Source of the DNA: an uncultured Oscillospiraceae bacterium
GTDB lineage: Bacteria; Bacillota; Clostridia; Oscillospirales; Oscillospiraceae
NCBI GenBank assembly: GCA_944385035.1
Contig: CALWVV010000002.1
Span: 62,001-126,000, forward strand
Reading direction: 5' to 3'
Length of the DNA: 64,000 nucleotides
The position numbers and the translations under genes were made by a program. The notes under the pieces are model-generated. The model did not search any database. It was not told the origin of the DNA and saw only the letters and a list, made by a program, of their open reading frames with translations. Below, in pieces: positions 1 to 64,000 of the stretch (position 1 is its first letter; the number at the start of each line of letters is the position of its first letter).

Positions 1-341
1 GGCAGCACCGCTGGCCCGGCAATGTGCGCGAGCTGTTTCATGTTTTGGACTATGCCATGAGCGACTGTGAAGCGGGGGTGCTGCGGGAGGAAAACCTTCC
101 CTCTCACTTCCGCAGCAGGGGGGAGTTGCCTTCCGCTTCTGACGCGCATCCCACCAATGACCTCCCGGAGGAGCCCTTTGGAGAAGGGCTGGCCGCGCGG
201 ATGCAGGAGCATGAGCAGCAGCTTGTTACAGAAGCCTACCGCCTGGCTCAGGGCAATATCCGAAAAGCCGCGGCCCTTTTGAAGATCAGCCGGCAGAATT
301 TTCAATACTATGCAAGAAAATACCATCTCCGGGACAGCTGA
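1..341 (+). CDS. Sigma-54-dependent transcriptional regulator, C-terminal fragment (cut by window edge)
   Basis: Only the last ~113 residues are present; the open frame runs in from position 3 with the WPGNVREL motif that closes the AAA+ domain of sigma-54 activators. It ends in a Fis-type helix-turn-helix (RKAAALLKISRQNFQYY). The fragment closely resembles the end of the regulator at 3962-5644 (shared RELFHVL, SDCE, ENLP and KISRQNFQYY), so the two are paralogues. The ATG at 24 is internal. The stop is followed within 20 bases by a strong terminator. The effector domain lies outside the window, so the signal is unknown. It probably activates a neighbouring sigma-54 promoter, possibly to the left. 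Confidence 0.9.
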   Translation, partial: QHRWPGNVRELFHVLDYAMSDCEAGVLREENLPSHFRSRGELPSASDAHPTNDLPEEPFGEGLAARMQEHEQQLVTEAYRLAQGNIRKAAALLKISRQNFQYYARKYHLRDS

Positions 342-360
342 ATATCCTGCAAAGACAGAC

Positions 361-394
361 AACGAGGGCATCTGCTTATGCAGATGCCCTCGTT
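361..394. terminator. Intrinsic terminator between convergent genes
   Basis: A 15-bp perfect inverted repeat (361-375 with 380-394, TTAT loop) follows the regulator fragment and is followed by a short T-rich stretch. It can serve the regulator and, being symmetric, may also stop the convergent symporter gene. Confidence 0.85.
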
Positions 395-467
395 GCTGTT
401 TGAAGAAAGAATAAAATAAGGGGAGAATTTCTATTCACCCCAGAGGGGATGAGTGCTATAGTTTTCG

Positions 468-1877
468 TTACGCAGCGGCGTCCTGCTCGGGCTTATAGGT
501 AATCAAGGACACCACGATGAGCACCACCAGGGCCAGCAGGGAGCTGGCAATGTCGCTGGGGATACCGAAGAAGGAGAAGCCGCTCCAGCCCAGGGCCACA
601 AACAGCAGGCCGCTGAACAATCCGGCAAAGGCACCGGCCTTGGTCGCCTTCTTCCACATCAGTCCAGCCACCACAGGAGCAAACACGCCGGCGGTGAAGA
701 GAGTGTAGGAGGAATTCAGGACCTGCAGGACAGAGGGGATCGCCAGGGCGACCACCACGGAGATGATGCCGACAAACAGGGTCATGACCTTAGACAGGTT
801 CAGCAGCTTCTTCTGCACCTGGGGATCGCTGGGATCGTCCTTGCTGATGTAGCGCACATAGATATCGTTGACCACATGGGAAGTGGCAGCAGTCAGAATG
901 GAGTCGGCGGTGGATACAACCGCGGCAATGATTGCGGCCAGAGCAAAACCGGAGAGCACGGGAGGAAGGGTGGCGCGGATGATGGTGGGGACGATCATGG
1001 AGGAGACCTCCATATCGGGGAACATGGCGCGGCCGGCCATACCCAGCAGCACGGGGAAGAAGCAGATGATCAGCAGAATGATGCAGGACAAAATGGCGGA
1101 TTTGTACGCGGTTTTGGTATCCTTAGCGGCGAAGAGACGCTGATACACATCCTGTCCGATCAGGGTATAGATGAACATGGGCATAATGAGCCAGAGCACA
1201 TAGGAGGGCTCGGTATCCTTCAGCAGGCTGAAATAATTGCTGGGCACATCGGTGGTCTGGATCTGGGTCACCAGGGCATCCCAGCCGCCCACCTGGGTCA
1301 GAACCACAACGGCAGCGGCAATCAGGCCAAGGGCAGCGACGATGATCTGAATGAAGTCTGTGACGGTCACGGCCCACAGTCCGCCGAAGGCCGTAAAGCC
1401 AATGAAGAAGGCGGCCACAATGATGGCGCAGGTGGTGGGAGTGCCCAGTCCCAGGGAGGAAAGGATGCTGCCTGCGGAGGTAACCTGGCCAGCCAGGATG
1501 CCGATCAGGGCCAGCAGGGACAGCAGCGTGGTGAGCATACGCAGCAGCGGGCTTTTATAACGGTTCTCCACGATCTCGGTAACGGTATAGACGTTCATAC
1601 CCTCCATACGCTTCAAAATCAGGCATACGGCCAGAATGCCCAGAGCACCGGCGATGGGGCTCCAGTAGGCGCTCATACCTTTTTCATAGGCCTCACTGCC
1701 TACGCCGATCACATAGCCGCCGCCGAAGTAGGTGGCTACCAGAGTACCGGTTGCCAATCCAACGCCCAGCCGGCGTCCGGCCAGCAGATAGTCGTCAATG
1801 TTATTATTAAATTTGTTGCAGTAAATGCCTACCCCGAAAATCGCGGCTAAGTAGAGAACGATAATTGCTAATTCCAT
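468..1877 (-). CDS. Sodium:solute symporter (SSS/SLC5 family)
   Basis: A 469-residue integral membrane protein with about 13 hydrophobic segments and the normal SSS length. The N-terminus (LYLAAIFGVGIYCNKF, then DDYLLAGRRLG) carries the D-Y-x-L-A-G-R motif typical of the family. It should import an organic solute with Na+. The start ATG follows AAGGAGG at ideal spacing. It lies 220 bases downstream of the ammonia-lyase-like gene on the same strand with no terminator between, so both are probably transcribed from the sigma-54 promoter at 3727-3743. The partner enzyme suggests an amino-acid-like substrate, but the sequence does not specify it. Confidence 0.9.
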   Translation of the reverse strand: MELAIIVLYLAAIFGVGIYCNKFNNNIDDYLLAGRRLGVGLATGTLVATYFGGGYVIGVGSEAYEKGMSAYWSPIAGALGILAVCLILKRMEGMNVYTVTEIVENRYKSPLLRMLTTLLSLLALIGILAGQVTSAGSILSSLGLGTPTTCAIIVAAFFIGFTAFGGLWAVTVTDFIQIIVAALGLIAAAVVVLTQVGGWDALVTQIQTTDVPSNYFSLLKDTEPSYVLWLIMPMFIYTLIGQDVYQRLFAAKDTKTAYKSAILSCIILLIICFFPVLLGMAGRAMFPDMEVSSMIVPTIIRATLPPVLSGFALAAIIAAVVSTADSILTAATSHVVNDIYVRYISKDDPSDPQVQKKLLNLSKVMTLFVGIISVVVALAIPSVLQVLNSSYTLFTAGVFAPVVAGLMWKKATKAGAFAGLFSGLLFVALGWSGFSFFGIPSDIASSLLALVVLIVVSLITYKPEQDAAA

Positions 1878-2097
1878 AATAGTTTCCTCCTTTTAATTCA
1901 CACTTGCCAAAGGTTAGTTTTTTCTGCGCTTACAGCCTCCCTTGCAACAGAAATCCCTTTGCTATGGGATCTGCATAATTTACGATAAGGCTTCCTGCAG
2001 TCACTATGTGGGTATCCTCCGCCCAAAAGACAGGTGATATAGGGAAAAGCTTCCTCTTTGTCCGTGCGTTCCCCTTTGACTGCCGTGCACCTTTTCT
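1878..2097. other. Intergenic region, no gene found
   Basis: These 220 bases separate the lyase-like gene from the symporter. On the minus strand they hold the symporter ribosome site (AAAGGAGG) and one weak hairpin (AATCCC/GGGATT type near 1950). I see no intrinsic terminator and no clear promoter, which favours co-transcription. Confidence 0.5.
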
Positions 2098-3660
2098 TTA
2101 AAATTCCAGTTCTCCAATCTCCTTTTCCAGAATGTCTACCAAAGTGCCATCTTGTACCAGGCCGAAGATATACTCGATATCGGGGTAGAGGAAGCGGTCA
2201 TTGTCCACGAAGGGGACCTTCTCCCGAATGAAATCACGCACCTTGGCCAGGGCGGGGGAGGGCTCCAGGGGTTTGAGGAAATCCATGGCCTGGAGGGCCA
2301 CATAGATTTCAATCGCAGTGACATATTGCAGCTTACGTACCGCTTGCCCGGCTTTTTTGGAGGCATAGTAGGCCATGGAAACGGGGTCCTCCTGATTGGC
2401 GCAGGTGGAAACATTGTCGATGGTGACGGGAATGGCCAGGTGTTTGATCTCGTTGACCAGGCCCGCGGCGGTGTACTGGGTGATCATCAGGCCGCTGTTG
2501 AGGCCGGGGTTGGATACCAGGAAGGCGGGCAGGCCATCGTTCAGGTTCCGGTTCACCATGCGGTCGGTGCACCGCTCCACCACGTTGGCTACAATGGCGC
2601 AGGCCATGGAGATCATGTCCGCATGGGAGCCCACAAAGCTGCCGTCAAAGTTGCCGCACATAAGGGCCACACCGTCGTCTTCCCCCTCCGCAAAAATCTC
2701 GGGGTTGTCGCTGATGGAGTGCATCTCGTTCACCATGACCTCATAGGCCTCTTTGATGAGCTTCTTGGCCGAACCGTGAAGCTGAGCCATGGAGCGCAGC
2801 ACATAGGCGTCTTGTACTTTTGCATCCCGGTAGCGCTCACAAATCTGGCTGCCCTCCAGCATCCGGCGCAGGTTGCTGGCACTGGTGATTTGTTCCTCGT
2901 GGCGCTTGGCCTGGTGGATCCGGGGGTCCAGAGCCTTGGTGGTGGCGCGCAGCGCCTCGTAGCACAGTCCGCCGCCCAGCTCGATATTCTGCATGGTGTG
3001 CATTGCCTCATAGAGGGCCAGCAGTCCCAGTGCAGTAACGGTGATGGTGCCGTTGGTCATGGTGAGGCCTTCCTTATAAGAAAGCTTCAGCGGAGCCAGG
3101 CCGTGCTTGTTCAGTACCTCCAGGGCGGGAACGGGCTGACCGTTTTCATAGATCTTGCCCTCGCCAATGTAGGCCATGGCCAGGTGGGCTTCCACACCCA
3201 GATAGCCCACGGAGCCCTCGCTGGGGGCGTAGGGGATGAGATCCAGATTGAGCATATTGCGAATGAGCTCCAGGGTCTCCAGCCGGATGCCGGAGTGGCC
3301 CTTTCCTGCGTTCAAAATGGTCTGGAGCATAACAGCACGGGCCTGAACCCGTGTGAGGGGTTCGCCCACCGCCACCGAGTGGGTGCGAATGATGTTTTCC
3401 TGAAGAGTTGTGGCGTCACTGGGGGAGATGGTATAGCGGACGTTTTCTCCAAAACCGGTGGTCACGCCGTAAATGATGCGCCCCTCGTCTAAAAACCGCT
3501 CCAATAACTTTCGGTTTGCGGTGACCGCCTCTTTCATTTCCTGGGAGAACTCCACCTGGGCGCCGAATTTGGCAACGGCGATAAATTCATCCAAGGTCAG
3601 CATGCAGTCTGTAATGGTTACGGTCTTAATCCTCTTTGCATTTCGAAAATACAATTCCAT
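2098..3660 (-). CDS. Histidine/aromatic ammonia-lyase fold protein lacking the MIO triad
   Basis: At 520 residues it has the length and order of histidine ammonia-lyase. Catalytic positions are kept: Tyr64 (YGVTTGFG), Asn203 (TNGT), Tyr286/Arg289 (DAYVLRS), Phe338 (GNFDG) and Glu424 (ANQEDPVSMA). Where HutH has G-S-V-G-A-S-G-D-L, this protein reads GSVGYLGVEAHLA, so the Ala-Ser-Gly that cyclises into the MIO electrophile is Tyr153-Leu154-Gly155. Classical MIO-dependent deamination should therefore be impossible. It may use another mechanism, act as a different lyase or be non-catalytic. A sigma-54 promoter lies upstream and a transporter downstream, so it is regulated like a catabolic enzyme. 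Confidence 0.85.
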   Translation of the reverse strand: MELYFRNAKRIKTVTITDCMLTLDEFIAVAKFGAQVEFSQEMKEAVTANRKLLERFLDEGRIIYGVTTGFGENVRYTISPSDATTLQENIIRTHSVAVGEPLTRVQARAVMLQTILNAGKGHSGIRLETLELIRNMLNLDLIPYAPSEGSVGYLGVEAHLAMAYIGEGKIYENGQPVPALEVLNKHGLAPLKLSYKEGLTMTNGTITVTALGLLALYEAMHTMQNIELGGGLCYEALRATTKALDPRIHQAKRHEEQITSASNLRRMLEGSQICERYRDAKVQDAYVLRSMAQLHGSAKKLIKEAYEVMVNEMHSISDNPEIFAEGEDDGVALMCGNFDGSFVGSHADMISMACAIVANVVERCTDRMVNRNLNDGLPAFLVSNPGLNSGLMITQYTAAGLVNEIKHLAIPVTIDNVSTCANQEDPVSMAYYASKKAGQAVRKLQYVTAIEIYVALQAMDFLKPLEPSPALAKVRDFIREKVPFVDNDRFLYPDIEYIFGLVQDGTLVDILEKEIGELEF

Positions 3661-3726
3661 GATTCGACAGTTCCTTTCTGAGGCGAGCCATAGGGCATGG
3701 CCTCATAATTTCTGATTTTATTACTA

Positions 3727-3743
3727 AGCAATGTTCGTGCCAA
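3727..3743 (-). promoter_or_regulatory. Sigma-54 (-24/-12) promoter for the lyase-like/symporter operon
   Basis: Read on the minus strand the site is TTGGCAC, five bases, then TTGCT, which matches the RpoN consensus fully with the correct GG-GC spacing. It lies 66 bases upstream of the lyase-like start codon. The divergent gene encodes a sigma-54 activator, so the pair explain each other. Confidence 0.9.
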
Positions 3744-3849
3744 AAAGATTTTTTTGAAAAAAGATGTGTTTTCCCACTGGTGCAGCCCGTTTATCCATGC
3801 ACTTTTGTACCCTGTACACGTTTTTTGCTGCAAAATTTCCTGACTGAAA

Positions 3850-3871
3850 AAATTTTTTGCGCAAAAAATTT
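3850..3871. repeat. 22-bp perfect palindrome, candidate activator site
   Basis: An uninterrupted dyad (arm AAATTTTTTGC) is centred at 3860/3861, just upstream of the regulator -35 box and about 110-140 bases upstream of the sigma-54 promoter. That is a normal place for an enhancer site bound by a sigma-54 activator. A smaller dyad, TGTAC-CCT-GTACA, lies nearby at about 3808-3820. Function is inferred from position. Confidence 0.55.
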
Positions 3872-3879
3872 GTTTTTTC

Positions 3880-3909
3880 TTGACGGGATGATGCCTCCTT
3901 CGCTATAAT
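3880..3909 (+). promoter_or_regulatory. Sigma-A promoter of the sigma-54 activator gene
   Basis: TTGACG (3880-3885) and TATAAT (3904-3909) are separated by 18 bases. They lie 53 bases ahead of the ATG at 3962, which has an AAGGAG ribosome site. The palindrome ending at 3871 touches this promoter, so autoregulation is possible. Confidence 0.8.
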
Positions 3910-3961
3910 TTTATTGTCTGGCAGGAAACCACAGCCCAGAGCAAAACAAGGAGATCAAACG

Positions 3962-5644
3962 ATGGCAACGATGTACGACTACCTATTTACATTGGCAGAG
4001 GACGGCGTTATCCAACAGGTGCAGTGCTCCCCCTCCGGCCAGCATCTTCCCATGTGGCAGGACAGCGCTGGCTGGGTCGGGCTTGTTCCGGAGGACCTTC
4101 CGAACACATTGTGGAATCATGCGTCCGGTTCGGTGATTTGGAACCAGATCCCGTTTCGGTTCACCCAGCTGCACCCCGCACCGGGTGTAAACTGTCTGCT
4201 GCTGCAGCGGGAAAATATGCGTGAAGCGCTGCTGGAGGGGACTTTGGACGTGATCCCGGATGGCATTCAAATTTATGATACCGCGGGAACCATACAATTT
4301 TTTAACCGCAGCACCCTTGATCTTCTGGAGTATTCCTCTTCCCGGCAGGTGGAGGGCCACAATCTGTTGGATATTTTTGCTGTGGACCCGGAATACAGCA
4401 CCACATTGGCCGCCCTGCATACCCATACTGCGGTGGTCGGGCGCGTGGATCAGTATAAATCCACCACTGGAAAGAACCTCGCGACGGTCAATACCGGCGT
4501 TCCTATTTTCAAAGATGGAGTGCTGCTGGGCTGTGTCTCCTTCGAGCGGGATATGAAGCTGCTGCAAAAAAATATTTCCAACTATCAGAATGTGCAGAAC
4601 ATTCTCCTTCGACACCTGCCCGCCTCCATGTCCAGCGCCCAGAGTACCCGCTATACCCTTCAAGATGTGGTTGGCTCCGATCCGCTGCTGATTGCTGCCA
4701 AAAATCTGGCGGCCAAAATGGCCCTGAAGGATATGAACATCCTGATTCAGGGAGAGACCGGAACCGGAAAGGAAATTTTTGCCCAGGGCATCCACAATCT
4801 GAGTTCCAGGAAGAATGAAAAATTTGTAGCCATCAACTGTGCTGCCTTTCCTGAAAACCTGATCGAAGGATTGTTATTTGGTACGGCAAAAGGGGCTTTC
4901 ACCGGCAGCACGGACAAAATGGGGCTGATTGAAGAGGCAAACCATGGCACATTGTTTTTGGATGAGCTCAATTCTATGAGTTTGAGTATGCAGGCCAAGC
5001 TTCTTCGAGTACTTCAGGAAAAAACTTTGCGCCGGGTGGGGGGGACGAAAAATATCCCCGTGGATATCCGGGTTCTTTCTTCCTGTAATGAAGATGCCTA
5101 TGCACTAAGCGAAAGCGGTGCGCTGCGGCGGGACCTCTTCTACCGCTTGGCCTCTGTGGTGGTGGAAATTCCTCCTCTGCGGGAACGGCTTGATGATATT
5201 CCCCAGCTGACCTGGCACTATATCCGTAAAAACCAGGAGCTATGCGTTCAGCCCATTACAGAAATTTCCTCTGACTTTTGGGAGCGGCTGCGTGCGCACC
5301 GTTGGCCGGGCAATGTGCGGGAGCTGTTCCATGTGCTGAGCTTTGCGCTCAGTGACTGTGAAAAAACTACGCTACGGGCGGAAAACCTGCCGGCCCGTTT
5401 TCATTCCCAATCGGAAGAGAACATCGAAGCGCTCTCGTTTCATTCTCCTTCCCCGCCGGATACGGCATATGATTTTGACCGCGGATTTTCCCAGCTGGTG
5501 AAGGAATATGAACGCCAGCTTTTACGGCAGGCCTATCTCTCCTGTGACCGCAATGCCACCCGTGCGGCGGAGCTTCTGAAAATCAGCAGACAAAACTTCC
5601 AGTATTATCTGAAAAAATACGACCTGAACCAAGATGAGTCATAA
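3962..5644 (+). CDS. PAS-domain sigma-54-dependent activator
   Basis: The 560-residue protein has an N-terminal region (~1-75), a PAS domain (~80-200, begins near DVIPDGIQIYDTAGTIQFFN), an AAA+ domain with Walker A GETGTGKE, the sigma-54 contact loop GAFTGS, Walker B GTLFLDE and WPGNVREL, and a C-terminal Fis-type helix-turn-helix. It uses ATP hydrolysis to open RpoN promoters. I chose the ATG at 3962 because it follows AAGGAG; the upstream in-frame TTG at 3914 lacks a site. It is divergent from the lyase-like operon, whose -24/-12 promoter it most likely activates. A small metabolite or redox signal through PAS is probable but unidentified. Confidence 0.95.
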   Translation: MATMYDYLFTLAEDGVIQQVQCSPSGQHLPMWQDSAGWVGLVPEDLPNTLWNHASGSVIWNQIPFRFTQLHPAPGVNCLLLQRENMREALLEGTLDVIPDGIQIYDTAGTIQFFNRSTLDLLEYSSSRQVEGHNLLDIFAVDPEYSTTLAALHTHTAVVGRVDQYKSTTGKNLATVNTGVPIFKDGVLLGCVSFERDMKLLQKNISNYQNVQNILLRHLPASMSSAQSTRYTLQDVVGSDPLLIAAKNLAAKMALKDMNILIQGETGTGKEIFAQGIHNLSSRKNEKFVAINCAAFPENLIEGLLFGTAKGAFTGSTDKMGLIEEANHGTLFLDELNSMSLSMQAKLLRVLQEKTLRRVGGTKNIPVDIRVLSSCNEDAYALSESGALRRDLFYRLASVVVEIPPLRERLDDIPQLTWHYIRKNQELCVQPITEISSDFWERLRAHRWPGNVRELFHVLSFALSDCEKTTLRAENLPARFHSQSEENIEALSFHSPSPPDTAYDFDRGFSQLVKEYERQLLRQAYLSCDRNATRAAELLKISRQNFQYYLKKYDLNQDES

Positions 5645-5668
5645 TCGATGTTTGCTCCTTGAAAACCA

Positions 5669-5709
5669 AAAAGCGCCCTTGCCGGAATAACCGGCAGGGG
5701 CGCTCTTTT
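5669..5709 (+). terminator. Intrinsic terminator of the sigma-54 activator gene
   Basis: A GC-rich 13-bp stem (one G-U pair, AATAA loop) is followed by TCTTTTG, starting about 25 bases after the stop codon. Confidence 0.85.
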
Positions 5710-5777
5710 GCTTATGAGGTAGGGGAAAGAAAGAAAGGGGATGCGGCTGAGACGGAAAAAACGACCTGTAAGAAGTG

Positions 5778-5817
5778 AACGAGCCTGCTGTCTGTGAGAG
5801 CAGATGGCAGGCTCGTT
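5778..5817. repeat. Inverted repeat downstream of the GltS-type gene
   Basis: The 11-base arms AACGAGCCTGC and GCAGGCTCGTT enclose 18 bases. The position downstream of the minus-strand symporter fits a transcript-end hairpin, but no T-run follows on the minus strand. Confidence 0.5.
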
Positions 5818-5916
5818 TATTGATTCTTGGGGATCAGAGAAGTTTGTCTGAGGGGTCATGGAAATCGGGGGTTCAAACAAAGCGTTTGGAACAGAATGCT
5901 GGTTTGGGTTCCCCAA

Positions 5917-7323
5917 TTAATCCGGTTTTGCAGACTTAGCGGTTCCCCGTTTCAAAGCCAGATAGGCCAGCACACCCATAATAGTATATCCGGCGCCAAT
6001 GACCACATTAAACATCAGGTTGGCGAAGGTGGACCCCTCCGCGATCAATCCATAATAGATGGGGGAGGTAATGGTGCTGACGATGCTCATCAGAGCAAAT
6101 CCCATGGAAAATTCCGCCAGCGCCGGGGTGTTGTAATCCGGATCGCAGATTTTCAGAAGCATCATACCGGTAATGGTGACGCCGGTGTTTGTACCCCAGC
6201 AGACGATCATCCGTTCAAAGGCATAGTTATTCTGGAACACTCTGCGGGCGATGGGGAAGGTGATCCAGGAGACCAGGAAGCCCAGAATACACATGACACT
6301 GATGGGGGCGATAAGGTCCAGCACAGCGGAGACGTCACAGCTGGCAATCGCGCCGCAAATGGCAATGTCGGACATGGGGCCGGTCACGCGGGACTTGACT
6401 TTTTTGTCAATCATCCAGTCCAGCTTCAGCTTGCACAGGACATAATTGACCAGGTACATCATCACCAAGGCATAAAACCACACCGGGCAGGAGGAGAAGG
6501 CGCTGTTGATAGAACCCAGCGTGGAACGGACCCAATAGGCGATGAAGCAGCCCAGAAGAATGACAGCCAGGTGGATGGTGATGGGATCGATGGAAGAGCT
6601 GAGAGACATTTCGCGTCCGATGCTCCCTTGCTTGTCCACATCCGTGACCACGCCACGGGCGGTGGTTTCCGGGATTCCACCTACATTAAATCCGGAAATC
6701 TCCCCGCGGTCGTTGGCACGTTTGATCATCCAGATGCCAATGAGCATTCCGCCCAGCAGGCCCACTGTGGCCATGGTCACGCCTACACTCTGGGCGGTTT
6801 CCCAATAGTCCAGCTGAAAATCCTGCAGAATACCGCCGATGGCGGAGGCGGTGCCATGTCCTCCGGCAAAGCCCTGGCTGAGTTCCCAGCCAAAGGTCCG
6901 GTACAGGTCCCATCCCATGGCGGTGAACAGCAGGTTTACACCGTAGCCTACCACACCTTGAAGACAGCTGACGGTAGAAAACAGTGCACACATGAGAAGT
7001 ACGGTGGGGCCGTAGCTAGAAAGCCCCTTTTTCTTTTGCCCCCGTTCCCGGCCCATTCCGTTGCCCAGAGGAGCTGCGGCAAAGATGGGGACGATCAAAA
7101 TAGAGGGAAGCAAGGACCATGTGTTCAGATAATCATCGGGAAAAGGAATGATTCCCAGTACCCGTGGTCCCAGAATCAGTCCGATAAAGCCGCCGATTAC
7201 CGAAGCGGGCAGCAAAAGCTTTTGGAAGAGCGGAACCTTAGCGCGTAAAAATGTACCGGCAAGAAGGAAAACACCTAAAATAGCCACAGATTTCAGTAGC
7301 TCCGTAAAAAGGCTAGATGACAT
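5917..7323 (-). CDS. GltS-type sodium:glutamate symporter
   Basis: A 468-residue polytopic protein of the ESS family. The diagnostic GGHGTA stretch is present (SQGFAGGHGTASAIGGIL), as are the Pro/Gly-rich re-entrant segments LLPASVIGGFIGLILGP and TNTGVTITGMMLLKICDP. The length is slightly above E. coli GltS because of a hydrophilic linker (~245-270). It should import glutamate or a related dicarboxylic amino acid with Na+. The start follows GAGGAAC. It appears to be its own unit: the upstream operon ends at the terminator at 7386-7424. A linked catabolic gene is not obvious, so the substrate is inferred from the family. Confidence 0.9.
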   Translation of the reverse strand: MSSSLFTELLKSVAILGVFLLAGTFLRAKVPLFQKLLLPASVIGGFIGLILGPRVLGIIPFPDDYLNTWSLLPSILIVPIFAAAPLGNGMGRERGQKKKGLSSYGPTVLLMCALFSTVSCLQGVVGYGVNLLFTAMGWDLYRTFGWELSQGFAGGHGTASAIGGILQDFQLDYWETAQSVGVTMATVGLLGGMLIGIWMIKRANDRGEISGFNVGGIPETTARGVVTDVDKQGSIGREMSLSSSIDPITIHLAVILLGCFIAYWVRSTLGSINSAFSSCPVWFYALVMMYLVNYVLCKLKLDWMIDKKVKSRVTGPMSDIAICGAIASCDVSAVLDLIAPISVMCILGFLVSWITFPIARRVFQNNYAFERMIVCWGTNTGVTITGMMLLKICDPDYNTPALAEFSMGFALMSIVSTITSPIYYGLIAEGSTFANLMFNVVIGAGYTIMGVLAYLALKRGTAKSAKPD

Positions 7324-7385
7324 TTCATGTTCCTCGCTTTTCTGCTAGATTCACCTGTTTTCAACCATACCATCCAAATATACTG

Positions 7386-7424
7386 AAAAAGGGCGGCCGC
7401 AGAACAGAGATTCCGCGGCTGCCC
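7386..7424 (-). terminator. Intrinsic terminator of the amidohydrolase/permease operon
   Basis: On the minus strand GGGCAGCCGC pairs with GCGGCCGCCC (one mismatch) and is followed by TTTTTC. It lies directly after the permease gene. Confidence 0.85.
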
Positions 7425-7437
7425 TGATCCAGCCTTT

Positions 7438-8715
7438 TTACATGGGGAAGAGCGTCATAGCAATCAGTGTACCCAGCACACCGCGCAGGATACCGGGAAG
7501 GATGCCCACCTTGAACATGGTCTTGGCACTATATCCACCGGCATTCATGGCCATGGGGACTACGGCAGTGGCCATGGGAGTAATCAGGGAGGACATAGTG
7601 GCCAGGGCACAGAGGATCACGGGACCTCTGGGGTCGCAGCCGATGGAGCTGCAAGTGATGACTGCCACGGGAGTCAGCACGGTGCTGACTGCGCGGTTAT
7701 AGAGCAGAGAGGTCATCAGGAAGCTCACCAGGTAGAAGACGAAGCCCACGATATAGCCGTTGGTCACGCCGTCCAGAGCCTGAGCAATGGCTTCGCCGAT
7801 TGCCTCGGCGGCGCCGGTCTCAGCCAGGGCGGAGCCAAAGGCGGAAACGCCGACGTAGAGCAGGACGGTGCTCATGTTCATGTTGTCGATAGCCTCGCGC
7901 TCGGTAAGTACGCCGGAGGCAACCACGATGATGGCGCCGGCCAGAGTTACCTGCCAGGAGGAGAAGCCCATCATCAGGCCGATGATAACAGCAATAAACA
8001 CACCGTAGCCCAGGAACTCGCGCACAGGGGTCAAAGGCTCCTTCTCCTGAAGCTTGCGCCCGCCGATGGCGGTGATGGGACGCTCGGGCTGGTCGGGAAG
8101 CATGCGGGGCATGACGAAGATGGCCCACAGAAGGGTGAAGATGCCAACGGGCAGGAACACGGAGGTTTCACTCCACATGTTCAGCTGGGTGCCGGTCCAG
8201 CCATAGGACTCCATAAAGCCGTTCTGGGTCACGTACCAGGCGGCGTAGGGGCCGATGGGCTCGATGATGAAGCTGGTGGAAACGGAGGCCACAGCGATGG
8301 GATACATCATCTTGGAGGGGCTGATGTTCATCCGGTCGCACATGCTCTGGACAAGAGGATGGACCAGGGCAAAGATGGCCACGATGCTGGGAACAAACTG
8401 GCCCAGCAGGCAGGTGACCAGCATGTAGCAGGCCAAAACCTTGGTGAAAGAGCCGTCTGTGATCTTATAGAGGAGCTTTGTGATGTGGTTGATCATCTGC
8501 GTACGGCTCAGGCCGGCGGCCACTACAAACATGGAGGCCATGGTAATGACCGTGGAGCTGCCGAAGGTGGCAATGGCAGTGCTGCCCTCCAGACAGCCGG
8601 TGAGAACCAGGGCAACCATTGCACCAAGTGCGGTGAAGGACATGGGGATTTTGTTGGTGAAGAACAATACGAGCATCACCACAAAAATGACCGCGCACAG
8701 GGTAATTTGATTCAT
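7438..8715 (-). CDS. DASS/SLC13-like anion permease
   Basis: A 425-residue membrane protein with about 11 hydrophobic segments and the two-fold repeat of the ion-transporter superfamily (SLC13/ArsB/NhaD type): an N-terminal ATFGSSTVITMASMFVVAAGLS repeat and a later FGSALAETGAAEAIGE repeat. Substrates in this superfamily are usually di- or tricarboxylates or other organic anions. It follows the AbgB-like amidohydrolase by 64 bases, has a GGGAGG ribosome site, and shares its operon. It therefore probably imports the substrate of that hydrolase, which could be an N-acyl or aminobenzoyl amino acid. Confidence 0.8.
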   Translation of the reverse strand: MNQITLCAVIFVVMLVLFFTNKIPMSFTALGAMVALVLTGCLEGSTAIATFGSSTVITMASMFVVAAGLSRTQMINHITKLLYKITDGSFTKVLACYMLVTCLLGQFVPSIVAIFALVHPLVQSMCDRMNISPSKMMYPIAVASVSTSFIIEPIGPYAAWYVTQNGFMESYGWTGTQLNMWSETSVFLPVGIFTLLWAIFVMPRMLPDQPERPITAIGGRKLQEKEPLTPVREFLGYGVFIAVIIGLMMGFSSWQVTLAGAIIVVASGVLTEREAIDNMNMSTVLLYVGVSAFGSALAETGAAEAIGEAIAQALDGVTNGYIVGFVFYLVSFLMTSLLYNRAVSTVLTPVAVITCSSIGCDPRGPVILCALATMSSLITPMATAVVPMAMNAGGYSAKTMFKVGILPGILRGVLGTLIAMTLFPM

Positions 8716-8779
8716 AGTGTTTCCTCCCTACATTTATCTTTCTACACACAAGGCCCCTCCTTATGGGCCGAAGTGCCGC

Positions 8780-10216
8780 TCAGGGAATCTTGGGTTTGAT
8801 CTCGGCGGGAATGGGAGAGCGGTAAGGCTGCCCCTTGGTGCGGCGGTTCAGTTCATCCTTTGCACGCTGCACCAGCTCAGGATCGTTGAGAGCGTCGATG
8901 GCAGAGGCTGCCATCACCTTGGCTGCATAGAGCATGCCTTTTTTGGCCAGAGGCGTTTTTCCAACAGCCACCATCTGCCAGGAGTGCATGGGGATTCCAG
9001 CCGGCAGGGTGGAGGCGTTGATCTGGGCTACGGGGCAATTCCAACTGACGTCTCCCACGTCCGAGGACACAAATCCTTGGCGCTCCTGGGCCAGGGGCAT
9101 GACACCCTGGTGGATGGGGTCATTGGCCTTTGCCTGGAGCTCAGCGCGCAGCTGAGGATCTTCCACATCGTCCACAAGAGAATCGTAGTAGGACCGGCCC
9201 GGCTGAATGGTAGCGCGGTACTTTCTGGCCAGCTCCAGATCCTCCTGGTCAAATTCAGCGGGGGGAACCTCCTCCAGATTGCGCTGCATAAGGTGGTTGA
9301 GCTCGGTGTTGATGAGCACGTTGGAACAGGCTTTGATAAATTCGATGTCCACTTTGGTGTCGGTCATCATGGCAGCGCCCTGTGCGATCCGGTTGACCCG
9401 CTCATAGAGGTCAATGAGCTGTTCAGGATGTACGGCTCTGAGCAGGTAGAGCGCCTCTGCGTAAGGCTGCACGGTGCCGGGGGCGTTTCCGCCTGTGTTG
9501 GTGATGGCGTAGTGGATTCTGGTGTCGGTAGGCACATGCTCACGGAGAAATTGAACGCCCATGTTCATCAGCTCCAGGGCATCCAGGGCGCTGCGCCCCT
9601 TTTCCGGAGACATGGCGGCATGGGACGACACCCCGTAAAAGTGGTAGCAGATCTGGTAGTTGGACATGGTCCCTTCGGTGGAGACGCTGTTGACTTCGCC
9701 GGGGTGCCAGCTAAACGCCAGATCCACTCCGTCAAACACTCCGCTTCTGGCCATAAAGCCCTTTCCGGAGCCGCCTTCCTCTGCGGGACAGCCAAAAAAC
9801 TTGACCGTACCAGGCAAATGATTGTCTTCCAGGTAACGCTTCACGGCCAACGCGGCTGCCAGAGATCCCACACCCAGAAGGTTATGCCCGCAGCCGTGGC
9901 CGGGAGCCTCCTCCTGTACAGGTACTTTGGTAAAAGCTCCCGCTGCTTGGCTCAGGCCGGGCAGCGCATCAAATTCTCCCAGGAAAGCAATCACTGGTCC
10001 GCCTTCTCCATAGCTGCCGGAAAAAGCGGTGGGGATGTCTGCCAGATTACGCTGGACCTGAAAGCCCAGAGCGCTTAAAGTATCGCAGAACAGCCCGGCG
10101 GCAAATTGCTCACGGAACCCCACCTCCGGGTGTTCCCAAAGCTGATCGCTCATGTTCCACAGCAGCTCACGGCTCTGGTCAATGGCGGACAGTGCCTCAG
10201 CTTTTGCGTGTTCCAT
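8780..10216 (-). CDS. M20-family amidohydrolase, AbgB-like
   Basis: At 478 residues it matches the length of AbgB, a subunit of p-aminobenzoyl-glutamate hydrolase. The M20D pattern is visible: HPEVGF near the N-terminus, GEFDALPG, the metal-binding GHGCGHN, CPAEEGG with the catalytic Glu pair, and FSWHPGEVNSV. It should hydrolyse an N-acyl amide, releasing an amino acid. No AbgA partner is nearby. The start follows AAGGAG, and a good sigma-A promoter lies at 10307-10336. A regulator is encoded divergently and the permease gene follows. The exact substrate cannot be read from the sequence. Confidence 0.85.
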   Translation of the reverse strand: MEHAKAEALSAIDQSRELLWNMSDQLWEHPEVGFREQFAAGLFCDTLSALGFQVQRNLADIPTAFSGSYGEGGPVIAFLGEFDALPGLSQAAGAFTKVPVQEEAPGHGCGHNLLGVGSLAAALAVKRYLEDNHLPGTVKFFGCPAEEGGSGKGFMARSGVFDGVDLAFSWHPGEVNSVSTEGTMSNYQICYHFYGVSSHAAMSPEKGRSALDALELMNMGVQFLREHVPTDTRIHYAITNTGGNAPGTVQPYAEALYLLRAVHPEQLIDLYERVNRIAQGAAMMTDTKVDIEFIKACSNVLINTELNHLMQRNLEEVPPAEFDQEDLELARKYRATIQPGRSYYDSLVDDVEDPQLRAELQAKANDPIHQGVMPLAQERQGFVSSDVGDVSWNCPVAQINASTLPAGIPMHSWQMVAVGKTPLAKKGMLYAAKVMAASAIDALNDPELVQRAKDELNRRTKGQPYRSPIPAEIKPKIP

Positions 10217-10306
10217 GGGTCCTCACTCCTTTCAACAAACTATCTCTCTAAATGTTTTAAGAAAAATAAAAGACATTTAAAGACACTATTCGGAAATTAC
10301 AAGTTA

Positions 10307-10336
10307 AGTATAAAAAAGAATTGAAAGATTTGTCAA
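10307..10336 (-). promoter_or_regulatory. Sigma-A promoter of the amidohydrolase/permease operon
   Basis: On the minus strand TTGACA (10336-10331) and TATACT (10312-10307) are separated by 18 bases, about 90 bases upstream of the ATG. Confidence 0.8.
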
Positions 10337-10516
10337 GTATAAAGTGCCAGACGGCTTTTTTTCTACCATTCGGACAAACAAAGTTCATACCTTTATTTCT
10401 TTATCGGAGAAAAATGTAAAAAAGTGTGAAATTTTTTAAGAAAGAAAAAATAGCATAAAAAAGCCTTGCTGTTTTGTGTGTAAAATTTTTGGATCAGCAA
10501 CGGGGTGCTGAATTTG

Positions 10517-10545
10517 TTGCTGAATGAGAAAACTTATATTATAAT
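10517..10545 (+). promoter_or_regulatory. Sigma-A promoter of the divergent regulator
   Basis: TTGCTG (10517-10522) and TATAAT (10540-10545) with a 17-base spacer. The ATG at 10544 overlaps the -10 box, so it cannot be the start of the gene and the ATG at 10586 is preferred. Confidence 0.7.
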
Positions 10546-10585
10546 GAACTTGCTGCACCAACATGCAAGAAACGAGGCTGCCTGT

Positions 10586-11905
10586 ATGTATTCAATCGGC
10601 GTGTTTACCAATGAAATCTCTTTAAAACGGATCTTAAAGCTGGATCACGTCATCCGGGAGCGGAGCAATGTTACTTACCTGCCTTATACCTCCCCGGAGC
10701 ATCTTCAATTTCTTTATGGTGAAAATCAGGGCAAATTTGATGGGCTGCTCTTTAATGGTTCCTATCCTTACAATATCATCCGCAAGTTTTTTCCCCAGGT
10801 CGCAGAATGTCCCCACGCCTATTTCGATCTGTCTCCGCTGGACTACTATAAGACCATTGCATGTCTGGCGGTGCAGAATCCGGGGCTTGACTTTTCCCGA
10901 GTCTATTTTGATCGCCCACAGGTACCGGTGGACTTTGAGTCTGTGTTTCAGCGGGAGGGCTGTCCCAAATTAGGAACAGCTTCCATTGACTGGCCGAATG
11001 TGGAGGCCTTGGACTGGTACCAGCCGCTGCGGGAGTACTATAAAAAGATCTGGGACAGCGGTGATGTGGACCTGCTGGTCACCCGGTTTGCCAGTATGGG
11101 GGAATATTTTGAGGCGAACCAGATTCGCCACTACTACATCTCTCCGTCCCAGGAGACTATGCTGGAAACCTATCAGAATCTGTTGCACCAATTGGATGCA
11201 AATGCCATACGAGAAACGGCGGCCTGTGTGGCGTTTATTGATTCCCCCCAGACGCTCAGCAAGTCGGAGCAGCAGACACTTTGGGACCGCCTCCAGCAGT
11301 TTAATCAGCAGGCGGGGATGCCCTTTTTGACCTATCGGCTGCAGCATCGCTTTGAGCTGACCACCAACATCTCCACGCTGAAAGAATTGACCCAGCAGTA
11401 TACCTCCTGCCCGCTGACTGCATTTCTGACCGAGAAACTTTCAGTGCCCATCTGCATTGGCTGGGGCAGTGCCGGTAATGTGACGGAGGCATACCAAAAT
11501 GGCCTGCGGGCATTGAAGCAGGCCCTTGCCACTGGAACGACGGCTACCTACATCATTTTGGAAGATAATGTGATGATCGGCCCTCTCTCCAGTGCCCATC
11601 GGCTCATCTGCAGTGATGTTCCGGACCAAAACTTGATGAAGCTCAGTGAGCAGGTGGGGATCTCTCCCCTGTATCTCAGTAAAATTATCTATATTCTCCG
11701 GCAAAAAGGGGGCAATACCCTTTCCTCGGAGGAATTGGCCTTTTTTCTCAATGTGACGACCCGCAGTGCCTCCCGTATTTTAAATAAACTGGAGTCGGGC
11801 GGATTGGCCACTGTGGAATATAGCCGGCAGATGAATCTTCGGGGCCGTCCGGCAAAAATTTATTCCATCCAGATCCCTCAGCCAGAAGCGGAGCCAAAGG
11901 AATAA
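10586..11905 (+). CDS. Winged-helix transcriptional regulator with N-terminal sensor domain
   Basis: About 439 residues from the ATG at 10586 (GAGG eight bases upstream); a longer frame opens at GTG 10505 but overlaps the promoter. The N-terminal ~130 residues (SIGVFTNEISLKRIL, FDGLLFNGSYPYNII) resemble a PrpR_N or periplasmic-binding-like sensor fold. The middle (VPICIGWGSAGNVTEAY, GLRALKQAL) recalls the degenerate GGDEF-like segment of PucR/CdaR regulators. The C-terminus (~355-430, LSSEELAFFLNVTTRSASRILNKLE) is a winged helix. It is divergent from the amidohydrolase operon and is its likely regulator. Family assignment is by motif only. Confidence 0.75.
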   Translation: MYSIGVFTNEISLKRILKLDHVIRERSNVTYLPYTSPEHLQFLYGENQGKFDGLLFNGSYPYNIIRKFFPQVAECPHAYFDLSPLDYYKTIACLAVQNPGLDFSRVYFDRPQVPVDFESVFQREGCPKLGTASIDWPNVEALDWYQPLREYYKKIWDSGDVDLLVTRFASMGEYFEANQIRHYYISPSQETMLETYQNLLHQLDANAIRETAACVAFIDSPQTLSKSEQQTLWDRLQQFNQQAGMPFLTYRLQHRFELTTNISTLKELTQQYTSCPLTAFLTEKLSVPICIGWGSAGNVTEAYQNGLRALKQALATGTTATYIILEDNVMIGPLSSAHRLICSDVPDQNLMKLSEQVGISPLYLSKIIYILRQKGGNTLSSEELAFFLNVTTRSASRILNKLESGGLATVEYSRQMNLRGRPAKIYSIQIPQPEAEPKE

Positions 11906-11970
11906 AGGCCAGCAGGATGGATTATCCTTGCGGGAAGAAGAGCGTGCGCTTTGCTTCCGCGTACGCATAG

Positions 11971-12014
11971 AAAGAGAGGCTCGGACAGAATAAATTCTGC
12001 CCGAGCCTCTCTTT
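11971..12014 (+). terminator. Intrinsic terminator of the regulator gene
   Basis: A long stem pairs AAAGAGAGGCTCGG with CCGAGCCTCTCTTT, with CAGAAT/ATTCTG continuing it inside. The descending strand ends in CTTT. Confidence 0.8.
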
Positions 12015-12091
12015 GCCTGTTTGCCTGATATTCTTCCATAATTGTTATATTTGCAAGATCAACTTGAACAGTGAAACAAGAAGGGATAACA

Positions 12092-12162
12092 GAAACCCCT
12101 TAAGGAGTGGCCTGAACAAGAAATGCAGCGTGCAAACTGCTCAGGGCTCCTTAAGGAGTTTC
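12092..12162. repeat. Long imperfect inverted repeat containing CTCCTTAAGGAG
   Basis: The arms 12092-12115 and 12141-12162 both read GAAAC-Y-CCTTAAGGAG, then a CCTGA-type end, in inverted orientation. A further GCAG/CTGC pair closes the loop. Each arm is nearly self-complementary (CTCCTTAAGGAG). It could be an RNA stabiliser or 3' end of the TRAP operon, or a small repeat element. Confidence 0.65.
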
Positions 12163-12245
12163 GTCGGCATCAGGCCTATATAGGGCCTGTCAAGTTTTTT
12201 CTCTGCCTGGCGAGGCAGGTAAATTAGGCTTCGTACCGAAGGAAA

Positions 12246-13322
12246 TTATGTGTATTCGGAAGCATCCAGGATGATCTGGTCCACGATTTGCCGTGCCAGC
12301 TCAGGATCCTCACACTCTTCCACGAACACGTCCGGCACGCTGGCAGACTTTTCTCTGAATGCGGCCTTCTCTTCGTCGGTCAGATAAATGATGTTCAGAC
12401 CTTCCCCTTCAAAGAATTCGACCATCTTGTCGCTCTCTTCCTGGAGATAGGGGTAGTAGTCTTCTTCGGCCAGGCGGATGGCCTCGCGGAAAATCTCCTG
12501 TCCCTCGGCGGGGAGGGAGTTCCACCGTTCCGCGTTCATTCCGAAGCAGTGGATCAGATAGCTGCTGCCGCAGTCAATGAGGTATTTCTGAACCTCATAG
12601 AACTTCATATCCTTGATGGAGCTGAGAGGATTGCACTGCCCCTCCACAACGCCCAGCTGCAGGGAGCTGTACAGGTCAGAGTAAGGAATGGGGGTGCAGT
12701 TGGCTCCGTAGGCTTCAAAGGTAGCCAGTCCGACGGGGGACATGATCACGCGGAACTTCAGCCCCTTCATATCATCCGGGGTATGGATCTCGCTGTTGCA
12801 GGACCACCAGTCGGCGCCCTCAATGGGCCAGGAGAGGATCTCGATCTTCTTTTCCCGGACCACATCGGCCAGCATGGAAATTCCTTCGCTCTCACTGAGC
12901 ATCGTCTGTACGTCCTCCAGATCTGTGGGCAGGACATAGGGCAGACCCAGGGCTCCCACATAGCCGCCTACCATGCCGGAGAAGTTACCATAGCCGCCAA
13001 TGACCATATCCAGCGTACCGGCCTGGCACTGTTCCACACAGGCAACCGCGTCGCCCAGCTGGCCGGAGGTGAAGATCTGCAGGGAATAGGCCCCGTCGCT
13101 GAGTTCCTGCAAGTGGGTATTCAGGGTATCACAGTAAACCTGAAGGGGACCGGAGGGGCTGGACTCATGGGCGATTTTAAACGTGTAGGGGGTCAAGCCG
13201 CTCTCTGCACTGGAACCGGACTGGCTGGGGGTAGAGCTTGTCCCCCCGGCTTTTTGTCCGCAGGATGCCAGAAGGGTCAGGGAAAGACTCAGTGCCATGG
13301 CGATTAATAGACGCTTTTTCAT
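12246..13322 (-). CDS. TRAP transporter substrate-binding lipoprotein (DctP family)
   Basis: The 358-residue protein starts with a lipoprotein signal peptide ending in LLASCG, so it should be anchored outside the membrane by its Cys. The mature part has the DctP pattern: FKIAHESSPSGPLQVYCDTL, GTLDMVIGG, MKGLKFRVIMSPVGLATFEAYGANCTPIPYSDLYSSLQLGVVEGQ. The conserved Arg of MKGLKFRV normally clamps a substrate carboxylate, suggesting a carboxylic acid ligand. It is last in the TRAP set, 32 bases after DctM, with its own AAAGGAG. The ligand is unknown; the operon's ureohydrolases suggest a guanidino or amino acid. Confidence 0.93.
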   Translation of the reverse strand: MKKRLLIAMALSLSLTLLASCGQKAGGTSSTPSQSGSSAESGLTPYTFKIAHESSPSGPLQVYCDTLNTHLQELSDGAYSLQIFTSGQLGDAVACVEQCQAGTLDMVIGGYGNFSGMVGGYVGALGLPYVLPTDLEDVQTMLSESEGISMLADVVREKKIEILSWPIEGADWWSCNSEIHTPDDMKGLKFRVIMSPVGLATFEAYGANCTPIPYSDLYSSLQLGVVEGQCNPLSSIKDMKFYEVQKYLIDCGSSYLIHCFGMNAERWNSLPAEGQEIFREAIRLAEEDYYPYLQEESDKMVEFFEGEGLNIIYLTDEEKAAFREKSASVPDVFVEECEDPELARQIVDQIILDASEYT

Positions 13323-13354
13323 GATCAGTCTCCTTTCTAACTTTTGCGCTTTGC

Positions 13355-14644
13355 TTAAGCGCCAAATGCAACATTACGTAAAAACAGGGTAACACCTGGG
13401 AAGAAGATTAAGATTGCCGTACCCACGACACAGATAGCAAGATAAGGCCAGACTTTGCGAATGACTGTGGTATACGGCAGATCAAAAATGGCCATAGCCG
13501 TGAAAATATTGTAGCCAAAGGGAGGAGTCACACAGCCGATTGCCGTCTGCACCACGACCAACAGACCAAGGTGAATGGGATCGATGCCCAAGCTTACGCC
13601 AATGGGGGCAAAGATGGGAACCAGTACGTAATTGAGGGGAATGGAATCCATAAACATACAACCGATGAAGAATACTACCGACACCAGAATCAGAAATTGG
13701 GTGGCGCTCAGTCCCATGTCTGCTACGCCGCTGGCCATAGTCTGGGGGATTGCCGCATAACTGAGTACCCATGAGAGAATCTGGCCGGTTCCTACCAGAA
13801 TAAAGCATTCCGCAGTCACGACTCCGATGTTGATCAGAGATTTCAGCAGCTGGCGCAGCGTGATAGACCGGAACACAAAGAATTCCACCAAAAACGCATA
13901 GGCACAGGACACCGCAGCCGATTCCGTTGGGCTGAAAATACCTGCATAAATACCGCCCAGAATAATCAGCGGGAATCCCAGAGGAAGCAGCGCATCCACA
14001 AAGGATTTCCAGATTTCGCGGGCACTGGCTTTGGGGGTAGTGGGAACATGGTGACGTTTGGCATAGATCGCTTCATACGCCATGAAGAGCACGCAGAACA
14101 GCAGACCAGGTCCAATGCCCGCGATAAATAATTCACCCACGGAACAGTTTGCAACCACACAGTAGATTACCATGCTGATGCTGGGGGGGATCAAAAGGGC
14201 GATGGTGGCGGCACTCATGAGCATACCGCAGCTGTGGGAATCATCATATTCCTGCCGGCGCAGTTCTGTGATCATGGGCCGGCCAATGGCAACGAAGGTG
14301 GCTTGGGTCGAACCGGAGACCGCGCCGAACAAGGTACAAGTGCCAATGGAAGTAATGGCTGTACCACCGGGCAGATGTCCGAACAAGGAGCGGATAAAAC
14401 GCAGCAGCCGGTCCGCGCATTCCCCTGCGCACATGATTTCTGCACCCAGCATAAACATGGGAACTGCAAGCAAAGTAAACGAATTCAGGCCGGTATACAT
14501 TTGCTGCATAGCCATGCCAAAGTCCATGCTTGGAAACTCAATGAACATGGTAAGTAATCCAGCCAGCGCAAGGCCGATGGCCATCGGAATGCCCAGCAGC
14601 AGGGAGATGACCAATACTGCAATTACAATGAGACAAACAACCAT
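13355..14644 (-). CDS. TRAP transporter large permease (DctM family)
   Basis: A 429-residue protein with about 12 membrane segments, typical of DctM. It has the family stretches GIPMAIGLALAG, AVSGSTQATFVAIGRPMI, IPPSISMVIYC and TPPFGYNIFTAMAIF. It forms the Na+-driven transport channel with DctQ and receives substrate from the lipoprotein encoded downstream. The start follows GGGAGG and lies 14 bases after the DctQ stop codon. All three TRAP components are therefore present as separate genes in the usual Q-M-P order. Confidence 0.95.
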   Translation of the reverse strand: MVVCLIVIAVLVISLLLGIPMAIGLALAGLLTMFIEFPSMDFGMAMQQMYTGLNSFTLLAVPMFMLGAEIMCAGECADRLLRFIRSLFGHLPGGTAITSIGTCTLFGAVSGSTQATFVAIGRPMITELRRQEYDDSHSCGMLMSAATIALLIPPSISMVIYCVVANCSVGELFIAGIGPGLLFCVLFMAYEAIYAKRHHVPTTPKASAREIWKSFVDALLPLGFPLIILGGIYAGIFSPTESAAVSCAYAFLVEFFVFRSITLRQLLKSLINIGVVTAECFILVGTGQILSWVLSYAAIPQTMASGVADMGLSATQFLILVSVVFFIGCMFMDSIPLNYVLVPIFAPIGVSLGIDPIHLGLLVVVQTAIGCVTPPFGYNIFTAMAIFDLPYTTVIRKVWPYLAICVVGTAILIFFPGVTLFLRNVAFGA

Positions 14645-14658
14645 AGCTTCCTCCCTCC

Positions 14659-15189
14659 TCAGTCATCGTCCGGCTCGCCCATTTTGCGCTCCGTACCAAT
14701 CCAGTAGTTCTCTTTATCCGTAAGATTCATCAAAACCAGGATCAAATATTGGAACCCGGTAAAAAATGTACCAACCACCACCGGCAAAACACACAGCCAG
14801 CGAGGAATGCCCAGTGCCACCGTTTTGGAGGCCATTTCGTATACGCTGAGGCAATACTTACCCACTTGATAGGAAAGGAAAATGAAGACTACAGCAGTTA
14901 TCAGGTCGATCACAACGGAATAGTATTTCCCAACTTGGGGGGGCATCCGCTCGATCAGGGCGGACATTCGAACGTGTTTGCATTTCCGTACACAATAGGG
15001 ACTTCCCAGGTATACACAGGCGATCATCAATATGCCGCCCAGCTCCTCTGCAAAGGAGAGGCTGTTATTCAGTACAAACCGGCAAAAGACATTCGCAATG
15101 AGCAAGGCGGTCATACCGCCTACCGTAAGCGCCATGAAAAACCGTTCGATTCCTTTCAGGCCGCGGTTGAGTGTAAATAGTATTTGCAT
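14659..15189 (-). CDS. TRAP transporter small permease (DctQ family)
   Basis: 176 residues with four hydrophobic segments, the normal DctQ topology. It shows SFAEELGGILMIACVYLGSPYCVRKCKHVRMSAL, equivalent to the conserved FxEEL...G....G and H-x-R-x-S motifs. It scaffolds DctM in the membrane. It starts 47 bases downstream of the first ureohydrolase gene with AAGGAG at good spacing, so transporter and enzymes should be co-expressed. Confidence 0.93.
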   Translation of the reverse strand: MQILFTLNRGLKGIERFFMALTVGGMTALLIANVFCRFVLNNSLSFAEELGGILMIACVYLGSPYCVRKCKHVRMSALIERMPPQVGKYYSVVIDLITAVVFIFLSYQVGKYCLSVYEMASKTVALGIPRWLCVLPVVVGTFFTGFQYLILVLMNLTDKENYWIGTERKMGEPDDD

Positions 15190-15236
15190 ATATTCTCCTT
15201 ATCTCCGAAATACCTTTTCAAGCACCAATGTACCCG

Positions 15237-16193
15237 TCAGTCAGAAGTCTGGCGTTTCTTTTTCTCATGGAGGATATAGCCCAAAAGCTCCAGGATTGTC
15301 TGTGCAATCTGAATGCCTGACACCCCGGTAGGATCATAGTTGGGGGCCAGTTCCACCACATCCATTCCCACGATGGTCCCCATTTTGGCCACGCCCTCCA
15401 GAATATCAATCACTTCGTAATAGTTCAGTCCTCCCACCGAGGGGGTTCCGGTAGCGGGAATGATGGAGGGATCAAATCCATCCACATCCAGCGTGATGTA
15501 ATACCGCTCACTCTTAGGGATGCGTTTTAATGCCGCTTCTACGCCGTACTTTTTGATCTCACGGGCGTAGATGATTTCATCCCCATGCCGTTTGGCATCT
15601 TCAAAATCTGTGGCTCCGCTGCTACCCAGGCCGCGGATGCCGATGTGCGCCATAGGCAGCACATAGGGCAGCTCTGCGGAGCGGCGCATGGGATTTCCCT
15701 GGCCGATTTTGATATGTGCCGGCCCTTCTGTCCAGTCCAGATGGGCGTCTATGTGTATGATGGTAAAATCCCCTACGCAGTCCAGCCCTCGTATCACGGG
15801 AATGGTAATGGTGTGGTCGCCTCCCAATACCAGGGGCATGATCCCTTTGGAGGCAATGGCCCTTACATCCCGTTCCACATTCTGGATGCAGTACTCCACA
15901 TCGGACTGGATCATATCGGAATCACCACAGTCCACGATCCGAACACCCTTTAGGTATTCGGTATCCCGTTCGGCGCTGTATGCCCCGTTGGGCCGGGCCG
16001 GCAGCATCGAGGCCTCCCGTATGGCGCGCGGGGCCAAACGGGCGCCGGGGCGATAGACGGTCCCCATGTCAAAGGGAACGCCAAGTACCGCCACGTCAAT
16101 ATCCGGTGTGAGTTTTGTCAAATCGGTACACAATTCCGATTTGGCAAATGTTGCAATGCCGCACATGGGCAGATCAACTCGAACCTGGTTCAT
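15237..16193 (-). CDS. Ureohydrolase, agmatinase/guanidino-acid hydrolase family (copy 1)
   Basis: A 318-residue arginase-fold enzyme. The dinuclear Mn ligands are intact: GGDHT, IDAHLDW and LDVDGFDPS. The family hydrolyses a guanidino group to urea plus an amine; members act on agmatine, guanidinobutyrate, guanidinopropionate and others, and the sequence alone does not choose. HIDAHLDW followed by GNPMRRSAEL is closer to SpeB/guanidino-acid hydrolases than to arginases. It overlaps the MocR-type regulator by four bases (ATGA), implying translational coupling. A second ureohydrolase lies just upstream in the same operon. Confidence 0.9.
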   Translation of the reverse strand: MNQVRVDLPMCGIATFAKSELCTDLTKLTPDIDVAVLGVPFDMGTVYRPGARLAPRAIREASMLPARPNGAYSAERDTEYLKGVRIVDCGDSDMIQSDVEYCIQNVERDVRAIASKGIMPLVLGGDHTITIPVIRGLDCVGDFTIIHIDAHLDWTEGPAHIKIGQGNPMRRSAELPYVLPMAHIGIRGLGSSGATDFEDAKRHGDEIIYAREIKKYGVEAALKRIPKSERYYITLDVDGFDPSIIPATGTPSVGGLNYYEVIDILEGVAKMGTIVGMDVVELAPNYDPTGVSGIQIAQTILELLGYILHEKKKRQTSD

Positions 16194-17698
16194 ACTTCTC
16201 CTCCTTTTTCGTTTTGTTCCGACTGGGGACGTTGTTCTTCAATAATATCCGCTAACTTTGCAATCCCTTCCTCGATTTCCAAAATGGAAGGGTACAGGTA
16301 GCTCAGGCGAATATAACGTTTTCCCTGCCTGCTGTTAGGGTAAAACAGGTCTCCAGGGTGGTAATAGAGGTTTTCCTCGTGCGCCCTCTGGTAAAGCTTT
16401 TTGGAATTTACAAAATCCGGAAGCTTGCACCACACAGTACTTCCGCCCGGCTGGACCGTGAAGAGGACACCCAACTCCTTCAATCGCCCCAGAGCCCGGT
16501 AAACAGTATTTGCTTTTTCCTGGTAAACGGAGCGGACATGTGCAAGATGGCGTTCATAACTTCCGTTCTCCAGGCATGCCGCCAAAATATACTGACTGAA
16601 GGTATTCATTTGAAATACCGTCATCTGGATCATTTTCACAATGGCGCTGATCACCCTTGTATTGGCTACGGCGTAGGAAATGGGAATACTCTGGGCAAAA
16701 CTTGGGTTAAAACTGTTGATATAGATCACGAAACCATCCGTATCAATGGCCTTCAGAGGTGGCAAATCAATGTTATCCGCCTCCAGGTCGCCGCAGAAGC
16801 TCCATTCGATCACAGGGATCCCATACTTGCGGGCCAGGCTCATCAACTGAAGTCTGCGGCACAGGGACATAGTGATATTGGTCGGGTTATGGGATGAGGG
16901 GGTTACGCACAGCAGCTTTGGCTTGGATTTTTCAAGTTCCCGTTCCAGAAGATCGGTACGGATCCCTTCTTCATCCATAGGAATGAGGACTACTTTTGTG
17001 TGGTGCAGTTTAAACAGCTGGTAGACATGAGCAAAAATCGGTTCTTCTGTGATGATGACATCTCCTGGCTTGATATAGATGTCCAGCAGGAAGTCGATCA
17101 GCTGCATGACTTCGTTTGCAATTACAATTTGCCCCGGTGTGGCATTGATTCTTTTTTTCTGAAGATATTTGCTGATCTCCGTCCGCAAATACCGCAAGCC
17201 CTGTGAGCTGCAATAATCGTACAGGGCGGCCCCTTTTTGCTGGATGAGGGAAAGGATCGTTTCATTGATGATCTCCACCGGACACAGTTCCTCCGGAGTC
17301 ATCGTGCCCACGAAGTAATAACTTTTGGGAACGCTCCGTTTGTCCACCGACCGCTGCCATAGCCCGTCATCAAATTCCAGCCCGTTATTATGCTCTACAT
17401 AGGTCAGGGGGGAATTTAAATGGAAGTCGCGGGAATGAACGGGAATATTCAGTGCAGCTTGCAGGTATTGGTGCGTAACGATATAACCACTGCCTCGTTT
17501 TGAAATCAGGAACCCTTCGTCCTCCAGCTTCTTATAGGCGTGTCCCACCGTAGCGCGGTTGATCCCCAGCCGCTCCGCCAGTACCCGCTCCGATTCCAGT
17601 CGGTTTCCCTCTACCAAACGCCCTGCTTTAATGTCATCCCGAATTGCATTGTAAATCTGCAGGTAGATGGGGACCCCTGAATTCCGGAGCGTAATCAT
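16190..17698 (-). CDS. MocR-type GntR regulator with degenerate aminotransferase domain
   Basis: 502 residues: an N-terminal GntR winged helix (~6-75, IYLQIYNAIRDDIKAGRL, SERVLAERLGINRATVGHAYKKLE) and a fold-type I aminotransferase domain. MocR regulators normally hold PLP through a Lys in S-F-S-K; here the segment reads SFNPSFAQSIPISYAV, so the Lys is absent. The D-x-Y that contacts the PLP ring is also changed (IEWSFCGD). It may sense a ligand without PLP. It sits inside the ureohydrolase operon, so autoregulation is likely; CCAATTTT repeats upstream of the operon are candidate sites. Confidence 0.9.
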   Translation of the reverse strand: MITLRNSGVPIYLQIYNAIRDDIKAGRLVEGNRLESERVLAERLGINRATVGHAYKKLEDEGFLISKRGSGYIVTHQYLQAALNIPVHSRDFHLNSPLTYVEHNNGLEFDDGLWQRSVDKRSVPKSYYFVGTMTPEELCPVEIINETILSLIQQKGAALYDYCSSQGLRYLRTEISKYLQKKRINATPGQIVIANEVMQLIDFLLDIYIKPGDVIITEEPIFAHVYQLFKLHHTKVVLIPMDEEGIRTDLLERELEKSKPKLLCVTPSSHNPTNITMSLCRRLQLMSLARKYGIPVIEWSFCGDLEADNIDLPPLKAIDTDGFVIYINSFNPSFAQSIPISYAVANTRVISAIVKMIQMTVFQMNTFSQYILAACLENGSYERHLAHVRSVYQEKANTVYRALGRLKELGVLFTVQPGGSTVWCKLPDFVNSKKLYQRAHEENLYYHPGDLFYPNSRQGKRYIRLSYLYPSILEIEEGIAKLADIIEEQRPQSEQNEKGGEV

Positions 17699-17792
17699 GC
17701 ACTATAACCTCCCTATTGCAATGGATAATTTCTTGGCGTATGCGAATTTCTTTTCACTAGTTTTGGCCGCTATTCCGGCCTTATCCCTGGAA

Positions 17793-18755
17793 TCATTCCA
17801 ATTCTTTTGTCACAAACCCCATTAAATCTGAGATCAGCCTAGCGGCCAAATAGCAGGTATTGCTGTTGCTTCCCACTTCATCATACTGTGGGGCAACTTC
17901 CACCAAATCCATCCCGATCACATGGAATCTCTTTGCGATGGCTTCCAGCAGGTCGACCATCTCATCATACCAGAAACCGCCGAACATGGGGGAACCAGTT
18001 CCAGGAGCGCAGGTGGCATCCATGGCATCGATATCAAACGTCACATAGACGTTCCGCTTTGGCTGCAGTGAGGACAGAACCGCGTCGACTCCTTCCTTCC
18101 GCACTTGTTTTACGGAATAAATTTGATCTCCATGAGCGGCCGCATCCGCAAAATCCGAAGGGCCGCTGCTGCCGATGCCGCGCACGCCCAGGTGAATGAT
18201 ATCTCCCACATAATCCAAATCTGCCGCACAGCGCATGGGCGATCCATTGCTGTGGCGCTGGCCGCCTACAGACTGTGTCCAGTCCAAATGCGCATCGATG
18301 TGGATGATATCAAAGGGACCAGCCTGCTCCATTCCACACAGGACCGGATAAGTAATGGAATGGTCTCCGCCCAAAATCACCGGAAATACATTCCGCGCAA
18401 CCAGAAGTTTGACTGCTTCGGTGAGATTGGCGTTGGTTGCTTCTAAATCACCCGGCACATAGTCCACATCGCCGCAGTCCTGAATGGTCCAGCGGTTTGT
18501 GTCCAGATACATCATGTTTCGTTCGGGGTCGTAAGTCCCGCCGGGCTTGTAAGAAAAACGGGTCGAACCGATCCGAATGCCCCGAGGCCCAAGTCTTGTA
18601 CCCGACCGGCCTTGAATGGCAATGTCGAAGGGAGCTCCCAAAATTCCAATATCCGCCTGGATGGTCCGAATATCGGAACAAATGGGACATTTCGCAAAGG
18701 TTGCGATTCCTGTGGTTGCCGCATTTACCGGTGTTCCAATGCTAAAATTGTTCAT
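17793..18755 (-). CDS. Ureohydrolase, agmatinase/guanidino-acid hydrolase family (copy 2)
   Basis: 320 residues, with the same fold and metal ligands as copy 1: GGDHSITYP, IDAHLDW and FDIDAMDAT. The two share an N-terminal pattern (GIATFAKxxxC) but differ in the metal-loop end (DGFDPS against DAMDAT) and in GGLNYYE against GGFWYDE. They may therefore differ in substrate or form a heteromeric enzyme. It follows the nitrilase-fold gene by 30 bases and precedes the regulator by 94 bases. A small hairpin, GGCCG/CGGCC, lies in that gap. Confidence 0.9.
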   Translation of the reverse strand: MNNFSIGTPVNAATTGIATFAKCPICSDIRTIQADIGILGAPFDIAIQGRSGTRLGPRGIRIGSTRFSYKPGGTYDPERNMMYLDTNRWTIQDCGDVDYVPGDLEATNANLTEAVKLLVARNVFPVILGGDHSITYPVLCGMEQAGPFDIIHIDAHLDWTQSVGGQRHSNGSPMRCAADLDYVGDIIHLGVRGIGSSGPSDFADAAAHGDQIYSVKQVRKEGVDAVLSSLQPKRNVYVTFDIDAMDATCAPGTGSPMFGGFWYDEMVDLLEAIAKRFHVIGMDLVEVAPQYDEVGSNSNTCYLAARLISDLMGFVTKELE

Positions 18756-18785
18756 AATCGGTGGTTCCTCCCTTTATACATGATA

Positions 18786-19607
18786 CTATTTAACCGGCAT
18801 ACACAGTTGCTTGTAATCCGCTGGTTTTCGGTCCTTGAGAATAGAAATGTTGGCTAATTCAGACGCTTCGATCTCATCCAAGGAGATTTCCTGAACCAAC
18901 AGCCGTTCCTCAGGAAACAGCAGTTTTTTCTTGATGAACCCATCGGGACCGATGACCATGGTTTCTCCTGCAAAGAATTTGTCATCTGCGGGTCCCACTC
19001 GGTTGACTGCGGCTACAAACACCTGATTGTTCAGAGCGTGGCCGCGCAGCATCTGTTCCCACCAGTGGGAAGAATCTTCCAAAAACCGCCATGCAGCACA
19101 TACAAAAATAATATCTGCGTGTCGGGTTCCCAGCATTCTTGCGGATTCTACGAAACATAAATCATTGCAGATCAAAATACCGATTCTGCCGTATTTGGTT
19201 TCGAACACGGGATATTGGTTCCCGGCTTCAAATTTTCCTCGCTCGCATTCAATTAAATGGGTCTTTGCGTATGAGCCGACGATCTTGCCTTCCTCGGAAA
19301 TCAAAAACGCGCTGTTATTGCAGCGTCCGTCTTTGTATTTCACAAATATGGGAGCCACCAAGTATACCTGTAATTCTTTTGCCAGGGCACACATTCTCTG
19401 CAGGGTGCCGCCGTCTTCATACTCTGCTCTGCGCACCAATTCTGCCATGTGTTCTCCGCTGTATCCCTGATTAAAAGATTCCGGAAGACATACGATGTTG
19501 GCACCCTGTTCTGCGGCACTGCGGACCATCTGTTCCGCCTTTTCCAAATTTGCAGCAAGTTCACCATATTGAAAATCTGCTTGTACCAACCCAATCTTAT
19601 AACTCAT
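18786..19607 (-). CDS. Carbon-nitrogen hydrolase (nitrilase fold amidase)
   Basis: 273 residues from the ATG at 19607, which follows AAGGGGAACGAG; a longer frame begins at 19634 without a site. The catalytic Glu (LPESFNQGY), Lys (AKTHL) and Cys (LICNDLCF) of the nitrilase superfamily are present. Relatives include N-carbamoylputrescine amidase, beta-ureidopropionase and omega-amidase. In an operon with two ureohydrolases, removal of a carbamoyl or amide group from the product of guanidino breakdown is the simplest role. It is the first gene of the seven-gene operon. Confidence 0.85.
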   Translation of the reverse strand: MSYKIGLVQADFQYGELAANLEKAEQMVRSAAEQGANIVCLPESFNQGYSGEHMAELVRRAEYEDGGTLQRMCALAKELQVYLVAPIFVKYKDGRCNNSAFLISEEGKIVGSYAKTHLIECERGKFEAGNQYPVFETKYGRIGILICNDLCFVESARMLGTRHADIIFVCAAWRFLEDSSHWWEQMLRGHALNNQVFVAAVNRVGPADDKFFAGETMVIGPDGFIKKKLLFPEERLLVQEISLDEIEASELANISILKDRKPADYKQLCMPVK

Positions 19608-20112
19608 CTCGTTCCCCTTCCAAAGTCTAGGCAATATGCACTATGTGCTTTTGATAAAATTCTATCTGTTCATATACTACAAAAACTTCCTCGTTCAAAC
19701 AATATTCCAATTCTTCATTTCAAAAACCAATCCAATTATTGCCTACGGCCTATACCAGATGAATGCACTTCGACTGTTGTTTTTTCGCCTATTTCTTCAA
19801 AAGGGTTTAAAATTTATTGTTTTTTGGCCAATAGTTTCGTTTTTTTCTGAAAATTTTTGTAAATCGTAAAATTGAAATCTCGTTTTGCTCCTCCAATTTT
19901 GTGCCCTGTATAGTCCAATTTTCTGCACGGAGTGGCTTGAATTTGAGAGAATGAAATGCCGGCATCATATGCAAATAGTTATAACCAGCCCCTCCGTCTG
20001 AAATTGGATGAATTATTTTTAAGTAAAATTGGTCCATTGTGGAATTGCATATTTTCTTATATGCTCAAAGTACCTACTTCTGACATTCCGAATAAAAATA
20101 GGAGGTCTTTAT
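19608..20112. other. Divergent control region of the guanidino-type operon and the M20 gene
   Basis: This AT-rich 505-base spacer has no convincing gene; the short frames in it have no ribosome sites or family resemblance. It must hold the promoters of both divergent units. TCCAATT occurs at 19706, 19731, 19892 and 19914, and its inverse at 20002 and 20025-20032. I could not settle on a -35/-10 pair. Confidence 0.6.
19892..19926. promoter_or_regulatory. Direct repeats TCCAATTTT-S-TGC, candidate MocR-type operator
   Basis: Two 13-base copies differing at one base start at 19892 and 19914, 22 bases (about two helical turns) apart. An inverted CCAATTTT lies at 20025-20032. MocR-family proteins such as GabR bind head-to-tail direct repeats, so this fits the regulator at 16190-17698. 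Confidence 0.5.
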
Positions 20113-21327
20113 ATGGTCAAGCTGTCTACGCAGGAAATACATGATTTGGTGGACCAATACCGGGAAGAAGCCATTCAGTTGTTTCAAAAAACGGTACAAA
20201 TTCCAAGCCCCACTGGGCAGGAGTTAGAACTCAGCCAATTTTTTGAGGCATACATGCAGTCGTTTGGCTTATCTGTGTCGAAGTACGAATATGAAACTGG
20301 CCGCCCCAATTTAATTGCTGAATGGACAGGCAATGAGGCGGGAAAGCGGTTTATTTTTAACGGTCACATGGATGTGTTTCCTCCGCCCAAAGGAGTCACC
20401 AGCAAGTACGGACCTTGGTCGGGTGTCATTCAGGACGGCAAGCTGTATGGGCAGGGAGCTGGTGATATGAAGGCCGGCGATTGCGCAGCTATGATGGCGG
20501 TCCGGATTTTGAAAGAGAGTGGATATATTCCCAATGGTAAGATCGTCCTGAGCTATATGGTGGACGAAGAAAATACCAGTGAAAAAGGAGTCCTATCTTT
20601 GTTAAAAGATGGCTTGCTCACAAACGGAGATTTTGGGATTTGTATGGAGCCGTCTCATCACAAAATGCTTATGGAAGAGGGGGGAGTCTGGCAGGCAGAG
20701 GTCACCTATTATGCTTCGGGAGGACATACCACGCACCCCACACAGGAAGAGGATGCGCTTATGAAATCCATCAAAGCGATTACCCATCTCTACCAGCTCC
20801 GGGAAAAGATCTTGTCCCGGTCCTTTTCCCAGCTGGGGCATCCATTTTTCCAGATTAACATGCTGACTGCTGGTACCGTCAGTAATATCCGCGCCTCTAA
20901 AAGTACCTTTTCCATTGACCGGCGTTTTGCCTGGGAAGAGGGAATTGAGAAGGTTAAAAAGGAAATCATCGACGTTTTGGATGCGTTGAAAGCCGCCGAT
21001 CCGGCCTATGACTACACCTTGCGGGAAATTGCTTATTATCCCTGTGCAAAACGGGACCGCAACGATGAATCTGTCCAGCTGATGTTCCAGGCCTGTCAGG
21101 ATATCACCGGGAAACAGCCGCAATCCTTTGCCCGCTACGCCAGCAGCGATGCGGTTCATATTATGGATCATACAGGGATGCAGATGCCCATTTACGGACC
21201 GGGCGACCTGGATATTTGCAGCACATCCGATGAATGTGTCGATTTGGAAGAATACCTTACCACCATTAAGATTTACATCCGTATGCTGGATCTTCTGCTG
21301 GGACAGCGGGCTGAGGAAAACCATTGA
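20113..21327 (+). CDS. M20-family metallopeptidase (ArgE/DapE/ACY1-like)
   Basis: 404 residues from the ATG at 20113, which has AGGAGGT eight bases upstream; the frame extends further up without a site. Motifs of zinc M20 deacylases are present: FNGHMDVFP (metal His), GAGDMKAGDCAA (bridging Asp), VDEENTSEKG (catalytic and metal Glu) and a C-terminal GPGDLDICSTSDECV. The family removes acyl groups from N-acyl amino acids or cleaves dipeptides. It is transcribed away from the ureohydrolase operon and probably prepares or uses the same compound, for example an N-acyl guanidino or amino acid. Confidence 0.85.
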   Translation: MVKLSTQEIHDLVDQYREEAIQLFQKTVQIPSPTGQELELSQFFEAYMQSFGLSVSKYEYETGRPNLIAEWTGNEAGKRFIFNGHMDVFPPPKGVTSKYGPWSGVIQDGKLYGQGAGDMKAGDCAAMMAVRILKESGYIPNGKIVLSYMVDEENTSEKGVLSLLKDGLLTNGDFGICMEPSHHKMLMEEGGVWQAEVTYYASGGHTTHPTQEEDALMKSIKAITHLYQLREKILSRSFSQLGHPFFQINMLTAGTVSNIRASKSTFSIDRRFAWEEGIEKVKKEIIDVLDALKAADPAYDYTLREIAYYPCAKRDRNDESVQLMFQACQDITGKQPQSFARYASSDAVHIMDHTGMQMPIYGPGDLDICSTSDECVDLEEYLTTIKIYIRMLDLLLGQRAEENH

Positions 21328-21447
21328 CCTTCCGAACAGCCATGGGCGATTCGTCAACCCCTCCTTGAGCCCAGAACAGTTTGTTCCCTCATCTGTTCGA
21401 AACGGCTGGAAGAAGAAAAAGCGCTGTCCCACAAGATCTGAAAGCAT

Positions 21448-21480
21448 AACACACCCCCCAGTTTTACTGGGGGGTGTGTT
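21448..21480 (+). terminator. Intrinsic terminator of the M20 gene
   Basis: A perfect 15-bp stem (AACACACCCCCCAGT with its complement), TTT loop, ends in a T-rich strand about 120 bases after the stop codon. Confidence 0.85.
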
Positions 21481-21612
21481 TGTCGAAAAAGTCCGGCCAA
21501 AGCCGGGCTTTTTCATTTGTTGGAAGTGAAATAAAATGGATGATAAAAAATGGCTGAAAATTTTCCTGCTGTTCTGTTGGTGAAAGGGGTCAGGTTCACC
21601 ACAACTGGGTGC

Positions 21613-21640
21613 TTGCTCTTTTTGTTGAAAACAGTATAAT
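21613..21640 (+). promoter_or_regulatory. Sigma-A promoter for the CdaR-like remnant and glycerate kinase
   Basis: TTGCTC (21613-21618), a 16-base spacer and TATAAT (21635-21640), 70 bases before the GTG at 21710. Confidence 0.6.
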
Positions 21641-21709
21641 AAAAATAAAATTGTACAGAAGACAAAGATTTGGTATAAATGTTTTACAAAATATAAAGGT
21701 GAGACTGGT

Positions 21710-22406
21710 GTGTTTATCGTAACAGAGACTGCAAAAGCCATCGTAAATGAGATGAAATCTGTCACTGGCCAGGCCATCTACTTAATGGATGGCTGTGGGA
21801 TCATTGTGGCGGGTACGGATCCTGGCCGGGTAGGGCAACGCCACATGGGAGCAGAACATTTAACTGCAGGAGGGGGTGGACCGGCTAGTAGTCTGGAAAG
21901 ATAATCCAGAGGAAGAAATCCGGTGTGGAGTAAATTTGCCCATTCATATGGATGGGCAGGCCGTCGGGGTAATTGGAATTACGGGGGAACCTGAGAAAGT
22001 CGAACCGCTGGGCAGCGTAATGAAAAGAATAACTGAAATTCTATTAAGAGAAGCTCGGACTGCATGTCTTGCTGCGCGCTCAGATGGCGGGATCCTGTTT
22101 TATAACCAAGTATCTCTGGAATTTCTTGCCCGCAGTATTCCTCCGGCTATCCGTCAAGATTTGTTTCAGCAAGTATTTGGCGGCTGTTCTGAAAAGGAGC
22201 GGGAAGAACTACTGGAAACGATCTGGTTGTATTTTCGATGTGACGGGCAGATTTCCCGGATGGCGCAGACCCTGTATGTGCACAAAAATACGTGCCATTA
22301 TCGCCTTCAAAGATTGAAAGAAAAAACCGGATATAGTGTTCACAATCCCAAAGAAAGTGTTTTGCTGTGTTTGTGCGGCTTATTTGCAAAGTTGGAGGAA
22401 TCTTGA
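21710..22406 (+). pseudogene. CdaR-like sugar-diacid regulator, frameshifted
   Basis: Two overlapping frames together make one CdaR-type protein. The first (from GTG 21710) gives the sugar-diacid-sensing start (TETAKAIVNEM, MDGCGIIVAGTDPGRVGQRHMGA). It then drifts at the GGAGGGGG run near 21871-21878; removing one G continues into GGVDRLVVWKDNPEEEIRCGVNLPI in the second frame. That frame ends in the CdaR helix-turn-helix (SRMAQTLYVHKNTCHYRLQRLKEKTGY). The merged product, ~231 residues, also lacks the middle GGDEF-like part of full CdaR. It may be a real pseudogene, a phase-variable gene or a sequencing error. The glycerate kinase gene follows 14 bases later, the expected partner of CdaR. Confidence 0.75.
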
Positions 22407-22420
22407 GAGGAGGACGCCTT

Positions 22421-23662
22421 ATGTCCGTTCGTTCTGATGCCCATACCATTATTCGTGCAGCCCTGGAGGCCTGCCGACCTGATACGGCAGTGCGGCGTGC
22501 CTTGGAAGAATATGATATTCCGTGCTCGGGTGTATATCTGGTTGCGATTGGAAAAGCGGCTTGGCAAATGGCTTCTTGTGCAGCAGAGGTGTTGGGGCCA
22601 AAGTTAAATTCTGGAGTGGTAATTACCAAATACGGTCATAGCATGGGTCCTATTCCGCGCTGTACGATTTGGGAGGGAGGGCATCCCGTTCCAGATGAAA
22701 ATTCGTTTCAGGGAACTCAAGCGGCAATGGAACTGGTGAAAGGACTGGGACAGGAGGATGTGGTGATCTTCCTGGTGTCAGGAGGAGGATCGTCTCTATT
22801 TGAAAAACCTTTGGTATCAGGGGAAGAGATTGCTGATATTACGAAGGTCATGCTGGCGTGTGGTGCTAATATTGTGGAGATCAACACGATACGAAAGAGG
22901 CTTTCCGCCGTAAAAGGAGGGCGTTTTGCGCAACTATGTGCTCCGGCAAAGGTCTTCGCAATAGTACTTTCGGATATTTTAGGAGATCCACTGGATATGA
23001 TTGCATCCGGACCGGCATACCCTGACCGTTCGACATGCAGCCAAGCCAAGGAGATTGCAGCGAAGTATCAGCTGCCGCTGTCATTTCAAGCCAGGCAGTT
23101 ATTGGAGCAAGAGACACCGAAAGATTTGCCGAATGTTGAGACTGTCATTACGGGCAGTGTCAGGGAGCTTTGTGCAGCAGCTGCTGCAAGTTGTCAAAGT
23201 TTAGGTTACAAACCCTTTATACTTACAGATTGCCTGTGCTGTGAAGCCAGGGAAGCAGGATCTTTTTTAGCTTCCATTGTAAAAAGCCATCAGAATACCA
23301 AAGAATCCCTTGCCTTTTTGGCGGGCGGAGAGACCGTTGTACATCTGACGGGAAATGGATTGGGAGGGCGCAATCAAGAATTGGCCCTAGCTGCTGCTCC
23401 CGGTATTGCGGGAATGAAACATACCGTGATTTTTTCCATCGGTTCGGATGGTACAGATGGCCCTACGGATGCAGGAGGAGGATTGGTTGACGGCGAGACC
23501 TTAGAAAAGCTCCATGATGCGGGTCTTTCCGTCCATGACGTTTTGACTCGCAATGATGCTTACCATGCGCTGGAAGTGGTCAATGGCCTTCTTCATACCG
23601 GCCCGACGGGTACAAATGTTAATGATGTAGCAGTAGCGTTGATACAGCGATCCTGTGAATAA
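22421..23662 (+). CDS. Glycerate 2-kinase (MOFRL family)
   Basis: 413 residues from the ATG at 22421 with AGGAGGA upstream. The glycerate-kinase pattern is clear: AIGKAAWQMA, VITKYGH, EGGHPVPDENS, FLVSGGGSSLFE, NTIRKRLSAVKGGRFA, LSDILGDPLDMIASGPAYPD, then the MOFRL domain (LAGGETVVHLTGNGLGGRNQELALAAA, GSDGTDGPTDAGGGLVD). It should make 2-phosphoglycerate from D-glycerate with ATP, feeding glycolysis. It is the second gene of a unit with the CdaR-like regulator, which in other bacteria controls sugar-diacid and glycerate use. No diacid dehydratase or aldolase is present in the window. Confidence 0.93.
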   Translation: MSVRSDAHTIIRAALEACRPDTAVRRALEEYDIPCSGVYLVAIGKAAWQMASCAAEVLGPKLNSGVVITKYGHSMGPIPRCTIWEGGHPVPDENSFQGTQAAMELVKGLGQEDVVIFLVSGGGSSLFEKPLVSGEEIADITKVMLACGANIVEINTIRKRLSAVKGGRFAQLCAPAKVFAIVLSDILGDPLDMIASGPAYPDRSTCSQAKEIAAKYQLPLSFQARQLLEQETPKDLPNVETVITGSVRELCAAAAASCQSLGYKPFILTDCLCCEAREAGSFLASIVKSHQNTKESLAFLAGGETVVHLTGNGLGGRNQELALAAAPGIAGMKHTVIFSIGSDGTDGPTDAGGGLVDGETLEKLHDAGLSVHDVLTRNDAYHALEVVNGLLHTGPTGTNVNDVAVALIQRSCE

Positions 23663-23837
23663 TATGAGTGTGTTTTTCCATTGAACGTCGAAGTGTATCT
23701 CGTTTTGCCTACGGACTGATCTGGAAAAGAACTGTGATAAAAATATGACTGCATGGGTTGCTTAAAGTTATGAATTACAAATGTGACACTGGGGAAAATG
23801 TCTTCCATGAAATGAAAAACTGGATATAAAAAAATTT

Positions 23838-23882
23838 ATCAAGAAGCCACTGGAAGCTATAGTATTCCGGTGGCTTCTTGAT
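23838..23882 (+). terminator. Hairpin, probable transcript end of glycerate kinase unit
   Basis: ATCAAGAAGCCAC pairs perfectly with GTGGCTTCTTGAT across a 19-base interval that can pair further. It lies 176 bases after the stop codon and lacks a long T-run. Confidence 0.55.
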
Positions 23883-24070
23883 GTCTTGGGTTCCATTGGC
23901 TTTGAAACAACGTATTTCTGCGTTTGCTCTGAGCCTAAAAGATTAGATTGGGAAATTAACCAATAATGTACAACAATAAGATCTGTTGCAGACAACATGG
24001 TCATGGCGGGAAGAAAGATGTTTTGAAGTGCTGGACCTGGCCAGATGGAAGAAGCAGAGGAGTACATATG

Positions 24071-24108
24071 AAAAAAGCGGAGAATCACCCGAAGGGCAAT
24101 TCTCCGCT
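24071..24108 (-). terminator. Intrinsic terminator of the DUF2589 cluster
   Basis: On the minus strand AGCGGAGAAT pairs with ATTCTCCGCT and CCC pairs with GGG around the loop. TTTTTT follows, 36 bases after the cluster's last stop codon. Confidence 0.85.
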
Positions 24109-24143
24109 ACTATTTGAAGCGGTGTGTAATCTGAATTTTGGCT

Positions 24144-24740
24144 TTACTGTTTGGTAATGGGCTCCATGCTGGCGGCAAAGAGGCTGGTCAGCTTGGCCAT
24201 GCCCTCCGAGGGGGCCTGCTGTACGGCCCTGGCATGAATGATGTATTTGGAGGTATTGTCTGTGGTCCGGGTACGGGAGGTGGTGGCCGCCACAGTTCCG
24301 GTGATGCTGGCGCTGCAGCCCCAGAAGTTGAAGCTGTCCGTGTTGGTCAGACTTTCCGTGTTGGAGCTTGTATCCACCGTCTGCTCGTGGACCTCCATGG
24401 AGAAGTCCACGGTGGCCTCGTCCATGGTGAATGCAGGCAGGGGGACAAGGGAAATGAGAGGAGCTTCCAGTGTCATATCCTTGGTGCTCTCCTGTCCGGT
24501 CTTTTGGTCGATGATCAGCCGCTTGAAGGAGAAGGTCACGGTTTTGGTTCCCTTGGAAGGATCACCGTCAACAAAGGCCAGCTGATAAATAGTCTGGATA
24601 TAAACCTGGCACAGGGCCGCCTGTCCTTTGGCAACCTCCAGGATAGGCTGGCAGATGAGTAGGCCGATGGGAAGCCCCGCAAAGCTTTTGGATGCGCCGT
24701 CTTTCAGGACAAGTTCGTTTTCGGCTTTGAGTTCACTCAT
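24144..24740 (-). CDS. DUF2589 domain protein
   Basis: 198 residues with no signal peptide or membrane segment. The N-terminus (SKSFAGLPIGLLICQPILEVAKGQAALCQVYIQTIYQLAF) and the core VPLPAFTMDEATVDFSMEVHEQTVDTS match the DUF2589 pattern of a hydrophobic helix followed by a Pro-rich turn and an acidic beta strand. The C-terminal half is Ser/Thr-rich and ends in a second strand-rich segment (SKYIIHARAVQQAP). No function is established for the family. It is the last gene of a four-gene minus-strand cluster and ends before a strong terminator. Confidence 0.75.
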   Translation of the reverse strand: MSELKAENELVLKDGASKSFAGLPIGLLICQPILEVAKGQAALCQVYIQTIYQLAFVDGDPSKGTKTVTFSFKRLIIDQKTGQESTKDMTLEAPLISLVPLPAFTMDEATVDFSMEVHEQTVDTSSNTESLTNTDSFNFWGCSASITGTVAATTSRTRTTDNTSKYIIHARAVQQAPSEGMAKLTSLFAASMEPITKQ

Positions 24741-24757
24741 GCGTTGTTACCTCCATA

Positions 24758-25180
24758 TTATAAGATTTGAGCTGCAGCTTGAACCGTACGGGCCATTCCC
24801 TCCGGCGTGTCCCCCTGGACAAAATGAAGAGACAGCTCTCCGCCTTGGGGAGTTCCTTCTCCGGGAGCCAGTTCATAGACCGGGGCACCGTCCTGTTCAC
24901 AGGGTGAGAGTGGAATGCGGATGTCCACGGAATGGAGCAGGAGAGGCCGGTGATTCATCAGAGCGGCGACAGGGACCCTGACCATCCTCTCCGGGCCGTC
25001 GGGAGCGGAGGAGGGCAGAAGCAGATCCCAGGATACTGGATGGCGGAGCGTTTCATTTCCATCCTCCGGGGCAGTAAAGCCGCTGTAAAAGAGTTGGGCG
25101 GCCTGAAGATCCACCGCGTGGCAGGCAGCCTGTACAGAAGCGCCCACGGAAGTAATCAGTTCTTCTAATGTAAACGCCAT
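24758..25180 (-). CDS. Small DUF2589-like protein
   Basis: 140 residues from the ATG at 25180 (a GGGGG tract serves as ribosome site); the preceding gene's stop is one base away, so translation is probably coupled. The layout resembles the downstream DUF2589 protein: an N-terminal helix (TLEELITSVGASVQAACHAVDLQAAQLF), then VPVAALMNHRPLLLHSVDIRIPLSPCE, in the position of the DUF2589 core, and a GELSLHFVQGDTPEGMART strand/helix end. I regard it as a diverged paralogue, possibly a partner subunit. No activity can be assigned. Confidence 0.6.
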   Translation of the reverse strand: MAFTLEELITSVGASVQAACHAVDLQAAQLFYSGFTAPEDGNETLRHPVSWDLLLPSSAPDGPERMVRVPVAALMNHRPLLLHSVDIRIPLSPCEQDGAPVYELAPGEGTPQGGELSLHFVQGDTPEGMARTVQAAAQIL

Positions 25181-25181
25181 A

Positions 25182-25403
25182 TTATACCCCCACAATGCCT
25201 ACCCGCTCGTCTGGAATGTGATACTTTTCCTGAAGAAGCGGCAGTTGGCTTCCTACTTCCACCAGCTGGAGCTGCTGCTGATCCACGGCGTTTTTCCATA
25301 CGGCAAAGCGCTCTGCGGCAAGGGGGTGATTGGGGTCTGTGATGAGCGGACCGAGGTCGGAAATGAAGTATTCATTTTCTCGGATTACGCTGGACTGGTT
25401 CAT
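25182..25403 (-). CDS. Small protein of unknown function
   Basis: 73 residues, acidic, soluble. It reads MNQSSVIRENEYFISDLGPLI at the start, a likely helix (AAERFAVWKNAVDQQQLQLVEVG), then EKYHIPDERVGIVGV. I do not recognise a family. It starts with ATG after AGGAGGA and is packed between the nuclease-like gene (18 bases) and the DUF2589-like gene (one base), so it belongs to the same operon and is probably an accessory or adaptor of that set. Confidence 0.6.
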   Translation of the reverse strand: MNQSSVIRENEYFISDLGPLITDPNHPLAAERFAVWKNAVDQQQLQLVEVGSQLPLLQEKYHIPDERVGIVGV

Positions 25404-25421
25404 GGTGTTTCCTCCTGTGCA

Positions 25422-26303
25422 TCAAAGATTATGACTTTGCAGTCTGCTGCATGCCTCGCATTGGGGGTAGATGTAGCGCTGTGGCAGAACATTGTTCTTT
25501 GGATATAGTGGGTAAGGGTGTGGGCGTTGCCCCCGAAACAAGGACGTGAGTTTGGCGGGGACGGGACAACGGGTCTGAAACCTTCCATCCGAGCTTTCCA
25601 CAACCTGAATGTTTCTGGGCTGTGTAAAAGAAGTAATCACTTGCATTTTTGCCGGCCAGCGATGAGCTGAAGTGGGGGGCTGATGGTCGCCGATCCATAC
25701 ATTTTCAAAAGGAACGCCGTATGCAATTTTACCGCCTCTTAAATTCTTACCGCAGGTGTGGCAGCGCAGTTCGAGACCCCACCTATCATATTCCTTCAAA
25801 AGAATCTCTTTGGCAGTTCTCGCATTATCATTGTTTGTCCGAACTCCTAAACAGGGAATATTGGCGTGACCGGGGTACAGCGTGTCCCATCCACTTGTCA
25901 CCGTCTGTGCGGGGAAATGGGACGCGTTGGGAGCCGGAAAACCGGCTGCGGGTTCAAAGACGACTTCTTCCGGATCGGGTTCTTCTCGCCCCATTACTGC
26001 CAAAAAATCATCTAAAGGCATAGGTGTCCGGTTGAAATCGAAGCTATCCATAGGGCCCTCTTGAATCGGTAGTTCTCCTGTATTAGAAAAAATGCATAGA
26101 AATTCGTCTGTGGGCATGGGATGGTGATGTTCCTGGTAATATGAAATGGGATCCTGGAACGGACGGCGCTTCGCGCCGGACGTCAGTTCCAGCCGTCCTC
26201 TCTCGTCCAGGGAAAAACGGTCCCTGTGTTGTATGTCGCTGTAGCGCGAGACAAAATGAATTTGAGGTTTTGAGGTTCTGCTGGCTCGTTTCAAGACGGT
26301 CAC
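25422..26303 (-). CDS. Protein with treble-clef/HNH-like zinc motif (DHQPP), possible nuclease or toxin
   Basis: 293 residues; the N-terminal half (1-145) is low in recognisable motifs. The C-terminal half has Cys181-x2-Cys184, then Gly205-Asp206-His207-Gln-Pro-Pro, and a final Tyr-Pro-Gln-Cys282-x2-Cys285-Ser. Two CxxC knuckles around a D-H pair are the layout of treble-clef HNH nucleases with the catalytic His after the first knuckle, so a DNase or RNase activity is a reasonable guess. It is the first gene of the four-gene cluster with the DUF2589 proteins. The CDS is well supported; the function is not. Confidence 0.7.
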   Translation of the reverse strand: MTVLKRASRTSKPQIHFVSRYSDIQHRDRFSLDERGRLELTSGAKRRPFQDPISYYQEHHHPMPTDEFLCIFSNTGELPIQEGPMDSFDFNRTPMPLDDFLAVMGREEPDPEEVVFEPAAGFPAPNASHFPAQTVTSGWDTLYPGHANIPCLGVRTNNDNARTAKEILLKEYDRWGLELRCHTCGKNLRGGKIAYGVPFENVWIGDHQPPTSAHRWPAKMQVITSFTQPRNIQVVESSDGRFQTRCPVPAKLTSLFRGQRPHPYPLYPKNNVLPQRYIYPQCEACSRLQSHNL

Positions 26304-26619
26304 CTCTATTCGTGTGGTTTATTGATATGTGGGATGAAGGGAAATAGAACGTTTTTTCTTATCCTGAGGCAAAAGAGCATGGAATGTTGAATCTGACGGA
26401 AGAGAAGTTGAGGAGAGCCGTGAGGATTCAGGCGAAAGAAAAGAAAGAACAATGGAAAATTGAAATGGTTTTGGTTAAAATACGCAAGATTTCCGGTTCT
26501 TCATGCCTTGCGTTCTATTGGGGATTGTGGTAGTATAAAGTGATATTTTATGGGAATGAATCTCCTTTAGACAAAAAATAGTAGACATATGATTTTGAAT
26601 TGTATGATTGGGTGGTTGA
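26304..26619. other. Promoter region between the DUF2589 cluster and the polysaccharide locus
   Basis: A 316-base AT-rich spacer separates two divergent units. The plus-strand promoter at 26508-26536 serves the polysaccharide operon. A minus-strand promoter for the DUF2589 cluster must also be here but I cannot place it. No JUMPStart element is visible. Confidence 0.6.
26508..26536 (+). promoter_or_regulatory. Probable promoter of the polysaccharide operon
   Basis: TTGCGT (26508-26513), a 17-base spacer and TAGTAT (26531-26536) with TGG just before it, 83 bases ahead of the first gene. No strong terminator appears between here and 56811. Confidence 0.55.
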
Positions 26620-27249
26620 ATGATGTATCAGCATTACATAAAGCGCTTAATTGACATTATATTGTCAATGTGCGGACTTGTCATTTTGGCAATCCCTATG
26701 ATGATAATTGCTCTAATTGTGAAACTAGACTCTCGTGGTCCAGTTTTCTTCTGGCAGAAACGGGTGGGCATACATAAAAGCTATTTCATGATGCCTAAAT
26801 ACCGTACCATGAGGACGGATACTCCCCATGATATGCCGACCCATCTGCTCAGCAATCCGGACCAGTGGATCACCCGTGTCGGCCGGGTGCTGCGGAAGAC
26901 CTCGCTGGATGAATTGCCTCAGATTCTATGTATCTTTACAGGAAAGATGTCGATCATCGGTCCTAGGCCTGCTCTCTGGAACCAATACGATTTGCTGGAG
27001 GAGCGGGATAAGTACGGGGCCAATGATATTCGTCCTGGTCTCTCCGGCTGGGCGCAGGTCAACGGCCGGGATGAACTGCCCATTGAGGTGAAAGCTAGTT
27101 ATGATGGAGAGTATGTGGAGAAGCTCAGCTTTTGGTTTGATTGCAAATGCTTTTTGTGCACAGTGATCAAGGTTCTTCGGCGTGAGGGCGTGGTAGAGGG
27201 TAAACGCCAAGATGCGTGTCGGGAGGAACGGGAAGAGGTTGTGCGGTGA
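26620..27249 (+). CDS. Initiating sugar transferase (polyprenyl-phosphate phosphoglycosyl transferase)
   Basis: 209 residues: a short N-terminal segment, one membrane/re-entrant helix (~8-32, IDIILSMCGLVILAIPMMIIALIVK), then the conserved monotopic transferase core LDSRGPVFFWQKRVG, KYRTMR, LRKTSLDELPQ, MSIIGPRPAL and RPGLSGWAQVNGRDEL. It transfers a sugar phosphate from a UDP-sugar to undecaprenyl phosphate on the inner membrane face, the first step of repeat-unit assembly. It is small, like PglC/WcaJ catalytic domains. The start has a weak site (GGGTGG). The epimerase gene follows with a GTGA overlap. Confidence 0.95.
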   Translation: MMYQHYIKRLIDIILSMCGLVILAIPMMIIALIVKLDSRGPVFFWQKRVGIHKSYFMMPKYRTMRTDTPHDMPTHLLSNPDQWITRVGRVLRKTSLDELPQILCIFTGKMSIIGPRPALWNQYDLLEERDKYGANDIRPGLSGWAQVNGRDELPIEVKASYDGEYVEKLSFWFDCKCFLCTVIKVLRREGVVEGKRQDACREEREEVVR

Positions 27250-28100
27250 AACGAGTATTGATTACGGGCCTCCACAGTTACCTGGGTATATCGCTTCGGG
27301 AGTATTTGTCTAAGTGGCCGGATCGCTATGTGGTGACGCAGATCTCTTTACGGGATGATGCGTGGAAGCAGATGGATTTTTCCGATTATGATGTGCTTTA
27401 CCATGCGGTGGGGATCGCGCATCTAAGGGAACGTCCAGAATTGTATACATTGTATGATAGGATCAACCGGGATCTGGCTGTGGCTGTGGCGGAAAAGGCC
27501 AGGGAGTCTGGGATTAAACAGTTTATCTTTTTAAGTACCCTCAGTGTCTACGGTGCTGATACAGGTGTTCTTAACGAAGCAACTTTGGAGAAACCCGTAA
27601 GCCGTTATGGACGGAGCAAACTAGAGGCGGAGAGGCAAATTACCGCATTGGAGAATAACACTTTCCGAGTAATGATTCTGCGTCCACCCATGGTATATGG
27701 GTGCGGCTGTAAGGGGAATTTTGGAAAATTGGTACGGCTGGCTCAGCGGCTGCCGGTTTTTCCTAGAGTAGACAATCAGCGCAGTATGGTCTACATCGAC
27801 AATTTGTGCGAATTTGTGCGTCAGGGGATTGAAACGGAACAGTCCGGGCAGTTTGTGCCGCAGGATGCTACATATGGAAATACCACGCAGATCGCACAGT
27901 GGATTGCCCAGGCAGAGGGAAAACATCTGTATGTTAGCGGTTTGTGGGGTCTACTGCTGCGTCCGCTTTTTCCGGTAGTGCCCGCTGTCCGCAAAGCCTT
28001 TGGAACACTGATCTATCAGGAGACAGCGGAGAAAACCTATCAGATTGTCGATCAGAAAACAGGTGTACAGCGCAGCGTGCATCCACAAAAAACGGATTGA
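27246..28100 (+). CDS. NAD-dependent epimerase/reductase, extended SDR
   Basis: 284 residues from the GTG at 27246, which overlaps the previous stop. It has a Rossmann start (RVLITGLHSYLG, a modified GxxGxxG), STLSVYG with the catalytic Ser, and Tyr-x3-Lys (YGRSKLEAE). Genes of this type next to the initiating transferase usually modify the first UDP-sugar, for example a 4-keto sugar reductase of the WbpV kind or a 4-epimerase. The exact sugar cannot be determined. The C-terminus (GLWGLLLRPLFPVVPAVRKAFG) is hydrophobic and may touch the membrane. Confidence 0.85.
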   Translation: MKRVLITGLHSYLGISLREYLSKWPDRYVVTQISLRDDAWKQMDFSDYDVLYHAVGIAHLRERPELYTLYDRINRDLAVAVAEKARESGIKQFIFLSTLSVYGADTGVLNEATLEKPVSRYGRSKLEAERQITALENNTFRVMILRPPMVYGCGCKGNFGKLVRLAQRLPVFPRVDNQRSMVYIDNLCEFVRQGIETEQSGQFVPQDATYGNTTQIAQWIAQAEGKHLYVSGLWGLLLRPLFPVVPAVRKAFGTLIYQETAEKTYQIVDQKTGVQRSVHPQKTD

Positions 28101-28118
28101 CGAAAAGGGGCGCTTAGG

Positions 28119-28955
28119 ATGTCAGAGGAAAAAAAGCAGACCCAAGGGCCTGTGGAGCGGGCTCCCACAGTCAGCGTCATCATGCCCGCTTACGGAGCGG
28201 AACGTACCATCAGTGCATCCATCCAGTCTGTACTGGATCAAACGTTTCCTGATTTTGAATTGCTGGTGATCCACGATTGCTCTCCAGACGGGACCCGGGC
28301 GGTGGTGGAAGGACTAGTCCGGACGGACAGTCGAATCAGATTGATCGACAATCCGAGGAATTTGGGCGTTGCAGCTACAAGAAACCGCGGTGTCGCACTG
28401 GCACGGGGAGAATGGATTGCGTTTTTGGACAGCGACGATCTGTGGCATCCGGAAAAGCTTTCCCGGCAGCTGTCACTTTTACAGGAGCATCCCGACGGAG
28501 TGTTGAGCTGTACGGGGTCCCGCTATACGGATCCACAGGACGGCAACTATGATTCTGTTCTGGAAATCAGTGAGCGCATTACCTACGGAGATATGCTCCG
28601 CGGAAATGTGATGTACTGTTCTTCCGTGATGGTAAAAAAGACGCTGATTGCACAGACACCGTTTCCGGATGGACCGATCCATGAGGATTATGTGGTATGG
28701 ATGACGCTGTTGCGAATGATTCCTGCCGCGTATGGGCTCAACGAGCCGCTGCTGACATATCGTTTATCTCCCAATTCCCGGTCAGGAAACCGAATTCGGT
28801 CTGGCATAATGCTGATGCGTTCGTACCGCTGCCTTGGCTATGGTTGGGTACGGGTGCTCTGGCATACGAGAAACTACTTTTTGTACAGCGTTAGAAAAAG
28901 GAGATGCATTTCCAACAGTCATAAGAAGGCGCCTGCTCAAAAGGAAGATGGATAA
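28119..28955 (+). CDS. Family 2 glycosyltransferase
   Basis: 278 residues with a GT-A fold: VSVIMPAYGAERTISASIQSVLDQTF, the nucleotide-binding HDCSPDGT, NLGVAATRNRG and the metal-binding DSDD (AFLDSDDLWHP). It adds one sugar to the lipid-linked repeat unit in the cytoplasm. The N-terminal ~18 residues are charged and rich in Lys, Gln and Glu. The C-terminus is basic. Donor and acceptor are unknown. Confidence 0.9.
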   Translation: MSEEKKQTQGPVERAPTVSVIMPAYGAERTISASIQSVLDQTFPDFELLVIHDCSPDGTRAVVEGLVRTDSRIRLIDNPRNLGVAATRNRGVALARGEWIAFLDSDDLWHPEKLSRQLSLLQEHPDGVLSCTGSRYTDPQDGNYDSVLEISERITYGDMLRGNVMYCSSVMVKKTLIAQTPFPDGPIHEDYVVWMTLLRMIPAAYGLNEPLLTYRLSPNSRSGNRIRSGIMLMRSYRCLGYGWVRVLWHTRNYFLYSVRKRRCISNSHKKAPAQKEDG

Positions 28956-29040
28956 AGGGAGATCGGACAGGGAATTTGTGCAGATAAACTTCCAGAAAAT
29001 ACGGTGGGATCGTATGGAGGGTAGTATAGACAGTATAAAG

Positions 29041-29181
29041 ATCGTTAAAGTGAATTTCATCGTACTGGGATATATTGGCCTTGCCACTGCACTGAGTGTA
29101 GCGGCTTGAGAATGGACAGGTCAACACCCAAAGGTGACCGGAGTATCCGAATTTGGTGACCATGAGACTGGAATCAAATGA
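29041..29181 (+). pseudogene. Possible remnant of a nucleotide-sugar dehydrogenase N-terminus
   Basis: The frame gives IVKVNFIVLGYIGLATALSVAA, a stop, and then KVTGV. This resembles the start of UDP-sugar dehydrogenases, where V-x-GLGYIGLPTA is followed about 15 residues later by H-x-V-x-GVD. A stop codon and missing residues break it. An intact dehydrogenase of this class lies at 33755-35083, so this may be debris of an older allele. The match is short and weak. Confidence 0.35.
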
Positions 29182-29224
29182 GATAAAAGGATAAAATGAG
29201 TGGGATGGAGAGATATATTCGTTT

Positions 29225-30361
29225 ATGAAAGTCTGTCATATTACCAGTGTACATCAGGCAACAGACCCCAGAATCTTTCACAAGGAATGTGTCTATCTGG
29301 CTAAGGCTGGATATGAGGTGGTTCTGGTGTCGCCTGGAACAGGGGAGCGCATAGAACAAGGAGTGCGCATTGTGGGCGCCGGGGAGGTTCCCACTGCCCG
29401 TATGGAGCGGATGTTCCGGTACTCCGGACAGGTGGTGGAGGTTGCTCTTGCTCAGAAGGCGGAGCTATATCACCTCCACGATCCGGAACTGCTCGCACAT
29501 GTTGACCGGATTCATAAAACCGGAGCAAAAATTATTTTTGATGCCCATGAGGATGTGGCAGAGGACATTGAGGAGAAACCTTGGATTCCTGCTCCGCTGC
29601 GTATGCCTGCAAGCAAGGCATATACCAATTACTTTAAACGAAAGGTAAAAAAGTTATCTGGATTGATTGGCGTAACTCCGCACCAATATCAAAAGCTGGA
29701 GACGTTGTGTCCCAACACGGCTATGATTACCAATTATCCCATTTTGCCTGCCATCCAAGAGAAGTTCGTGAGGGGCACTGGAGAGGAGATAGTACTGTGT
29801 TTTACAGGCAATATGTCGAGTCTATGGAATCTTCCCACCGTAGCTGCGGCGGTGGAGCAAATGGAGGGGGTTACCTTCCGGATCTGCGGGCCTGAAGCGG
29901 AACCGACACTATCTCAGCTTAAGGCTATGTCCAGCTACGGGACAAGGATTCATTACCTTGGACGTCTACCCATTACACAGGCCCGTGAGGAACAGCGTGC
30001 TGCCGATGTGGGTATTGCTGTCAGTAGCTATTGCCGAAATTCCGGCTGGAAGATCGGAACTCTGGGCAATACAAAGCTTTTTGAGTATATGGCCATGGGG
30101 CTTCCGGTGATCTGTACCGATTTTGACCTTTGGAGGGATATCGTTGACCGCTACCGCTGCGGTATCTGTGTGGACCCCACCAATCAGAAGGCCGTTGCAG
30201 AGGCTATACGGTATCTCCAGAGAAATTCGGAGGAACGGTTGGAAATGGGCCGAAACGGACAGAGGGCTGTATGGGAGGAATTTCACTGGGGTACCCAGGT
30301 CCCCATTCTGTTGGATCTGTATCGACGAGTTCTCGCTGATTTTGAGAAAGTTGGGGAATAG
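29225..30361 (+). CDS. Family 4-like glycosyltransferase
   Basis: 378 residues with a GT-B layout. The N-terminal domain starts MKVCHITSVHQATDPRIFHKE, has YHLHDPELL and IFDAHEDV, and leads to a C-terminal domain with VLCFTGNMSSLWNLP, GRLPITQAREEQRAADVGIAVS and NTKLFEYMAMGLPVICTDF, holding the donor-binding Glu. The HDPEL and HED motifs are common in WbpH/capsule transferases that use UDP-N-acetylamino sugars. It sits ahead of the deacetylase-like gene by four bases, so the two are coupled. Confidence 0.9.
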   Translation: MKVCHITSVHQATDPRIFHKECVYLAKAGYEVVLVSPGTGERIEQGVRIVGAGEVPTARMERMFRYSGQVVEVALAQKAELYHLHDPELLAHVDRIHKTGAKIIFDAHEDVAEDIEEKPWIPAPLRMPASKAYTNYFKRKVKKLSGLIGVTPHQYQKLETLCPNTAMITNYPILPAIQEKFVRGTGEEIVLCFTGNMSSLWNLPTVAAAVEQMEGVTFRICGPEAEPTLSQLKAMSSYGTRIHYLGRLPITQAREEQRAADVGIAVSSYCRNSGWKIGTLGNTKLFEYMAMGLPVICTDFDLWRDIVDRYRCGICVDPTNQKAVAEAIRYLQRNSEERLEMGRNGQRAVWEEFHWGTQVPILLDLYRRVLADFEKVGE

Positions 30362-30365
30362 AGTG

Positions 30366-31106
30366 ATGGAATTTACCTACCGAGCGTATGAGGCCTTGGT
30401 TGTTCTGTTGAGAGAACAGGGCTATACCGTCCAAAATTACCGCACCTGGGAGGACAGCGCTCGCTGTGTGATCCTGCGCCACGATATTGATACCGATCTG
30501 GCCCAAGCTGTCCGATTTGCAGAACTGGAGGCGGAAGTTGGTGTGAGGAGCACATACTTCGTCTTGCTGAGGACGGACTTCTATAACCCAGCATCCAAGC
30601 AGAGTCTGGAGAAGCTCCGCCACATCCAGGCACTAGGGCATGAGATAGGGTTGCATTTTGATGAAAAGGCCTATCCAGATGGCGCACCGGAGGAGACGGT
30701 GGCGCGCATCCTCCATGAGAGGGATGTCCTGGCCTCCCTTCTAGGCACGGCGGTGACTACCGTTTCCATGCACCGCCCCTCTAAAGAAACGTTGGAAGCT
30801 GATTTAAAAATACCCGGTATGGTAAATTCTTACGGCAAGACCTTTTTCCACGACTTCAAATATCTCTCCGACAGTCGCCGCCGATGGCGGGAGCCGGTGG
30901 AAGAAATTATTAAATCCGGGGAATATGATCGGCTGCACATTTTGACCCATGCCTTTTGGTATCATGAAAAAGATGAGCCAATTGAGACTACTGTGGGCAG
31001 ATTTGTTCGTTCCGCAAACCGGGAACGGTATATGCAGATGATGGAGAATATTACCAATCTCCCGGCAATTTTGAAAGAGGATGAGCTTTTCAATGAGAAT
31101 CTCTGA
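30366..31106 (+). CDS. Polysaccharide deacetylase-like protein
   Basis: 246 residues from the ATG at 30366; the open frame is longer upstream but overlaps the previous gene heavily. It has the start of the NodB fold (ILRHDIDTDLAQAV with metal-site His-Asp, RSTYFVLLRTDFYN) and GHEIGLHFDEKAY as the second motif, with SMHRPSKETL later. The classical H-x3-H metal motif is not plain, so it may be an altered or non-canonical member. Related genes occur in many O-antigen and capsule loci. It overlaps the next gene by 14-26 bases. Confidence 0.75.
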   Translation: MEFTYRAYEALVVLLREQGYTVQNYRTWEDSARCVILRHDIDTDLAQAVRFAELEAEVGVRSTYFVLLRTDFYNPASKQSLEKLRHIQALGHEIGLHFDEKAYPDGAPEETVARILHERDVLASLLGTAVTTVSMHRPSKETLEADLKIPGMVNSYGKTFFHDFKYLSDSRRRWREPVEEIIKSGEYDRLHILTHAFWYHEKDEPIETTVGRFVRSANRERYMQMMENITNLPAILKEDELFNENL

Positions 31107-31989
31107 AATATTATCGTTTTTAAGAGAGAGCAATATCCCGTTTGAATTTTTCGGAGATCATGAAGTAGAAGTTGAGGGTTTTTCTTCGTTGGCCCATTAT
31201 AAGAATAACAGTTTTACATGGATCAAGGCGCAGAAAAATATTCCTAATGGGTTTAATTTGTCGGAGATAAAGCTTGCTTTTGTATCTGAAGAGGTACGAG
31301 CGGAAGATATAGATAATATCATCCGTACACCAGAATCTAAAAGAGCGTTTTTCTTTACCGTGGAACATTTTTACGGTCAGGAAGAAAGGAGACCGGCAGT
31401 TGGAGAATTTACATATATTTCTCCAAAGGTGAAGCTGGGCAAAAATGTTCGTATCGGGCATAATTGTACTTTGGATGGGGACATTTCTATTGATGATAAT
31501 ACCGTAATTTGGAATCATGTGACGATTGTTAACAAGGTACATATTGGTAAGAACTGCGATATACGGTCTGGTACGGTGATCGGACATGATGGATTTGCCT
31601 ATACAGAAGATTGCGAACATAAAAAGACGATGGTAAAGCATTTTGGCGGTGTGGATATCGGAAACAACGTTTTAGTTGGGGAGAGTGTCTGTATCCACAG
31701 AGGAACGATTGACGATACAATTTTGGAAGACGGAGTAAAAATTGACGCACTCTCCCATATCGCACACAATTGTTACTTTAAACGGAACTCTGCTGCTGCT
31801 GCTCCGTGCAGGACAAATGGAAGTGTAAAGATTGGGGAAAACGCCTATCTTGCGGGTGCATTAGTACGAAACCAATGTGAGGTTGGGGATAATGCTTTTG
31901 TTGGGCTTGGTGCGGTTGTGGTAAAAAATGTAGAAGCAAACCAAACTGTTGTTGGCAATCCAGCAAGGCCCATTGTGAAGAAGAGGTAA
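31093..31989 (+). CDS. LpxD-like hexapeptide acyltransferase
   Basis: 298 residues from the ATG at 31093; an ATG at 31081 sits directly on the ribosome site and is less likely. The N-terminal ~105 residues resemble the uridine-binding domain of LpxD. A left-handed beta helix follows (PKVKLGKNVRIGHNCTLDG, IWNHVTIVNKVHIGKNC, VIGHDGFAY, IDALSHIAHNC). The HIAHNC segment carries the LpxD catalytic His. Lipid A is not expected in a Gram-positive, so it probably acylates or acetylates an amino sugar of the polysaccharide. It is AT-rich compared with neighbours, suggesting separate acquisition. Confidence 0.85.
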   Translation: MRISEILSFLRESNIPFEFFGDHEVEVEGFSSLAHYKNNSFTWIKAQKNIPNGFNLSEIKLAFVSEEVRAEDIDNIIRTPESKRAFFFTVEHFYGQEERRPAVGEFTYISPKVKLGKNVRIGHNCTLDGDISIDDNTVIWNHVTIVNKVHIGKNCDIRSGTVIGHDGFAYTEDCEHKKTMVKHFGGVDIGNNVLVGESVCIHRGTIDDTILEDGVKIDALSHIAHNCYFKRNSAAAAPCRTNGSVKIGENAYLAGALVRNQCEVGDNAFVGLGAVVVKNVEANQTVVGNPARPIVKKR

Positions 31990-31993
31990 AATT

Positions 31994-33121
31994 ATGCAAT
32001 TCATTGATTTAAAAGCCCAATACCAGGCCCTAAAATCTGAAATTGACGCCAACATCCAAAATGTCCTGGACTCTGCTCAGTTTATTGGCGGTTCTTTTGT
32101 GAAAGAGCTGGAGGACAAGCTGGCCGCCTTTGTGGGACGGAAGTACTGCATTACCTGCGCCAATGGTACGGATGCCCTCCAGCTGGCCTTTATGGTCTAC
32201 AGCATTGGAGCGGGGGACGCGGTGTTCTGCCCGGATATGACCTTTATCTCTTCCACTGAGCCGGCTAAGATGTTTGGAGCCACCTCTGTGTTCTGCGACA
32301 TTACCCCGGATACCTACTGCCTCTGCCCCCAGAGCTTGGAGCGGCAGATCCAGGCGGTACTAGCTGAGGGTAAACTGAAGCCTAAGGCGGTGGTGGCGGT
32401 GGACATCCTGGGCAATCTCTGTGATTATGAGGCCTTGTCTGCTGTGTGTGAGAAGTACGGCCTTGTGATGATTGAAGATGCTGCCCAGAGCTTTGGCGCC
32501 TCCCAGAAGGGGAAAAAAGCCTGTGCCTTCGGCCATATTGCTACCACCTCCTTCTTTCCTGCCAAGCCTTTGGGCTGCTACGGGGATGGCGGTGCCGTGT
32601 TTACGGACGATGACCAGGTTGCCGACCTGTGCCGGTCCCTGTGTGTCCACGGCAAGGGCCCCGGTGGCAAGTATGACAACATTCGGGTGGGAATGAACTC
32701 CCGGCTGGACAACCTCCAGGCTGCCGTTCTGCTGCCAAAGCTGAAGGCTCTGGACGACTATGAAATTGACGCCCGGCAGGCGGCGGCGAAGCGGTATAGC
32801 GAGGCATTTGCAGATAAGTTTGTCACTCCCTTCATTGCGGAGGGGACCGTTTCCGTCTGGGCGCAGTATGCCCTTCTGGCGGAGAACACTTCCCAGCGGG
32901 ATCGCATTATTGCCCATCTCAATGAGAAGCACATTCCAAACATGGTGTACTACCCCACCCCCCAGCACGCCCTGCCTGTGTTCCGGAATGAGCCTTGCTA
33001 CGGGGAGGAGTTTACCAATGCCAATGACTATTGCGCCCGTACCTTCTCTCTGCCCATGCACCCCTACCTGACGGCAGAGGAGCAGCAGGAGATTATTGAC
33101 GCTGTTTTGGAGGCCCTGTGA
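31994..33121 (+). CDS. DegT/DnrJ-type aminotransferase, WbpE-like
   Basis: 375 residues with the sugar aminotransferase pattern: MQFIDLKAQYQALKSEID, CANGTDALQLA, EDAAQSFGASQKGKKAC, and the PLP lysine in SFFPAKPLGCYGDGG. It should aminate the 3-keto group of a UDP-GlcNAcA derivative, using glutamate. It fits as WbpE between WbpB (oxidation, 37941) and WbpD (acetylation, next gene). It overlaps that next gene by one base (TGATG). In-operon order and motifs make the WbpE role likely, but other 3-amino sugars are possible. Confidence 0.9.
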   Translation: MQFIDLKAQYQALKSEIDANIQNVLDSAQFIGGSFVKELEDKLAAFVGRKYCITCANGTDALQLAFMVYSIGAGDAVFCPDMTFISSTEPAKMFGATSVFCDITPDTYCLCPQSLERQIQAVLAEGKLKPKAVVAVDILGNLCDYEALSAVCEKYGLVMIEDAAQSFGASQKGKKACAFGHIATTSFFPAKPLGCYGDGGAVFTDDDQVADLCRSLCVHGKGPGGKYDNIRVGMNSRLDNLQAAVLLPKLKALDDYEIDARQAAAKRYSEAFADKFVTPFIAEGTVSVWAQYALLAENTSQRDRIIAHLNEKHIPNMVYYPTPQHALPVFRNEPCYGEEFTNANDYCARTFSLPMHPYLTAEEQQEIIDAVLEAL

Positions 33122-33702
33122 TGGACAAGCAGTATTTTGTGCATGAGTCCAGCTATGTGGATGATAATGTGGAGATCGGCGAGGGAACAAAGATATGGCA
33201 CTTCTGCCATATCCAGAGCGGCGCCCGTATCGGAAAGCGCTGTTCGCTGGGGCAGAATGTCAATGTCAGCAACTATGTTTCCATTGGTGACGGCTGTAAG
33301 CTGCAAAACAATGTTTCCCTCTATGAAGGCGTAGAACTGGAGAATTTTGTGTTTTGCGGTCCTAGCTGTGTTTTCACTAATGATCTTACGCCCCGCTCCA
33401 AGTACCCCAAGGGTAGTGCGGGTTACAAAAGGACGCTTGTGAAAGAGGGGGCATCCATTGGCGCGAACGCTACTATCGTCTGCGGACATACGGTGGGGAA
33501 GTGGGCCCTTATCGGCGCGGGAGCAGTCGTGGCAAGCGATGTTCCCGACCATGCCTTGATGCTGGGTGTTCCAGCCAAGCAGAAGGGCTGGGTGTGTCAG
33601 TGTGGGCAGATCCTGCAAAGAATCGGGATTACATATCTGAAGTGCCCGGATTGTGGACGAAATTACAAAGAAACTGAGAACCAGATTGAAGAGATAGAAT
33701 AA
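33121..33702 (+). CDS. Sugar N-acetyltransferase, WbpD-like, with C-terminal zinc ribbon
   Basis: 193 residues from the ATG at 33121, overlapping the aminotransferase stop. It is a hexapeptide-repeat enzyme (VHESSYVDDNVEIGEGTKIWHFCHI, the WbpD signature start) with FTNDLTPR and GANATIVCGHTVGKWALIGAGAVV. A C-terminal zinc ribbon (WVCQCGQIL, then LKCPDCGRNY) follows, as in several WbpD proteins. It should acetylate the 3-amino group of UDP-GlcNAc3NA with acetyl-CoA. Part of the WbpA-B-E-D-I set. Confidence 0.92.
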   Translation: MDKQYFVHESSYVDDNVEIGEGTKIWHFCHIQSGARIGKRCSLGQNVNVSNYVSIGDGCKLQNNVSLYEGVELENFVFCGPSCVFTNDLTPRSKYPKGSAGYKRTLVKEGASIGANATIVCGHTVGKWALIGAGAVVASDVPDHALMLGVPAKQKGWVCQCGQILQRIGITYLKCPDCGRNYKETENQIEEIE

Positions 33703-33754
33703 AGATGACCGCTACCCCTGAAGCAACGGGGTTGTCGCAAAGGGAGCAGAAAGC

Positions 33755-35083
33755 ATGGAGTTTAATTCGATTTACGATGGACTGATTGCAGGCAAGGAAA
33801 AGCTGGCGCTGGTTGGGCTGGGATATGTGGGTATGCCTATTGCTGTGGAATTCGCGAAGCACATTTCGGTCATTGGCTTTGACATCAATGAGAAGCGTGT
33901 GAACGAATATGCAAACGGAATCGATGCCACCAACGAAGTTGGAGAGGCTATCAAAGATACTATGGTGGAGTTTACCTCGGATCCCGCGCGCTTGAAAGAG
34001 GCAAAATTTATCATTGTTGCTGTTCCTACACCGGTAAATTCAGATACTACACCTGATCTGCGACCCATTGAAGGTGCTTCTCGGACCGTAGGGCAGAATT
34101 TGACGCCGGGAACGATTGTGGTTTTTGAGTCCACCGTCTATCCCGGCGTGACAGAGGATATCTGCATTCCTATCATTGAACGGGAATCCAATCTCGAGTG
34201 CGGCGTGGACTGGAAGATTGGTTACAGCCCTGAGCGCATTAATCCCGGTGACTGCGTCCATACTCTGACTAACATCCGCAAGATTGTCTCCGGCATGGAT
34301 GAAGAGTCCGCCCGTGAAATTCAGAAGGTCTATGAAATCGTCATCAAAGCAGGGACTTTTATGGTGTCTACTATTAAGACCGCAGAGGCAGTCAAGGTGG
34401 TGGAGAACAGCCAGCGGGACATCAATATTGCGTTTATGAACGAGGTTGCCATGATCTGTGACCGCATGGATATCGACACGGATGAGGTCCTTTCCGGTAT
34501 GAATACCAAGTGGAATGCTTTGGGCTTCCGTCCCGGTCTGGTGGGCGGCCACTGTATCGGTGTGGACCCCTACTATTTGATCAACGCCGCTGAGGCGCTG
34601 GGCTACCATAGCCAGATTATTTTAAACGGTCGCAAAGTCAACGATAGTATGGGTGCGTTTGTGGCGGATGCCGCTATTAAGCAGATGATTGAGGCGAGCA
34701 TGGCTCCCAAAAAGGCCACCGTGGTTATCTTAGGCATTACGTTTAAGGAAAACTGCCCGGACACCCGCAACAGCAAAGTAGTGGATATCATCAGCCGTTT
34801 GAAGGAGTTTGATATCATGCCTGTGGTCACTGACCCCTGGGCGGATGTGGATGTTGCTAAGCATGAGTACGGCGTGGACCTGGTTCCGTTTGAGGAACTT
34901 CCAAAAGCAGACTGTGTCATCGTGGCCGTGGGACACAGTGAGTTTCGTGCACTGTCCCCGATGCGTCTGAAGGAACTGTTCAAGAGTGATGTCGCAGATT
35001 ACGAAAAAGTCCTGATCGATGTGAAGAGCCTGTACCGCGTGGATGAGCTGAAAGCATCTGGGATGCGGTTCTGGCGGCTGTAA
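33755..35083 (+). CDS. UDP-N-acetylglucosamine 6-dehydrogenase (WbpA/TviB type)
   Basis: 442 residues. NAD-binding LALVGLGYVGMPIAVEFAK, PTPVNSDTTPDL, the catalytic Lys loop (TIKTAEAVKVVENSQRDINIAFMNE) and catalytic Cys (GFRPGLVGGHCIGVDPYYL) are intact. It oxidises C6 of UDP-GlcNAc (or a related sugar) to the uronic acid using two NAD+. The C-terminal substrate domain (ITFKENCPDTRNSKVVDII) is complete. It supplies the acid for the ManNAc3NAcA-type pathway. A ribosome site (AGGGAG) precedes the ATG. Confidence 0.95.
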   Translation: MEFNSIYDGLIAGKEKLALVGLGYVGMPIAVEFAKHISVIGFDINEKRVNEYANGIDATNEVGEAIKDTMVEFTSDPARLKEAKFIIVAVPTPVNSDTTPDLRPIEGASRTVGQNLTPGTIVVFESTVYPGVTEDICIPIIERESNLECGVDWKIGYSPERINPGDCVHTLTNIRKIVSGMDEESAREIQKVYEIVIKAGTFMVSTIKTAEAVKVVENSQRDINIAFMNEVAMICDRMDIDTDEVLSGMNTKWNALGFRPGLVGGHCIGVDPYYLINAAEALGYHSQIILNGRKVNDSMGAFVADAAIKQMIEASMAPKKATVVILGITFKENCPDTRNSKVVDIISRLKEFDIMPVVTDPWADVDVAKHEYGVDLVPFEELPKADCVIVAVGHSEFRALSPMRLKELFKSDVADYEKVLIDVKSLYRVDELKASGMRFWRL

Positions 35084-35115
35084 GGGATAAAAGGACAGGA
35101 AGGCGAAAGACTTAT

Positions 35116-36213
35116 ATGAAGAAGATCGTTACCGTGGTGGGCGCACGCCCGCAGTTTATCAAGCTGGCAGTGGTTTCTCGGGTGCTGCGGCAGCAGCCTG
35201 AGCTTCAGGAGGTACTGGTGCACACCGGCCAGCACTATGATCACAATATGTCTGATGTGTTTTTTGAGGAGATGGACATTCCGAAACCGGACTATAATCT
35301 TGGTATCTCCGGCGGCAGCCATGGCGAAATGACGGGAAGAATGCTCATTGAAATCGAAAAAGTGCTTGTCAAAGAACAGCCGGACCTACTGCTCCTCTTC
35401 GGTGACACAAATTCCACTATGGCTGCGGCTCTCGCGGCGGTCAAGCTGCATATCCCCGTGTGCCATGTGGAGGCGGGTAACCGTCTTGGCACACTGGATA
35501 ATCCCGAGGAAGTGAACCGGATTGTAACCGACCATGTATCTTCTCTCCATTTGGTGTGTACACCCTCTGGTGTGGAATTTTTGAAACAAGAGGGATTTTC
35601 TGACTCTATTCATCTGGTAGGAGACCCCATGTATGATGCCTTCTGCTACTATACAGAGCAGCTGGATGGCAGTGAGCTGGGCGAACTTTTGGACTTTGAT
35701 GGAAATCCGGTGGTTGTGCCAGAAGAGTTCTACTACATGACCTGCCACCGGCAGGAGAATACCGACACGGACGAGAAGCTCAAAGGTATTTTTGATGCCA
35801 TGGACGCTCTGGATGCCCCTACCATCTACCCGGTGCATCCCCGTAACCACGCCCGTGCGGAGAGACTGTGCAAGGAGTATGGATACTGCAATCTTATCCT
35901 CACCCAGCCAGTGGGGTATCAGACTTCCATCTCTCTGGTGAACCGTTCCAAGAAGATCGTCACTGACTCTGGCGGTGTCCAGCGGGAGGCCTTTTTTGCT
36001 CGGAAACCTTGTGTTACTGTACTGGACTTAGTATCGTGGCCTGAGACTATGAAGGATAACTGTAATCAGCTAGCAAAGCCAGACAAAGCGGATATAATTT
36101 CTAAGCTGTCTGTACCCGTAACTTTCGAGTCTGACTACCAGCCCTTTGGGGATGGCCACTCTGCGGAGAAAATTGTAGATCATATTATCGTGTTCTTGGC
36201 GAGAGGTGGATAA
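35116..36213 (+). CDS. Non-hydrolysing UDP-sugar 2-epimerase (WecB/WbpI type)
   Basis: 365 residues with the WecB pattern: VVGARPQFIKLAVVSRVLRQ, HTGQHYDHNMSDVFFEE, LLFGDTNSTMAAALAA, HVEAGNRLGTLDNPEEVNRIVTDH, and TCHRQENTD, with DSGGVQREAFF closing the UDP site. It inverts C2 of a UDP-HexNAc. Following WbpA, WbpB, WbpE and WbpD, the natural role is UDP-GlcNAc(3NAc)A to UDP-ManNAc(3NAc)A, as for WbpI. The alternative is plain UDP-GlcNAc/ManNAc epimerisation. Confidence 0.95.
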   Translation: MKKIVTVVGARPQFIKLAVVSRVLRQQPELQEVLVHTGQHYDHNMSDVFFEEMDIPKPDYNLGISGGSHGEMTGRMLIEIEKVLVKEQPDLLLLFGDTNSTMAAALAAVKLHIPVCHVEAGNRLGTLDNPEEVNRIVTDHVSSLHLVCTPSGVEFLKQEGFSDSIHLVGDPMYDAFCYYTEQLDGSELGELLDFDGNPVVVPEEFYYMTCHRQENTDTDEKLKGIFDAMDALDAPTIYPVHPRNHARAERLCKEYGYCNLILTQPVGYQTSISLVNRSKKIVTDSGGVQREAFFARKPCVTVLDLVSWPETMKDNCNQLAKPDKADIISKLSVPVTFESDYQPFGDGHSAEKIVDHIIVFLARGG

Positions 36214-36244
36214 ATATACTCGTCTATTTTCACAAGAGGAGTAA

Positions 36245-36769
36245 ATGAATATGGGAATTGATGTGAATCATCCACTGATTAAGTGGTGCATGGGATGGGT
36301 TCAACATTATAACCACGAAAAATATTGGAAAATGCGTGCTGAGGTAGTTAACCCAAATTCTAAAAAGAACAAGCTTATCCGCCTGTGGTATCTTTATCAA
36401 ATCAAGCGATCCGATGCATTTGCCAACGCATCGATGGGAACCAACCTTGGTTCTGGTGCACAGTTTGAAACTCCTCCAATTTTGTATCATCACTTGAACG
36501 GAATTATTATTTCGCACTATGCGAAGTTTGGAAGAAATGTGGAGATTTTTCAGCAAGTTACTGTTGCGGGAGGAAGAGAAAATTCCGCGGCTGTGATTGG
36601 TGATAACGTCATACTTGGAGCTGGGGCCAAGATCATTGGCCCTGTCCATATCGGCGATGGGGCAAAGATAGGAGCCAATGCCGTAATTACAAAGGATGTG
36701 CCGGCGGGAGCAACTGCTGTGGGAAACCCAGCCAGAATTATTATTAAGTCAATTACGGAACCTGTATGA
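36245..36769 (+). CDS. Serine-acetyltransferase-like hexapeptide transferase
   Basis: 174 residues. A helical N-terminus (~1-60) is followed by a CysE-type left-handed beta helix ([90 protein letters not shown]). In sugar loci such enzymes acetylate a hydroxyl of a repeat-unit residue rather than serine. Start is ATG 36245 or 36251 after AAGAGGAG. The target is unknown. Confidence 0.88.
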
Positions 36770-36820
36770 ATTATCATGAACAGGAGACGTGATCCATTTT
36801 TATTGATTGGAGAAGTATGT

Positions 36821-37915
36821 ATGGAATACATGCGTTGTACACGGTGTATCATGGACACAAAAGCAGATCCTGAAATTTCCTTTGATTCCCAGGGTTACTG
36901 TAATTATTGTAATGATGCGATTGCAAAAATTAATACCACGACTTACTTTCCGAATGAGGAGGGAAAACGCCGTCTAGAGGCTATGCTTGAACGCATCAAG
37001 TCGGATGGTAAGGGAAAGCCGTATGACTGTATCATGGGCCTTTCTGGCGGTCTGGATTCTTCTTATCTGGCTTATCTGGGCTACAAGTGGGGCCTGCGCG
37101 TCCTGGCATTTCACGTAGACGACGGGTATGATACGGAAATCTCCAGGGAAAATATCCGCAAGCTGTGTGAAGCAACGAAGATCAAATTGCGCATAATCGT
37201 CCCGGATAAAGTCCAGTACGATGCCCTAACAAGAGCATACATGGAGGCTGGCGTTCCCAATCTGGCTGTTCCGCAGGATAATATTCTCTTTGCTTGCCTC
37301 TATGATGAGGTGCTAAAGAGTAAAATCCCGTATTTTCTGAGTGGAGGTAACTTTGCTCTGGAATGTATATTACAAAAAGGAAATACTCATAGCGCCTTAG
37401 ATCTGACAAACCTGCGTGATATTCATCGCCGATTCGGGACAGAACCTATAAATCGTCTCTCTTTTACCTCTTCTTACAAAAAGTATATCTTAAGAAAAAC
37501 AGGGAAGCTCAAGGATCTGATGCCTCTGGATTATATCGACTATAACCGGGAACGCGCATTTCAGGAGCTGTATGATTTTTGTGGCTTTGAATATTATGGC
37601 CGTAAGCACTTGGAAAATAAGTTGACCGCGTTCCTCCAGCTCTATTGGCTTCCCAAGAAATTTGGAGCCGATAAGCGCATCTCCCATCTTTCCAGTATGA
37701 TCGTTTCCGGTCAGATGACCCGAGAGCAAGCGTTGAAGGAGTTAGAGGAACCACTCTACGATGAGCAAATGATGAATGAATATATTGCGGTTATCAAGCA
37801 GCGTCTTGGCCTAAGTGATGCTGATTTTGAACGTATTATGAAAGCTCCAGCTCATCAGCACACAGACTACAAGACAGACCGCATTGATCCGTTTTTGAGA
37901 ATGATTTTAAAATGA
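36821..37915 (+). CDS. N-acetyl sugar amidotransferase (WbpG/PseA family)
   Basis: 364 residues from the ATG at 36821 (GGAG eight bases upstream). The N-terminal Cys-rich pair (RCTRCIMDT, YCNYC) and the ATP-pyrophosphatase P-loop (IMGLSGGLDSSYLAYLG) define the family, and LLQ-like end motifs match the normal length. WbpG converts an acetamido group of a ManNAc3NAcA residue to acetamidino with ATP and ammonia. In Pseudomonas the ammonia comes from HisH/HisF paralogues; none is encoded in this locus. It follows WecB/WbpI and precedes WbpB, consistent with an amidinated sugar. Confidence 0.92.
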   Translation: MEYMRCTRCIMDTKADPEISFDSQGYCNYCNDAIAKINTTTYFPNEEGKRRLEAMLERIKSDGKGKPYDCIMGLSGGLDSSYLAYLGYKWGLRVLAFHVDDGYDTEISRENIRKLCEATKIKLRIIVPDKVQYDALTRAYMEAGVPNLAVPQDNILFACLYDEVLKSKIPYFLSGGNFALECILQKGNTHSALDLTNLRDIHRRFGTEPINRLSFTSSYKKYILRKTGKLKDLMPLDYIDYNRERAFQELYDFCGFEYYGRKHLENKLTAFLQLYWLPKKFGADKRISHLSSMIVSGQMTREQALKELEEPLYDEQMMNEYIAVIKQRLGLSDADFERIMKAPAHQHTDYKTDRIDPFLRMILK

Positions 37916-37940
37916 GTATTCGACAGGGGAGAGAATTTCG

Positions 37941-39020
37941 ATGAAATATGCCCTCATCGGCTGTGGTCGCATCGCCGCCAACCATATCAAAGCAGCCTTC
38001 AACAACAAGTTGGAGCTGGCCGCTGTGTGCGATGTGAAGACAGAGGCCATGGAAACACTTCTGACCAAGTACAGCCTGGAAAAGGACGTCTCTATCCACC
38101 GCTACACCGATTACAAGGAAATGATTACAGCGGAGAAGCCCGTCCTGGTGGGGATTGCTACCGAGAGCGGCCGCCACGCGGAGATTGCCCTGTACTGCAT
38201 CCGGCACGGGGTGAATGTGATTATCGAAAAGCCCATAGCCATGTCCATGGCGGATGCGGATAAGATTGTGGAGGTTGCGGAGCAGTACCAAGTGAAGGTG
38301 TGCGCCTGCCACCAGAATCGGTTCAATAACGCTGTTCAGGCCACCCGGAGAGCGCTAGAGGAAGGCCGCTTCGGCAAGCTGTCCCACGGGTCCATCCACG
38401 TGCGGTGGAACCGGAATAAGGATTACTACGACCAGGCCCCCTGGCGGGGCACCTGGGCCCAGGACGGAGGCTGCATGATGAACCAGTGCATCCACGGGGT
38501 GGACCTGCTTCGCTGGATGATGGGGGACGAGGTGGTGGAGGTGTACGCCCAGACCGCTCAGCAATATCACAACTATCTGGAGTGTGAGGATATCGGCATG
38601 GCAGTGGTGAAGTTTGCCAATGGAGCTATTGGTACCATTGAGGGTACCACCAATGTCTATCCCAAAAATCTGGAAGAGACCTTGTACCTGTTCGGTGAGA
38701 CAGGCACCGTGAAGATTGGCGGTACCTCTACCAATAACATCGACGTGTGGGACTTTGCCGACCGGCGCCCTGAGGATGAGAATTTGAAAGGCCTTCAGGA
38801 GGCCACCAGCAATGTGTACGGCAACGGTCATACTGCTGTCTATGCCGATATGATGAAGGCCATTGAACTGGACAGAGCCCCATATATTGACGCGAAAGCC
38901 GGACGACGGGCCCTGGAAGTGATCCTGGCCATGTACCAGTCGGCCGCCACGGGCCTACCGGTGAAGCTTCCTTTGAAGAATGTAGCCTCTACCGATTTTA
39001 TTGGGAGGTTTGAGGGATGA
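37941..39020 (+). CDS. Gfo/Idh/MocA-family sugar oxidoreductase (WbpB-like)
   Basis: 359 residues. NAD binding at YALIGCGRIAANHIKAA; the catalytic EKP motif in VIIEKPIAMS; HQNRFNNAVQATRRAL and MNQCIHGVDLLRWMMG match the conserved Q-N-R-F and H-x-x-D-L of WbpB. It should oxidise C3 of UDP-GlcNAcA, making the 3-keto substrate for the aminotransferase at 31994. It overlaps the next glycosyltransferase by four bases. With WbpA, E, D and I it completes the five-enzyme set. Confidence 0.92.
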   Translation: MKYALIGCGRIAANHIKAAFNNKLELAAVCDVKTEAMETLLTKYSLEKDVSIHRYTDYKEMITAEKPVLVGIATESGRHAEIALYCIRHGVNVIIEKPIAMSMADADKIVEVAEQYQVKVCACHQNRFNNAVQATRRALEEGRFGKLSHGSIHVRWNRNKDYYDQAPWRGTWAQDGGCMMNQCIHGVDLLRWMMGDEVVEVYAQTAQQYHNYLECEDIGMAVVKFANGAIGTIEGTTNVYPKNLEETLYLFGETGTVKIGGTSTNNIDVWDFADRRPEDENLKGLQEATSNVYGNGHTAVYADMMKAIELDRAPYIDAKAGRRALEVILAMYQSAATGLPVKLPLKNVASTDFIGRFEG

Positions 39021-40162
39021 ATATTCTGGTGGTTGCCCATTACCAGGGAGATGGCAGTCCGTCAGCTATTTTTATTCATGACCAGGTCCGTGCCTACTTG
39101 GCGTTGGGACATCGGGTACGGGTTCTGGCACCTATTGCTATTGGAAAGACTGGATGGAGTGGGAAAAAATGGGGCGGCTTGGTACAGCAGATGGATATTG
39201 ATGGTGCGACCTACATTTTTATGCGTTATCTTTCTCTTTCTCATTATGGTAATGGATGGTTTAATACAGCCAGCGCAACTACAAGTTTGAGGAAATGCGT
39301 TTCTCGCCTTGTGAACGGTTTTCAGCCCGATGTGATTCACGCCCATACCTTGGGATTTGACAGTGAGTTGGGAGCCCTGCTCAAGGAACGTCTTCATGTC
39401 CCCCTGGTAGTAACTACACATGGGTCAGATACATCTATCCCCTATGAGCGGGGGAAGATCACCCGCTTGAAATCAACTTGCAATCGGGCAGATACTATTG
39501 TGGCTGTCAGCTCTGCTTTAGGAAAGAAGGTGGCGGCCAGTGGTACAAACACAACGATTCGAACTATTCTTAACGGCTTTCAAATTGGTAATACCTGCGC
39601 CGCCTGTCGCACCAATCCCTATTCTGTACTCCAAGTAGGGGCACTCTCCCAACAAAAGCGGGTTTTTCAGACCGTTGAGGCCTTTGCTCAGGTGAAGGCG
39701 GACTTTCCCGATGCGGTACTCACCCTTGTAGGAGAGGGGCAGGAGCGCAAACATCTGGAGGAACAGTGTGCTACCCTGGGTATTTCAGACAGCGTGCAAT
39801 TCCTTGGATATCTCCCAAACAAAGAGGCACTACAAGTTATGGCACAGCATACGGTATTTGTCATGCCCAGTGTGCGGGAAGGCTTTGGTATCGTCTACCT
39901 GGAGGCTATGGCCTCTGGCTGTATTACCATCGGGAGCCAGGGAGAGGGTATTGCCGACTTCATCCGGGATGGCGAGAATGGCTTTCTCGTTCCCACGGAT
40001 TCCCCCGGCACCATTGCTGAAAAAATCTTGTGGTGCTTTCAACACCTGAAGGAGGGACAGGATATTGCCCAGCAGGGCCGACGGGACGCCCTGACTCAGA
40101 CCTGGGAGAAAAATGCCCTGGAATATCAGCAACTTTTTATGAATCTCTTGGAGGGACGTTGA
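39017..40162 (+). CDS. Family 4 glycosyltransferase
   Basis: 381 residues, GT-B fold. Acceptor domain: MNILVVAHYQGDGSPSAIFIHDQVRAYLALGHRV, VIHAHTLGFDSELG, TTHGSDTSIP. Donor domain: VLQVGALSQQKRVFQTVEAFAQ, LTLVGEGQERKHLE, VQFLGYLPNKE, and the E-x7-E motif VMPSVREGFGIVYLEAMASG. It transfers one sugar of the repeat unit. Its four-base overlap with WbpB suggests that it could use the WbpB-pathway sugar, but that is only a neighbourhood argument. Confidence 0.93.
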   Translation: MNILVVAHYQGDGSPSAIFIHDQVRAYLALGHRVRVLAPIAIGKTGWSGKKWGGLVQQMDIDGATYIFMRYLSLSHYGNGWFNTASATTSLRKCVSRLVNGFQPDVIHAHTLGFDSELGALLKERLHVPLVVTTHGSDTSIPYERGKITRLKSTCNRADTIVAVSSALGKKVAASGTNTTIRTILNGFQIGNTCAACRTNPYSVLQVGALSQQKRVFQTVEAFAQVKADFPDAVLTLVGEGQERKHLEEQCATLGISDSVQFLGYLPNKEALQVMAQHTVFVMPSVREGFGIVYLEAMASGCITIGSQGEGIADFIRDGENGFLVPTDSPGTIAEKILWCFQHLKEGQDIAQQGRRDALTQTWEKNALEYQQLFMNLLEGR

Positions 40163-40165
40163 TCT

Positions 40166-41698
40166 ATGATACAAGCAATGATACAGAGTTGGCAGAAAGA
40201 CCGAATCTATACCGCCATGGTTTGGTGCTGGTATGCCACGGTAATTACTTCATTTATGGGAAGTACTGTGATTTCACTTTCTGTACCAGCTGTGGGGGAA
40301 TTGTTTCCGTTCCGGGTATTTCTGCCTATTACCTTTTTGCTCTATGTGGTGTGGGCTGTCCGTACCCGAGAATTTGTGTGGGGGGAGCTCTCCTTTCTAG
40401 AGAAGGTGACCTATATCCTGGCGGTTATCATGGTTGTCTACGGAGTGGCCTCTCTGCCAAGAGCCATTGAGATTAGCCATACCTTTCCTAAGCTGTTTAA
40501 CCTGTGCCTGGACATGGCCTTTTTTTTGTTATTTTTGCGGCTGTGTCGGTATCAGGACATCCGCAGGACCACCATCCGGATTTGCCTGGTGATGTTGGTG
40601 GTACTGCTGGCACTGGGCACCTATGAGGTTTTTTGGGGTGGAATTTGGAATCCGCGCTATGACGATTTTCAACGTTTTTTGTTTTTTGATCAAATTTTCC
40701 AATTTCCGGTGGTATTCAGTTACAACACCAATGACTACGTCTCTACCATTTCTTTTTTGTTCGCCATACTCCTACTCTGGAAAATGAATCCGGCCCGTAA
40801 ATGGGACAGGAAAGACATCTGGAGCATTATCTTGGTGGGGGTATTTAGCTATTTTGTTGTACTGGCTTCCAGTGGACGGTTTGCCATGGCTGGGCTCCTC
40901 TGTTTGCTGGTGGGTGGACTTCTCTGCCTTTGGATTGGAAGGCGCAAGGGCCGGGTCCTGATTACCCTTCTGCTTCTGGTTGGTCTTCTTGGAATTGAGT
41001 TTTCCAATCGTTATTACTACCTCATGCCTCAGATCGAGGCGTATATTGAGGCCGTGACCACCAAGCCTACACCGGTACCGCCTTCCAGCGGTTCTACCTC
41101 GACCCCGGTATCAGAGCAAGAACCAGAACCCGTTCCACCGCCCACCATTGATATTACTAGACCCAATTCTGAGACAATGAAAGAGGAAATTTTTAAAACG
41201 GACGATAAAACTGGAGAAACCGTTCTTCGGGAGGATTCTAGCGGTGGTGTCCGCCTGAGGCTACTTATCCACGCCGGAGAGTGCTTTCTGGAATCCTATG
41301 GTCTGGGTGTGGGATTGGGAAACACGGAGATTTTGGCACGGGATCGAGAAGTTGCAGGGGAAGTCTGGTCCATTCACTGTTTTGGCGCGCGGGTAATCGC
41401 AGATTACGGTATATTTGTACTGATTCCCCTGGGGATCATTGGATGCCTTCTGCTTTGGGAGGGAGTCCGCCGGTTAATTCAGTCTGTCAAGGACCGCAGT
41501 CGGGAGCAGTTTGGGTTTGGTGTTTTATGGATGGCAATTCTGATGGTTTTCCCCATTGTTTCCACCGCCTCCTCTGATGCTCAGGATATTATTGCGATGT
41601 GGATATACCTAGCAATTCTGGTGCTCTTTGCCACTCAGAGAGAGAAATCAGTATTGAGATTGACTCACACATCCACTGTGGTGTCACCAGAAAAATAA
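40166..41698 (+). CDS. Wzy-like polysaccharide polymerase / O-antigen ligase family
   Basis: 510 residues with about 11-12 membrane segments. A large outside loop (~280-400), rich in Pro, Ser and Thr (TPVPPSSGSTSTPVSEQEPEPV), lies between segments, followed by LGVGLGNTEILARD and an H-containing IHCFGARVIADYG, in the position of the Wzy_C/ligase loop. It should polymerise flipped repeat units on the outer membrane face. It starts three bases after the previous gene. Ligase activity cannot be excluded. Confidence 0.85.
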   Translation: MIQAMIQSWQKDRIYTAMVWCWYATVITSFMGSTVISLSVPAVGELFPFRVFLPITFLLYVVWAVRTREFVWGELSFLEKVTYILAVIMVVYGVASLPRAIEISHTFPKLFNLCLDMAFFLLFLRLCRYQDIRRTTIRICLVMLVVLLALGTYEVFWGGIWNPRYDDFQRFLFFDQIFQFPVVFSYNTNDYVSTISFLFAILLLWKMNPARKWDRKDIWSIILVGVFSYFVVLASSGRFAMAGLLCLLVGGLLCLWIGRRKGRVLITLLLLVGLLGIEFSNRYYYLMPQIEAYIEAVTTKPTPVPPSSGSTSTPVSEQEPEPVPPPTIDITRPNSETMKEEIFKTDDKTGETVLREDSSGGVRLRLLIHAGECFLESYGLGVGLGNTEILARDREVAGEVWSIHCFGARVIADYGIFVLIPLGIIGCLLLWEGVRRLIQSVKDRSREQFGFGVLWMAILMVFPIVSTASSDAQDIIAMWIYLAILVLFATQREKSVLRLTHTSTVVSPEK

Positions 41699-41710
41699 GA
41701 GGGTGTTCTT

Positions 41711-42694
41711 ATGCCAGAATTCTCTATTGTTGTTCCTGTATACCGTACAGAAGCATATCTCAGGGCTTGCCTGGATAGCATTCTTTGCCAGGAGACAGAG
41801 GCCAGCTATGAGGTGATTTTAGTGGATGATGGATCCCCTGACGAAAGCGGTGCCATATGTGATGCATATGTGTCCATGGATGCCCGCTTCCGGGTTATCC
41901 ACAAGGAAAATGGTGGGGTCAGTACCGCACGGAATGTGGGGCTGGAAGCGGCCACAGGGGAGTATGTACTGTTTCTGGATTCCGACGACCTCTGGGGCCC
42001 CCGATACCTGGCCCAGTTTGAGCCATTTTTGGCCCGCCGTTTGGATATGGTTCAGACGGCGGCACAGACCTTCACCCAAAAAATCGGAGATGGGGAGGAG
42101 CTGCGTGCCTCAGTGCCGCCCCTGGATGGAGAAACAGGAGCGGACTATCTCCAGCGCTGTTTCCGAAACAACACCATGCCCTCCTATGGACCGTACTATT
42201 ATCTTTACCGGCGGTGTTTTCTCCAGGAACATCACTTGCGCTTTCCCGATGGGCTAGCGGTGAATGAGGATCTGGATTTCAACCTGTGCTGTCTGTCCCT
42301 GGCACAGTCGCTTTCCGTGACAGAGGCGCCCATCCAATATTTTTACCGTCAGCACAGTGCCAGCATCGTCCACACTCCATCCCCAAGACACCAGCTGATG
42401 CGGCTGCAGACTACAGCCCGCTGGTTTGATCAATTTCCGGTTCCACCTATGGCAAATTTGTTTGTCCATTCCGCAATCCCCGTTGCCACACTCGGAACCA
42501 GGAGTGCGGTGAGGGAGTTAACCGACTTCATTCGGGAGCACCGCAGGATTTTACGCTTTGCATCCGGCTGGAGGTGGAAACTTGCAGTCTGCCTCTTTCA
42601 AATTTTTGGTTATTACTGGGGGTCTTGGACCTACATGACCATGATGGTTTGGAGACGAAAAATACTCAACAGATTAAGGCATATTGGTTGTTAA
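41711..42694 (+). CDS. Family 2 glycosyltransferase
   Basis: 327 residues with a GT-A catalytic domain: FSIVVPVYRTEAYLRACLDSILCQ, LVDDGSPDESG, NGGVSTARNVGLEAATGEYVLFLDSDD with the metal-binding DSDD, and a later NEDLDF loop. C-terminal ~40 residues include a hydrophobic, aromatic stretch (LFQIFGYYWGSWTYMTMMVW) that may associate with the membrane. It starts 12 bases after the polymerase gene. Donor sugar unknown. Confidence 0.92.
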   Translation: MPEFSIVVPVYRTEAYLRACLDSILCQETEASYEVILVDDGSPDESGAICDAYVSMDARFRVIHKENGGVSTARNVGLEAATGEYVLFLDSDDLWGPRYLAQFEPFLARRLDMVQTAAQTFTQKIGDGEELRASVPPLDGETGADYLQRCFRNNTMPSYGPYYYLYRRCFLQEHHLRFPDGLAVNEDLDFNLCCLSLAQSLSVTEAPIQYFYRQHSASIVHTPSPRHQLMRLQTTARWFDQFPVPPMANLFVHSAIPVATLGTRSAVRELTDFIREHRRILRFASGWRWKLAVCLFQIFGYYWGSWTYMTMMVWRRKILNRLRHIGC

Positions 42695-42766
42695 AAATCC
42701 ACTACATTATTTGGTTCAAAGATGCTGCCGTTGTAAAGAATAGATTAGAAAAAGAAGGAAACCATA

Positions 42767-43738
42767 ATGATTTACATTCAGTCTATGGGCGGTGGACTGG
42801 GCAATCAATTATTTGTCTATGCAGCCGCTCGAGCTCTCCAGTTGGAAACAGGAGAGCCGATTGTTGTATATGACGACCCTTATGACGGAAAGATTTCTCA
42901 CGCCACACGTATTGTGGAGCAAATGATTCCAGCAGAGGTAGATATAGATTACATTGAAAAAGAAGATGGGAAACAATTGTTTTATAAACAATTGTTTCCC
43001 ATACGAACGCTTATTTTTCGAATTTCCCATAGAATTTATCGGACGGTCTTCTGTGTAAAAAATCCTATGCAACGATATCGAATGGAAACAGTAATGCAAC
43101 CCTTTTGGAATCGACTTGGTTTTGGCGCTGTAACACTGGGATATATTCCTATCCATCGTTATAAGCACCCACGGGATTATGTTATGCTTGGCTATTTTTG
43201 TTCCAGACATTTTTATGGTTCTCATGTCGAGACGATTCGAAAAGAACTGTGTAGGCCAGATTTGATTTCTGAGAGGAGTCAAGAATTGCTGAGGAAGATT
43301 AGAACTTGTAACTCGGTTTGTGTTCATATCCGTCTCGGAGATTATGTTGATCCTACTTTACAGTTTCGTGAGTTGTTTTATGTATGCGGATTGAAATATT
43401 ATGAGAGTGCTATTCAACAGGCTTGTAACGATTTGGAGGCTCCAATCTTCTTTGTATTTACTAACGACTTGAAAACTGCATCTGAGTTTCATTTTTGGGA
43501 AGGCCTAAATGTTATATTCATTCCAGATGGACATACAGCGGTGGAAGATCTTCAACTCATGGCCCAGTGTAAACATTATATTCTCTCCAACTCAACTTAT
43601 AGTTGGTGGGGGCAGTTTTTGTGTGGAAATAAGGAAAAACATGTATATGCCCCTAATCGATGGTTCAGGAGTGCGATGCCGGAGGATTACAATGAAAGTG
43701 AGTGGATTCAAATAGATACGCCACTTCCGGAGATTTAA
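42767..43738 (+). CDS. GT11 alpha-1,2-fucosyltransferase family protein (copy 1)
   Basis: 323 residues. GT11 motifs: GGGLGNQLFVYAAARALQ at the N-terminus, HIRLGDYV (the GDP-binding H-x-R-x-G-D-Y), and SNSTYSWWGQFL (S-x-S-x-S/T-WW). It transfers L-fucose or a related 6-deoxy sugar such as colitose from its GDP form in alpha-1,2 linkage. The locus makes GDP-fucose-type donors (46784-50892). It is AT-rich relative to genes upstream. A close paralogue follows 354 bases later. Confidence 0.92.
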   Translation: MIYIQSMGGGLGNQLFVYAAARALQLETGEPIVVYDDPYDGKISHATRIVEQMIPAEVDIDYIEKEDGKQLFYKQLFPIRTLIFRISHRIYRTVFCVKNPMQRYRMETVMQPFWNRLGFGAVTLGYIPIHRYKHPRDYVMLGYFCSRHFYGSHVETIRKELCRPDLISERSQELLRKIRTCNSVCVHIRLGDYVDPTLQFRELFYVCGLKYYESAIQQACNDLEAPIFFVFTNDLKTASEFHFWEGLNVIFIPDGHTAVEDLQLMAQCKHYILSNSTYSWWGQFLCGNKEKHVYAPNRWFRSAMPEDYNESEWIQIDTPLPEI

Positions 43739-44092
43739 TATAATATTTTAATTAGGATATAAATATGGGAATTGTTGATAGATTTGTTAATGAATAGAAT
43801 GTATTTTTGTGCTCTATGCTGTGGATTTGCCCGAATTTGGGCAAATGTGTTATTGCTAAAAGGAGATAAATGAAGTCTAATAATAAGCATAAACGCATGG
43901 TTAGTAGATTCTGCCAGTCATTAAGAGTGTCGGAGTGAAATGAATTTAATAAACATCTTTCCATATTATTTCCATTAAATGGAAAGACGATTTTTTAATC
44001 AATTTAATGGTTAAATTGGCGATCAGAAAATAGGAACTGCAAATTTTCAATAAATCTATAAAAATTTTCATATAAAAAGAAGGAAATGGATT
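43739..44092. other. AT-rich gap between the two GT11 genes
   Basis: 354 bases with no supported gene; short frames lack ribosome sites. A perfect 8-bp dyad, TTTCCATT-A-AATGGAAA, lies at about 43969-43985. The gap may be scar tissue from gene duplication or insertion. Confidence 0.5.
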
Positions 44093-45094
44093 ATGATATG
44101 CATAGAAACCGCAACAGGTAGTGAAGGCTGCGGCCTTGGAAATCAACTATTTCGATATGCATTTGCCAGAGCTGTTCAACTGGCTACAGGAGAAAAAATA
44201 ACCTTTTATGACTATCATCGGAGATATGATGTGTTACATGCAAGGTGTGTTTTGCCCCAGATAGTTCCGCAGTCATCAGATATAGAGTTTATTGATTGTC
44301 CAAATCAACAAATTGGTGATTACTTCAAAGAATTTTTGCCAGTCAGATATTATTTTTATTTGATACTGCAAAAGATGTGGCGTATTTTTCATAAAAAATT
44401 AGGTGCTATGACGGAGGAAGACTATTTAGAGCTGCGAACTGCGCTTGCGCCCATCATGAATCGGTTAGGTATCTATTTGGATGCTAAATTGGCCCGTGTA
44501 CCATATAAACGATATTCATACCCAAAAAGATTTTATTTGTTCGGCTATTTTTTTTCCAGAGATTATTTTAAAGAGTATGAGGAGGTGATTCGTAAGGAAC
44601 TTTTGCGACCTGATCTTATTTCCGAAAAAAATCAAGCATTGTTATCGCAGATTCATGCAACAAATTCGGTTTGCCTTCATATGCGATATGGAGACTTTCT
44701 GAACGAGAGATTTATAAATGATCTTTATGTATGTGGAGAAGAGTATTATCAAGAAGGCGTGCGATTGGCATGTAGAGATTTGAAGGATCCTGTTTTTTAT
44801 GTATTTACTGATGAAATAGAGCGAGTAGAGAAGTTCCTATTTCCAGAAGGAGTAAATTATGTTATAGTTGGAGATGGAAATAGCGCACTGGAAGATTTAC
44901 AGTTGATGGCACAATGTAAGCATTTTATTATACCTAATAGCACGTTGAGTTGGTGGGGGCAATTTTTGGGAACCTATGAACATAAGCGTGTATATGGGCC
45001 TACTCGATGGTTCAGACCTAGCAAAGAAAGAGAATCTGGTGGACTGATAGAAGAAAACTGGATTAAAATTCATGCAGCATTGCCTAAAATCTGA
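44093..45094 (+). CDS. GT11 alpha-1,2-fucosyltransferase family protein (copy 2)
   Basis: 333 residues, clearly paralogous to copy 1: CGLGNQLFRYAFARAVQLATGEK, HMRYGDFL (H-x-R-x-G-D, with F for Y), SRDYFKEYEEVIRKELLRPDLISEKNQALL, and NSTLSWWGQFL. Both end in LP-E/K-I. It has an added WRIFHKKLGAMTEED region in the middle. Two GT11 enzymes could add two 6-deoxy residues, or one fucose and one derived dideoxy sugar. Start follows AGAAGGAAA. Confidence 0.92.
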   Translation: MICIETATGSEGCGLGNQLFRYAFARAVQLATGEKITFYDYHRRYDVLHARCVLPQIVPQSSDIEFIDCPNQQIGDYFKEFLPVRYYFYLILQKMWRIFHKKLGAMTEEDYLELRTALAPIMNRLGIYLDAKLARVPYKRYSYPKRFYLFGYFFSRDYFKEYEEVIRKELLRPDLISEKNQALLSQIHATNSVCLHMRYGDFLNERFINDLYVCGEEYYQEGVRLACRDLKDPVFYVFTDEIERVEKFLFPEGVNYVIVGDGNSALEDLQLMAQCKHFIIPNSTLSWWGQFLGTYEHKRVYGPTRWFRPSKERESGGLIEENWIKIHAALPKI

Positions 45095-45216
45095 AATTTA
45101 AGGTTTTAAGGTGAAATGGTGATTATTTGTAGGACAATTCTTGAATGGAAGATGTTTTGCAATCCATTGGTATTTTACAAAAGCTTTTGAAGACAGTCCT
45201 GCAAAATGAGGTTTCT

Positions 45217-46734
45217 ATGCGAACAAAAAATGCAATAAAAAATGCTATCATTTCGGTGAGTATGTACCTAGTCCTAACCGTTACAAGCCTGTTTTTACGC
45301 CGAATTATTCTTTATCAGTTCAATTTGGAACTGGTGGCTTATGATGGCTTGTTGTCCAATGTGTTTTCCTTGATTGGCCTTGCTGAGATGGGGGCTGATG
45401 GCTTGTTTCAATGGAGAATTTATCAAGCCTATGCGCAAGGAAATCAGGAACGGATTAACCGAGTGATGAGCTTGTATCGTTTTTTCTACCGCTTCCTTGC
45501 AATGTTGGTTTTCATGGTATGCTGTGTGGTATTCCTGTTACTTCCAATCATTTTTGCGGGGAAGGTGCAGTTTTGGACTCTATTTTATGCTATGTATGGG
45601 TTATACGCTTTATCCGCGTTAATTTCCTATTTTGTGGCATACTGGCGTATCCTGTTAATTGCGGGGCAAAAGGAATATATTATTACAACTACAGAGACAG
45701 CAATGCAAATTGGTGGGCAGTTTGCCAAAGCTGCTATTTTGCTGAGCACAAGAAATTATTTGCTTTATGTGGCCAGCAATACTGCGATTACGGCTTGTTC
45801 ACATATTTTGGTTATGGTGCGCTCTCACCAGAAAAATCCGTCGGTCACTTTTGTCAAGGTTACTTGGAAAGATTTTCGAGAGGAAGGGATGATACGGGAG
45901 TTAAGAGAAGTTTTCATCATCAAAATTATTAATACAACGATGTATAATATTGATAATTTGATGATAACATTTCTAATTAGTACCCAAATGGTGACTTATT
46001 TTACAAACTATTCTTTAATAGCAGGATATGTATTTCAATTCTTTAGTAAATTGATCGTACCCATGAGGGGAAGTATTGCTGATTTGATTTATAAAGAGGA
46101 TCGAAAAACGTCATACCGAATATATCGAGCCATGGATCTGGGAGCTTTTTTCTTATCATCCCTGTTACTTATTTGCTATGCGGTAGTTTTTCAACCGGCA
46201 ATTTCAGCTTTGTTCGGAGAACAATTTCTTCTGCCCTATACTTTTGTATTGATGTTTGCCCTTCAATATTATATTAATATGAAAGGGCAGATTATAACAA
46301 TGTTTCGCGGTGCTTTCGCTGAGTATTCTACGGAGCGTCGTTATAGGACTATCGGAGCCATCGTTAACCTTATTCTTTCTATTATATTAGGAAGGGTTTG
46401 GGGCCTGCCCGGAATTGTGCTGGGGACTGTGGTGGCGTTACTCGCTTTCTGGCATAGTAATATTGAAATTGTGAACCACAAATTTTTTGGGGAATCGCAT
46501 ATTCATGCTTGGGGCCGTGAACTTGTTTTTTTATTGATTGCCTGCATAGAGTTTGGTATTACGTGGCTGCTAACTCGCCACATTCCCTATACATTTACAG
46601 GTATGATTCTATGTGGTATCATCGGGGTGACGGTCCCGACCATCATCAATCTGGTGGTGTTTTTCCGTACAGCGGAGTTTCAGGAGATACTCAGCCGCTC
46701 CAGACGGATATTGCAGAGAAAGAAACCCTCCTGA
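45217..46734 (+). CDS. Wzx-like flippase (MOP superfamily)
   Basis: 505 residues from the ATG at 45217 (TGAGG five bases upstream); the longer frame from 45145 lacks a site. There are about 12-14 membrane segments with the start layout of polysaccharide exporters (NAIISVSMYLVLTVTSLFLRRIILYQF). It should flip lipid-linked repeat units across the membrane for polymerisation by the Wzy-like protein. It is AT-rich, like the two GT11 genes before it. No other flippase or ABC exporter is present in the locus. Confidence 0.88.
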   Translation: MRTKNAIKNAIISVSMYLVLTVTSLFLRRIILYQFNLELVAYDGLLSNVFSLIGLAEMGADGLFQWRIYQAYAQGNQERINRVMSLYRFFYRFLAMLVFMVCCVVFLLLPIIFAGKVQFWTLFYAMYGLYALSALISYFVAYWRILLIAGQKEYIITTTETAMQIGGQFAKAAILLSTRNYLLYVASNTAITACSHILVMVRSHQKNPSVTFVKVTWKDFREEGMIRELREVFIIKIINTTMYNIDNLMITFLISTQMVTYFTNYSLIAGYVFQFFSKLIVPMRGSIADLIYKEDRKTSYRIYRAMDLGAFFLSSLLLICYAVVFQPAISALFGEQFLLPYTFVLMFALQYYINMKGQIITMFRGAFAEYSTERRYRTIGAIVNLILSIILGRVWGLPGIVLGTVVALLAFWHSNIEIVNHKFFGESHIHAWGRELVFLLIACIEFGITWLLTRHIPYTFTGMILCGIIGVTVPTIINLVVFFRTAEFQEILSRSRRILQRKKPS

Positions 46735-46783
46735 CCTTATAAAAAACTAAGCGAAAATTGAGAAAAAGAAAGAGGGAAACAGC

Positions 46784-47836
46784 TTGAAAAAAGCACTGAT
46801 TACCGGAATTACCGGACAGGATGGCAGCTATTTGGCGGAATTTCTGCTGGAAAAGGGGTATGAGGTACACGGGCTGATTCGCCGTTCCTCCACTTCCAAT
46901 ACCCAGCGCATTGACTATTTGATTGCAGACAACCGGATTACTCTTCATCTGGGAGATATGGCGGACGCCGCTAGCATTATCCGGGTGGTCTCCCTGGTTC
47001 GACCGGATGAAATTTACAATCTGGCTGCCCAGAGCCATGTGGCCCTGAGCTTTGATGCACCGGAATACGCCGGGGATGTGGACGCCCTGGGTATCCTTCG
47101 AGTCCTGGAGGCAGTACGGATTCTTGGCCTGAAGGACACCTGCCGTATCTACCAGGCTTCTACTAGTGAATTGTACGGCAAGGTGGAGGAGGTTCCCCAG
47201 CGAGAGACCACCCCTTTCCATCCATATAGCCCCTACGCCATTGCCAAGCAGTACGGCTTCTGGATGGTGAAAGAGTACCGGGAGGCCTATGGGATGTACG
47301 CCTGCAACGGAATTCTGTTTAACCACGAGTCGGAGCGCCGGGGGGAGAACTTCGTTACCCGAAAGATTACCCTGGCTGCCGGCCGCATCGCCGAGGGCCT
47401 GCAGGATCACCTGGAGCTGGGCAATATGGACTCCCTGCGGGATTGGGGCTATGCCAAGGATTATGTGGAGTGTATGTGGCTGATGCTCCAACAGCAGAAG
47501 CCGGAGGACTTTGTCATCGCCACAGGTGAGCAGCACACTGTCCGGGATTTCACTGAAAAGGCATTCGCCGCCAACGGCATGACCATCCGTTGGGAGGGGA
47601 GTGGCGTGGACGAGAAGGGCTACGACGCCCAGACTGGGAAGCTGCTGGTCAGTGTGAACCCGGCATGGTTCCGTCCTACCGATGTGGACAACCTGTGGGG
47701 CGACCCCACAAAGGCAAAAAATAAGTTGGGCTGGGATCCCCAGACTACCACCTATGAGCAGTTGGTGGAGATTATGGCCAAACACGACCGGGCGTTGGCA
47801 AAGCAAGAAAAAGCAGTGAAATCTTGTAAGGAGTGA
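46784..47836 (+). CDS. gmd: GDP-mannose 4,6-dehydratase
   Basis: 350 residues from a TTG at 46784 (GAGGG upstream). NADP binding [33 protein letters not shown], catalytic [25 protein letters not shown] (Tyr-x3-Lys) and [16 protein letters not shown] match Gmd throughout, including the tetramer loop. It makes GDP-4-keto-6-deoxy-D-mannose from GDP-mannose, the branch point to GDP-fucose, colitose and other sugars. It is directly followed by the ColD-like gene, which uses this product. It is GC-rich compared with its neighbours. Confidence 0.96.
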
Positions 47837-47841
47837 TAACG

Positions 47842-49026
47842 ATGATGCAGTTTAAGCTTTGCGATGATCCGTGGGGAAAAGAGGAACTGGCGGCGATTCG
47901 GTCTGTTATGGATTCTGGCATGTATACAATGGGGGAACAGGTGCGTCAGTATGAGCTGGAGTTTGCTGAAAAGTTCGGTGCTCCTTATGCTGTGATGGTG
48001 AGCTCTGGATCTACAGCCAATCTGCTGGCCATTGCAGCACTAGTGTATTCAAAGCGGCTACCGCGGGGCTCAGAAGTCATCGTGCCTGCGGTTTCCTGGA
48101 GCACTACCTATGCCCCGCTGGAGCAGTATGGAATGAAATTGATCTTTGTAGATATTGACAAGGACACCCTAAATATTAGTGTAGATGCACTGAAAAATGC
48201 CATCACCGACAAGACTCGTATGATTTTCCTGGTCAATCTTTTGGGTAACCCCAACTGCTTTGATGAGATTTTTGCCCTTTGCGAGGGACGTAATATTCTG
48301 ATTCTTGAGGACAATTGCGAGTCTCTGGGAGCTACCTACTGTGGAAAACAGTTGGGAACCTTGGGCCTCATGGGGACCTATTCTACCTTTTATTCCCACC
48401 ATATGTGTACAATGGAAGGTGGCGTAGTGGTAACGGGTGACCGAGAACTCTATGAGTATATGCTGGCTATCCGCGCCCATGGTTGGACACGGAATCTTCC
48501 TGAGGATAGCTCTATCTATCAGAAGAAAGAAAATCCTTTCTATGAGAGCTTTAATTTCATCGTTCCCGGCTATAACCTTAGGCCGCTGGAGATAGAGGGT
48601 GCCATTGGACGGGAGCAACTGAAAAAAATTAGCGGTATGATTGAACAGCGCCGGAAAAATGCAGAATATTTTCGCCAAAAAGTCGGAAATCTGCCTGGAA
48701 TCCGTCTGCAAAAGGAAATAGAGCAGTCCTCCTGGTTTGGCTTTTCCATTGTTCTGGAAGGAGAACTGGCTGGTAAACGCGACTTCATTGTGCAGAAATT
48801 GCGCGAGGCAAATATTGAGGTCCGTCCCATCGTGGCTGGTAACTTTACCAGAAACAAAGTGATTGAATATATGGACTTTGCTATTCCTTCACCTTTGGTT
48901 AATGCAGATGATATCCATGATCATGGCTTTTTTGTGGGGAACCATTCGCACGATAATTCAGCAGAAATTGATTATTTTGCGGATGTGATGCAGCAGTTGA
49001 TTAAAAGAGGACAACGTGATGGATAA
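47842..49026 (+). CDS. ColD-like GDP-4-keto-6-deoxymannose 3-dehydratase (His in place of PLP Lys)
   Basis: 394 residues from the ATG at 47842 with AAGGAG upstream. It is a DegT-fold enzyme, but the PLP-lysine site reads STFYSHHMCTMEGG: His186 stands where aminotransferases have Lys. This replacement defines the 3-dehydratases ColD (His188) and E1/AscC, which eliminate the C3 hydroxyl instead of transaminating. EDNCESLGA further supports it. Coming straight after Gmd, it should yield GDP-4-keto-3,6-dideoxy-D-mannose. The next genes then decide the end product. E1 enzymes also need a reductase; no E3-like gene is here, favouring the ColD mode. Confidence 0.88.
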   Translation: MMQFKLCDDPWGKEELAAIRSVMDSGMYTMGEQVRQYELEFAEKFGAPYAVMVSSGSTANLLAIAALVYSKRLPRGSEVIVPAVSWSTTYAPLEQYGMKLIFVDIDKDTLNISVDALKNAITDKTRMIFLVNLLGNPNCFDEIFALCEGRNILILEDNCESLGATYCGKQLGTLGLMGTYSTFYSHHMCTMEGGVVVTGDRELYEYMLAIRAHGWTRNLPEDSSIYQKKENPFYESFNFIVPGYNLRPLEIEGAIGREQLKKISGMIEQRRKNAEYFRQKVGNLPGIRLQKEIEQSSWFGFSIVLEGELAGKRDFIVQKLREANIEVRPIVAGNFTRNKVIEYMDFAIPSPLVNADDIHDHGFFVGNHSHDNSAEIDYFADVMQQLIKRGQRDG

Positions 49027-49951
49027 GAGTGCACGTATCTATGTTGCGGGACATACCGGACTAGTAGGTTCAGCGATTGTTCGTAAATTGGAGAAAGAAG
49101 GCTTTCAAAATCTTATTCTTCGCACACATGATGAATTAGAACTAACAGATCAAGCTGCCGTGGATATGTTCTATCGGCAGGCACAGCCAGAGTATGTATT
49201 CGATGCTGCAGCATTGGTAGGTGGCATACAAGCAAATAATGCGGCTCCTGCAGATTTCTTTTTTGTGAATATGCAAATAGAAAATAATCTGATTTGGGGT
49301 GCGCATAAAGCAGGTGTAAAGAAATTCCTATTTTTAGGAAGTGCATGCATGTATCCAAAGGAATGTGAGCAGCCAATGAAAGAAAAAATGCTGCTCACAG
49401 GTTTGCCCGAATATACAAACGAAGGATATGCACTGGCGAAGATATGTGGGAGCCGCCTTTGCGGATATTTAAGACGCCAGTATGGACAGAATTTTATTTC
49501 CGCCATCCCGGCTAACACATATGGCCCGGGAGATTCCTTTGATCCTCAGCACTCTCATGTGATTCCAGCCTTGATAGTGAAATATCATAATGCAAAGAAA
49601 AATAATCTGGAAAGTGTGGAGTTGTGGGGGACAGGTCAAGCAAAAAGGGAATTTATTCATGTGGATGATATTGCGGATGCATGCTTGTTCCTGATGGAGC
49701 ATTATTCGCAGGAAGAACCAATAAATATTGGGACAGGTGAGGAAGTTACAATAATGGAGCTTTCACAGCTGATTCGTAAAATTGTAGGATATGAAGGGAA
49801 AATCATCTGTGATCCAACAAAGCCAGATGGAATGATGAGACGAATGGTTGACTGTGAGCGGCAAATGACATTGGGTTGGAGAAGTAAAATTCCCCTGGAA
49901 GAAGGACTAAAAGAACTTTATAGTATATATTTGAAGGGGGAGCAATATTGA
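49019..49951 (+). CDS. GDP-L-fucose synthase family (Fcl/ColC-like), canonical active site
   Basis: 310 residues from the ATG at 49019. NADP site VAGHTGLVGSAI; catalytic Ser108 and Cys110 (GSACMYPK), Tyr137-x3-Lys141 (YALAK) and His180 (HSHVIPAL) match the epimerase/reductase residues of E. coli Fcl (Ser107, Cys109, Tyr136, Lys140, His179). It should epimerise C3/C5 and reduce C4 of GDP-4-keto-6-deoxymannose to GDP-L-fucose. It could act as ColC on the 3-deoxy product, epimerising C5 only. The start overlaps the ColD-like gene by eight bases. Confidence 0.9.
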   Translation: MDKSARIYVAGHTGLVGSAIVRKLEKEGFQNLILRTHDELELTDQAAVDMFYRQAQPEYVFDAAALVGGIQANNAAPADFFFVNMQIENNLIWGAHKAGVKKFLFLGSACMYPKECEQPMKEKMLLTGLPEYTNEGYALAKICGSRLCGYLRRQYGQNFISAIPANTYGPGDSFDPQHSHVIPALIVKYHNAKKNNLESVELWGTGQAKREFIHVDDIADACLFLMEHYSQEEPINIGTGEEVTIMELSQLIRKIVGYEGKIICDPTKPDGMMRRMVDCERQMTLGWRSKIPLEEGLKELYSIYLKGEQY

Positions 49952-50892
49952 ACTCGGATAAAAATGTTAAAATCTATTTAGCGGGGCATCGTGGTGTTGC
50001 GGGGACCGCATGTTATGAGATACTAAAAGAAAATGGGTACTCTAACATTATTACAAGGACTCATTCAGAATTGGATTTGACGAATCAAAAGGCGGTATTT
50101 GATTTTTTTGCAGAGGAAAAACCTGAATGGGTTATTCTTTGTGCCGCACATATAGGAGGAATAGCTGATAAGGCAAAATTTCCTGCGGAATATATATACG
50201 ACAATTTAGCTATTGAGATGAATGTCATTGAAGCGGCACATAAAAATAAGACTAAAAAGTTGCTGTTTATGGGAAGTGCGTATGCCTACCCTATTACAGA
50301 GGAACCATCCAAAGAAGAAACCTTGTTCTCGGGAGAACATGGTAAACTGGATGAGCCGTATATTGTTGCGAAAATTGCCGGAGTAAAACTTTGCGAATAC
50401 TATTGGAAACAGTATGGGGATAATTTTTTCTCTGTAATGCCGTGTTGCTTTTTTGGAGAGGGAGATTCGTTTGATTTGACACGAGCTACTGTGGTTCCGT
50501 CAATGGTAAGGCGAATGAGTGAGGCAAAAGAGCGTGGGGATGAAGAATTTCCAATCTGGGGTACGGGAAAACCACTGAGAGAATTCCTGAGTAGTAAAGA
50601 TATCGCGAGAGGTTGCCTTTTCCTCCTTGAAAGATATAAAGGCGGAGGAGAGTACTTTAATCTGGGAAATGGAGGAGAATTAATCTCCATTGCTGAACTA
50701 GCAGGGATTATTCAACAGGTTGTTGGATATAAAGGAAAATTGATATTTGATTTGACTAAGCCTGATGGAATGAGAAAAAAAGTGCTTGATTCTACTAAAT
50801 TGATGAATTTGGGATGGAAACCCCAAGACTGCCTTGAGGACAGCGTGAAAGAATTATATTCATACTATATGAGGACAGCAAAAGGGAAGTGA
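49948..50892 (+). CDS. Fcl-like reductase lacking the epimerase residues
   Basis: 314 residues starting with TTG at 49948, overlapping the previous stop (AGGGGGA seven bases upstream). It is a paralogue of the preceding Fcl (AGHRGVAGTA, YIVAK with Tyr138/Lys142). The Cys that acts in epimerisation is replaced (GSAYAYP; Tyr112), and the H-x-H of HSHVIPAL reads RATVVPSM (Thr181 for the catalytic His). It should be able to reduce a keto group but not epimerise. It is followed by the split transketolase, so its substrate may be a branched keto sugar. Confidence 0.85.
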   Translation: MNSDKNVKIYLAGHRGVAGTACYEILKENGYSNIITRTHSELDLTNQKAVFDFFAEEKPEWVILCAAHIGGIADKAKFPAEYIYDNLAIEMNVIEAAHKNKTKKLLFMGSAYAYPITEEPSKEETLFSGEHGKLDEPYIVAKIAGVKLCEYYWKQYGDNFFSVMPCCFFGEGDSFDLTRATVVPSMVRRMSEAKERGDEEFPIWGTGKPLREFLSSKDIARGCLFLLERYKGGGEYFNLGNGGELISIAELAGIIQQVVGYKGKLIFDLTKPDGMRKKVLDSTKLMNLGWKPQDCLEDSVKELYSYYMRTAKGK

Positions 50893-51746
50893 AAAAAGTG
50901 CAATCAGAACAAACAATTGATCACTTGAAAAAAAAAGCAGCTCAGATTCGAATTGATATTTTGAATATGTGTGATCATGTAGGTGCTGGACATGTAACAT
51001 CTGGTTTTTCCTGTACCGAATTATTGGTTGCACTGTATGAGGGGAAAATTTTGCGCTGTGATCCCCGAAATCCAGATTGGGCTGCAAGAGATTATTTCAT
51101 TCTGAGCAAGGGGCACTCTAGTACAGCACTCTATCCTGTGTTAGCGGATATGGGGTTCTTTGGACGGGAAGAGCTCATGAAATGCTGTGATAAAGGAGAA
51201 ATGTTGGGTCTTTTGCTCAAAAAAGATGTTCCTGGTGTTGAAATATCGTCTGGTTCTCTTGGAATTGGCCTTGGTGTGGCTTCTGGCATTGCGCTGAGCT
51301 TAAAAATGGACCGTTTATCCAACTTGGTTTTTTGTATGTTGGGCGATGGCGAGTGCCACGAAGGGAATATTTGGGAATCTGCCATGTTTGCCAGCCAATA
51401 CAGACTGAACAATCTAATTGCAATTGTGGATCGAAACTATCTCTGCTGTACTGATTTTACAGAAAATATTATGTCGTTAGAACCTTTTTCTGCTAAATGG
51501 GAATCGTTTGGCTGGGAAGTAAAACACATCAACGGGCATAGTTTTGATCAGATATTTGAGGCGCTGGACAATGTTCACGCAATGAATAGAAATAAGCCCC
51601 TGGTCATTATTGCGGATACGGTAAAGGGGAAGGGTGTAGATTTTATTTCTAATGTTCCCTTAATGCATGGGGCTGCGGTCTGCGGAGAAAAATTGAAAGC
51701 GGCATATAGGTGTATTTCCCCTGGGGAGGAATGGACTGATGAGTAA
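50889..51746 (+). CDS. Transketolase N-terminal subunit
   Basis: 285 residues (GTG 50889, or GTG 50898), overlapping the previous gene by four bases. It covers the pyrophosphate-binding half: SKGHSSTALYPVLADMG, GSLGIGLGVASGIAL, and the TPP metal motif GDGECHEGNIWESAMFAS ending in IVDRN. The first His-Pro-Gly of transketolase is altered (GAGHVTSGFSC), hinting at a changed substrate. Split transketolases with N and C halves on separate genes occur in archaea and in secondary-sugar pathways. Here it is embedded in a GDP-sugar operon, not with pentose-phosphate genes. Confidence 0.9.
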   Translation: MKKVQSEQTIDHLKKKAAQIRIDILNMCDHVGAGHVTSGFSCTELLVALYEGKILRCDPRNPDWAARDYFILSKGHSSTALYPVLADMGFFGREELMKCCDKGEMLGLLLKKDVPGVEISSGSLGIGLGVASGIALSLKMDRLSNLVFCMLGDGECHEGNIWESAMFASQYRLNNLIAIVDRNYLCCTDFTENIMSLEPFSAKWESFGWEVKHINGHSFDQIFEALDNVHAMNRNKPLVIIADTVKGKGVDFISNVPLMHGAAVCGEKLKAAYRCISPGEEWTDE

Positions 51747-52671
51747 AAACTTCAGAGATATTTTTTGGGATCAGATATACATTGCCGCAAAAAATGATCG
51801 AAATGTAGTGGTTGTTTCCGCTGATTTAGGTGCAATTTCACTGGATCGCTTTCGAGAGGAATTGCCTGGACAATTCGTCAACACAGGAATAGCGGAGCAA
51901 AATGCGATTACAGTAGCAGCAGGTTTGGCTTTGCGAGGGAAAAGAGTCTTTGTATACGCAAATGCTCCCTTTATTCATATGCGTTGTTACGAACAAATCC
52001 GTTTGACTGCCTCTGGAATGTTGTTGCCAATGACAATTATTGGACAAGGCGCGGGATTTAGTTTTTGGGAATATGGTCCCACACATCATACATTAGAAGA
52101 TTATGGGAGTATGAGAATGCTTCCCAATATGAAAGTGTATGTGGCCTCAGATCCGGTGGTGACAGAAGCACTAGCGGAACATACACTGCACTGTGATCAT
52201 GCGTCCTATATCAGAATGGATAAATTGGCCCTGCCAGCATATCCCGATGAGAATAAAATTGATGTGGTTCAGGGATTCCGGACTTTTGGCGCGCCGAATG
52301 GAAAATTTCTTTTAGTTGGGTGCGGGAATATGGTACAACACGTTTCTGAAGCGGCAAAAAGAATTGAAGAGCAAGGAAACACGTGTAGTTGGGTTGATTT
52401 GTTTAGTCTGACTCCTGATATTTCGAAATTTGCAAAGATAATTTCAAATTTTGAAAAAATTGTAACAGTTGAAGAGCATGGAAAGATAGGCGGAATTGCA
52501 AGCCTTGTGAGTGAAGTGATGATTGAGCATCGAATTTGGAAGCCTATGAGAAAAATTGCATGTGATACGAGTTGTGGCTATTTCTATGGGTATGGCAGCA
52601 GAGAAAATGTTGAAGAACATTATGGACTAACCGTTTCCAATATTGTTCAGGAAACATTGACGCTTATATAA
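51739..52671 (+). CDS. Transketolase C-terminal subunit
   Basis: 310 residues, overlapping the N-terminal half by eight bases, which favours 1:1 synthesis. It holds the pyrimidine-binding domain with catalytic Glu (NTGIAEQNAITVAAGLAL), the THHTLEDYGSMRMLPNM loop and a C-terminal domain (VEEHGKIGGIASLVSE). With the previous protein it forms an active-looking TPP enzyme that would move a two-carbon ketol unit. In this context the likely acceptor is a 4-keto deoxysugar nucleotide; ordinary central-metabolism transketolase is the alternative. Confidence 0.9.
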   Translation: MSKNFRDIFWDQIYIAAKNDRNVVVVSADLGAISLDRFREELPGQFVNTGIAEQNAITVAAGLALRGKRVFVYANAPFIHMRCYEQIRLTASGMLLPMTIIGQGAGFSFWEYGPTHHTLEDYGSMRMLPNMKVYVASDPVVTEALAEHTLHCDHASYIRMDKLALPAYPDENKIDVVQGFRTFGAPNGKFLLVGCGNMVQHVSEAAKRIEEQGNTCSWVDLFSLTPDISKFAKIISNFEKIVTVEEHGKIGGIASLVSEVMIEHRIWKPMRKIACDTSCGYFYGYGSRENVEEHYGLTVSNIVQETLTLI

Positions 52672-52680
52672 GGAGAAATC

Positions 52681-53997
52681 ATGAATATCATACTTCTCTC
52701 CGGCGGCTCAGGCAAGCGCCTGTGGCCCCTGTCCAACGACATTCGTTCCAAGCAATTTCTTAAACTGTTTCAGGCTCCGGATGGAACCATGGAATCCATG
52801 GTTCAGCGGGTTTACCGCCAGATTCGGTCTGTTGACAGGCAGGCGTCCGTAGTAATTGCAACTGGAAAGGCTCAGATTTCCTCTTTACGCAACCAGCTGG
52901 GTGAGGACATTGATATTTCCCTGGAGCCCTGTCGCCGGGATACGTTTCCAGCTATTGCTCTGGCGACAGCCTACCTTCACCACATTAAGGAGGTTCCGGC
53001 GGAGGAGACGGTAGTGGTCTGCCCCGTGGACCCTTATGTGGAGGAGGACTATTTCCTGAAACTCCGGGAACTGGACCTTCAGGCCCGGAAGGGAGAGGCC
53101 AACCTGGTGCTGATGGGTATTGAGCCCACCTATCCCAGCGAAAAGTATGGCTATATCATCCCACAAGACAAGGGTGAAGTCAGTGCCGTGTCCACCTTTA
53201 AGGAAAAGCCGGATGTTGCCACTGCCCGGCGGTATATCAACCAAGGAGCGCTGTGGAACGGTGGTGTCTTTGCCTACCGGCTGTCCTATGTACTGGATAG
53301 AGCCAAAGAGATGTTTGGTACCAGTGACTATGACGAGTTATTTGCCAAGTATGAGTCACTAACAAAAATCAGCTTCGACTACGCTGTAGCGGAGAAGGAG
53401 CCCAATATTCAGGTTCTGCGTTTTGTGGGCCAGTGGAAAGACCTGGGCACCTGGAATACGCTGGCAGAGGAAATTGCGGAGCCCACTTTGGGCAACGTTA
53501 TTTTGGATAACACTTGCCAGAACGTCACCGCCATCAACGAACTGAATATCCCCATTCTGTGTATGGGGGTGAAAAACGCCGTGGTTGCCGCCAGCGGAGA
53601 CGGCATTCTCATCAGCGACCGGGACCGCAGTTCTTACATTAAGCCCTATGTGGACCAGATTATCTCGCCGGTGATGTTTGCGGAAAAATCCTGGGGCAGC
53701 TTTACAGTTCTGGATGTACAGGACGGTTCTATGACCATCCGTATCCGGCTGCGGCAGGGTAGCCACATCAACTATCACAGCCATGATCATCGAGACGAGG
53801 TGTGGACCATTGTCTCTGGACAGGGGCGCACTATTGTAGACGGGATGGAGCAGCCAGTTTCCCCGGGGGATGTAATTACTATGCAGGCGGGATGCCGCCA
53901 CACTATCCTGGCAGATACCGAGCTGACAGTTATTGAGGTACAGCTGGGGGAGGAGATTAGTGTCCATGACAAGCACAAATTCCCTTTCCCGTCCTAA
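52681..53997 (+). CDS. manC: Mannose-1-phosphate guanylyltransferase / mannose-6-phosphate isomerase (type II)
   Basis: 438 residues. The N-terminal nucleotidyltransferase has LSGGSGKRLWPLSNDIRSKQFLKL, FKEKPD and WNGGVFAY; a C-terminal cupin (SHINYHSHDHRDEVWTIVSGQG) carries the type II isomerase metal motif. It makes GDP-mannose from mannose-1-phosphate and GTP, supplying Gmd. The cupin is shorter than in E. coli ManC but has the metal His residues. Its stop lies inside the next gene, a 32-base overlap. Confidence 0.92.
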   Translation: MNIILLSGGSGKRLWPLSNDIRSKQFLKLFQAPDGTMESMVQRVYRQIRSVDRQASVVIATGKAQISSLRNQLGEDIDISLEPCRRDTFPAIALATAYLHHIKEVPAEETVVVCPVDPYVEEDYFLKLRELDLQARKGEANLVLMGIEPTYPSEKYGYIIPQDKGEVSAVSTFKEKPDVATARRYINQGALWNGGVFAYRLSYVLDRAKEMFGTSDYDELFAKYESLTKISFDYAVAEKEPNIQVLRFVGQWKDLGTWNTLAEEIAEPTLGNVILDNTCQNVTAINELNIPILCMGVKNAVVAASGDGILISDRDRSSYIKPYVDQIISPVMFAEKSWGSFTVLDVQDGSMTIRIRLRQGSHINYHSHDHRDEVWTIVSGQGRTIVDGMEQPVSPGDVITMQAGCRHTILADTELTVIEVQLGEEISVHDKHKFPFPS

Positions 53998-54970
53998 GCC
54001 CATATTTCTCACGCCGGTGGGAAAAGACTACCTATGGGGTGGGAATCGGCTCAACACGGAATTTGCCAAATCTATTGCCCTCTCGCCACTGGCCGAAACC
54101 TGGGAGTGTTCTACCCATCCCGATGGGGAGAGCGTAGTGGCCCTGGGGGAATTTGCCCACAAAACACTGCGCCAAGTGCTGTTGGAACACCCGGAGTACC
54201 TGGGGAGCCGCCATGAGAATTCCCGTGGGGAGTTGCCCATTCTGGTGAAGTTTATTGATGCTAAGCAGGACCTTTCGGTACAGGTTCATCCGGATGATGG
54301 ATATGCCGCCCAATACGAGGGGGGACAACGAGGCAAAATTGAGATGTGGTATGTGTTGGATGCCACTCCGCAGGCCACTTTGGTCTACGGCCTGCGCCGT
54401 ACTCTGACCCCGGAGCATCTCCGCTCAGCTATTTCCCAAGGATATTTGGAGCCGTATCTGCAACGGCTACCAGTCCATTCCGACGACGTGTTTTATCTGG
54501 ACGCCGGTACCATCCACGCCATTGGAAGCGGTTGCTTGGTGGCCGAAATCCAGGAGAACTCTAATCTAACTTATCGGCTTTATGACTATAACCGTACCGA
54601 TCGCGATGGAAATAGACGGACTCTCCATGTGGAAAAGGCTCTGGCAGTGGCCAACCTGCGGGCTACTGCACCCCCTCGGCAGCCTATCCGGCATTTGATT
54701 TACCGTCCCGGTTGTGCCCGAGAGCTGCTCAGCCGCTGCCGCTACTTCCAGGTGGAGCGGCTGCTGTTGAACACAGAACGGCTGAGGGAACGGCTGTGTC
54801 TGGAGACGGATGGCCTCTCTTTCCAGGTGCTGTTGTGTCTACAGGGTTGCGGCGCCCTGTCCAGCGCCGGAGAGACCTGGGACTTTTTCAAGGGGGACTG
54901 TATCTTTCTTCCCGCCAATACCCGGCTGCGTCTTCACGGAAACGCTCGTTTCCTTCTGGTGCGCTGCTGA
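53966..54970 (+). CDS. manA: Mannose-6-phosphate isomerase, class I
   Basis: 334 residues from the ATG at 53966. Typical ManA start (FLTPVGKDYLWGGNRLN), Zn ligands in QVHPDDGYAA and the Glu/His of GKIEMWYVLDA, AGTIHAIGSGCLVAEIQENSNLTYRLYDY. It interconverts fructose-6-phosphate and mannose-6-phosphate, the first committed step to GDP-mannose. It overlaps manC by 32 bases, so the pair are coupled. The role of the ManC cupin and ManA may be redundant. Confidence 0.93.
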   Translation: MTSTNSLSRPKPIFLTPVGKDYLWGGNRLNTEFAKSIALSPLAETWECSTHPDGESVVALGEFAHKTLRQVLLEHPEYLGSRHENSRGELPILVKFIDAKQDLSVQVHPDDGYAAQYEGGQRGKIEMWYVLDATPQATLVYGLRRTLTPEHLRSAISQGYLEPYLQRLPVHSDDVFYLDAGTIHAIGSGCLVAEIQENSNLTYRLYDYNRTDRDGNRRTLHVEKALAVANLRATAPPRQPIRHLIYRPGCARELLSRCRYFQVERLLLNTERLRERLCLETDGLSFQVLLCLQGCGALSSAGETWDFFKGDCIFLPANTRLRLHGNARFLLVRC

Positions 54971-55067
54971 GGCAGGAGAAGGGGGAGCAGCCCCTTCTTT
55001 GTCTGCACACAGAATTCTGCCCCGTCACAAGATATGCTGTCTGGTGGGGTGGTGAAAGGATGTCATT

Positions 55068-56753
55068 ATGAATCAGGAACACATTCAAGCGGAATATGAC
55101 CGCTGGCGCACTTTGGCAGACCCCTCCCTCCAGCGGGAACTGACGGAGATGGACGAGAAGACCATTACTAACGCCTTTTTCCGGAACCTGGAGTTTGGAA
55201 CCGGAGGCTTACGGGGGGAAATTGGTCCTGGAACTAATCGGATGAATATCCACACTGTGGCCAAAGCTACTCAAGGTTTGGCTGCCTATCTGCTCCGCAG
55301 TAAGGGAAGGGGGTGTGTAGCGATCAGCTATGATTCCCGGATCCTTTCGGATACGTTTGCCCGGGTAGCAGCGCAGGTATTCTCTTCCAATGGTATTTCC
55401 GTTTATCTTTATGACCGCCTGATGCCAACACCTTGCCTTTCCTTTGCGGTACGGGCTTTAGAATGTGTGGCTGGAGTTATGATTACGGCTTCTCATAACC
55501 CTGCACAGTACAATGGTTACAAAGTTTATGGGTCTGATGGCTGCCAGATTACCACTGAGACAGCAAACCAAATTTTGGCTGAGATTGAAAAGGTTGATTT
55601 GTTTGCTGACGTTGTGATCCAAGATTTTGAAGAGGCTGTAAAAAAAGGGGAAATCCGCTATGTTCCTGAATCCGTGCTGGATGACTATCTGACAGCGGTT
55701 AAGGCCCAGTCTCTGTTGGGCGATGAGTCAGTAGACAAGAGCTTTCCGATTGTCTATACTCCTCTCAACGGAACGGGCCGGGAGCCAGTGCTGCGAATAT
55801 TAAAAGAGTGCGGCTATGACCATGTGGTTACTGTTTCCCAGCAAGAAATGCCGGACGGCAGATTTCCTACCTGCCCTTATCCAAATCCAGAAGAACGTGA
55901 GGCTTTGTCATTAGGAATTTCCCGAGCTGGGGAAGTGGGTGCGGAACTTGTGCTGGCTACCGATCCGGACTGTGATCGGGTGGGTGCAGCTGTGCTGGAA
56001 GGAGAGGAGTATGTCCTTCTTACCGGCAATGAAATGGGACTTCTACTGTTGGACTATGTATGTACCAGACGAAAATCCCTGGGAATCATGCCGGCTCACC
56101 CTGTATTTATCAAGACCATTGTTACTAGTGAGCTGGGACGGAGAATTGCGGCGCTCCATGGAGTGGAGACCAAAGATGTGCTGACCGGCTTTAAGTTCAT
56201 TGGCGAGCAAATTGGGCTTTTGGAGCAGCAGGGGCGAGTGGATGATTATATTTTAGGCTTTGAGGAAAGCTACGGCTATTTATCTGGTTCCTATGTCCGA
56301 GATAAAGATGGTGTAGATGCGGCGCTGCTGATCTGTGAAATGACCGCTTACCACCGTGCCCGAGGTCTCTCGCTAATTGCTCGATTGGAAGAGCTATACC
56401 GGCAAGTAGGCTACTGCAAGAGCACCTTGCTCACATTTGCGTTTCCCGGTGCGGAAGGCTTTGAACGAATGCAGGGCATTATGGAAAGATTTCGTCAAGA
56501 GAACGGTTCGTTGGGCGAACATTCTATCGTACAGGTACTTGACTATACCGCAGGGATTGATGGACTTCCGAAATCCAATGTGCTGATGATTCAATTGGAA
56601 GATGAGAGCTGTGTGGTTATTCGCCCCTCTGGAACGGAACCAAAACTTAAAGCCTATTTTTCTGTTTACGGAAGCGATCGAGAGGTTGCCGAGGCAGAGA
56701 CTGAGAAGCTGCAACGGGAAATTCAGACGATTATAGAGTTCGGCGAAAAGTAA
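55068..56753 (+). CDS. Phosphoglucomutase/phosphomannomutase (PgcA-like)
   Basis: 561 residues, the long form with four domains. N-terminal FGTGGLRGEIGPGTNRMN, the catalytic phosphoserine loop MITASHNPAQYNGYK, the metal loop ATDPDCDRVG, sugar-binding GFEESYGYLSG and phosphate-binding IRPSGTEPKLKAYF. It probably converts mannose-6-phosphate to mannose-1-phosphate here, closing the route ManA, mutase, ManC; glucose phosphates are also likely substrates. It is the last gene of the polysaccharide operon and precedes the strong terminator. Confidence 0.93.
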   Translation: MNQEHIQAEYDRWRTLADPSLQRELTEMDEKTITNAFFRNLEFGTGGLRGEIGPGTNRMNIHTVAKATQGLAAYLLRSKGRGCVAISYDSRILSDTFARVAAQVFSSNGISVYLYDRLMPTPCLSFAVRALECVAGVMITASHNPAQYNGYKVYGSDGCQITTETANQILAEIEKVDLFADVVIQDFEEAVKKGEIRYVPESVLDDYLTAVKAQSLLGDESVDKSFPIVYTPLNGTGREPVLRILKECGYDHVVTVSQQEMPDGRFPTCPYPNPEEREALSLGISRAGEVGAELVLATDPDCDRVGAAVLEGEEYVLLTGNEMGLLLLDYVCTRRKSLGIMPAHPVFIKTIVTSELGRRIAALHGVETKDVLTGFKFIGEQIGLLEQQGRVDDYILGFEESYGYLSGSYVRDKDGVDAALLICEMTAYHRARGLSLIARLEELYRQVGYCKSTLLTFAFPGAEGFERMQGIMERFRQENGSLGEHSIVQVLDYTAGIDGLPKSNVLMIQLEDESCVVIRPSGTEPKLKAYFSVYGSDREVAEAETEKLQREIQTIIEFGEK

Positions 56754-56810
56754 GCCATCCGATTTTGGAAAACCCAACCAGCGAAGCTCAAGTGGAAATT
56801 TAAGCGGTTG

Positions 56811-56857
56811 ATAATAAGAACGCCCCCGCTGCACAGCAGCGGGGGCGTTCTTATTAT
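56811..56857. terminator. Strong bidirectional intrinsic terminator
   Basis: A perfect 22-bp stem with an ACA loop ends the polysaccharide operon. The A-rich left and T-rich right arms let it also stop the convergent CorC-type gene, whose stop codon lies within it. Confidence 0.9.
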
Positions 56858-58197
56858 GACAAATTTCCCGCGGGTTCTTTTTTGAGGGCGTCTTTGAGGT
56901 GTACCAGCGCGCTTTCCACCTGGTGGCCGTGGATGGAGGTCACATGGATGGCAAGACCGTATGTCTCCACCTCCACCGTGTCGCCGTCCTGGGGGATGAC
57001 GGCCAGGGCGCCGAACACCAGGCCGTTGAAGGTGTCAAACTTGTCGCAGGGCAGGGAGATTCCGAGAGCCTGGGCCACTTCGTCCAAGGGCGCTTCCCCC
57101 CGGATTTTCCAGGTGGAGGCGTCCAGTGCCTCCAGAAGGGGGAGAGGCTGGCTGCACAGTCCCTCATCGCCCAGGTCGCCCACCAGCTGCTCCACCAGGT
57201 CGTTGATGGTGACAATGCCAGTCATGCCGCCGTATTCGTCCAGCACCACCGCCAGGGGATGGTGGCCGCCCTTCATGTTGCGAAACAGCACATCGGCCTT
57301 CACACTTTCCGGAACAAAGTAGACTGGCTCTACGGCCCGCTCCATGACCGAGGCCCGGCTTTGATCCTTCAGCCGGAAGTAGTTCTCGGTGTTGAGAATA
57401 CCCACCACATCGTCGGCGGAATTTCCGCACACAGGGTAGCGGGTGTGGCGGCTATTATGGATGGTGCTGGCCCACTCCTCCATGGTCTCCTCCAGCCACA
57501 AGATGGTGAGGTCCGTGCGGTGGGTGGCAATCTCGCCCGCCGTGAGGTCATCAAACTCAAAGACATTCTGGATAAACTGCTTTTCTTCGTGGTCAATGGT
57601 ACCCTTTTGGGTTCCCACATCCACCATCATGCGGATTTCTTCCTCGCTGACGGTCTCCTCCTCGGCGTTAGGGTCAATGCCCAGCAGGCGGAGGACGGCG
57701 TTGGTGGAAACGGTTAAGAGCCATACGATGGGAGCAAAGAGCGTGGCGATGGTGGAAATGAGGCCGGAAATCCCCAGAGCCAGAGATTCCGCCTTGCGCA
57801 TGGCCACCCGCTTGGGCACCAGCTCGCCGAAGATCAGGGTAAAGTAAGACAGAATCAGGGTAATGATGACTACCGAGATGGCGTCCAAGGTGGCGGCGGG
57901 GACCCCTACGCCCAGGCTGACCAGCCAGCTGACCAAGCCGTCTGAGAAGTTTTCCGCCGCGAAGGCGCTGCCCAAAAAGCCGGACAGGGTAATGGCGACC
58001 TGAATGGTGGCAAGAAACCGGGCCGGCTGGCTGGTCAAGCGGGCAAGGCGCAGGGCGCGCTTATCCCCCTCCGCAGCCAGCTGGGCCAGCTTGGCGTCGT
58101 TGATGGAAATGACCGCAATCTCTGCGCTGGCAAATACGGCGTTCAGGGCGATCAAAAATACCTGCAAAAAAATCATAAACCAAATAGACTGTTCCAA
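56854..58197 (-). CDS. CNNM/CBS/CorC_HlyC membrane protein (hemolysin family)
   Basis: 447 residues from a TTG at 58197, eight bases after AAGGAGG; an upstream in-frame ATG lacks a site. N-terminal CNNM (DUF21) membrane domain with 3-4 segments (VFLIALNAVFASAEIAVISIN to ~190), two CBS domains (~215-330), and a CorC_HlyC domain with GGHHPLAVVLDEYGGMTGIVT. Relatives act in Mg2+ or other divalent-ion export. The leader region contains a small ORF and an intrinsic terminator (58239-58367), so expression is probably set by attenuation. Confidence 0.93.
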   Translation of the reverse strand: MEQSIWFMIFLQVFLIALNAVFASAEIAVISINDAKLAQLAAEGDKRALRLARLTSQPARFLATIQVAITLSGFLGSAFAAENFSDGLVSWLVSLGVGVPAATLDAISVVIITLILSYFTLIFGELVPKRVAMRKAESLALGISGLISTIATLFAPIVWLLTVSTNAVLRLLGIDPNAEEETVSEEEIRMMVDVGTQKGTIDHEEKQFIQNVFEFDDLTAGEIATHRTDLTILWLEETMEEWASTIHNSRHTRYPVCGNSADDVVGILNTENYFRLKDQSRASVMERAVEPVYFVPESVKADVLFRNMKGGHHPLAVVLDEYGGMTGIVTINDLVEQLVGDLGDEGLCSQPLPLLEALDASTWKIRGEAPLDEVAQALGISLPCDKFDTFNGLVFGALAVIPQDGDTVEVETYGLAIHVTSIHGHQVESALVHLKDALKKEPAGNLS

Positions 58198-58238
58198 TGT
58201 AAGCTCCTCCTTATGTATCCAAATCTGCAAAAAGACGC

Positions 58239-58284
58239 AAAAAGACACAGCCTGTCACGCTACTCACGCAGACGCAGGCTATGT
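58239..58284 (-). terminator. Putative attenuator in the CorC-type leader
   Basis: On the minus strand ACATAGCCTG (58284-58275) pairs with CAGGCTGTGT (58254-58245) over ten positions including one G-U. CTTTTT follows, then a second CTTTTT. The leader ORF stop lies in its loop, so ribosome position can decide whether it forms. Confidence 0.7.
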
Positions 58285-58367
58285 CCACTCCAAAGTTCTC
58301 TTTGGTTGCAGCAGCATAAGGGGGGCTGGGCGGGGGTGTTACTGTCACCGTCGTCCATACTCGCCAT
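58260..58367 (-). CDS. Leader peptide ORF upstream of the CorC-type gene
   Basis: 35 residues starting MASMDDGDSNTPAQPPL and containing three consecutive Cys codons. AAAGGAG precedes the ATG at good spacing. The ORF begins about 30 bases after the -10 box of a good promoter and its stop lies inside the attenuator loop. The placement is that of a regulatory leader peptide. A functional small protein cannot be excluded. Confidence 0.55.
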   Translation of the reverse strand: MASMDDGDSNTPAQPPLCCCNQRELWSGHSLRLRE

Positions 58368-58397
58368 CACGTTCTCCTTTCTCATCAAGTGGCTCAT

Positions 58398-58426
58398 ATC
58401 TTACCAAAGGGAAGAGGAACCGTCAA
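58398..58426 (-). promoter_or_regulatory. Sigma-A promoter of the CorC-type transcript
   Basis: On the minus strand TTGACG (58426-58421), a 17-base spacer, and TAAGAT (58403-58398). Confidence 0.75.
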
Positions 58427-58525
58427 CCAAAAACGCGCAATTTCCCGTATAGATTGTGTTCAGATTTTTGAATTCTTGATCTTTTTGCTGATCTTTCCCT
58501 CGCATGGAGAGGAGATGACAGCCCA

Positions 58526-58930
58526 GTGTGTATGGAAGCAAAGAAACACAGCAAGGTGGTGGAGCTCTGGCTCACACGGGACGAAACAAATGACCAGCAA
58601 TTCCTGGAATCCCTAAAGCCCCTCTATCGGCAGTATCAGGCGCAAAACTACATGGTAGCGGTATTTTATTCCGGGGAGGAAGACCTGTACCAGCAGACAC
58701 GGGACCTGCTCCTCTACAACCGCAGGAGAGCGGCGGAGAAGGAAGTGCAACAACAGAGGCAGCAGGCCATGGTCTTAAAAAATGGGGGAGGCAGTGCAGC
58801 TGCTTCCCCCGTGAATGTGTGGAACTATTTTGTTGGTCATTTTGAGGGGCGGCACGATCTATTAAAATGGAATCATGGAATGGACGGATTGTACAGCGGC
58901 AGCAAGGAGCGAAACATTTCGTTGACATAA
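58526..58930 (+). CDS. Small protein of unknown function, copy 1 (VELWLTRDE family)
   Basis: 134 residues from GTG 58526 (or ATG 58532). Residues ~8-72 match the protein at 59589 (VVELWLTRDE, FLESLKPLYRQYQAQNYMVAVFYSGEEDLYQQTRDLLLYNRRRAAE). After that, the frame runs on for ~55 residues through the terminator hairpin of the opposing gene, so the tail may be read-through after loss of an earlier stop. Both copies have GGAGAGGAGATGA the same distance upstream. I do not recognise the family; it is soluble, charged and helical. Confidence 0.65.
   Translation: MCMEAKKHSKVVELWLTRDETNDQQFLESLKPLYRQYQAQNYMVAVFYSGEEDLYQQTRDLLLYNRRRAAEKEVQQQRQQAMVLKNGGGSAAASPVNVWNYFVGHFEGRHDLLKWNHGMDGLYSGSKERNISLT
58777..58810 (-). 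terminator. Intrinsic terminator of the opposing membrane-protein gene
   Basis: On the minus strand an 11-bp stem (one G-U pair) is followed by TTTTTT. It lies within the plus-strand small gene, 62 bases past the membrane gene's stop. Confidence 0.75.
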
Positions 58931-59346
58931 CGAAAATGCTGCACACCGGCCAGAGAACCCGAGTCGCTGTTCTCACGCACACAGCTGGGGGTTCCGTCCT
59001 GTACGGTTACGCTTTCCTTGACCGGATAGAAGGCAACGTTCATAAGCAGGAATACCGAAAGCAGGGCCGTCACAATCATCAAGGGGAAGTTGATGCTCCG
59101 CCTGAAATACGCCGCATAAACCACACACCAAAGGGCCAGCACAATGGCCACGATCCCTTCGATCCAGAAACGGATGGTCACGCGCCACTCCAGTCCCACC
59201 AGGAGGGGGGCAAAGCGCACGGCAAAGGGAATGGCAAAAAGGAAGGCGATCCAGAGGGGCTTGCCGGGGCGAAGGCCACTTTTCCGCAAAGAGAGAATGA
59301 AGAAAACCGTGGCAAGGATTGCGAGAAAAAAGATCATGCTTTGCAT
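58873..59346 (-). CDS. Small membrane protein of unknown function
   Basis: 157 residues with four hydrophobic segments (~3-19, 31-49, 58-80, 90-107), connected by short basic loops, then a ~48-residue polar tail (KESVTVQDGTPSC to the end), probably outside or as a cytoplasmic tail. ATG has GGAGG eight bases upstream. No family is recognised. It lies between the two small paralogous genes on the opposite strand and overlaps the first by 58 bases at the 3' ends. Confidence 0.65.
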   Translation of the reverse strand: MQSMIFFLAILATVFFILSLRKSGLRPGKPLWIAFLFAIPFAVRFAPLLVGLEWRVTIRFWIEGIVAIVLALWCVVYAAYFRRSINFPLMIVTALLSVFLLMNVAFYPVKESVTVQDGTPSCVRENSDSGSLAGVQHFRYVNEMFRSLLPLYNPSIP

Positions 59347-59588
59347 ATACGAGGCCTCCGAGTTTTAGAGTTGCGCCAAATGAGACAGAGATTCGATACT
59401 GTTGTAGCGGTATATGTGTAAGAAACTGTGCTAGAGACAGATTATACAGAATAAGGTGATAGTTTTCGGTTACAAAAGTGCAGGTATAAGTTGATTTCAA
59501 TGTAATTAAATCGAATGATCTTGTCAAGGTCATGTGTGAATATTTCCTCTCAAAGTGGTGGAAAATACTGGAGAGGAGATGATGAACC

Positions 59589-59829
59589 TTTGCATATGAA
59601 CATCCGGGAGGATTGCAAGACCGTGGAGCTCTGGCTCAACAGGGAAGAGCGGGATGACCTAATGTTTCGGGAGTCCCTGAAACCTCTTTACCTACAGTAC
59701 AAAGAACGCAACTATCTAGTGGCCCTCTTCTTCTCGGGGGAGGAGGATCTCTATCTCCGCACCAGGGATCTGCTCCTCTATAACCGCCGCCGCACGGCCG
59801 AACGGGCAGTGGAACAGAAAAAAGTATGA
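59589..59829 (+). CDS. Small protein of unknown function, copy 2 (VELWLNREE family)
   Basis: 79 residues from TTG 59589, ten bases after AGGAG, or ATG 59595. TVELWLNREERDD, FRESLKPLYLQYKERNYLVALFFSGEEDLYLRTRDLLLYNRRRTAER matches copy 1 at 58526 nearly along its length. It ends soon after the shared part and is followed by a good terminator, so this copy shows the family's natural size. It lies directly ahead of the recombinase gene. Function unknown. Confidence 0.7.
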
Positions 59830-59850
59830 GGCAAGCCGCAAAAACCTAAA

Positions 59851-59880
59851 GCTTCGGGAATGCGTTCCCGGAGCATTTTT
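59851..59880 (+). terminator. Intrinsic terminator of the small gene
   Basis: GCTTCGGGAA pairs with TTCCCGGAGC (one mismatch), TGCG loop, then ATTTTTG. Confidence 0.85.
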
Positions 59881-59898
59881 GTTGTATAGATTTTCCGC

Positions 59899-59968
59899 TT
59901 GCTATTTAAAAAAGAATGATTACAATGTTATCTGGATATATACATAGAAATTAAATCTACATTGTAAT
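59899..59968 (+). promoter_or_regulatory. Recombinase promoter with an overlapping 10-bp inverted repeat
   Basis: TTGCTA (59899-59904), 16 bases, TACAAT (59921-59926). The -10 box lies inside ATTACAATGT (59919-59928), whose exact complement ACATTGTAAT occurs at 59959-59968, just before the ribosome site. The arms could be two halves of a repressor site or an RNA hairpin hiding the start. Confidence 0.6.
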
Positions 59969-59978
59969 GGAGGAGACC

Positions 59979-62135
59979 ATGACTGAGACCTTTGCGCTGG
60001 CAGGTTACTGCCGCATCTCGGTGGACGACGAGTTGGAGAGGGACAACGTGTCCATCGAAAACCAGAAGGCCATCATCCAGGACTTCGTGAAGCACAAATT
60101 CCCCGGCAGCACCCTCACCTTCTATGAGGACCGGGACCGCTCGGGCTATACCTTCGAGCAGCGGGAGGGCTACCAGGCCATGCGCCGGGGGCTTATGAGC
60201 CACCAGTATGACATCCTTATCGTCAAGGACTTCTCCCGGTTTTCCCGGCGCAACAGCCGCGGGCTGGTGGAGCTGGAGGATTTACGGGACGCAGGGGTGC
60301 GGATTATCTCCATTGGGGACAACATCGACTTTCCCAACGACGACGAGTGGCTGAAAATTCAGTTTCAGTTCCTCATCAACGAGATGCCGGTGACCGACAC
60401 CAGCAAGAAGGTGAAAAACGTCATCAAGCGCCGCCAGGCGGACGGCAAGTGGATCTGTGCCGCCCCCTACGGCTACCTCATCAACAAGCGCCAGGAGTTT
60501 GAGATCGTCCCCACCGAGGCGGACATCGTCCGCACCATCTTCCGCCTCTATAACGAGGAGGGGTGGGGCTACAAGAAGATCGCCAACTACCTCACCGACC
60601 AGGGCATTCCCACCCCCCGCATGGCGGAGCGGGACCGGAAGGAGGCGGCGGGGGAGGAGTATAAGCGCCCGGTGAAGAACGTGTGGGCCATTGTCACCGT
60701 CCAGGGGATTTTGGACAACGACTTCTACATCGGCACCCTCCGTCAGGGCAAGTACACCCGGAAGAAAATCAACGGCAAGGATGTGCGCCAGGAGGAGGGC
60801 GAGCAAATCGTCATCGAGAACCACCACCAGGCCATTATCGACTACCGCACCTTCGCCACCACCCGTGCATTGCGGGAAAAGCGCACTACCTCCAACTACC
60901 GGGGGGTGAAAAAGTACGACAATGTGTACTCTGGCTTTCTCCAGTGCGGGGACTGCGGAGCTCCCATGTTCGCCATGAGCCGCCGGGAGCTGCGCCCGGC
61001 CTATCTCTGCGGCACCTACCACCGCCGGGGGCGGTCAGGGTGTTCCTCCCACCACATCCGCACCGACAAGCTGGACGAGCTGCTGAAAAGCTACGTCCGC
61101 CTGGTGATGGAGCACTCCCAGGAGCTGCTGGAACGGCTCAACGAGGACCTGTCCCACGAGCAGGAGGACGTGGAGGAGACGGAGGTGAGCGCCGACCGCC
61201 TGGCCGAGGTGTTAGCCGACCTTCAGGAGGAGCTGAAGGTGACCAAGCGCCAGCGCATTCGGGATCTGATGAAGCACCCGGAGCAGGAGGCGCTGCTCTC
61301 CGAGACCTACGACGAGCTGGAGGCCGACCTCCAAAAGAAGATCGAGGGCCTCAATCACCAGATCGATATGCTGGCCAACAAGCGCAATACCATCATCCAG
61401 GTGAACCGGGCGGCCCGGACGGCCCTGGAGGTCTTTGCCGACATCCTCCAAAAGGAGCACCTGGAGCGCACGGACCTGGAGCTGATGATCCGCAGCATCC
61501 GGGTCTTTGAGGACCACCTGGAAATTGAGCTTCAGTCAGACATCGACGCCATCCTCCGCGCCGCCCCCAGGGAGGACGCCGTAAATTTTAAGGGGGGCAT
61601 GGAGCATAGCGCAAACGTGACCGTCATCCAGTCCGCCGCCAAGCGGCCGGACAAGGTGTTCCATGCCAACGTTATCAGTGACGGTGACCCCTTGGAGATT
61701 TTCACCGATAAAGACGGGGGCGTCATTTTTAAAAAGTATTCCCTGATGGGGGGAGTGGTGGACTTCGCCGGGCAGCTGTGCGAGACCCTGAACCGGACCA
61801 CCGGAAAGCTCACCGTCATCACCGACCGGGACAGCTGTGTGGCTGTGGCCGGGGTCCCGCGCCGGGAACTGACGGACAAGCCCATTTCCCACCAATTGGA
61901 GCGGCTGATGGAGGGACGGCAGATTTATCAGTACAAGTCTGGGGAGGCACCCATTCCCCTGTGTGCCGACAGCGACAAGTTTGCCATCAGCATTGCAGCG
62001 CCCATTTTGTCCGAAGGGGACGTGCTGGGCTGTGTCCTCTTTGCCGGGGGACCTGACCAGCTGGGCGGCGGCGAAGTGGAGTATAAGCTGGCCCAGTCCA
62101 TTGCCGCCTTTTTGGGCCGGCATATGGAGAGCTAA
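59979..62135 (+). CDS. Large serine recombinase fused to a SpoVT-type C-terminal part
   Basis: 718 residues from the ATG at 59979 (GGAGGAG). Residues ~8-150 are the resolvase domain: catalytic Ser in GYCRISVDD, DRSGYTFEQREGYQAM, VKDFSRFSRR. The recombinase domain follows (~165-270), then a zinc ribbon (CGDCGAPM ... YLCGTYHRRGRSGC) and a coiled coil (~385-480). From ~569 to 718 it matches SpoVT from about its residue 30: GDPLEIFTDKDGGVIFKKYS, the GAF-like VITDRDSCVAVAGVPRRELTDK, and VEYKLAQSIAAFLGRHMES at the end. The first half of the AbrB domain is missing. The junction is in frame. See findings. Confidence 0.92.
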   Translation: MTETFALAGYCRISVDDELERDNVSIENQKAIIQDFVKHKFPGSTLTFYEDRDRSGYTFEQREGYQAMRRGLMSHQYDILIVKDFSRFSRRNSRGLVELEDLRDAGVRIISIGDNIDFPNDDEWLKIQFQFLINEMPVTDTSKKVKNVIKRRQADGKWICAAPYGYLINKRQEFEIVPTEADIVRTIFRLYNEEGWGYKKIANYLTDQGIPTPRMAERDRKEAAGEEYKRPVKNVWAIVTVQGILDNDFYIGTLRQGKYTRKKINGKDVRQEEGEQIVIENHHQAIIDYRTFATTRALREKRTTSNYRGVKKYDNVYSGFLQCGDCGAPMFAMSRRELRPAYLCGTYHRRGRSGCSSHHIRTDKLDELLKSYVRLVMEHSQELLERLNEDLSHEQEDVEETEVSADRLAEVLADLQEELKVTKRQRIRDLMKHPEQEALLSETYDELEADLQKKIEGLNHQIDMLANKRNTIIQVNRAARTALEVFADILQKEHLERTDLELMIRSIRVFEDHLEIELQSDIDAILRAAPREDAVNFKGGMEHSANVTVIQSAAKRPDKVFHANVISDGDPLEIFTDKDGGVIFKKYSLMGGVVDFAGQLCETLNRTTGKLTVITDRDSCVAVAGVPRRELTDKPISHQLERLMEGRQIYQYKSGEAPIPLCADSDKFAISIAAPILSEGDVLGCVLFAGGPDQLGGGEVEYKLAQSIAAFLGRHMES

Positions 62136-62174
62136 AAAACGCACCCGTTCTCACAAGGAGCGGGTGCGTTTTTT
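62134..62174. terminator. Bidirectional intrinsic terminator
   Basis: AAAAAACGCACCCG pairs perfectly with CGGGTGCGTTTTTT. It serves the recombinase-SpoVT gene and the convergent MATE operon. Confidence 0.92.
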
Positions 62175-62175
62175 G

Positions 62176-63507
62176 TTACAGGTAGTGATATTTGTTCCGC
62201 TTGCCGATGAGGAAGGCAATGGCCACCAGGGCCCCCAGTCCATCAGCGGCCACAACTGCAAGCCAGATTCCGTCCAGATCCAGCACCAGGGGCATGAGCA
62301 GAACCAGTCCGCCCCGGAACAGGAAGGAGCGCAGGAAGGACAACAGGGCAGAGATGGCCCCGTTGCACAGTGCGGTGAAGAAAGCGGAGCCGTAAATGCC
62401 AAAGCCGCAGAACAGATAGCTCAAGGCGAACAGCCGAAAGCCGTGGACCGTCATCTCCAGAAGCTCCGGACTATAGCCCACGAAGGCCATGGCCAGGGGA
62501 CGGCTTAAGAGTTCAGAGGCTGTCACCATGACCAGAGAGGAAATGGAGATGACCACCATGCTCTTTCGGAACACATTTTGAAGCTCCGGGTGGTTGGCAG
62601 CTCCATAGTGGTAGCTGACGATGGGGCCGCTGCCCATGGAGAAGCCCAGGAAGGCGGCTACAAAGGCAAAGTCCACATACATCATCACCGAGTAGGCAGC
62701 AACACCGGATTCGCCGATCATGCGCATGAGCTGAAGGTTATAAAGTACGCTGACGATGGAGGAGGACAGGTTGCTCATAAGCTCGGAGGAGCCGTTGAGA
62801 CAGGCGTTTTTCAGTTCCCGCCCATAGAAGCGGGTATTTGTGAGGTGAAGAGTACCCTTGGTGGGACGGAAGAAGTAGAGCAGGGGGAGAAGGCCGCCCA
62901 CTGCGTAGCCCATCACGGTGGCCCAGGCGGCCCCGGCCACTCCCATTTGGAGCGGGCCGATGAGCACATAGTCCAGCACCATGTTGGTAAGGCCGGAGCA
63001 CAGGGAGAAAAATAACCCCTTCTGAGGCTGTTCAGCCACCACGAAAAAGACCTGGAAGGAGACCTGGAGCATAAACACCACGCTGCCTCCCAGTAAAATC
63101 CGGCCATAGGCGATGCAGTCCTCCATCAGAAGGTCGCTGGCCCCCGCCAGATGGGCGATGGGTTCAATAAACACCACGGAGAAAATGGAAAACACCAGGC
63201 CCAGGCCCAGGACACAGTAGATGATCATGGAGAAGTAGCGGTTGGCCAGCTCCTGCTTTCCCTCACCCATGGTCCGGGCCACAATGGCCCCGCCTCCGGT
63301 GCCCAGCATAAAGCCGAAGGAGGCCAGGATCATGGAGATTGGAAACATGATGTTTACGGCGGAAAGGGCCAGTTCTCCAATCAGATTGGAGACGAACAGC
63401 CCATCCACCACACTGTAGATGGAAGAGACTACCATCATCACGATGGAGGGAAGGGTGAAGCGCAGCAATTTGCTGTAAGTGAAATGGTCCGAAAGTTTAA
63501 TCTGCAT
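62176..63507 (-). CDS. MATE family efflux transporter
   Basis: 443 residues with 12 membrane segments in two halves. MATE features: SIVMMVVSSIYSVVDGLFVSNLIGELALSAVNIMFPI, FMLGTGGGAIVARTMGEGK and the second-half equivalent FLGFSMGSGPIVSYHYGA. It exports cationic drugs or metabolites with Na+ or H+. It overlaps the MarR gene by 11 bases and its ribosome site (AGGAGG) is inside that gene, so the pair form an operon ended by the terminator at 62134. Confidence 0.95.
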   Translation of the reverse strand: MQIKLSDHFTYSKLLRFTLPSIVMMVVSSIYSVVDGLFVSNLIGELALSAVNIMFPISMILASFGFMLGTGGGAIVARTMGEGKQELANRYFSMIIYCVLGLGLVFSIFSVVFIEPIAHLAGASDLLMEDCIAYGRILLGGSVVFMLQVSFQVFFVVAEQPQKGLFFSLCSGLTNMVLDYVLIGPLQMGVAGAAWATVMGYAVGGLLPLLYFFRPTKGTLHLTNTRFYGRELKNACLNGSSELMSNLSSSIVSVLYNLQLMRMIGESGVAAYSVMMYVDFAFVAAFLGFSMGSGPIVSYHYGAANHPELQNVFRKSMVVISISSLVMVTASELLSRPLAMAFVGYSPELLEMTVHGFRLFALSYLFCGFGIYGSAFFTALCNGAISALLSFLRSFLFRGGLVLLMPLVLDLDGIWLAVVAADGLGALVAIAFLIGKRNKYHYL

Positions 63508-63985
63508 TGGAAACAGGATCCTCCTGAGAATTTTGTTGCAAAAGGGGGCGGGCTGCCTGGCGCAGCAGCTCCAGATACCGGCCGTTGAGGCGGAGCAGGG
63601 TTTGCCGCTCTTCGGGACTGAGTCCCTGATAAGCCAGCTCCTCCATACGGAAGACGGGGTGGATGGTGCGCTGGATCAATTCCATGCCCAGAGGGGTCAG
63701 GGTCAAATGCTTTCCCCGCTGCTTTCCGTGAGAGGTCTCCAAACGGATGTAGCCGGAGTCGGACAAGCCCTTTAGGGCGGAGTTGATCGTCTGCTTGCTG
63801 AGACATGATATTGCGCACAGCTCAGCCTGGGTAACTGCCTGGTCAGACTCCTCCAGGATATATAAAATCCAAAAGGCCGTGTCCGACAGTCCAAAGCTCT
63901 TGGCCAGGGCGTGGTACAGGCTGTTGTCCTCCTTAATAAGGGAGTTATACGCGGTAATAAACTGGGAAAAGGTCATGTCTTCCAT
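63497..63985 (-). CDS. MarR family transcriptional regulator
   Basis: 162 residues, with a winged helix (~40-110: AFWILYILEESDQAVTQAELCAISCLSKQTINSALKGLSDSGYIRLE, then the wing GKQRGKHLTLTPLG). It likely represses the MarR-MATE operon and releases on binding a toxic compound. AGGAGG precedes the ATG at 63985. The promoter lies at or beyond the window end. Confidence 0.92.
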   Translation of the reverse strand: MEDMTFSQFITAYNSLIKEDNSLYHALAKSFGLSDTAFWILYILEESDQAVTQAELCAISCLSKQTINSALKGLSDSGYIRLETSHGKQRGKHLTLTPLGMELIQRTIHPVFRMEELAYQGLSPEERQTLLRLNGRYLELLRQAARPLLQQNSQEDPVSNAD

Positions 63986-64000
63986 GGGAACCTCCTAATG

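Follow-up and report, generated by a model that had tools for sequence, protein, structure and literature searches.

We propose that the recombinase-SpoVT fusion protein encoded in this 64,000-nucleotide stretch of DNA (the window, G000:C2:62001-126000, from a genome of 2.52 Mb in 53 contigs) is very probably the product of insertion by a family of mobile elements, each with a large serine integrase, that sit in the sporulation gene spoVT and carry their attP inside the integrase gene itself. What the sequences contain, and what this reading rests on, are half-sites, an empty site, a symmetrical attP, recurrent insertion, fusion halves that evolve independently of each other, coding constraint on the integrase tail, and one attP junction.

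The original prediction described a serine recombinase running in frame into SpoVT from GDPLEIFTDK on, and the single open frame and its Pfam matches (Resolvase at residues 12-162, Recombinase at 182-306, Zn_ribbon_recom at 321-378 and SpoVT_C at 599-721, the last with E = 1.3e-34) bear this out. The start proposed for it, 59979, is an in-frame ATG, though the second one, the first being at 59967. The NCBIfam spore_V_T alignment begins at profile position 25 and scores 128 bits against a cut-off of 235.9, as expected because the protein is partial, and the SpoVT part aligns with residues 31-177 of the solved B. subtilis SpoVT (2W1T), in agreement with the claim that some 30 N-terminal residues are missing. 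Ser18 of the recombinase, which we take to be the position of the catalytic serine in this family, is invariant in all 35 of 35 aligned proteins. Along with the Resolvase, Recombinase and zinc-ribbon domains, the protein has the coiled coil of the large serine integrases, seen as long helices at 385-495 in an AlphaFold model of the fusion. The mean pLDDT of this model is 70, with the SpoVT blocks within 601-720 at 82-91 and the junction at 571-592 below 50; its top Foldseek matches are serine integrases bound to DNA, although its poor overall quality keeps the whole-model TM down at 0.15-0.22, and it says nothing on gating by the SpoVT tail.

The 5' part of spoVT, which the original prediction did not find in the window, is located about 19 kb to its left. 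Searching for AbrB-type domains revealed half of one at G000:C2:42932, within a 5' spoVT piece on the same strand as the fusion (codons 1-33, G000:C2:42914-43012); it translates as MKATGIVRRIDDLGRVVIPKEIRRTMRIREGDP then SQTTWSWWEGFCFGMLDLHERRGW then a stop, that is, spoVT codons 1-33 and 24 more codons. No intact spoVT was found in this genome, 89.5% complete, in which the fusion is the only SpoVT_C match. The attL and attR cores are 80,679 bp apart (Table 1). Nine inserts have both ends on one contig, and in 9 of 9 the 5' piece is upstream on the same strand, with core-to-core sizes running from 15.6 to 80.7 kb (G012 15,604 bp; G020 15,962; G073 17,316; G061 17,895; G022 19,817; G060 20,180; G063 22,088; G077 24,381; G000 80,679); that of G060, R. 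bicirculans 80/3, is on chromosome II. The spoVT reading frame is split and the element's own site-specific recombinase lies beside the attachment site, two properties of sporulation gene-intervening elements. An element in spoVT with its recombinase at the right attachment site near 61,680 was the simplest reading offered by the original prediction, and the upstream fragment on the same strand and the lack of another SpoVT_C match agree with it, as do the core repeats, the palindromic arms, an empty/occupied pair of genomes and a natural attP in a relative, considered below. The opposite pattern, an intact spoVT elsewhere with no 5' fragment and no element boundaries, which had been named as the mark of a stable fusion, is not what this genome holds.

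Table 1. Features of the spoVT insert and its surroundings; positions are those of the window unless a contig is given.
Feature	Position	Strand	Remarks
attL (spoVT codons 1-33 + recombinase tail, 57-aa ORF)	G000:C2:42914-43087	same as fusion	outside window
attL core GGCGACCC	G000:C2:43004-43011		outside window
Right arm of attP, starting at left end of element	G000:C2:43012-43033		
Right three quarters of 80.7-kb insert	1-61687	.	remainder and attL lie up to 19 kb left of base 1
Second small ORF, similar to 59515-59829	58526-58930	+	similarity by eye
Small conserved ORF upstream of recombinase	59515-59829	+	104 aa; without Pfam match
Recombinase-SpoVT fusion ORF, formed at attR	59967-62135	+	single open frame, 722 aa, ATG 59967
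Large serine recombinase part	59967-61682	+	Pfam domains
Left arm of attP, within recombinase reading frame	61661-61682	+	17/22 match to right-arm reverse complement
attR core GGTGACCC	61683-61690	+	core repeat
Predicted crossover dinucleotide GA	61686-61687	+	inferred from symmetry centre
3' part of spoVT (residues 31-178, GAF-type C-terminal domain) plus stop	61683-62135	+	
Right chromosomal flank: MATE-type exporter and MarR-type regulator	62176-63985	-	named by eye; common to sisters G001, G031

The clearest view of the site before and after insertion comes from two genomes, G012 (complete, one contig), which is occupied by the 15.6-kb insert at the same codon as G000, and G015, in which spoVT is intact and the site empty. 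Their flanks are collinear, the left ones 87.0% identical over 5.9 kb and the right ones 86.3% over 3.5 kb, and the left and right alignments overlap by 17 bp at the core. Both sides also match between G028, which is occupied, and G014, whose spoVT is intact, but in G014 the match on the left is about 5 kb away from spoVT. The sister genomes G001 and G031 have both flanks of the G000 insert and different genes in the first 1.5 kb past attL.

Short core repeats, as looked for at both junctions, are present, with a consensus across loci of GGNGACCC; the attL core of G074 differs (GGCGACAC). The left arm of attP, with which the recombinase gene ends on its 3' side, has in many loci a sequence close to TGTCAATGTTATCAGTGAC. 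Over the 26 genomes with both ends read, the two arms match on average at 15.9 of 22 positions in register and at 3.2-6.3 out of register, and the best arm score is at least 12 in 25 of the 26, the exception being G077 (8/22); palindromic sites with a short common core are what large serine integrases use. The fusion at G077:C20 (L091) is without a recognisable attP left arm and reads FARVEGDPLEI across the junction; an exchange with spoVT sequence has perhaps altered it. The recombinase tail found at attL is 23-28 aa long in 24 of 27 loci, and in the 146 pairs with identity above 60% its pN/pS ratio is 0.47 in frame but 1.01 and 0.92 when read in either of the other frames. This length together with the in-frame constraint indicates that the natural C-terminus of the recombinase is encoded beyond the crossover and that the gene ends are exchanged reciprocally. 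As we read these sites, attP is inside the recombinase frame, and recombination would trade a conserved tail of about 26 residues for the SpoVT GAF domain.

Let us consider how such an element would work. The integrase would be specific to one spoVT codon site, GGN GAC CCN (Gly-Asp-Pro), and its attP, placed in frame inside the 3' end of its own gene, would recombine with attB in a reciprocal exchange of gene ends. At attR the integrase would then drop its own tail and gain SpoVT residues 31-178, while at attL spoVT would retain its upstream region and first 33 codons and gain the integrase tail, making the 57-aa ORF of G000; SpoVT would be broken by the integration. By excision (attL x attR), spoVT would be rebuilt and the integrase would recover its own tail in the same step. 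Presumably the same integrase would catalyse both directions, excision probably needing a directionality factor, and a link of excision to sporulation may be supposed as well. The 104-aa ORF upstream of the recombinase is, by its position only, a candidate for the directionality factor (RDF); a similar ORF precedes the recombinase in five of the eight other elements by ORF clustering, and tblastn adds G012 and G022.

A pattern of attP with up to three mismatches, scanned over 64 genomes of the genus, gave two matches, one an attL look-alike in G006 and the other, with one mismatch, at G366:C46:73-100. This 10,854-bp contig (L252) starts inside a recombinase gene, runs from VISDGDP into SLTTLE and TGA, followed by WKRFCFGILDLAKRSGL, and continues into left-end cargo, including a 3397-aa protein whose end resembles S-layer domains by eye; the attP arms match at 17 of 22 positions, and the tail contains a stop codon. 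Judged from its sequence, this is the junction of a circle or of a tandem, and either would require the joining of element ends. The attP form was not found in the IMG/VR, phage or plasmid collections, searched in the case of IMG/VR with one pattern that would miss the G366 site. The one IMG/VR match to the attP left arm, considered as a circular form, proved to be a fusion. Sequence MT839487 and the IMG/VR locus L219 end in or at an attP arm, which is suggestive only.

Some assembly oddities at spoVT may be mentioned here. Contigs of G010 (C158/C175) and G027 (C144/C153) end within spoVT at GGCGACC..GGAGATCTACAC (GGCGACCC..GGAGATCTACAC), and we considered these breaks as evidence of mixed states. 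The spoVT stretch ending GGAGATCTACAC, however, resembles what we take to be the Illumina P5 adapter, and the end of one contig looks like what is presumably the Nextera adapter; given this resemblance, the breaks are probably trimming artefacts. Contigs C30 and C46 of G033 (L130, L024) have exactly 141 bp in common, beginning with the attB core, which makes a fork in the assembly graph; no close recombinase was found in that bin, the best being 29%.

A search that used the fusion itself as query gave 135 relatives, and the join was followed in the best 79 of them; fusions are for that reason over-represented, and the set shows that the join is conserved, not its frequency. Among the 78 loci that reach the junction (L124 ends before it and was left out), the in-frame join is present in 74, 64 in one scan and ten more in another (L058, L070, L085, L090, L097, L105, L106, L107, L112, L125), which is not chance; the other four are L110 (unfused), L113 and L119 (altered at the junction) and L118 (frameshift further up). 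In all 74, the SpoVT half is open as far as the contig extends. Within the genus, 31 of 37 genomes (G000 included) have a SpoVT_C match and 17 of these 31 carry the fusion, as judged from the length of the open frame and, in G019, G030 and G032, from the sequence. A separate 5' piece is present in 11 of the 17 carriers (G000, G001, G003, G006, G012, G019, G020, G022, G025, G028, G031), matching residues 8-33 only in G022, and was not found in the other six, all drafts (G016, G026, G030, G032, G034, G035); G008 has the attL piece without a SpoVT_C match. Among 18 named genomes, 17 hold the fused locus and 16 of these 17 the 5' piece, which was not found in G076; in the one genome left, G075, spoVT is intact and L110 unfused. 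The recombinases found in G004, G024 and G029, in which spoVT is intact, and in G033, in which it is intact over the two overlapping contigs, reach 32% at the closest. Across the order, 257 of 295 genomes have SpoVT_C, and among the matches listed 16 lie in open frames of at least 586 aa, under eight family codes, with the frames read for G000 only. The bin of G026 holds an intact spoVT and a fusion (C168 and C77), the two copies 82% identical over 773 bp, and is perhaps mixed.

The conservation of the in-frame join in 74 of 78 loci, whose recombinases range down to about 52% identity with the G000 protein, might by itself suggest a stable fusion that gave a vertically inherited recombinase the SpoVT GAF domain as its dedicated sensor. 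We consider this extremely improbable. Over 70 fused proteins (2415 pairs), recombinase and SpoVT identities correlate with a Spearman coefficient of 0.60, and the two halves are decoupled in both directions: G012 and P. capillosus share 88% identity in the recombinase versus 45% in SpoVT, G000 and G020 54% versus 79%. In a SpoVT tree of 105 rows (74 fused, 25 intact, six short and unlabelled), fused and intact proteins interleave with 16 changes, at least 10 of them forced by well-supported branches, although shuffled labels need 22.5 changes, so that the fused label is somewhat clustered. Since the halves evolve independently and fused and intact forms interleave, a stable vertical fusion, one of the alternatives raised at the outset, is rejected; the existence of attL fragments and of an empty site likewise speaks against it. 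The further suggestion of a recurrent fusion in this lineage holds as to recurrence, but what recurs is insertion rather than fusion.

The cargo of the inserted elements varies. That of G012 includes two SLH proteins, a LuxR-type regulator, AAA_25, a MobA/VirD2 relaxase and RhuM; G022 carries Druantia DruE and a weak DruD, G061 type I restriction-modification, G060 a protein kinase and a PP2C phosphatase, G077 a TIR protein and a DNA polymerase III alpha-like protein, and G020 a histidine kinase and, by eye, a 1592-aa SLH-like protein. In G000 we find a peptidase-C39 ABC exporter, a 2795-aa protein with an SLH domain, two aromatic lyases, SSF and DctM transporters, polysaccharide genes and CNNM/CorC. 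Very large surface-type proteins (SLH/LPXTG-like ends, partly by eye) recur in the left parts of G000, G012, G020, G063, G073 and G366. The relaxase of G012 is PF03432, and members of its ORF cluster occur in G022 and G073; none of the 18 G000 proteins scanned matched a relaxase, and no phage structural genes were found among 38 Pfam-scanned proteins, which make up only part of the elements.

The large G000 insert is composite and may have been built by serial integration. A second left-end copy, with core and recombinase tail (88 bp, 88.6% identical), is present at G000:C2:58617-58704, 3.3 kb left of the window, preceded by unrelated DNA. The right interior, 50889-58600, is missing as a block from 40 other genus genomes (longest other match 610 bp, 66%) and is therefore probably acquired DNA. 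There are also internal repeats, window 2098-3660 repeating C2:58801-60363 at 80% and 4256-5391 repeating C2:60965-62100 at 73%, and both aromatic amino acid lyase genes lie within the insert.

What the insertion means for the host is a separate question. A serious possibility, which we nevertheless hold to be somewhat short of probable, is a mostly one-way disruptive insertion, spoVT being a convenient conserved target whose loss would leave carriers sporulating poorly or not at all, with selection maintaining transfer and cargo only. Large serine recombinases have been described as disrupting target genes (PMC10083194), and the composite insert and the lack of an intact spoVT in G000 point the same way; the SpoVT half that remains open in the 74 in-frame loci and the joined element ends at the G366 attP, however, do not fit easily with it. 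The other possibility, to our minds an unlikely one but not negligible, is that of a skin-type developmental switch, in which the element would be excised on cue in sporulation and spoVT rebuilt. The attachment sites are precise and frame-keeping, G000 retains spo0A (Spo0A_C is found in 40 of 41 genus genomes) and a sigG-type gene (422 bits versus a cut-off of 457 that none of the 41 reached), and the presence of the fusion in over half of the genus genomes with SpoVT_C would be hard to explain if spores were always lost. A forespore-type promoter motif, written to what we take to be the consensus, is present in 33 of 55 distinct spoVT upstream regions (18 of 29 scripted as intact, 15 of 26 scripted as split) against 2.3% of single-base shuffles, but the motif was written after viewing some of the same sequences, the script mislabels at least three loci (L139, L184, L143), and no match was found upstream of spoVT in G000 and its sisters (L011, L136, L142). 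We know of no sporulation phenotype for these hosts.

In C. difficile, spoVT is under forespore sigma factors and a spoVT mutant gave no heat-resistant spores (PMC3789822), which favours a switch; SpoVT is forespore-expressed in Bacillus as well, and has a GAF domain (PMC5061766). The known intervening elements, in contrast, are described as sitting, with few exceptions, in genes of the mother cell, which leaves the element in place in the spore (PMC6957869, PMC4191935), and this counts against a switch here. Because spoVT is a forespore gene in the species studied, unlike skin-type targets, a switch would have to act in the germ line, and the excised circle would then be lost, or carried in the spore and reinserted. 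One might go further and imagine the tail swap as a state sensor: with its own tail the protein would act as the integrase, and with the SpoVT GAF tail it would gate excision on SpoVT's own signal. We find this improbable as a whole, even if some functional effect of the swapped tail is plausible by analogy, since an RDF fused to an integrase makes a protein favouring attL x attR (PMC5737554) and RDFs have been modelled on the C-terminal region of recombinases (PMC10747680). Were it true, the forespore regulator would be returned in a germ-line cell and the spore would carry the element in circular form, contrary to the mother-cell rule for skin-type elements.

Irrespective of its regulation, the spoVT insertion has its closest known parallels in the sporulation gene-intervening elements, skin in sigK, SPbeta in spsM, vfbin in spoVFB, vrin in spoVR, gin in gerE and yin in yabG, of which gin is likewise described as without phage genes (PMC5595907, PMC4191935, PMC6957869, PMC10747680). 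It shares with them its own serine recombinase, a split sporulation gene, core repeats and inverted arms, and its precise excision would rebuild the gene. Unlike them, it targets the gene of a forespore regulator, its recombinase frame crosses the attachment site and acquires the target's domain, and it occurs in several Oscillospirales-type lineages. The SSV1-type archaeal integrases also carry attP in the integrase gene, where integration splits the integrase, whereas here the frame is open on both sides. In mycobacteriophage BPs, with its integration-dependent immunity, attP similarly lies in an element reading frame whose C-terminus is altered by integration, but the BPs repressor is shortened and here the integrase gains a host domain (PMC4557955). 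The gut IME_Rho_tet resembles our elements in its serine recombinase and, as in G012, a relaxase, in its gut Bacillota hosts and its insertion in a small conserved ORF, and differs in its main target, MAFF2 ORFs rather than spoVT; the words sporulation and fusion are absent from the main text of that paper (PMC12904643). At the level of titles and abstracts in the open-licence PMC literature, we found none on an element in spoVT or a recombinase-SpoVT fusion.

Insertion would explain an odd fusion protein of many gut genomes and supplies candidate att sites for an integrase family with one conserved target codon. In one gut genus, a key spore regulator is joined to an insert in 17 of the 31 genomes with a SpoVT_C match, which bears on which gut bacteria form spores and so transmit. 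With an integrase and a host regulator trading ends reciprocally and in frame, it would become directly testable how integrases sense their integrated state. If excision is regulated, these elements would represent a gene-reconstitution switch in a forespore gene, outside the accepted rationale of loss only in the dying mother cell. A puzzling fusion protein would in that case become a testable genetic switch, with related elements using the same codon in many gut bacteria.
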